IMG/VR virus record: IMGVR_UViG_3300036399_001217
Coordinates: 1 to 22,079 of that record
Origin: a virus
Length of the DNA stretch: 22,079 nucleotides
Direction: 5' to 3' (one strand)
Positions 1-22,079 of the stretch are shown here, one piece after another (within the stretch, counting starts at the first letter, position 1; every line of letters begins with the position of its first letter). A program made the translations under genes and the position numbers. The notes below the pieces were generated by a model. The model was given only the letters and a program-made list of their open reading frames with translations. It did no database searches and was not told the origin of the DNA.

Positions 1-3000
1 ACACCTGTAATAGCTGAATCACAAATAGCTGTAAATGTATCAAATGAAAATACAACATTTCCTGCCTATTCCGGAGGAAATGTATTTGGTGGATTTTTAG
101 CAAGTAGTGGTTCTATTTCGGTAAAAGTGGGTAGTGAAGATATCGCATATGCATCTACGATTGCAAACAATAGATTTAGTGCAAGTATATCATCTTCTAC
201 AAATGTAACCGGAGTATTAACAAATAACAATTATTCAATTACCGCATTATCAGCTGATAGTGGTAGTTTGAATTTGAAAGTAACATATAGAGATGGTAGA
301 GGTAGTGATAGTACATTTACAAAATTAGTAACTTATTCGAAAGCAAAGGCTGGTGCACCTAATGTATTAGTAGCTGTATCCCCTTCGGCACAATCAATTG
401 CTGCAAATTCAAGAACAAGTGGTTCAGCCACCCCAGCTTCAGTAACTGTAACTGCATTAGAAGCTGGTACAAGCAGATTTACATCAATAGGAACTCCTGT
501 TTACACCAATGGATTAGCAGGTGATGTTTCATCTAATACAATAACATTTACATCCACCGCATCATCCATAGCAGGTTCTACTGCACAGGTAACAATACCT
601 GTAAACTATACGGATAGTGAGGGAGTTACGGGAACAAAAAATGTTGTAGCTACTGTTTCCAAAGCATTAGCATCCGCACCATCGACTATTGTTTCTATTG
701 AAAAAGATGGACAAACTATTACGAGAAGTAAAACTGGAACATATGGTACTCCATCTTCATTCAGAATAAATGTTTTAGAAGGGGCAAACTCATCATCTTA
801 TGATAATACTGAGCCATTTGCGTCGTCCACTTTTAGAATTACAAATGTAACAAATGGTACATTAAACGCTACCGATTTAGATAAATATGCAACAATAACA
901 CCATCTACACCATCATCCACTTCGGGATTAGTTGTAAGTATTACGGGGTCATATGTAGATTCTGAAGGAAGTACTACTACATTTTTAAAAACACATAATG
1001 TAAATGTTGCAACCGATGGAAGTGATGGTGCTACGGGTGCATCTGGACCTGGTATTGTTTTTAGAGGTCCTTGGAGTTCTACAATAACTTATTTTGATAC
1101 CGATGATTCCCCTGGCCGTAGAGATGCGGTATTATATAGTGGAACTTATTATGCAACAAAAACAAATGCAACCACAAACTTAAATAAACAACCAAATATT
1201 GAAACTACATTTTGGGAATCATTGGGAACTGATAGTTTCTTTGTAGCAGCTAAAATTATCATATCTGAAAATTCATTTGTACAAGAAACTTTAAATGTAG
1301 GTACAAATTCTTCCGGTAATGCAAATATAACATTAAGAGGTGGTACTGATAAACCATATATTTCAATAGCACAAGCAGTACAAGAATTTGGTACAAATGG
1401 AATTTATTTAGGTATAACCGGTTCAGTTGGCAATGCAGTTGTTAGTTTCCAAAGTGGTAGTAATTATTTCAAATATAATTCATCTGCAGCTGGTACTATT
1501 ACTGACCCCGTAATTAGTGTTGGTGGAAATATAGCAGCAACTTATATAACAGCAACTTCGGGAGCAATTGGTGGTTTTACAATTGGAAGTAATACAATGA
1601 CTGCCGGTAATTTATTATTAGATGCAGGTAATAATAGAATTTTAATTGGTAGTAATAATAATTTAGTTGCAATGAGTCCAACTGATGGATTTTATGCCGG
1701 AAGCGCGACTCCTACATTGGCTAATTTTAGAGTAAAAACTGATGGTATTATGACCGCAGTTGGAGCTAGTATAACAGGTACAATCACCGCCACCGGTGGT
1801 AACATTGGAGGTTGGGAAATTGGAGATGGTAGAATATTTAAAAGTAAAATTGAATTAAAAGCTACTTCTACGCAAGAATATATAAATGTCCAAGGTTCAA
1901 CCGAAGCTGGTTCAGCGGGTAACTATGTTAGAATTACACCAGATAGTTTGTCTAGTTTAACATTATCGGGAGCAGGAGATGGGGTCGCATCTACTGCCGC
2001 AGGTACTTCATTTACTAATTTAGGTACGGGTACTACATTAACCACATATTATGTTGGTAATAGTGGAGCAAGTACAACTTTAAGTACAGATGCTGGAAGT
2101 GTTAGTAATAGTACTAATAATGGAGCCGCTTATACTGGCACTGTATCTGTAAGATATAAATTAGCAGCTACATTTTCAGCTCAAAAACCTATTATGGGTG
2201 AAGGGAGTATTTTTGATAGGCCGACATTCCCATCTGCCCAAGCCGCGTATCAGGCATCTCAAGATAATCTAATTGGAATTAGTCCAACTATAAATGGAGC
2301 TAAACTACAATGGAATCAAGCGGTAAATGGAGTATTAGGGTATAATGATTCCGAATATTTCGTATTGAATGCAGTGGAGGGTACTCAAGTGACTGTTGCG
2401 ATAGTATATGGAGATTATAACGGTACAGAAACAATTTCATCTACTTTATATTATAATAATACAGCAATTGGTACTAATACTAAAACTTTAACTCTTACAG
2501 GAGCAAACACTGAAGTAAGTGAAATTGTTAGTATGGCGGGTTCATTTACTCAAGTAAATGGTGCAGACTTTAAAGTTACTTCAACAAGAACAAATGGAGG
2601 TTTTAATATATATAGGATAGCTATAACATGGGAATTAGGAAAATGGTTCGAACCTGATTTTAATAAACCATTTTATAGTTGGTTTCCAGCAGAAGATACG
2701 GGTGGATTTGAATTTGCATCTGAAACAACAGCATATGTAGCACCTACTGCATTAGCTGCAGGTTCATTGAGTAGATTCTTAGAAATTACACCATCTGGAT
2801 TACAAGCTGTATTTAATTCCGCAAAAAATTACTTTAGAGTGGATTATGTTGGTGGAAACGACCCATCTACTTCAAATTTTAATATAAATTCAGCAGGATA
2901 TTGGAAACATACTGGAGAAATGCATTCAACTGGTGATATCATAGGCTTTACAACCGCAGGTGCATCAGATGAAAGATTAAAAGATACTATTGAAAATATA

Positions 3001-3258
3001 ACTGAAGAGGATTATTTGAAATTGAAAGAATTAGTTCCTGTAACTTATTCTTGGAAAAGTGATAATGAAAAAGAAAAACATTATGGCTTAATAGCTCAGC
3101 AAGTCGATAAGGTATTTCCAGAATTAACTCGTAAGAAATTATTTGGAGAATATATGACGATTAATTATATTGGATTAATACCTATATTAGTTGGTATGAT
3201 ACAAAAGCAAAATAGTAGAATATCAGAATTAGAAAGAAGATTAAATAGTTCCAAATAA
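1..3258 (+). CDS. Tail fibre / receptor-binding protein with C-terminal S74 chaperone (5'-partial)
   Basis: The frame is open from base 1, so the start lies upstream; the GTG at 127 is only an internal codon. The visible 1085 residues begin with three Ig-like beta repeats, each containing a Y-x-D segment (Tyr codons at 286, 607 and 952, so units of about 107-115 residues). A short collagen-like stretch (GSDGATGASGPG, residues ~341-352) and a small carbohydrate-binding-like segment with spaced W/Y residues (~354-405) follow. The middle carries IGGF/IGGW repeats typical of phage fibre shafts. Residues ~989-1085 form an intramolecular chaperone (peptidase S74): SDERLK places the catalytic Ser at 989 and Lys at 994, then YGLIAQQV, then a short coiled coil at the end. 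In this family the chaperone trimerises the fibre and cuts itself off before the Ser. The protein is therefore probably a trimeric, self-maturing host-recognition fibre. Confidence 0.85.
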   Translation, partial: TPVIAESQIAVNVSNENTTFPAYSGGNVFGGFLASSGSISVKVGSEDIAYASTIANNRFSASISSSTNVTGVLTNNNYSITALSADSGSLNLKVTYRDGRGSDSTFTKLVTYSKAKAGAPNVLVAVSPSAQSIAANSRTSGSATPASVTVTALEAGTSRFTSIGTPVYTNGLAGDVSSNTITFTSTASSIAGSTAQVTIPVNYTDSEGVTGTKNVVATVSKALASAPSTIVSIEKDGQTITRSKTGTYGTPSSFRINVLEGANSSSYDNTEPFASSTFRITNVTNGTLNATDLDKYATITPSTPSSTSGLVVSITGSYVDSEGSTTTFLKTHNVNVATDGSDGATGASGPGIVFRGPWSSTITYFDTDDSPGRRDAVLYSGTYYATKTNATTNLNKQPNIETTFWESLGTDSFFVAAKIIISENSFVQETLNVGTNSSGNANITLRGGTDKPYISIAQAVQEFGTNGIYLGITGSVGNAVVSFQSGSNYFKYNSSAAGTITDPVISVGGNIAATYITATSGAIGGFTIGSNTMTAGNLLLDAGNNRILIGSNNNLVAMSPTDGFYAGSATPTLANFRVKTDGIMTAVGASITGTITATGGNIGGWEIGDGRIFKSKIELKATSTQEYINVQGSTEAGSAGNYVRITPDSLSSLTLSGAGDGVASTAAGTSFTNLGTGTTLTTYYVGNSGASTTLSTDAGSVSNSTNNGAAYTGTVSVRYKLAATFSAQKPIMGEGSIFDRPTFPSAQAAYQASQDNLIGISPTINGAKLQWNQAVNGVLGYNDSEYFVLNAVEGTQVTVAIVYGDYNGTETISSTLYYNNTAIGTNTKTLTLTGANTEVSEIVSMAGSFTQVNGADFKVTSTRTNGGFNIYRIAITWELGKWFEPDFNKPFYSWFPAEDTGGFEFASETTAYVAPTALAAGSLSRFLEITPSGLQAVFNSAKNYFRVDYVGGNDPSTSNFNINSAGYWKHTGEMHSTGDIIGFTTAGASDERLKDTIENITEEDYLKLKELVPVTYSWKSDNEKEKHYGLIAQQVDKVFPELTRKKLFGEYMTINYIGLIPILVGMIQKQNSRISELERRLNSSK

Positions 3259-6200
3259 TGGCTTCAAACATTAAATTAAAAAATTTAGCCAGAAGTGCAG
3301 GTAAAACAGTTGATGCAAGTGGAAATCCAATAGCAGCAGCTTCCGGTTCTGATATGGCTAATATTTTTTTAACAGGCGATGTAAATCAAACTGTTTATAG
3401 ACATGTTCCTGATACCATTGGTTCTATTAGTGGAACAAGCCCAAGACCAATTGGAGACCAATATCAATTTTACGAATTCGATGGTGTGGTTCCTGGCATT
3501 GCTTTTACATCAATAAGTACTATATCAGATAATACCAATGTAAATATAGGTAGACAGATAACTTTTACATTTACTACAACTGGGGTGATATCTACAAATT
3601 ATAATGTTAAATTATATGGATATGATGCTAATCAACAAAATGAAGTTCTTTTAGACACTTATGGTGGGTATGGTGACAATGTAACAAATGAATCAAAAAC
3701 ATTTACGGGAACATTATTTCCAAATCAAATAAATTTCTTTAAATTATTATTAACAACCACAAGCGGACCTACTAGATTTGGAGAAGATATTACATCAATT
3801 TATATCTATCCAATAGATTTAACAATATCATCGGTAGTAACATCGCCAATATTTACAGGCGCAGGTACTCACAACTACACAACAGGTTCAGTTGGATTTA
3901 CTGTTAATGTTAATGGCGGAGTTCCTCCATATTATTATAATTTTAATGGAGCAGGATTTGGAGTTGCCGATGCAAATACTGCTACTTTTAATAATTCTAC
4001 AACTACTACGGATGATGCATATGATATTGTAGTTAAAGATTCACATACACCAACATTTGATACAGCTACAACTAGAGCAACAACATTCAGACCTCCAATT
4101 AGAGTTTCTTCTATTTCTACAAATTCTTCACCAGAACCATATGTTGATTATACAATAACACCAACTATTGCAAATAATACGGATGGCCTTCCATTAGTGT
4201 ATGCATGGGCTTTAGATGGTACTACACCTTCTACGAGTACCACATCGGCTCCTACTGTATTTTATACATCGTTAGGTGCAAAAACACACAGAGTTGATAT
4301 AACTAATTCTACGAATAGTAGTATACGACATAATAATACTACGGCAGTTACCGTAGCTATGATAGCACCTGGATTTACATCCGTTGAATATACTCCAAGT
4401 AGTGAAACTTTTTCTATATCATTAAATGTATCATCATTAGGAACTGCTAGAAGTGGTACTACAAGAAAGTTTGATATAGAATATAGAGTAAAAGATAGTG
4501 GAGGTACTTATGGTAGTTGGACATCTATAACATCAGATAGTACATCAACATCTACTTCTGTATCTATTAGTGGAAAAACAAATACTACACAAGTTGTACA
4601 AGCTAAAGCTAGAACACGAAGAACTAATGGTATAACTGAATTTATTTCTTCCTATGCTGAATCAACTGAAGTAACTATTCCACAAAAGGGAATAGTAAAT
4701 ATGAATAACCAAACCAGTTTATTAACAGGTGGAGATAGAAGTTTTGATGGTAGTGTTACAATTGGTGGAGTGGCTGATACGGGGTATAATACACCAACAA
4801 TAACAGCAGTTACTACGGATGGTACTGTTACCGCTAGTATTAGTAAACCATCTTCTAATATCGTTAGAGTAGTTGTTAATAATCCATGTACAAGTGTAAA
4901 TGATGGAACTGCTAGCCATGTTATATCTTTAAAAGATGGTAATGGTTATAATCTAACTAAATCTTTTACAACTCAATATAAGATAAATACTACATCAATA
5001 AATTTAACTACTACTTGGGGAAATGAAAGATATTATAATGGAGCCGCAAATGCAATCGCAAATAGCTTAGCACAATACTCATTTACATTAAATTCATTTG
5101 CTTATAAAGTTGGAGCTGGTTCATATAGTACACTAAATAGTGGAAATATGTCAAGTAGTTATTCACATACTTATACTGCACCCACTTCAGACCAGACTTG
5201 GACTTATAGAATTGTTGCTAGTGGGGGAACATATACGACATCGGATACAGCAGAAACTTCTTTGACCGTATATGGATATCCTGGACAATCTTATGGTTAT
5301 TCGGTTGCAGGTGTTCCATCATCTGGTACATTATCTCAAGTGGGTAGTGTTGTAGCAAGAGTAAGTAGAAGTAGTGGTAATTTCGCAAAAATATCAGTAG
5401 ATAGTTATTATGTAACTAGACCTACGGGAACAAATGTATCACCTGCTGGTAAATCGGAAGCAAGTATCACCGATTCAGCAACTAGCTTTGATTCAGCTAC
5501 ATTTTCATTATACGATTCGGCAGAATGTGGTAATAATGTAACGGGTATAGCAACTTTAATGGCTTATTTAAAATATGAAATCGATGCATCGAGATATTAT
5601 TTACATCAACTAATATCTTCAGGTGTATCTGTTTTAAATGAACCACCAAGCCTAACCTCTACATTAATTAGTGGTATTACAAGTGATTATGCAATTAGAG
5701 GAAATATTATAACACACGAGATTTCATATTCTTCATATGGTCCTCCAATAGCAGGTTATTACGATTTTAATGGTACATTTTATGATAATTCTGCGTACGC
5801 ATATCTTTCTCAAAATACAAATCCATCGAGTTTTTCAGGTATAACAGTCAATGATGAAAATTCACCAGAGTCACCTTCAATTGGATATTACCGAATAGCT
5901 ACCGATGGGACATTTTGTAGAAAGACTAGAAATTTATCATTTGAATACACACCAACTTCAGGCCAGGTAGGTACTAATATAACATTAAATTATTATGCGA
6001 GAGAATACCAAATAGATGAAATAGAAATTGATGAAGGTGATGGAAGAGGTGGAAGTCTTTTTACTTATTTATATGATTATTATTTTGATGGAAGTGAAGC
6101 AACTTTAACTTCTACAAAAACATATAGCGTTAGAGGAAGAAGATTAGGTACTAGTGGTAATTCTTGGAGTATTACAATTTATGTAAACAAAGGATATAGT

Positions 6201-8180
6201 GATTTACAATTTGGATTGGGTAGTGGTACATTAACAGGACCAGATGGAGCTATTGATTATTACAATGGAAATTTAGATGCTTTAACATATGTTTATCAAA
6301 GATATAATGGAAGTAGTTGGGTAGATATCGCTGGTTCATCTTACGATCCAGGTACATTCGGAACTACTTTAGTTAGAGTTAAATTTACAGATACATGGGG
6401 TAATACATTTGAATCAGCTCAGCAAAGTGCAACTACTTCGGATTTAGATTATACATTTAATGTAACTAATGAAGGCGGCCAGCCTACTGTATATGCTTAT
6501 GTTGGTTCTGGTCAATCTAGTGCACCTGTTATATTAACTCCAGGATTTACCAATAACAGAGCCATATGGTCAACTGGAACAAATATCAGTATTGATAATA
6601 TGACTGTAAATGATTATGTTATAGTATATGAACATAATGTATCAGGTATGGATGAGAGAGGAACATATTCTAATTTTCCAGGTGCATATACTACCATAGG
6701 TGTATCTGTTACAGCAGGTAGTACTCCCACATATGGAATGTTTAGAACATTTACTTATACACTTAGTACTAATCAACAAGTAATAGCAACTAGAGATTAT
6801 AGTGGAAGTCCTTATGCAAACGCAACTGGCACAGATATATTAGGTATTAAATCATTTCAAATGTTTAATTCTGGAGATAGTTCAGGAAACGCTACTTTAT
6901 TTGGTACAGGTGGTATTAGTGGTAACTTTAGATTGATGGCATTACTAAGAGCACCATCAGTATATGATGCAACTGCTACATATACATTACATGGACAAAA
7001 AGCTTCAAACAATACACAGCAAGGTACAGACTATTATGTAGTGTTAAAGACAAGGGGTGTTCAAAATGTTGTTAATATATTAACTCAAACGGGTTTGTGT
7101 GGAGGAATATATGTTGAATATAGAACAGGCCAGCTTGATACTGCCACTACTTTAGAAATACAAGAAAGTACGGATAATTCAACATTTACTAATAATGCTG
7201 TATATTCAAGCATCGCATCTAATACTACATATAATGCATTTATAACCGTAACAGGTAATGCTATACGCTATTATAGAGCAAGATTGTTAAATAGTAGTGG
7301 TGGTGTAATATCTACTGGAACAACTTATTCATACACAAACTATGCAGCTGGAGCAGCTGGAAATTATAGTTTTTTAAATATACCAGGAGTTTGTACTTCG
7401 TTTACATATAGAGTCGATAGACCTTCTGGTGGTAATTCTAATAATAATGCATATTTTGCTATTTCGTGGGCAACTGCTGATGAATATGGAACTGTTGGTG
7501 CAGAAATCACATCAGCTACTGGCAAAGCATATAATACGAATCATGTACAAAGTCTTTCTGGATTCCCATGCGATACACCAATACAAGTTACTATAACACC
7601 ATATTCTGCAACAGGATGCGATGGAACATCTGATACTAGTTTTGAAACTTCACATAAATCAGATGCGATAAATGAATTTTGTGGATGTGCGGGTGGTGGC
7701 GGATGTTTGGTATATGGTACTAAAGTTTTAATGTATGATGGTTCTTTAAAAAATGTTGAAGATTTGATTATAGGAGATATTGTTAAAAGTATAGCAATAA
7801 GTGGATTAAATCCTAATATAGAATTAAATTGGATAGATTGGTTAACAAATGATTTTCAATATGAAGATGGTTTATCAATAATAATGAGTATTGATGATAA
7901 TTCATTCTCTCAATATTATGTATTTAATAATTTATTGAAGGCAACATATGAGCATCCTATATTTATAAAAAGAGATAATGTGTGTATGTTTCAAATGGCT
8001 GAAAATTTGGTAATAGGTGATTATTTTTTTAATTCTAATAATGAATTTGAAATTATTTCATCAATTGATATAATAGATGAACCAATTCAAACAATTAATA
8101 TTAATATTGAAGAAAATGATGTCTACTTTGCAGATGGAATTTTAGTACATAACGCAGCACGACCAAAAGACGAAGCTTAA
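3258..8180 (+). CDS. Giant beta-sandwich fibre/adhesin with C-terminal Hint self-processing domain
   Basis: The start overlaps the previous stop (TAATG), suggesting translational coupling. The 1640-residue product is rich in Ser, Thr, Gly and Asn and consists of successive beta-sandwich-like segments. Residues ~370-475 resemble a fibronectin type III domain, and ~190-275 resemble a PKD/Ig-like repeat. No signal peptide is visible. Near the end a Cys-rich, Gly-rich linker (FCGCAGGGGC) leads into a Hint domain, residues 1483-1632: Cys1483 starts block A (CLVYGTKVLMYDGS), T1563-x-x-H1566 forms block B (TYEHP), and the domain closes with VYFADGILVHN. Only eight residues follow (AARPKDEA). The domain lacks a homing endonuclease. 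Hint domains activate the peptide bond before the Cys, leading to cleavage, splicing or attachment to another nucleophile. The +1 residue is Ala, so ordinary intein splicing is unlikely; a bacterial-intein-like (BIL) cleavage or ligation role fits better. The exact fibre role is inferred from position and composition. Confidence 0.8.
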   Translation: MASNIKLKNLARSAGKTVDASGNPIAAASGSDMANIFLTGDVNQTVYRHVPDTIGSISGTSPRPIGDQYQFYEFDGVVPGIAFTSISTISDNTNVNIGRQITFTFTTTGVISTNYNVKLYGYDANQQNEVLLDTYGGYGDNVTNESKTFTGTLFPNQINFFKLLLTTTSGPTRFGEDITSIYIYPIDLTISSVVTSPIFTGAGTHNYTTGSVGFTVNVNGGVPPYYYNFNGAGFGVADANTATFNNSTTTTDDAYDIVVKDSHTPTFDTATTRATTFRPPIRVSSISTNSSPEPYVDYTITPTIANNTDGLPLVYAWALDGTTPSTSTTSAPTVFYTSLGAKTHRVDITNSTNSSIRHNNTTAVTVAMIAPGFTSVEYTPSSETFSISLNVSSLGTARSGTTRKFDIEYRVKDSGGTYGSWTSITSDSTSTSTSVSISGKTNTTQVVQAKARTRRTNGITEFISSYAESTEVTIPQKGIVNMNNQTSLLTGGDRSFDGSVTIGGVADTGYNTPTITAVTTDGTVTASISKPSSNIVRVVVNNPCTSVNDGTASHVISLKDGNGYNLTKSFTTQYKINTTSINLTTTWGNERYYNGAANAIANSLAQYSFTLNSFAYKVGAGSYSTLNSGNMSSSYSHTYTAPTSDQTWTYRIVASGGTYTTSDTAETSLTVYGYPGQSYGYSVAGVPSSGTLSQVGSVVARVSRSSGNFAKISVDSYYVTRPTGTNVSPAGKSEASITDSATSFDSATFSLYDSAECGNNVTGIATLMAYLKYEIDASRYYLHQLISSGVSVLNEPPSLTSTLISGITSDYAIRGNIITHEISYSSYGPPIAGYYDFNGTFYDNSAYAYLSQNTNPSSFSGITVNDENSPESPSIGYYRIATDGTFCRKTRNLSFEYTPTSGQVGTNITLNYYAREYQIDEIEIDEGDGRGGSLFTYLYDYYFDGSEATLTSTKTYSVRGRRLGTSGNSWSITIYVNKGYSDLQFGLGSGTLTGPDGAIDYYNGNLDALTYVYQRYNGSSWVDIAGSSYDPGTFGTTLVRVKFTDTWGNTFESAQQSATTSDLDYTFNVTNEGGQPTVYAYVGSGQSSAPVILTPGFTNNRAIWSTGTNISIDNMTVNDYVIVYEHNVSGMDERGTYSNFPGAYTTIGVSVTAGSTPTYGMFRTFTYTLSTNQQVIATRDYSGSPYANATGTDILGIKSFQMFNSGDSSGNATLFGTGGISGNFRLMALLRAPSVYDATATYTLHGQKASNNTQQGTDYYVVLKTRGVQNVVNILTQTGLCGGIYVEYRTGQLDTATTLEIQESTDNSTFTNNAVYSSIASNTTYNAFITVTGNAIRYYRARLLNSSGGVISTGTTYSYTNYAAGAAGNYSFLNIPGVCTSFTYRVDRPSGGNSNNNAYFAISWATADEYGTVGAEITSATGKAYNTNHVQSLSGFPCDTPIQVTITPYSATGCDGTSDTSFETSHKSDAINEFCGCAGGGGCLVYGTKVLMYDGSLKNVEDLIIGDIVKSIAISGLNPNIELNWIDWLTNDFQYEDGLSIIMSIDDNSFSQYYVFNNLLKATYEHPIFIKRDNVCMFQMAENLVIGDYFFNSNNEFEIISSIDIIDEPIQTININIEENDVYFADGILVHNAARPKDEA

Positions 8181-8181
8181 A

Positions 8182-8625
8182 ATGGATATTACAAATATAC
8201 TTAGCTATAATAATTTAAGAATTTCTATATTAGATATAGCTTCTAATAATTCTATTAGTGGTTGGTCTTTAAATAAAAAGAAATATACTACTGAAAAAAT
8301 TATATCATGTACTCCAACTAAAGTAGATACATACTATATTGTAAACGGAATAAGATTTCATATAAATGCAGAAGTTTTAATTAAAGTAGATGGTGAAATA
8401 AAAAATATGTTTCTTAAAAATTTATACGAAGATTTTGTAAATAATAAAGTTGTATCAATTTTAAATTACAAATTAGAAGATGTATTAATTACCGATTTTA
8501 TATTTGAAGAAAGAGCTAGTGTTAGAAATAGATGTATGTTTTTAAGTGTAAATGTATATGGAAATACTATTTATCTACCATATTCAGAATATTCCATACT
8601 TATAAGAGGAGCATTATTTGTATAA
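8182..8625 (+). CDS. Hypothetical protein, possibly a catalytically dead Hint-like domain
   Basis: This 147-residue protein starts one base after the Hint-fibre stop. I do not recognise it as a named family. Read against the upstream Hint domain it shows a similar run of elements: NLRISILDIASNNSISGWSLN resembles the segment around GSLKNVEDLIIGDIV; TYYIVNG then VLIKVDGEIKNMFLKNL resembles QYYVFNN then IFIKRDNVCMFQMAENL; and the end (TIYLPYSEYSILIRGA) matches the pattern of DVYFADGILVHNA. The catalytic Cys, the TxxH and the terminal HN are all missing. It may be an inactive Hint paralogue that binds or regulates the fibre's Hint domain, or a separated, decayed domain. The similarity was judged by eye and is weak. 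Its DNA is very AT-rich (9 G+C of 60 in bases 8401-8460). Confidence 0.6.
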   Translation: MDITNILSYNNLRISILDIASNNSISGWSLNKKKYTTEKIISCTPTKVDTYYIVNGIRFHINAEVLIKVDGEIKNMFLKNLYEDFVNNKVVSILNYKLEDVLITDFIFEERASVRNRCMFLSVNVYGNTIYLPYSEYSILIRGALFV

Positions 8626-8640
8626 GTTATTTAAATTGTT

Positions 8641-10050
8641 ATGGTACATAAATTGGGAATATGCATTCCATATAGGGATAGAGAAACTCATTTAAAAACT
8701 CTAATTCCACATCTTACAAAGTTTCTTAATAAAAAAGATATTAAGCATTCTTTTTATATAGCACATCAAATTGATGATAAGTTATTTAATAGAGGGGCAA
8801 TGAAAAATATTGCCGCTAAACATGCATTTGAAGATGGGTGTGATTATGTAGCATTTCACGATGTAGATATGTTACCTGAAAATGAAAATTGTGATTATTC
8901 ATATCCTATCGATTATCCAACCCATATTGCAACAAAACTTTCTAAATACAAATACAAATTGAATTATGAGCAGTACTTTGGTGGGGTTGTATTATTTACA
9001 AAAGAGCAAGTAGAAAAAACCAATGGTTACTCAAATGATTATTGGGATTGGGGTATGGAAGATGATGATTTGTTTTGGAGATGTGTATATGAAGATATGA
9101 CAAATTGTGTAATATTTTCAAAATATACAAATAAAAAATATTTTGCTTTTAATGGGGATGGTTCATATATCCATATAAGGAAAGAATTGGGGTTACATTC
9201 GATTTTATCTAATTCTCACACTATTTCTATATTATGTAGTATAGATAATCAACCGGATAAATATAATCATTGGTTGGTAGGGGATGAAGCAAAATCATTT
9301 ATAGAATATCCTATTTTTAGAAGTAATAACAAAAATGGTTATGGAATTGGATTTAACAATTCTAGAGCAATATGTTCTTCTATTAGAAATTCCAATAATA
9401 ACTTTAATTATGGATGGATTAAGCGAAACTTTAATGAGTGGACTTGGGTAACCATATCAGTTGATACCAATTCTAATAATATATATTTTTATTGTAATAA
9501 CAAACTTATAAAAAATACAACCAATGGTACATTAGAAGAAAGTTATTCTAATTATGAAGGTACATTACAAAAAATAGATTCTGACTTTTATATAGGTAAA
9601 AATTCAGATAATATTACTGATATGATTGCTCCTTTTCTAAAAGGCAAAGTTGCAGAAATTAAAGTGTGGAATAAATTTTTTAAAAAAGAAGAAATTGAAG
9701 ATATTATATTAAAAAATAAAGAAACTCCATATTTTGAATTAACAAATGATAATAAAAAATTACATTACAACAATATAGTGGAAGAAAGTGCAACATTTGA
9801 TGTAATTAATAATATAATACCACATCGAAGAGAAGGGAGATTTCTCTCATTACCCCATACCGATGAAGGGTTTGTTGGTGGTAAATGGGCAAAAGGAGAA
9901 ACTACTGCACGAAATGAAAAAAGATTTTTCTTAGAAATGAAAGCAAAAAAACTAAATTACAAAGATGATGGTATAGCTCAAATTAAGTATGATTTGGTAT
10001 CAAAAGAGCAAATAGCAGACAATGCTTGGATGATAAATATAAAACTTTAA
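8641..10050 (+). CDS. GT7-family galactosyltransferase with inserted laminin-G-like domain
   Basis: Residues ~3-155 carry the beta-1,4-galactosyltransferase (GT7) signature: CIPYRDRETHL, FNRGAMKN (49-56), the metal-binding DVD (74-76), FGG (113-115) and WDWGMEDDD (135-143). Such enzymes transfer galactose or a related sugar from a UDP-sugar. The expected C-terminal part of the fold appears only at ~399-469: GRFLSLPHTDE, ARNEKR, then DDGIAQIKYDL and a final beta strand. Between them, residues ~165-375 look like a laminin-G/concanavalin-like jellyroll (GYGIGFNNSRA, NEWTWVTISVD, FYIGKNSD, KGKVAEIKVWN). The jellyroll therefore seems to be inserted inside the enzyme. The gene sits directly after the fibre genes, so it may glycosylate the fibres or alter host surface glycans, with the jellyroll binding the acceptor. 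Donor and acceptor cannot be read from the sequence. Confidence 0.85.
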   Translation: MVHKLGICIPYRDRETHLKTLIPHLTKFLNKKDIKHSFYIAHQIDDKLFNRGAMKNIAAKHAFEDGCDYVAFHDVDMLPENENCDYSYPIDYPTHIATKLSKYKYKLNYEQYFGGVVLFTKEQVEKTNGYSNDYWDWGMEDDDLFWRCVYEDMTNCVIFSKYTNKKYFAFNGDGSYIHIRKELGLHSILSNSHTISILCSIDNQPDKYNHWLVGDEAKSFIEYPIFRSNNKNGYGIGFNNSRAICSSIRNSNNNFNYGWIKRNFNEWTWVTISVDTNSNNIYFYCNNKLIKNTTNGTLEESYSNYEGTLQKIDSDFYIGKNSDNITDMIAPFLKGKVAEIKVWNKFFKKEEIEDIILKNKETPYFELTNDNKKLHYNNIVEESATFDVINNIIPHRREGRFLSLPHTDEGFVGGKWAKGETTARNEKRFFLEMKAKKLNYKDDGIAQIKYDLVSKEQIADNAWMINIKL

Positions 10051-10097
10051 TTGGAAATTTGAAAAAAATTTCGTATGTTTGACCTAAAAAAAGACTA

Positions 10098-10114
10098 GTA
10101 CTTACTAAAAGTAC
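10098..10114 (+). other. Intergenic hairpin
   Basis: A perfect 6-bp inverted repeat, GTACTT / AAGTAC, with a 5-base loop (ACTAA). It lies in the 86-base gap between the glycosyltransferase and the nucleotidyltransferase polyprotein. No U-tract follows directly, so it is not a convincing intrinsic terminator; it could be an operator or an RNA processing site. Short A/T-rich stems also arise by chance. Confidence 0.25.
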
Positions 10115-10123
10115 AATAAATAA

Positions 10124-10133
10124 GATATTTATA
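10124..10133 (+). promoter_or_regulatory. ATATTTATA motif abutting a start codon
   Basis: GATATTTATA ends three bases before the ATG of the polyprotein gene. The same core precedes the genes at 17464 and 20351, and a close variant precedes 18559. If used as a -7 promoter element, transcription would begin at or just inside the start codon, giving a leaderless transcript; otherwise it is part of the A/T-rich leader. No TTG sits at the expected -33 distance. Confidence 0.25.
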
Positions 10134-10136
10134 CAC

Positions 10137-13100
10137 ATGAATATAAAAGAAATAGATAAACCTGAAATTAAAAAAGTAGTAGTAGTTTACGCTGGTAGAT
10201 TTCAACCCTTCCATAAGGGACACTATGCTACTTATCAGAAATTAGTTTCTAAGTTTGGCGCAAATAATGTTTACATTGGAACTTCTAATGATACATCAGG
10301 TCCTAAATCCCCATTTGATTTTAATGAAAAGAAAACTATAATGAATAAAATGTTTGGTATTTCTCCAAACAAAATAGTTCAAGTTCGTAATCCATATGCA
10401 CCTAAAGAAGTTTTAAGTGGTATGGATGGAAAGACTACTGCATATGTTGCGGCAGTTGGTGAAAAAGATGCAACTAGATTAGCAGGTAAATATTTTAAAC
10501 CATACAAAGGTAAAGCTGGATATGGTTATGATGAAATTGGTTATGTATATCCGGTGCCGGCAGAAGATAACGCTATAAGTGGAACTGATGTTCGTAATTG
10601 GTTAAGTAAAGGCGATGATAAAGCTAAACAAAAAGGATTTACGAAAGCATATCCAAAATTTGATAAAGATATATTCAATATGATAACAGGTAAATTAAAT
10701 GAAGAACTATACAAAGGTTACCCTTCAAAAGAACAAGTAAAAGATATAGAAAGGAAAAATAAAGAATTTAGAAATTCAGCTGATTCAACTTCAGATGATG
10801 AATATCTTTATGACCCAATAGCTGAAATATTAGGTAGAGTTGCAGCAGAAGATATATTTGAAGAATTTGTTAAATCATATTTTAAAGAAGAAACTGAAGC
10901 TGAAAAAATGGGATTAACCCATTTAGGTGGTGGTTATTATGGAAAAGAAGGACAACCTGCATCACATAAATCAGATAATGGTAAGATTCGTACATTAACT
11001 CCTCAAGAGGTTGATGCTGTTAAGAAAAAATCAATGGCTAAAGGTCCTTCAGATGCTCCCGTTAATGAACCCAAGCCATCTCAGCCAGGTCAACCTGTTA
11101 ACAAAGGGGCAACGGCTCAAGGTAAAGTTGATAAAGCAAAAGAAGAACCTACTGATAAAAAAACAGGTGGCGAAAAGCCAGGAGAACAAGCTCCTCCACC
11201 TGAACAAAAATTAAGTGGAGCAGAATTGAAATCCTCCGCAGAAATGAGTGATAAAGATAAAGGCGAACAAAAAGTTAAAGAAACCTTAGATAAGGCTAAA
11301 AAAGATTTATCAAAAGAAGATAATGAATCAATTGATAAAGTAAATAACCCTCAATCACAGGAAAGAAAGGGAGCTATTGGTGTACTAAAAAAAGCAGCAT
11401 CATATATAGGACATGGCATTATGCATACATTGGAGCATAATAAAGAAATGATGGTTGGAACTGGTAGAGCTATAAAATCATTAGCAACTACCGGAAAAAT
11501 GGGAAGTATTAAAGATAAAGATGGTAATAATGTTCATTGGGATAGATACACCGAAGTAGGTGAAAAAGATTTTTTTGGAAATGAGCAACCAAAGATGAAA
11601 GAAGTTCCTGTTTATAAAACAGATAGTCATGGACATGCTATTAAAGATAAAGATGGGAACAAAATACAAGATACAAATTTATTAGGAAAATTAAAAACAA
11701 AAAAAGAACCTGTATATAGAGAAGGATTATCAGCAGAAGAAAAAGAATTAGCAGAAAAGTCTTGGAAAGAGAGTCAAAGACAAAAAAATGGTGTTAAAAC
11801 TCTTGCAAAAACCACTGCATTAATTATGGGTTCAATTGCAGTTACGGGTGGTTTAATGGGTGGTGGAGCAGCTGCTATGAAAGGAGCTGGTGCTAGTGGT
11901 ATCTTAAAAGGTGCCGGAGCAAAAATAGCAGCTAAATTTGGCGGAGGCCATTTGGGTTCATATGTAATGAAAGATATTATAAAACACTCTGCGGCAGAAG
12001 CCTTAGGAGCTAATGCAATTCAAGCATCTGGCGTAGGTATTGCATTAGGAGCTGCTGGTATATTTGAAAATAAAGATGGCGAAGAGGGGTTTGATACTAA
12101 AAAATTCGTACCAAACTTTATGGAAAAAACATTAGAAATAATGCAAAACTATAAACTTTCAGATGAGCAATTAATAGAAACACTTAATCAGTATAAAAAA
12201 GAAGGAACTAAAAATCAATCTATGGCTAACGCTTCAGATTTGATGAAAGAAGATATTTCAGAATCAAAGCAACAATCTATTCAACATTTTGTAGAATTTG
12301 CAACTAAACGATTAAAATTAAAAGAAACACCAAATATTACATTAGTTGGTGGTAGAGAATTTGCTGAAGTAAAAACATCATTGGGTGGATATAATCCAGA
12401 TGATAAATCAATATATGTAGCAACCGAAGGTAGATTAACTGCTGATATTTTAAGAACACTTGCACATGAAATGGCTCATAGAAAGCAAGATGAGATGGGA
12501 TTAGTTACAAATGCAGAAACCGATGGCGCAGATGGTTCTCCAATAGAAAATAAAGCACATGCAGTAGCTGGAATCCTAATGAGAGAGTATGGTAGAATCA
12601 ACAAACAAATCTATAATGAAGATATTAATGTAGATGTTGATAAGGGTGATACTGTTTTAATGGGTAAGTTTAAAAATAAAAAAACTACCGTTAAAGATAT
12701 TGGAACTGATGACCATGGGATGCCAACAATTAATGGTAAGAAAGCAACTACATTCAGAATTCCAAGAGGAGAAGAAGAAAAATCAAATCCACAATCAGTA
12801 TTTAATGAAGTAGGCCCAAATGATTGGCACTTCAAAGCAATTATGAAAATGTGGGATACTGCTAATTCATTTAGTAGAAAAAAGATTGGAGTAGTGGTAT
12901 GTAATAATCCTAAAGCTGATAGAAATGATGTAGCTAGAACATTAAGAAACTACGGATATAAAGAAGTAACCCATGTTACCGATAAGTTGGGATTGGAAGA
13001 AAAAAAAAACCTAAATGAATTAACACAAGGTTTATTCGCAGGTAAGGTTAAAATAGGTGGACAACCGGTTGAAATTGAAGTAGAATTATTAGGAGCAGAT

Positions 13101-14453
13101 AATAAAACAAAAGAATTCATAACAAAAATAATTCACATTGATAAGAAATATCAAAGTAAATTACCTATTGGTTCGGAATTTAAAATACCAGCAAGAATAT
13201 TCAGAATGCCAGGCGGTGGTTGGCATAAAATCAAATCATCTGCATTTAAAGAATCCCTAAACGAAGGTGGAGCATACGGACACATGTCACATCCATTTGA
13301 TGATATGGATTTAACTTTTGGTGATTTGAAAAAGATTATCAAAGGAGCATTGACAGGTAATTTAGAATTGACAAGAGAAAAAACCGATGGACAAGCCCTA
13401 GCAATAAGTTGGAAGAATGGTAGATTAATTGCCGCAAGAAACAAATCACATTTACAAAACGCCGGAGTAGGGGCAATGGGTATTGAAGATGTAGCATCAA
13501 AGTTTGGTGGAAGAGGTGGATTAACCGATGCTTACAACTTTGCTATGAGAGATTTAACTGCGGCAATTAGTGGATTATCTGAAGCACAAAGAAAAAAGAT
13601 ATTTGATGAAGGCAAGTGTTTTATGAATTTGGAAGTAATATGGCCAACTTCGGTAAATGTAATTCCTTATGGACAGGCTTTATTAGTATTCCATAACACA
13701 ACTTGTTATGATGAAAAAGGTTCTGCGATTGGTGCAAATCAGGGAGCAGCAACTATGTTAGCAGGAATGATTAAGCAAGTGAACGCTGATGTTCAATCAA
13801 AGTATACAATACAAGGTCCACCTGTAACAGAACTACCTAAAAAAGAGGAGTTAAGTTCAAAACAAACAAAGTACCTTACTCAATTGCAAAAGATACAATT
13901 TCAGTTCCAATTATCCGATAAAGATGGTGTATCTGAATATCATCAAGCTTGGTGGGAAGATTTTGTAAATAAATCAAAAGTTAAATTACAAAAATTAGAA
14001 AAGGAAGCATTAGTAAGAAGATGGGCATTTGGTGATAAATCATTCCGTTTAAATACTATTGCTGATAAAGATGCTCAAAGTTGGGCAATCGAAAATGATA
14101 AAGTAAATGTAGCTAAACAACAAAAAGATAATGTTAGACAATTTGAAGAAATATTTTTGGGTGTTGGGGCAGATGTTCTTTCATTTATGGGTTCAGTATT
14201 AACTGTAAATCCAGATGCAGCTGTTCGTAATATGAAAGATAGATTAAAATCAACTGCTGAAAAAGTAAGAGGTAGTGGTGATGTATCTAAAATAGCTAAA
14301 TTAAAAATGGAATTAAGTAGATTAGCTAGTATTGGTGGTAAAGATAAAATAGTACCAAACGAAGGTATTGTATTTGTTTATAAAGGTAATACATATAAAC
14401 TAACAGGTACATTCGCACCACTAAATCAGATATTAGGTATATTTTACGAATAA
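10137..14453 (+). CDS. Multi-enzyme polyprotein: HxGH nucleotidyltransferase, zincin and ligase-like domain
   Basis: The 1438-residue product has several recognisable parts. Residues ~11-190 are a cytidylyltransferase/NMN-adenylyltransferase-like Rossmann domain, with GRFQPFHKGH (20-29) and ISGTDVR (147-153). A short phage module (THLGGGYYGKEG, 261-272) precedes a charged Pro/Lys/Glu linker (~300-410). A Gly/Ala-rich hydrophobic stretch (~555-645) could insert in or cross a membrane. Residues ~710-830 are a zincin with HEMAH (777-781) and a possible third ligand in IENKAHA (803-809). A domain of unknown function (~835-1035) follows. The C-terminus (~1045-1438) resembles an ATP-dependent ligase/nucleotidyltransferase: KTDG (1082-1085, motif I), LEVI (~1165), EGIVF (1409-1413, motif IV) and Lys1421 (motif V). 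The late-region position suggests a virion or injected protein, much as T4 Alt is injected. Substrates are unknown. The ligase call is motif-based and less certain than the first two. Confidence 0.8.
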   Translation: MNIKEIDKPEIKKVVVVYAGRFQPFHKGHYATYQKLVSKFGANNVYIGTSNDTSGPKSPFDFNEKKTIMNKMFGISPNKIVQVRNPYAPKEVLSGMDGKTTAYVAAVGEKDATRLAGKYFKPYKGKAGYGYDEIGYVYPVPAEDNAISGTDVRNWLSKGDDKAKQKGFTKAYPKFDKDIFNMITGKLNEELYKGYPSKEQVKDIERKNKEFRNSADSTSDDEYLYDPIAEILGRVAAEDIFEEFVKSYFKEETEAEKMGLTHLGGGYYGKEGQPASHKSDNGKIRTLTPQEVDAVKKKSMAKGPSDAPVNEPKPSQPGQPVNKGATAQGKVDKAKEEPTDKKTGGEKPGEQAPPPEQKLSGAELKSSAEMSDKDKGEQKVKETLDKAKKDLSKEDNESIDKVNNPQSQERKGAIGVLKKAASYIGHGIMHTLEHNKEMMVGTGRAIKSLATTGKMGSIKDKDGNNVHWDRYTEVGEKDFFGNEQPKMKEVPVYKTDSHGHAIKDKDGNKIQDTNLLGKLKTKKEPVYREGLSAEEKELAEKSWKESQRQKNGVKTLAKTTALIMGSIAVTGGLMGGGAAAMKGAGASGILKGAGAKIAAKFGGGHLGSYVMKDIIKHSAAEALGANAIQASGVGIALGAAGIFENKDGEEGFDTKKFVPNFMEKTLEIMQNYKLSDEQLIETLNQYKKEGTKNQSMANASDLMKEDISESKQQSIQHFVEFATKRLKLKETPNITLVGGREFAEVKTSLGGYNPDDKSIYVATEGRLTADILRTLAHEMAHRKQDEMGLVTNAETDGADGSPIENKAHAVAGILMREYGRINKQIYNEDINVDVDKGDTVLMGKFKNKKTTVKDIGTDDHGMPTINGKKATTFRIPRGEEEKSNPQSVFNEVGPNDWHFKAIMKMWDTANSFSRKKIGVVVCNNPKADRNDVARTLRNYGYKEVTHVTDKLGLEEKKNLNELTQGLFAGKVKIGGQPVEIEVELLGADNKTKEFITKIIHIDKKYQSKLPIGSEFKIPARIFRMPGGGWHKIKSSAFKESLNEGGAYGHMSHPFDDMDLTFGDLKKIIKGALTGNLELTREKTDGQALAISWKNGRLIAARNKSHLQNAGVGAMGIEDVASKFGGRGGLTDAYNFAMRDLTAAISGLSEAQRKKIFDEGKCFMNLEVIWPTSVNVIPYGQALLVFHNTTCYDEKGSAIGANQGAATMLAGMIKQVNADVQSKYTIQGPPVTELPKKEELSSKQTKYLTQLQKIQFQFQLSDKDGVSEYHQAWWEDFVNKSKVKLQKLEKEALVRRWAFGDKSFRLNTIADKDAQSWAIENDKVNVAKQQKDNVRQFEEIFLGVGADVLSFMGSVLTVNPDAAVRNMKDRLKSTAEKVRGSGDVSKIAKLKMELSRLASIGGKDKIVPNEGIVFVYKGNTYKLTGTFAPLNQILGIFYE

Positions 14454-14455
14454 AA

Positions 14456-14477
14456 TTATATATATATACATATATAA
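14456..14477 (+). other. Alternating AT hairpin in intergenic gap
   Basis: TTATATAT / ATATATAA form a perfect 8-bp stem around a 6-base loop (ATATAC). It fills the first half of the 47-base gap between the polyprotein and the Cys4 protein. The stem is all A/T and so weak. It could be a processing site, a weak terminator or an easily melted region, or a by-product of base composition. Confidence 0.3.
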
Positions 14478-14500
14478 AAGGTTATTAACAATATAGAATT

Positions 14501-15169
14501 ATGACAAAAAGAAAAAGTTTTGATGAAAAATCAAAGGGGATGCACAAATCTCGTAAACTAATTATAGATACGGTATTTGGTAGAACTGATAATAATCAAA
14601 GGGTTCATGGTTACGAAGCAGATACAGAACAAAAGAGAGAAGTTGGCGAAGTGTGGACTGATAAAGATGGTAAAGAGTGGGAGCAAAAAGAAGGATTTAA
14701 AATCAACCGTTCTAAAATGGATGATGTTAGAGAATATCTTTCTAAATTAAACACTTGTTCAGCTGAAAATTGCGAAACTATACAATATGGTAACGCAGAT
14801 AAAAAATTAATTCGTAAAACAGGATTATGTACATCTTGCTTAGCTAAATTAGAAAGTGAGTTAAGAATAGATGGAACATTTCCATTTTATGAAGATTATA
14901 AAATAAGTAGAAATCAACTAGCATATGTTAGAGATTTAAAAATGAGATTTGAAGATGCTTTAGCAGGAGTTACTAAACAATTTGAATTTGTTAATGAAGA
15001 TGGTAGCATGAGTAATTGGCAATGGGATATTGATTTAGAGAAAGTTAAAGAAGATTTACAAAAAGATATTGATGGAGCTGCCGATGCAATAGAAGCACTA
15101 TTGGAAAGGAAAGAAGCATTAGAAAATAAGTTACGAGAATTAAATCACTCAGAATTAATAAAAAACTAA
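14501..15169 (+). CDS. Cys4 zinc-ribbon-like coiled-coil protein, unknown function
   Basis: This 222-residue soluble protein is not a family I can name. The N-terminus is basic (TKRKSFDEKSKGMHKSRK). A WTDKDGKEWEQKEGF segment (52-66) follows. Four cysteines at 86, 91, 110 and 113 (Cx4C...CxxC) could hold a zinc ion. Residues ~174-215 are predicted by eye to be a long charged helix or coiled coil (LEKVKEDLQKD, ALLERKEALENKLREL). It begins the packaging block, two genes before the large terminase. A small-terminase-like or DNA-binding role is conceivable from position, basic N-terminus and coiled coil, but no specific motif supports it. Confidence 0.75.
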   Translation: MTKRKSFDEKSKGMHKSRKLIIDTVFGRTDNNQRVHGYEADTEQKREVGEVWTDKDGKEWEQKEGFKINRSKMDDVREYLSKLNTCSAENCETIQYGNADKKLIRKTGLCTSCLAKLESELRIDGTFPFYEDYKISRNQLAYVRDLKMRFEDALAGVTKQFEFVNEDGSMSNWQWDIDLEKVKEDLQKDIDGAADAIEALLERKEALENKLRELNHSELIKN

Positions 15170-15172
15170 ATT

Positions 15173-15820
15173 ATGAAAAAATTCTTAAACATTAAGAACA
15201 TAGCAATTGCAGTATTAATCGCAATTGTTTTATTAGAATGGTTCAACCCAGGTGGAGTTATGCCAGGTAAAAAGGTAATTATAGCTGGTAAGGCGTATGA
15301 AGTTATCAAACACGAAATCGATACTGTTGATATTGTAAAGACTAAAGTAGTAACTAAGAAAGGTGAAGATATCTACCATGAAACAATTGTAGAGAAGGAA
15401 GTACTTATTCCAGCAATCATTGATACAGCTGCATTATTAAAAGATTACTATTCAAAAGTATTATACAAAGATGTATTAGTATTGCCTGATTCATTAGGAA
15501 CTGTGTCTGTAATTGATACAATCTCACAAAACAAAATCTTAGGTAGAACTTTCAACGCAAGTGTTAAACAAAGAACTATCAAAGAAACTACAATTGTTAA
15601 AGAATTACCTAAGACTAAATTATTCTACGGATTCGAAGGTGGATTTAATAAAGCAGATGTTGTATCTCATGTTGGAATGGGAATTTTATTAAATACTAAA
15701 AAAGATAGAATATACAATTTAGGAATTGGTGTTGCAAATAGAGTAGTAGATGGAACAAATGGTGGATTGACTCCTTATATTAATGGTGGAGTATATTGGA
15801 AGATTAGAGTGAAGAAATAA
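15173..15820 (+). CDS. Membrane-anchored protein with beta-rich C-terminus, unknown function
   Basis: The start lies three bases after the previous stop. Residues ~9-23 (NIAIAVLIAIVLLEW) form a single hydrophobic helix after a short Lys-containing N-terminus, consistent with an N-in membrane anchor or uncleaved signal anchor. Residues ~45-150 are beta-rich with alternating charged and hydrophobic residues (DTVDIVKTKVVTKKG, RTIKETTIVKELP). The last ~65 residues (KLFYGFEGGFNKADVV ... TPYINGGVYWKIRVKK) have the alternating Gly/aromatic pattern of outer-membrane beta hairpins and end in a basic tail. I do not recognise the family. An envelope role such as lysis or superinfection exclusion is possible, but nothing specific shows it. 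Confidence 0.75.
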   Translation: MKKFLNIKNIAIAVLIAIVLLEWFNPGGVMPGKKVIIAGKAYEVIKHEIDTVDIVKTKVVTKKGEDIYHETIVEKEVLIPAIIDTAALLKDYYSKVLYKDVLVLPDSLGTVSVIDTISQNKILGRTFNASVKQRTIKETTIVKELPKTKLFYGFEGGFNKADVVSHVGMGILLNTKKDRIYNLGIGVANRVVDGTNGGLTPYINGGVYWKIRVKK

Positions 15821-15826
15821 TTCAAT

Positions 15827-17434
15827 ATGATTCAAAATCAGCCAAAAAAGAATCTAAAAGATATCATTGCTGAAGAATATCGTAAGTCTGCAAACGACCC
15901 GATATACTTTATGAAAAAATATTGTGTCATCCAACATCCAACAAGAGGTAAGATACCATTTCATTTGTATCAATTTCAGGAAAATTGTTTAGATGATTTC
16001 AAAGATAATAGGTTCAATATAATTTTAAAATCCCGCCAGTTAGGTTTATCAACTCTATCGGCGGGCTTTATTCTTTGGAAGATGTTATTTAATCAGGACT
16101 ATAATGCGTTGGTTATTGCAACTAAAGTAACTGTTGCAAAAAACTTAGTAGAAAAAGTAAGGGTTATGCACGATTTACTTCCTATTTGGTTAAGAGATGG
16201 TGGTAGTAGTTCAGTAGAAGATAATAAACTATCACTTAAATTAAAAAATGGTTCACAAGTAAAAGCAATCGCATCTTCTCCAGATGCAGGTCGTTCTGAA
16301 GCCTTATCACTATTAGTAGTAGATGAGGCGGCATTCATTAGAGATATTGATGAAATTTGGTTATCCGCACAATCAACCCTATCAACGGGTGGTTCGGCAA
16401 TCGTATTATCTACACCAAATGGTATTGGTAATTGGTTTCATAAAATGTGGGTAGATGGAGAAAGTGGTGCAAATGGTTTTAATTGTATTAACTTACATTG
16501 GACTGTACACCCTGAAAGAAATCAACAATGGAGAGATGAACAAACAAGAATTTTAGGAATTAAAGGAGCAGCACAGGAATGTGATTGTGACTTTGTTGGG
16601 TCTGGTGATACTGTAATCGACCCGGCATTATTGACTTGGTATAAAGATACCTATGTTATGGAGCCAATAGAAAAAGCTGGGTTTGATGGGAATCTTTGGA
16701 AATGGGAATATCCAAATTACAATAAGTCATATATGGTTGTAGCCGATGTGGCGCGAGGTGATGGAGCCGATTATTCTACTGCCCAAGTATTAGATATTGA
16801 AGATTGTACCCAAGTAGCTGAATATAGAGGGAGATTGGATACAAAGGATTTTGGAAACTTCTTAGTAAGTTTAGCAACTGATTATAATAATGCATTACTT
16901 ATTATAGAAAATGCCAATGTAGGTTGGTCAGCAATTCAACAAGTAATTAATAGAGCATATCCTAATTTATTTTATATGAGTAAGGATTTACAATATATTG
17001 ATACTGAAAAACAAATGAGTAATAGGTATTACAGAGATGAAAGAAATATGGTTGCTGGGTTTTCTACAACATCAAAAACCCGTCCTCTTATCATATCTAC
17101 ATTGGATACCTATATGAGAGAAAAAGATATTCTCATTCGTTCTAGCAGATTGATTGATGAAATGTTTACTTTTATTTGGAGTTCTGGTAGAGCTGAAGCT
17201 ATGAAAAGTTACAATGATGACTTGATTATGGCATTGGGAATTGGACTATGGGTTCGTAACACAGCGCTTAGATTGAAGCAAGAAGGGATTGATTTAACCA
17301 AAGCAATGTTGAATTCATCTACGGTTAAATCATATGAAGAGGGGGTTTATACTAGCAATTGGCAAAAGGATAATCCATATGAAATGAAAATAGGTAATGG
17401 GGAAGTAGAAAATTTGAAGTGGTTGCTTGGATAA
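15827..17434 (+). CDS. Terminase large subunit, T4 gp17-like packaging motor
   Basis: The 535-residue protein is the ATPase-nuclease that drives genome packaging into the prohead and cuts the concatemer. The N-terminal motif KIPFHLYQFQ (42-51) is typical of gp17-like enzymes. The ATPase domain has a deviant Walker A, SRQLGLST (69-76), Walker B LLVVDEA (162-168, with Asp166 and Glu167) and a coupling motif VLSTPNG (193-199). The C-terminal RNase H-like nuclease shows acidic residues at Asp307 (VVADVARGDGADYS), Glu361 (LLIIENANVGW) and Asp464/465 (YNDDLIMALG). T4 gp17 is about 610 residues, so this version is somewhat shorter but all motifs are present. It lies upstream of the portal, its docking partner, with one gene between. 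Confidence 0.96.
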   Translation: MIQNQPKKNLKDIIAEEYRKSANDPIYFMKKYCVIQHPTRGKIPFHLYQFQENCLDDFKDNRFNIILKSRQLGLSTLSAGFILWKMLFNQDYNALVIATKVTVAKNLVEKVRVMHDLLPIWLRDGGSSSVEDNKLSLKLKNGSQVKAIASSPDAGRSEALSLLVVDEAAFIRDIDEIWLSAQSTLSTGGSAIVLSTPNGIGNWFHKMWVDGESGANGFNCINLHWTVHPERNQQWRDEQTRILGIKGAAQECDCDFVGSGDTVIDPALLTWYKDTYVMEPIEKAGFDGNLWKWEYPNYNKSYMVVADVARGDGADYSTAQVLDIEDCTQVAEYRGRLDTKDFGNFLVSLATDYNNALLIIENANVGWSAIQQVINRAYPNLFYMSKDLQYIDTEKQMSNRYYRDERNMVAGFSTTSKTRPLIISTLDTYMREKDILIRSSRLIDEMFTFIWSSGRAEAMKSYNDDLIMALGIGLWVRNTALRLKQEGIDLTKAMLNSSTVKSYEEGVYTSNWQKDNPYEMKIGNGEVENLKWLLG

Positions 17435-17446
17435 TCTATATTTATA
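17413..17446 (+). promoter_or_regulatory. Candidate Bacteroidota-type promoter (TTTG-N20-TATATTTATA)
   Basis: TTTG at 17413-17416 and TATATTTATA at 17437-17446 are separated by 20 bases. This resembles the Bacteroidota housekeeping pattern (-33 TTG, -7 TAnnTTTG), with A in place of the last G. The upstream box lies inside the end of the terminase gene. The element ends 17 bases before the next ATG. Confidence 0.45.
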
Positions 17447-17463
17447 TGTTGAAACTCTTATAG

Positions 17464-18504
17464 ATGAACGAAGATTTAGATAAATGGTTTAAAGAAAAGT
17501 GGGTAAACATCGGCAAAAAAGTTGATGGTAAACATCCACCATGTGGAACTTCGGGAGAAAAGAAAGGTTATGCTAAATGTGTTCCTGCGGCAAAAGCAGC
17601 TGGGATGAGTAAAAAAGAAAAAGAAAGTGCAACTCGTAGAAAGAGAGATGCACAAAATGATGCAGGAAGAGGTGGTAAGGATAGTAAGGGACAGGGTAAA
17701 ACGCCCATATATGTTTCTACTAAACCTAAAAATGAAGAGTGGAGTGATAAATATAAAAGTAGTATAGATTGCAATAATCCAAAAGGTTTCTCTCAAAAAG
17801 CACATTGTGCAGGAAAGAAAAAAAATGAAGATATGAATATAGAAGAAAAACTAAATTTATTTTTAGAAAAGAATTGTCCAACTGACCCGGCAAAGTGGTC
17901 GGCATCTAAATCCGCAGCAAAATCTAAATTTGATGTTTATCCATCTGCATATGCAAATGGATGGGCTGCAAAGAACTATAAATCAAAAGGTGGTGGTTGG
18001 AAAACTTGCAATGAGGGAGAAGCTAACGCATTATGTGAAGATTGTTGGGATGGATATAAGCAAGTAGGAATGAAGGATAAAGGTGGAAAGCAAGTTCCAA
18101 ATTGTGTTCCCGTAAGTGAAGATATCGATTCAGATGATGATGTAAACTATGGTTTAGTTGAACCAGAAGAATATGATGTTGAAGATGAGGATATGGAAGA
18201 TTTCATTTCTTTTATGAGAGCATATTCTAAAGATTTAAGTGAAGCAAATTGTAATTGTGTTTATGAAGCAGAATATCAGGGTAGAAATGTTCAGTTAGGT
18301 AAACCAATGCAAGGTGATGTTAAAAAGTTCAAAGTTTATGTAAAAAATCCAGCAGGTAATGTTGTTAAAGTAAACTTTGGTCAAAAAGGAATGAAAATCA
18401 GAAAATCAAATCCTGCAGCTAGAAAATCATTTAGAGCAAGAATGAATTGTGATAATCCAGGACCAAGACATAAAGCAAATTATTGGTCTTGCAGAAAGTG
18501 GTAA
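17464..18504 (+). CDS. Mosaic of short Cys-containing viral modules, between terminase and portal
   Basis: The 346-residue protein appears to be a string of short modules that I recall as recurring in T4-like phages, and partly in large eukaryotic viruses (DUF5872- and DUF6321-like; the names are from memory). In order: KWVNIGKK...GKHPPCGTS...YAKCVPAAKA (~12-85); SIDCNNPKGFSQKAHCAGKK (~100-119); CPTDPAKWSASKSAAKSKFD with GWAAKNYKSKGGGWK (~138-180); CEDCWDGYKQVGMKDKGGKQ with VPNCVP (~191-216); an acidic stretch (~219-248); and a C-terminal basic module (~285-346) with KFKVYVKNPAGNV, KSFRARMNCDNPGP and YWSCRKW. The repeated Cys pairs could bind zinc. Position suggests a packaging or capsid role, but no enzymatic motif is visible. 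Confidence 0.8.
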   Translation: MNEDLDKWFKEKWVNIGKKVDGKHPPCGTSGEKKGYAKCVPAAKAAGMSKKEKESATRRKRDAQNDAGRGGKDSKGQGKTPIYVSTKPKNEEWSDKYKSSIDCNNPKGFSQKAHCAGKKKNEDMNIEEKLNLFLEKNCPTDPAKWSASKSAAKSKFDVYPSAYANGWAAKNYKSKGGGWKTCNEGEANALCEDCWDGYKQVGMKDKGGKQVPNCVPVSEDIDSDDDVNYGLVEPEEYDVEDEDMEDFISFMRAYSKDLSEANCNCVYEAEYQGRNVQLGKPMQGDVKKFKVYVKNPAGNVVKVNFGQKGMKIRKSNPAARKSFRARMNCDNPGPRHKANYWSCRKW

Positions 18505-18529
18505 AATTTGGTAATTTCAAAAATTTTAC
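18501..18529 (+). terminator. 9-bp hairpin spanning a stop codon
   Basis: GTAAAATTT (18501-18509) and AAATTTTAC (18521-18529) form a perfect 9-bp stem around an 11-base loop. The stem includes the TAA stop of the Cys-module gene (18502-18504). No clean U-tract follows, so a 3'-end stabiliser or a weak terminator is as likely as a strong terminator. The loop-side TTTG overlaps a candidate promoter for the portal gene. Confidence 0.35.
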
Positions 18530-18540
18530 TTATCTTTATA
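18507..18540 (+). promoter_or_regulatory. Candidate portal-gene promoter (TTTG-N20-TATCTTTATA)
   Basis: TTTG at 18507-18510 and TATCTTTATA at 18531-18540 have exactly the same 20-base spacing as the pair upstream of 17464. This fits a Bacteroidota-like -33/-7 promoter with TAnnTTTA. The element ends 18 bases before the portal ATG. The A-rich leader (TATAAAATAAAA) has no Shine-Dalgarno sequence. Confidence 0.5.
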
Positions 18541-18558
18541 AATTAATATAAAATAAAA

Positions 18559-20298
18559 ATGGCAGATAAATCAATATTCGGTAGGTTACAAAAATTATTT
18601 TCAACAAACACCATTGTTCGTAAAACAAAAAAAGGTGTTAGAGTCATTGATACGGATGAATACCAATCAATGTCAACTAACCTTGTTGACCGTTTTATGA
18701 AAATGAAAACGCCGGCATATAGTACTGGAATGCTTGAATCTGCAATGTCTTATCAACAAGTAAGAGCAGATTTATTCAGAGATTATGATTCAATGGATAA
18801 CGACCCTATCTTATCTTCTGCTTTAAATATTTTTGCTGATGAATCAACTCCAAAGAATGAACATGGTGATGTATTAAGAATCAATTGTTCAAATGAAAAT
18901 ATTAAAAGTATTCTTCATAACTTATTCTATGATATAATGAACATAGAATTTAACTTATGGCCTTGGGGTAGAAACTTAGTAAAATATGGTGATTTCTTTT
19001 TACAATTAGAAATTGCTCCAGAATTAGGTATTATAAATATAGTACCAATGTCAGTATATGAAGTTAGTAGAGTTGAAGGATTTGATATGGAAAATCCACA
19101 AAGAGTAAAATTTGTTTACTCACCATATACTAACCCATATGGAAGTACACAAGCTTCAAACAAAAAAGAATACGAAAATTACGAAGTAGCTCATTTCCGT
19201 TTATATTCGGATGCAAACTTCTTACCATATGGTAAATCAATGTTAGAAGGAGCTAGAAGAGTTTGGAAACAATTAACTCTTATGGAAGATGCGATGTTAA
19301 TCCATCGTATTATGAGAGCACCTGAAAAAAGAATATTTAAAATTGATGTAGGTAATATTCCACCAAATGAGGTAGATAATTACATGCAAAAAATTATAAA
19401 CGCAAGTAAAAAGACTCCATTTGTTGATGCAGCAACTGGCGATTACAATTTGAAATATAATATGCAAAACCTTATTGAAGATTATTATATGCCAGTGCGT
19501 GGTAATGATAATGGTACTTCAATTGATACTTTAAAAGGCTTAGAATATAATATGGTGGATGACCTTAACTATTTAAAAAATAAGTTAATGGCAGCATTAC
19601 ATATTCCAAAAGCATATTTAGGATACGAAGAAGATATTAGTGGTAAGGCAACTCTTGCATCACAAGATGTTCGTTTTGCAAAAACAATAGAAAGAATTCA
19701 AAAAGTATTGGTATCTGAATTAACTAAGATAGCAATTGTACACTTATATGCACAAGGATTAGATGATGCAAATGATTTAGATTTTTCATTAGAATTAACA
19801 ATTCCATCTAAAATTTATGAGCAAGAAAAGGTTGAATTATATACTTCAAAGGTAGCATTGATTCAACAAATGCAACAAACTAAAATGTTTTCTAAAAAAT
19901 GGATGTATGATACAGTAATGGATATGACTCCTGAAGAGCAGGATGAATTAACATTAGATGTGTTAGATGATACTAAACAACAATTCCGTTTAACTTCTAT
20001 TGAAACACAGGGTGTTGACCCTGCTAAACCAACCGGTGTAGAAGGAGAACCAACAAATGTTGAAGAAGAGTTGGATAGATTGAACACCGAATTGGAAACC
20101 GAAGGAGATGTTGGTAGACCAAAAGACCCGGTTAGATATGGTAAAGATGACCATCCATTAGGAAGAGACCCATTCGGCCAAAAATCTAATAAACAAAAAG
20201 AAGGTTCTGTCAAATATAAACCAAGGGAGAATTACAAAGAAATTTTTAAGGATATGATGGGAAATAAAAAGACTATTTTGACAGAAGATTCTAAATAA
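18559..20298 (+). CDS. Portal vertex protein, T4 gp20-like
   Basis: The 579-residue protein is recognised as a T4-type portal, the dodecameric ring at one capsid vertex through which DNA enters and leaves and to which the terminase docks. Characteristic segments are YDSMDNDPILSSALNIFADE (76-95), VKYGDFFLQLE (141-151), YGKSMLEGARRVWKQL (224-239), APEKRIFKIDVGNIPP (254-269), YYMPVRGNDNGTSIDTLKG (309-327), KLMAALHIPKAYLGYE (342-357) and DVRFAKTIERIQKVL (370-384). The last ~110 residues are acidic and Pro/Gly-containing, probably a flexible tail. It is slightly longer than T4 gp20 (about 524 residues). Confidence 0.95.
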   Translation: MADKSIFGRLQKLFSTNTIVRKTKKGVRVIDTDEYQSMSTNLVDRFMKMKTPAYSTGMLESAMSYQQVRADLFRDYDSMDNDPILSSALNIFADESTPKNEHGDVLRINCSNENIKSILHNLFYDIMNIEFNLWPWGRNLVKYGDFFLQLEIAPELGIINIVPMSVYEVSRVEGFDMENPQRVKFVYSPYTNPYGSTQASNKKEYENYEVAHFRLYSDANFLPYGKSMLEGARRVWKQLTLMEDAMLIHRIMRAPEKRIFKIDVGNIPPNEVDNYMQKIINASKKTPFVDAATGDYNLKYNMQNLIEDYYMPVRGNDNGTSIDTLKGLEYNMVDDLNYLKNKLMAALHIPKAYLGYEEDISGKATLASQDVRFAKTIERIQKVLVSELTKIAIVHLYAQGLDDANDLDFSLELTIPSKIYEQEKVELYTSKVALIQQMQQTKMFSKKWMYDTVMDMTPEEQDELTLDVLDDTKQQFRLTSIETQGVDPAKPTGVEGEPTNVEEELDRLNTELETEGDVGRPKDPVRYGKDDHPLGRDPFGQKSNKQKEGSVKYKPRENYKEIFKDMMGNKKTILTEDSK

Positions 20299-20311
20299 AT
20301 TAATTAAAGTA

Positions 20312-20331
20312 ATATAAAAATATATTTATAT
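20312..20331 (+). promoter_or_regulatory. ATATTTATA motif within a small palindrome, upstream of gene at 20351
   Basis: TATATTTATA at 20321-20330 matches the -7-like element seen upstream of 17464. It also forms the right arm of a 7-bp inverted repeat, ATATAAA / TTTATAT (20312-20318, 20325-20331). No TTG lies at the -33 position used by the other two candidates. The ATG follows 20 bases after the motif. Confidence 0.3.
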
Positions 20332-20350
20332 CAGAAAATTGTAGCAATTA

Positions 20351-21226
20351 ATGAAAACTATTAAACACTCAAAGTTTAAAAATACAGGATTTATTTTTGA
20401 ATTATTGGTTAGACAAGTGACCTCAGAAATCATGTCTGGCAAAATAAATTCTATCGCAGAAAAGATATTAAAAGAGCATTTTAATTCAAAAAAGGAATTA
20501 TCCAAAGAATTAAAATTATATCAATATCTTATTAATGAAAAATATAATTCAGAAAGTAAAGCTGAGAAATTCATTGATACAATATGCGAAGCTCGTAAAA
20601 GATTAGACGAGAAAAAACTTACAAAGGAGAAATACATTCTTATTAAAGAAATTAAAGAAACTTATGGTTTAGATGAGTTTATTAAATCTCCTATTTCAAA
20701 TTATAAAACATTAGCATCTATTTATAAAATATTTGAAGTAACTACATCAGAGGAACAATACGAACCAACTGATATAGTTTCATCTCGTTTTACTATTGCT
20801 GAAAATATTATTAATTCTTCGATTCAAAACAAAGATGTTAAAATCAAAGATGCTATAATGGAGCAATATAAAAAGCAAGATGATGATTTAAGAGCAATAT
20901 CTTATAAATTATTAATAGAGAATTTCAATAAAAAATATAAAAATTTATCTTCGCAACAAAAAGGATTATTGAAGGAATATATCAATAATATGAATAATAC
21001 TGGCAAATTAAAAGAATATGTATCAGTAGAAGTTCATACAATCGTTGAGGGATTAAAAGAAGTTGGTTCTAAAATTTCTGATAAAGTTACAAAAATTAAA
21101 TTAGCAGAAACGATTTCAAACTTAAAGAAAGTTAAATCAGCTAAAGCTATTAAGGAATCGCATTTATCAGCTATGATGATGTCATACGAACTTTTAAAAG
21201 AATTAAAAGATGCCAGCACAAAGTAA
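20351..21226 (+). CDS. Alpha-helical capsid-region protein, unknown function (scaffold candidate)
   Basis: The 291-residue, Lys/Glu-rich protein appears almost wholly helical, with no transmembrane segment or Cys-rich motif. It begins MKTIKHSKFKNTGFIFELLVRQVTSE; I recall a similar opening (K-N-TG-x-x-FELLVRQVTS) in proteins next to the portal in other T4-like phages. The first half contains ELSKELKLYQYLINEKYNSE, and the C-terminus has LKKVKSAKAIKESHLSAMMM. Lying just after the portal, where T4 has small core and protease genes, it may be a prohead core or scaffold component. That is positional inference only. It overlaps the next gene by 17 bases. Confidence 0.75.
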   Translation: MKTIKHSKFKNTGFIFELLVRQVTSEIMSGKINSIAEKILKEHFNSKKELSKELKLYQYLINEKYNSESKAEKFIDTICEARKRLDEKKLTKEKYILIKEIKETYGLDEFIKSPISNYKTLASIYKIFEVTTSEEQYEPTDIVSSRFTIAENIINSSIQNKDVKIKDAIMEQYKKQDDDLRAISYKLLIENFNKKYKNLSSQQKGLLKEYINNMNNTGKLKEYVSVEVHTIVEGLKEVGSKISDKVTKIKLAETISNLKKVKSAKAIKESHLSAMMMSYELLKELKDASTK

Positions 21227-21977
21227 AGCACAGCAAAGATTTATGGGAATGGTTCATGCAACTCAAAAGGGTGATATGGATTCTCCATCTCCAGAAGTTT
21301 CAAAAGCTGCAGACTCGATGAGTGATAAAGATGCTAAAGATTTTGCATCAACATCTCATAAAGGATTGCCTGATAAAATAAAGGAATTAATTATTAGAGA
21401 AGCTAGAGGTGTTAAAACTATTACAAAAGAATATGGAGAAGTTGTAGACCAAATTCAAAAACATTTGGATTTATACAAACAAACAAAAGGAACTCCTGCT
21501 GAAAAGCAACACATCCAACACTTAAAGCAACTTAATAATAAGAAGAAAGCATTAGCAAACGAATTAGACCAAAAGGTTAGTGGTTTGTATAAAGATGCTG
21601 AATTGAAGGTGGATGAAATGAACACTACTGCAAATGTGCAAGGATACGATTCCCCAAACGCATTTACTAAAAGAGGTGATGAAAAAACAAACGCTAAGAA
21701 ACAAGCAGATTTAAGTGGATATAGTGTGGTTAAAGAAAATCGTTGGGTTACATTAAAAAAAGAAGATGGAACTGCAAATGCAAAAATAGGTAAAGGTATA
21801 TCTAATATCAATAAGCAATTGGCAGAAATGGAAAGATTTCTTAGTTGGTATGGTAGATTAAAACAAGAAAATGGTGTTTCAAATGAATCTTTTTGGAAAA
21901 GAACAAATAGTAATATTTATAAGATAAAGGAGCGACTCATTAAATTAGAACAACACATTCGCAAAATAGCAGAATAA
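21210..21977 (+). CDS. DUF3008-like protein with helical C-terminus
   Basis: The start overlaps the end of the previous gene by 17 bases. Residues 1-54 (MPAQSKAQQRFMGMVHATQK, SPEVSKAADSMSDKDAKDFA, STSHKGLP) match what I recall of the small DUF3008 family, found in phages and other viruses. A helical region follows (~55-138: DKIKELIIREARG, LKQLNNKKKALANELDQKV). A second short recurrent phage motif, MNTTANVQGYDSPNAFTKRG (137-156), and a helical end (~198-255) complete it. Function is unknown. Position in the capsid block suggests a prohead core or internal virion protein. Confidence 0.8.
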   Translation: MPAQSKAQQRFMGMVHATQKGDMDSPSPEVSKAADSMSDKDAKDFASTSHKGLPDKIKELIIREARGVKTITKEYGEVVDQIQKHLDLYKQTKGTPAEKQHIQHLKQLNNKKKALANELDQKVSGLYKDAELKVDEMNTTANVQGYDSPNAFTKRGDEKTNAKKQADLSGYSVVKENRWVTLKKEDGTANAKIGKGISNINKQLAEMERFLSWYGRLKQENGVSNESFWKRTNSNIYKIKERLIKLEQHIRKIAE

Positions 21978-22079
21978 ATGAAAATATCTCAATTAAAAGA
22001 ACTTGTTAGACAAGTAGTTAAAGAAGAAAACGATTATCAGCAATTATTTAAACATATGTTAGATAAGACTGGTAAGGAT
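21978..22079 (+). CDS. Capsid-region protein, 3'-partial, unknown function
   Basis: The ATG directly follows the previous stop (TAAATG), and the frame stays open to the window end, giving 34 residues. The N-terminus (MKISQLKELVRQVVKEE) is an amphipathic helix; NDYQQLFKHMLDKTGKD follows. Similar MKxSxLKxLIRxVxKE starts occur, as I recall, on several proteins of related phages. In gene order it could be a core protein or the start of the prohead protease/capsid group, but too little is visible to say. Confidence 0.65.
   Translation, partial: MKISQLKELVRQVVKEENDYQQLFKHMLDKTGKD

Follow-up and report, generated by a model that had tools for sequence, protein, structure and literature searches.

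The window analyzed here, a stretch of 22,079 nucleotides, is a 22-kb IMG/VR fragment from an uncultured T4-like phage, whose terminase is ~53% identical to that of Flavobacterium phage immuto and 52% identical to that of Microcystis phage Mel-JY01 and whose portal protein is of the T4 type. The features relevant to our analysis are the following:

127..3258, plus strand: upstream tail fiber gene with an S74 chaperone, its 5' end cut by the window (Peptidase_S74, E=8.7e-15; PHROG tail fiber matches)
3258..8180, plus strand: predicted fiber gene with a C-terminal Hint domain, 1640 aa, from the list of open reading frames and the translation; relatives 61-73% identical over their full length in contigs L008 and L012
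7680..7703, plus strand: linker CGCAGGGG, residues 1475-1482, CxC and then a Gly run with Gly at -1, read from the sequence
7704..8153, plus strand: Hint domain, residues 1483-1632, from Pfam PT-HINT, profile matches to BIL and intein chains in the PDB, and AlphaFold2/Foldseek
7704..7706, plus strand: Cys1 (C1483), predicted nucleophile of an N-S acyl shift, present in 37 distinct active-class Hints, all of which retain the other catalytic residues
7944..7955, plus strand: block B TxxH (T1563-Y-E-H1566), from sequence and alignments
8148..8153, plus strand: terminal His-Asn (H1631-N1632), from sequence and alignments
8154..8177, plus strand: C-terminal tail AARPKDEA (+1 to +8) with Lys at +5, followed by the stop codon, read from the sequence
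8182..8625, plus strand: companion gene, 147 aa, probably a divergent Hint-like protein without Cys1, TxxH or HN, from hhalign to the Hint profile and an L008 ortholog found with that profile
8641..10050, plus strand: gene for a glycosyltransferase family 7 (GT7) and LamG-like protein, from Pfam; syntenic in L006-L012

The gene order (S74-chaperone fiber, Hint fiber, companion, GT7-LamG protein and a giant cytidylyltransferase-like protein) is conserved in the relatives as far as their contigs reach, with the exception of the fiber and companion of L010. The gene for the GT7-LamG-like lectin, directly 3' of the Hint fiber and companion, is kept in all relatives including L010, and its product could be a modifier of the fiber. 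The giant ORF (10137-14453, 1438 aa) begins like a cytidylyltransferase (GRFQPFHKGH) and contains, by eye, a HEMAH motif resembling that of metallopeptidases; near their terminase, immuto and Mel-JY01 have genes whose annotations read NMN adenylyltransferase and cytidylyltransferase-like protein. The 1640-aa protein itself appears to be a fiber, as suggested by its length, its beta-rich composition, the adjacent S74 fiber gene and a weak decoration-protein/Ig-like match at residues 212-281 (E=0.004; PHROG 4069, E=0.012). Its 1482-aa N-terminal part gave no match among 50,697 phage records and no Pfam match at E<=1, whether to a ubiquitin-like donor module or to another family.

The gene product, whose end reads CGCAGGGG-C1483...TYEH...VHN1632-AARPKDEA-stop, terminates in a true Hint domain (residues 1483-1632), beyond chance and not as an artifact. 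The best Pfam family for this domain is PT-HINT (PF07591; E=2.9e-6); the isolated domain passes the curated cut-off of that family, and within the whole ORF it stays below it (24.6 vs 27.7 bits). It also matches PHROG 38766 (E=5e-9), and a profile of 12 phage relatives reaches the C. thermocellum BIL (PDB 2lwy) at E=2.6e-12, together with other Hint chains. An AlphaFold2 model, based on an alignment of 14 sequences, has a pLDDT of 90.9 and a pTM of 0.87 and finds 59 PDB matches at E<=0.001 with Foldseek, all 50 among the matches listed being BILs, inteins or hedgehog proteins. The top match is the BIL2 domain of Tetrahymena BUBL1 (6y75; E=3.5e-9, TM 0.72/0.76), followed by the C. thermocellum BIL (2lwy; 2e-8), gp41-1 and other inteins, and hedgehog. 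The Hint profile has no match in immuto or Mel-JY01, and no match to the window Hint was found in plasmids.

The first-pass annotation, made from the letters alone, had proposed a BIL-type Hint domain at the end of the fiber, whose catalytic set is intact and which lacks a classical +1 nucleophile, and both the profile searches and the structure prediction that it suggested bear this out. Its further proposal, that the fiber tip is attached to an amine of the host surface or the virion, is one possible outcome among several. Cys1483, T1563/H1566 and H1631-N1632 lie where it placed them in the translation, the GGGG linker stands directly before Cys1483, and Ala at +1 is followed by only seven residues, making a tail of eight. 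It overlooked the companion Hint-like gene, the recurrence of the domain on unrelated fibers and the variety at +1 among relatives.

To place the domain among its relatives, we drew on three scans of viral contigs (the third with a wider alignment), one genome scan and phage records; the profile alignment of all loci comprises 68 different domain sequences, including a few enzyme inteins. Hint modules sit on at least eight groups of N-domains without mutual BLASTP similarity. In most of these groups the residue before Cys1 is Gly, the exceptions being Thr in L024, Leu in L019-type proteins and L090, Ser in L053 and Val in the second Hint of the L027 phage, and Gly runs precede Cys1 on at least four unrelated N-domains. 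In L010, a 71-aa protein with a G11 run replaces the long fiber exactly at the Gly linker; the Hint is kept (71% identical) and the flanks are the same as in the window (GT7 68% identical, structural genes 63-86% identical). Judged from these alignments, L010 is a natural swap at the Gly-Cys junction. The CxC that precedes the Gly linker in the window (7680-7703) is retained, with a Gly-rich run, in L008, L011 and L012; it might switch the Hint in response to redox state or a metal.

Downstream of His-Asn, the close relatives, whose Hints are 69-76% identical to that of the window, have Ala, Phe or Leu at +1 and tails of 5-8 residues (FAQPKDQA, AAPTK, LAEKPE and LLEPK), so that the absence of a +1 nucleophile is typical of window-type Hints. 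Distant Hints (24-33% identity) have Ala, Thr or Ile at this position, with Thr in Erwinia-type and L018 fibers, and Pro, Lys and Ile occupy it in L024, L019-type proteins and L090, respectively. Thus, the Ala at +1 that the first-pass annotation singled out is indeed present but not special as such, since relatives have Phe, Leu, Thr, Ile, Pro or Lys in its place. Across the fiber-end class, tails comprise 3-15 aa.

Hint domains were also seen in other contexts. Two consecutive collagen-like fibers in L032 (2474-5962 and 5986-10929) start with a Cys1-less Hint that ends in HN-T or HN-V, and because Cys1 is missing, only C-terminal cleavage would be possible there. The Hint lies mid-protein in L019-L031 (L024 and L027 being different), with HN followed by K-GGNSH or K-GANSH and ~100 further residues. 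A prophage-like locus of Pontibacter aydingkolensis (L066:4713-5501) combines a 98-aa N-domain with a Hint, and L024, an IMG/VR contig matching it, has an S74-like fiber gene just upstream. One phage carries two Hint proteins (L027:3388-6486 and L114:617-4534) with the tails IPGGGVVVKK and IPGGGSQVKR; long Ser/Thr/Trp-rich repeats (TSWTTSWT...) occur in the L114 Hint protein and in the gene 3' of each of the L027/L114 Hint genes.

The residues expected to carry the chemistry are conserved as a set. In an alignment of 12 relatives of 24-76% identity, C1, T81, H84, H149 and N150 all fall within the 12 invariant columns, out of ~158. In the profile-alignment set, T, H, H and N are kept in 37/37 distinct Cys1-bearing Hints, a number that leaves out the second Hint of L053 (misaligned by the profile, reading TFDH by eye) and the enzyme inteins L013-L017, whereas 26/26 Cys1-less Hints are altered or unaligned in at least one of the positions T81, H84 and N150, the copies in both counts being phylogenetically non-independent. 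Among the Cys1-less sequences, SxxH is found with HD in (PFGFT)n fibers, and VxxY or VxxQ in the companions of NCTB and L018. The search patterns of the two alignment scans avoided Cys1, TxxH and HN. Since the catalytic set is whole where Cys1 is present and broken where it is absent, this pattern argues for selection on catalysis. Rough Nei-Gojobori estimates of dN/dS for the closest relatives are 0.17-0.37 for the Hint, 0.32-0.33 for the adjoining part of the fiber and 0.38-0.51 for the companion. Both classes can occur side by side: in the L090 phage, a PFGFT-repeat protein ends in an active Hint and another protein, ~3 kb away, carries a dead one, and in L053 (4459-6456) a Cys1-less Hint is joined through a Cys-rich linker to a Cys1-bearing Hint within a single chain.

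The gene directly following the Hint fiber probably encodes a divergent, dead Hint. In hhalign comparisons, the companion matches the Hint-family profile at E=3.6e-5, in a 48-column stretch surrounding block B, and 0/200 column shuffles reached its score (best 20.5 vs 35.1). The same profile finds the companion ortholog of L008 at E=3e-5 within its contig and at 6.8e-4 among 4260 ORFs. By eye, the companion end ILIRG-A aligns with ILVHN-A and INAE with TxxH, and Cys1 is absent. The AlphaFold2 model is poor (pLDDT 42), and its Foldseek matches include several inteins, all at E>1. The companion was found in L006-L009, L011 and L012 and not in the sequence of L010; because L010 keeps the Hint without the long fiber or the companion, the latter seems to be linked to the long fiber rather than required by the Hint. 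No match to it was found among phage records. Clear stand-alone Cys1-less Hints lie directly 3' of a Hint fiber in two other cases, NCTB_135 (E=6e-19) and the L018 gene (E=5e-20). The comparisons do not establish descent of the window and NCTB/L018 companion sets from one ancestral gene: the companion gives weak BLASTP similarity to NCTB_135, as it does to the window Hint, and hhalign between the window companions and those of NCTB and L018 yielded nothing convincing. As far as could be found in the literature searched, such a pair of an active and a dead Hint has not been described.

What might the fiber-end Hint do? It has Cys1, TxxH and a terminal His-Asn, with no Cys/Ser/Thr at +1, the residue pattern of A-type BILs. 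These domains, which combine a C-terminal His-Asn with the lack of a +1 nucleophile, give mostly cleavage products and can also splice, the freed amine attacking the N-terminal thioester by aminolysis (PMC4031507). On balance, we lean towards an A-type-BIL-like Hint module, catalytically competent by its residues, that would process itself at the end of the fiber. In the first step, with help from the TxxH block, C1483 would attack the carbonyl of G1482 (N-S acyl shift), producing a fiber-GGGG thioester. Without a nucleophilic side chain at +1, this thioester would be resolved chiefly through attack by water or by a thiol; the Hint would be shed, leaving a mature fiber that ends in ...GGGG. 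Cyclization of N1632 would free the 8-residue tail, to which, if A-type BILs are a guide, part of the product might be re-ligated. In this scheme the Hint would serve as a processing module at the fiber end, as S74 does on the neighboring fiber. We infer that the reaction takes place, that cleavage would be its dominant outcome and that it may serve fiber maturation. The differences in tail sequence between lineages are consistent with a piece that is discarded.

Alternatively, the GGGG thioester could be captured by an amine, either of the tail lysine K1637 or of a lysine or other amine on another virion protein, a glycan or the host surface, to give an isopeptide-linked fiber. Covalent transfer has a real precedent, because the closest fold, BIL2 of T. 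thermophila (E=3.5e-9), forms isopeptide bonds with the epsilon-amino group of Lys without ATP and under the control of zinc (PMC8616854). Moreover, the glycines preceding Cys look like a Gly-Gly donor, and a tail Lys is present in 7/8 independent active lineages. However, any A-type-like BIL would be expected to match BIL2, and the candidate acceptors are hypothetical. The excess of tail Lys over control C-termini is marginal (P ~0.05), and the tail lysine was for this reason rejected as a proven acceptor. On this evidence, capture by an amine seems unlikely to be the main role of the domain.

About equally doubtful is the idea that the Hint caps the fiber tip in a structural or a binding role, its chemistry being vestigial or occasional and the companion a related binding protein or fiber chaperone. 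A Hint fold can have a non-catalytic role in fibers: in many phages (L092-L113, e.g. L092:4215-5516), fibers built of PFGFT or PFFPP repeats carry at their end a Hint that lacks Cys1 and has SxxH, and HD instead of HN. The persistence of such dead fiber-end Hints counts against self-trimming. The companion, too, is dead at all catalytic positions yet under purifying selection. HN might alternatively be kept for another reason, such as structure. Against a mere cap, the Cys1-bearing class keeps its catalytic set completely, whereas the other class loses its members together.

It is tempting to speculate that these elements combine into a fiber tip that conjugates itself in the style of ubiquitin-like proteins, passing a poly-Gly thioester to an amine of the tail lysine, a virion protein or the host surface, with the dead Hint paralog next door holding or timing the reaction; we give this scenario even less credence. 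A degenerate or ordinary intein, that is, a mobile element inserted near the gene end that has lost splicing, is highly improbable in spite of the shared fold and the intein-like TxxH and HN, given the lack of a homing endonuclease, the unconserved insertion site (unrelated N-domains, fiber-end tails of 3-15 aa) and the absence of Cys/Ser/Thr at +1 in window-type relatives. An ordinary class 1 intein was rejected specifically on account of Ala1633 at +1, the 8-aa tail in place of a real C-extein and the missing fixed insertion site. A frameshift fusion of the Hint to the next gene was likewise discarded, as the gaps between the fiber stop and that gene vary among relatives (+1, +2, +3, -1), and with frames that differ in this way, no split C-extein can be reached by frameshifting.

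Protein splicing domains are usually viewed as selfish inteins or as processors of toxins and hedgehog proteins. Hint domains at fiber ends have been noticed before, through the GenBank annotation of the Phage NCTB proteins BN7874_132/136/135 as intein-domain proteins; in the parts examined of the literature on enzyme intein insertions, the reviews on BIL and hedgehog domains and the work on toxin Hints, no fiber-end Hint is described, and we found no biochemical or proteomic report of cleavage for this or any other fiber Hint. The fibers are probably trimmed by their own tip, or possibly glued to something by it. If this is true, the recurrent modular fiber-end Hint would represent a new use of the domain, in fiber maturation or covalent attachment. 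Protein ligation would also gain a module that naturally forms a Gly-terminated thioester, and a new mode of phage adhesion is possible.

The fiber-end Hint shares features with several known systems. The C. thermocellum BIL (PDB 2lwy) likewise combines the Hint fold with Cys1, TxxH and a terminal His-Asn and lacks a +1 nucleophile. The Hog domain of hedgehog proteins is similar as a C-terminal Hint that performs an N-S acyl shift (fold match to 1at0, E=8e-6), but the window Hint has no sterol-recognition region and retains the terminal His-Asn. The hedgehog junction is Gly-Cys. Whereas classical BILs are found within variable parts of bacterial proteins (PMC7765530), the window clade occupies the extreme C-terminus of fibers, with a 5-8-residue tail and a Gly-run junction. 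BIL2 of Tetrahymena thermophila BUBL1 (6y75, 6tmm) is the best fold match, and its solved construct has Gly-Gly before residue 1, comparable to the GGGG before Cys1 in the window; the likeness rests on fold and junction, BUBL1 BIL2 having a ubiquitin-like donor, a second ubiquitin-like module after it and regulation by zinc (PMC8616854). PT-HINT domains of polymorphic toxins (PF07591), the best Pfam family, have a proposed role in autoprocessing (PMC3482391) and precede a C-terminal toxin domain, whereas the window gene stops 8 residues past HN and has no toxin domain. The Peptidase S74 fiber chaperone, present on the neighboring fiber, is a self-removed C-terminal module of phage fibers (PMC7824862); its chemistry is unrelated, making the comparison an analogy only. 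Finally, the same fiber-end Hint, 24-33% identical, is found in NCTB BN7874_132/136/135 and in virion structural proteins of Alexandravirus, on N-domains that are collagen-like or otherwise unrelated, and the companions of NCTB and L018 keep HN, unlike the window companion.

What the first reader, a model, noticed from the sequence alone, without database searches (positions are those of the whole stretch)
10137..14453. Nucleotidyltransferase, zincin and ligase-like domain in one late-gene polyprotein
One 1438-residue chain joins an HxGH adenylyl/cytidylyltransferase domain, a Gly/Ala-rich hydrophobic segment, a metalloprotease-like HEMAH domain and a KTDG/EGIVF ligase-like domain, with flexible linkers between. 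Late-region placement suggests packaging in the virion. Inference: an injected effector that cuts itself apart by its own zincin after entry and then acts on host NAD, RNA or DNA ends.
Basis: partly seen in the sequence, partly recalled or inferred. Interest (0 to 1): 0.7.

Follow-up and report, generated by a model that had tools for sequence, protein, structure and literature searches.

The report
Modular cargo polyprotein inside phage heads
A large, uncultured relative of phage T4 (and many cousins) encodes one long protein whose two ends are always the same two enzymes while the middle is a reshuffled set of small domains, and the joints carry the cutting signal of the phage's own head protease, so it looks like a bundle of internal head proteins made as one chain, trimmed inside the capsid and probably injected into the host.

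Summary
In detail: 10137-14453 is one intact 1438-aa ORF with an HxGH nucleotidyltransferase (NT) at the N-terminus, a Gly/Ala-rich hydrophobic segment, an HExxH zincin and a C-terminal domain (LIG) whose AlphaFold model matches RNA ligases (NgrRnl, T4 Rnl1, T4 Rnl2). About 85 complete homologues show what it is. NT is almost always first and LIG always last, but the middle ranges from 21 to about 1430 aa and is a shuffled deck of small modules; 31 of 133 co-occurring module pairs occur in both orders. Module joints, and the N-terminus, carry the T4 gp21 prohead-protease signature (L/I-x-E|): 79/82 LIG junctions, 35/36 junctions of another module (relaxed P3), 60/64 N-termini. A gp21-family protease lies about 8 kb downstream in related records (found in 9/10). 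Some modules also occur as free-standing proteins with a T4-like capsid-targeting N-terminus. Published virion proteomes contain distant NT homologues. Best reading: a head-packaged, modular internal-protein polyprotein cut by the prohead protease, then ejected. Actual cleavage and enzyme substrates remain untested.

The parts
10137..14453 (+). Polyprotein ORF, 1438 aa
10137..10151 (+). N-terminal propeptide MNIKE| (aa 1-5), short capsid-targeting-like leader ending in I-x-E (predicted)
   Evidence: T4 IPII/IPIII MKTYQEFIAE|A for comparison
10152..10703 (+). NT: HIGH-superfamily (NMNAT/NadM-like) nucleotidyltransferase, aa 6-189, ends KLNE|
10704..12251 (+). Variable region aa 190-705: low-complexity linkers, GYYGK motif (about aa 255-310), conserved modules, hydrophobic Gly/Ala-rich segment (about aa 556-645), ends LMKE|
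12252..12620 (+). Zincin module aa 706-828, HEMAH 777-781, ends IYNE|
12621..12809 (+). Small module M4 aa 829-891 (DVDKGDTVLMGKFKNKK), the most widespread middle module, ends VFNE|
12810..13019 (+). Small module M5 aa 892-961, ends NLNE|
13020..13265 (+). Small module M6 aa 962-1043, ends SLNE|
13266..14450 (+). LIG: RNA-ligase-like covalent nucleotidyltransferase domain aa 1044-1438, motif I EKTDG 1081-1085, motif IV EGIVF 1409-1413, about 200-aa helical insert before motif IV
15827..17434 (+). Terminase large subunit (head-gene context)
18559..20298 (+). T4-type portal protein (head-gene context)

Best explanation
The gene makes a precursor of several internal head proteins. A short N-terminal leader targets the chain into the prohead core. 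The phage's gp21-type prohead protease then cuts after hydrophobic-x-Glu at the leader and at the joints between modules, releasing the NT enzyme, a variable set of small cargo modules (here including a zincin) and the RNA-ligase-like enzyme, which stay in the head and are ejected with the DNA. The two constant ends are inferred to act early in infection, NT on a nucleotide substrate such as NMN plus ATP, LIG on nucleic-acid (probably RNA) ends; the middle cargo varies by module shuffling, as expected for host-specific takeover or counter-defence tools. Shown here: architecture, shuffling, conserved catalytic motifs, RNA-ligase fold of the predicted LIG model, joint motif statistics, presence of the protease, gp23-type capsid and portal. 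Inferred: actual cleavage, packaging of this particular protein, ejection, and enzyme substrates.
For: Fixed ends and reshuffled middle in 67 non-redundant homologues. LIG junction: P1 Glu 79/82, P3 Leu/Ile 82/82, P2 free; M4 junction: P1 Glu 35/36 with hydrophobic P3 in 31. With the NT and LIG joints excluded, 54.7% of homology borders have a shared Glu in the first 9 columns versus 13.8% of windows inside modules. N-termini: [LI]xE within 22 aa in 60/64, versus 38% of other ORFs and 16% of internal 22-mers; many read like MKGLAKFLVETILGE|AA, compare T4 MKTYQEFIAE|A. Free-standing LIG MKFLKSYEEFLNENLILE|GGSYGH (L003) and free-standing zincin MNYKQFLRE|STEK (Synechococcus phage B23). The same module starts after xNE| in polyproteins and in other head-cluster proteins. 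S77 prohead protease in 9/10 records, gp23 in 7/7, whose N-terminal region has a matching LLDE|A. gp21 cuts after L/I-x-E, and IPs and Alt are packaged, trimmed and ejected (PMC9026906). A cyanophage-core citidylyltransferase (T4-GC190) was found in S-SM1 virions (PMC3037559) and a cytidylyltransferase in S-CREM2 virions (PMC10665884); the S-PM2 T4-GC190 protein matches the NT profile.
Against: No proteomics on this phage or on close relatives. Some joints have P3 Tyr, Phe or Met (IYNE, VFNE, LMKE) rather than Leu/Ile. L/I-x-E also occurs inside domains (e.g. E730, E1149), so the motif alone does not prove cleavage. The general motif test on fuzzy breakpoints gives only 2-fold enrichment, and related Glu motifs reach about 1.7-fold. 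Pairwise border counts are not independent. The window ends before the place where the protease gene is expected. Virion-detected cytidylyltransferases are distant, and no fusion to LIG is known for them.
Confidence: 0.72

Rival explanations
1. Intact polyvalent effector: the chain is packaged and injected uncut (like the N4 virion RNA polymerase), and the joint glutamates are merely charged linkers.
For: Polyvalent proteins combine disparate domains with zincins in late-gene contexts and some are packaged unprocessed (PMC5512222). Linkers here are rich in charged residues.
Against: The Leu/Ile-x-Glu pattern with a free middle position at 79/82 LIG joints, the same start motif in free-standing and head-cluster proteins and the co-encoded protease are not expected from neutral linkers.
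Confidence: 0.13
2. Self-cleaving effector: the embedded zincin cuts the chain apart after injection.
For: HExxH zincin with fold matches to zincins and fully conserved HE[ML][AV]H; zincin autoprocessing is proposed for polyvalent proteins.
Against: 37 of 67 non-redundant homologues have no zincin but carry the same joints; its position changes (e.g. L022, L049); the joint motif matches a different, co-encoded protease.
Confidence: 0.05
3. Core/scaffold protein: the modules mainly serve prohead core assembly (like T4 gp22, gp67), are degraded by the protease, and the enzyme ends are the only retained parts.
For: Head-gene position; T4 core proteins are cut at the same motif into fragments mostly lost from the head; some modules also occur in other head-cluster proteins.
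Against: Middle content varies from 21 to about 1430 aa and includes an enzyme module, unlike an essential scaffold; a likely gp22-like scaffold is separately encoded just upstream of gp23 (ORF beginning MANSKLLKEAIADAKAV; assignment by position).
Confidence: 0.07
4. Late cytoplasmic enzyme: an NAD and RNA repair fusion protein acting in the infected cell, not in virions.
For: Both end domains are enzymes with intact motifs; phages encode NAD-synthesis and RNA-repair enzymes (PMC9503650).
Against: Capsid-targeting-like N-termini, head-gene position and virion detection of NT homologues.
Confidence: 0.03

Closest known systems
T4 internal proteins IPI-IPIII and Alt (capsid-targeted, gp21-processed, ejected)
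   Same: Short N-terminal leader ending in L/I-x-E, gp21-family protease, T4-type head genes, inferred ejection.
   Different: T4 makes each as a separate gene with its own leader; here many are apparently fused in one precursor with internal cut sites, and the end domains are an NT and an RNA-ligase-like enzyme.
Polyvalent proteins (Iyer et al. 2017, PMC5512222)
   Same: One long late-gene chain combining unrelated enzyme domains, often with a zincin, expected to be injected.
   Different: Fixed NT and LIG ends with a reshuffled middle; processing signature of the prohead protease rather than the embedded zincin; no HIGH nucleotidyltransferase or RNA-ligase domain of polyvalent proteins was found in the passages searched.
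RNA ligases of the covalent nucleotidyltransferase superfamily (NgrRnl, T4 Rnl1, T4 Rnl2)
   Same: KxDG motif I, EGxV motif IV, best structural matches (Z 8.6, 7.8 and 7.5).
   Different: No detectable sequence match; about 200-aa helical insert between motifs IIIa and IV; conserved GGAYGHMxHPF entry motif; motif V reads KLT.
NMNAT / NadM nucleotidyltransferases; cyanophage T4-GC190 cytidylyltransferase
   Same: GRFQPFHKGH and ISGTxVR motifs; the S-PM2 homologue matches the NT profile.
   Different: Far below curated NMNAT cut-offs; 6 of 67 homologues have GxHH in place of HxGH; S-PM2 T4-GC190 is not fused to LIG.
Microcystis phage Mel-JY01 cytidylyltransferase-like protein (WWT39297.1, 639 aa)
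   Same: NT plus LIG in one chain, IAE|GG joint, prohead protease downstream.
   Different: No middle modules (21 aa between the domains).

Membership tests
T4-type capsid-targeted internal head proteins | Short N-terminal propeptide ending in L/I-x-E | tested here: met
   60 of 64 N-termini within 22 aa, versus 38% of other ORFs; window MNIKE|. Sequence signature only, cleavage not shown
T4-type capsid-targeted internal head proteins | Encoded with a gp21-family prohead protease | tested here: met
   PF03420 above cut-off in 9 of 10 related records; not seen in the window itself, which ends too early
T4-type capsid-targeted internal head proteins | Present in virions, cleaved, ejected | not testable with these tools
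   Only distant NT homologues reported in virions
Polyvalent proteins | Several domains of disparate activity in one chain in a late-gene/packaging context | tested here: met
   NT, zincin and LIG next to terminase and portal
Polyvalent proteins | Made of the domains catalogued for the class | tested here: inconclusive
   Zincin fits; no statement of HIGH NTase or RNA-ligase domains found by term search of the paper; supplementary domain lists not read
Covalent nucleotidyltransferase (RNA ligase) superfamily | Motif I KxDG and motif IV EGxV | tested here: met
   67 of 67 non-redundant homologues
Covalent nucleotidyltransferase (RNA ligase) superfamily | Adenylyltransferase fold | tested here: met
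   Model pLDDT 83; the leading VIA-align rows are all RNA ligases, best NgrRnl Z 8.6, rmsd 4.4 over 186 aa; middling Z, backed by motifs
Covalent nucleotidyltransferase (RNA ligase) superfamily | Motif V K-x-K | tested here: inconclusive
   K1421-L-T-G conserved, second Lys absent
NMNAT/NadM | HxGH and second (SGTxxR-like) motif | tested here: met
   FHKGH and ISGTDVR
NMNAT/NadM | Curated family score | tested here: not met
   30.4 vs 127 bits (NF002243) and 27.6 vs 181.2 (TIGR01527); filed only as HIGH-superfamily
Zincin metallopeptidases | HExxH and zincin fold | tested here: met
   HEMAH conserved; fold matches SprT-like 6mdw Z 8.8, IrrE Z 7.3
Zincin metallopeptidases | Peptidase activity | not testable with these tools
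   YbeY, a metallo-endoribonuclease, matches about equally well (Z 8.6)

The most novel reading that the evidence does not exclude
A widespread T4-like lineage carries its internal head proteins as one modular polyprotein: one targeting leader, constant enzyme ends (nucleotidyltransferase first, RNA-ligase-like last) and an exchangeable deck of cargo modules, each bounded by prohead-protease sites, so that new virion effectors are gained by recombining modules at cleavage joints.
Probability: 0.65. Interest if true: 0.75.

Novelty: new variant of a known kind. Interest (0 to 1): 0.64.

Why it matters
If true, phages use a virus-type polyprotein strategy for their injected proteins, processed by the capsid protease rather than by an embedded one. 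It gives a simple rule (hydrophobic-x-Glu joints) for predicting which uncharacterised domains in environmental T4-like phages are virion cargo, points to many new candidate early host-takeover or counter-defence proteins, and adds an RNA-ligase-like family with no sequence match in PDB or Pfam.

Tried and rejected
Sigma-70 and T4 late-promoter-like scans gave no more sites than shuffles. phmmer and profile search of LIG against PDB sequences found nothing credible; fold comparison was needed. Breakpoint test with a loose motif definition gave modest enrichment, so joint-anchored tests were used; the regular expressions for the M6 start (mis-registered) and for ZN and M5 (catching unrelated sites) are not relied on. 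Single-linkage clustering of modules merged almost everything; Louvain clusters are approximate and some mix modules. PADLOC gave no defence-protein match. The RegB resemblance of one module in relatives is below cut-off (18.6 vs 27 bits) and is not claimed. LIG was not found by profile in S-PM2, T4 or B23, although BFVD lists an S-PM2 protein with a weak structural match. The model of aa 400-1040 is poor overall (pLDDT 66); only its zincin part is used.
Full report
What is there. The ORF at 10137-14453 is intact and encodes 1438 aa. Its N-terminal domain is a HIGH-superfamily nucleotidyltransferase: phrog_395 E 1.3e-16, Pfam CTP_transf_like above cut-off when scanned alone, nearest solved sequences NadM 2qjt and the archaeal protein MJ0541, but far below curated NMNAT cut-offs. 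Its C-terminal 395 aa (LIG) match no Pfam or PDB sequence credibly. An AlphaFold model of LIG (pLDDT 83) matches RNA ligases: Naegleria NgrRnl Z 8.6, trypanosome REL1 8.1, T4 Rnl1 7.8, T4 Rnl2 7.5; Foldseek's top rows are mostly RNA ligases too, though none is below E 0.001. Motif I EKxDG and motif IV EGxVF are present in 67 of 67 non-redundant homologues. A helical insert of roughly 200 aa lies between motifs IIIa and IV. The zincin has HEMAH and a downstream ENxAH; HE[ML][AV]H is present in 30 of 30 carriers, with fold matches to SprT-like, YbeY, IrrE and ArdC structures.

Relatives. IMG/VR scans gave 79 and 80 loci, and a genome-contig scan gave seven short contigs binned as bacterial or archaeal, probably mis-binned phage (inference). 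Named phage records with LIG are only Microcystis phage Mel-JY01 and two huge uncultured phages. In the 67 non-redundant complete proteins LIG is last in all and NT is first in all but three with N-terminal extensions (L161, L163, L002), while the middle runs from 21 aa (Mel-JY01) to about 1430 aa. The middle is reshuffled: for example a ~243-aa module sits right after NT in L065, L070 and L079 but near LIG in L055, L038 and L039 at 60-65% identity, and the zincin lies before the small modules M4 and M5 in the window but after them in L022 and L049. By approximate clustering, 31 of 133 co-occurring module pairs occur in both orders.

The joints. T4 gp21 cuts after L/I-x-E (PMC9026906). Directly before LIG, 79 of 82 distinct contexts have Glu at P1 and all 82 have Leu or Ile at P3, while P2 is variable; before module M4, 35 of 36 have Glu, with a hydrophobic P3 in 31. 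Leaving out the NT and LIG joints, 54.7% of homology borders share a Glu within the first nine columns, versus 13.8% of windows inside modules (pairs are not independent). N-termini have L/I-x-E within 22 residues in 60 of 64, versus 38% for other ORFs of the same loci. In one group they read like MKGLAKFLVETILGE|AA; T4 IPII and IPIII read MKTYQEFIAE|A. A free-standing LIG begins MKFLKSYEEFLNENLILE|GGSYGH and a free-standing zincin MNYKQFLRE|STEK. Modules shared with other proteins of the head cluster also start after xNE|, e.g. KKNINE|STPSEIIKDLDK in a polyprotein and SVVNE|ETPSEIIKDLDK in another ORF. In the window's own protein the strict motif is met at E5, E189, E709, E961 and E1043, and a relaxed form at E705, E828 and E891.

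The machinery. A Peptidase_S77 (gp21) gene is above cut-off in 9 of 10 related records, about 8 kb downstream of the polyprotein in the T4-like contigs measured, and gp23-type capsid proteins in 7 of 7, whose N-terminal region contains LLDE|AT or LISE|AN. The window ends before the predicted protease position. Gene order in the window is tail-fibre genes, glycosyltransferase, polyprotein, two small ORFs, terminase, a Cys-rich ORF, portal.

Virion evidence from papers. A cyanophage-core citidylyltransferase, T4-GC190, was detected in S-SM1 virions (PMC3037559); [quoted passage not shown] The T4-GC190 protein of S-PM2 matches the NT profile. These are distant, and the S-PM2 protein is not fused to LIG.

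Interpretation. The most economical reading is a fused set of internal head proteins: one leader, prohead-protease joints, constant enzyme ends and a variable cargo deck. The zincin cannot be the general processing enzyme, because 37 of 67 relatives lack it. What NT and LIG do in the host is inference: nucleotide-cofactor synthesis and RNA end repair are plausible given the known roles of such enzymes in phage-host conflicts (PMC9503650). In 6 of 67 relatives the first His of HxGH is replaced, so NT catalysis may not be universal, whereas the LIG motifs never vary. In three loci (L046, L098, L108) the LIG coding region appears to be interrupted by an intein at the catalytic motif I, a typical place for inteins (own knowledge).

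Novelty. Internal proteins cut by gp21 and multi-domain injected polyvalent proteins are both known. In the SPN3US head, 13 of the 14 mapped prohead-protease sites remove N-terminal propeptides and one a C-terminal propeptide (PMC10052503). I found no description of a reshuffled multi-effector polyprotein with prohead-protease joints, but searches covered only the open library. Hence: new variant of a known kind.

Noticed in passing
L046, L098, L108 (LIG coding region): LIG is split by what looks like an intein at motif I: the downstream ORF begins ...DGFSCYYANDILVHN|TDGQALAISW.
   Followed up: partly
window 3258-8180: 1640-aa ORF with a C-terminal Hint-like domain (PT-HINT E 3.4e-5) ending ...DVYFADGILVHNAARPKDEA, in the tail-fibre region; no PHROG match.
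   Followed up: no
window 8641-10050: Galactosyltransferase-type GT7 domains fused to a laminin-G/concanavalin-like domain, next to the polyprotein.
   Followed up: no
window 17464-18504: Cys-rich 346-aa ORF between terminase and portal with DUF5872-like repeats; its counterparts in relatives vary strongly in length (158-388 aa), perhaps another modular head-cluster protein.
   Followed up: partly
L183 about 2462-5269: The terminase gene of this relative is split by inserted sequence resembling an intein or homing-endonuclease element.
   Followed up: no
L082, L081, L083, L001, L161, L163: NT first catalytic His replaced (GRFxPxGxHH instead of HxGH) in these members.
   Followed up: partly
L070, L061, L071, L064: DUF5661 module within the polyprotein middle (L070, L061, L071, L064) and a weak RegB-like module (L070, L061, also L039).
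   Followed up: partly
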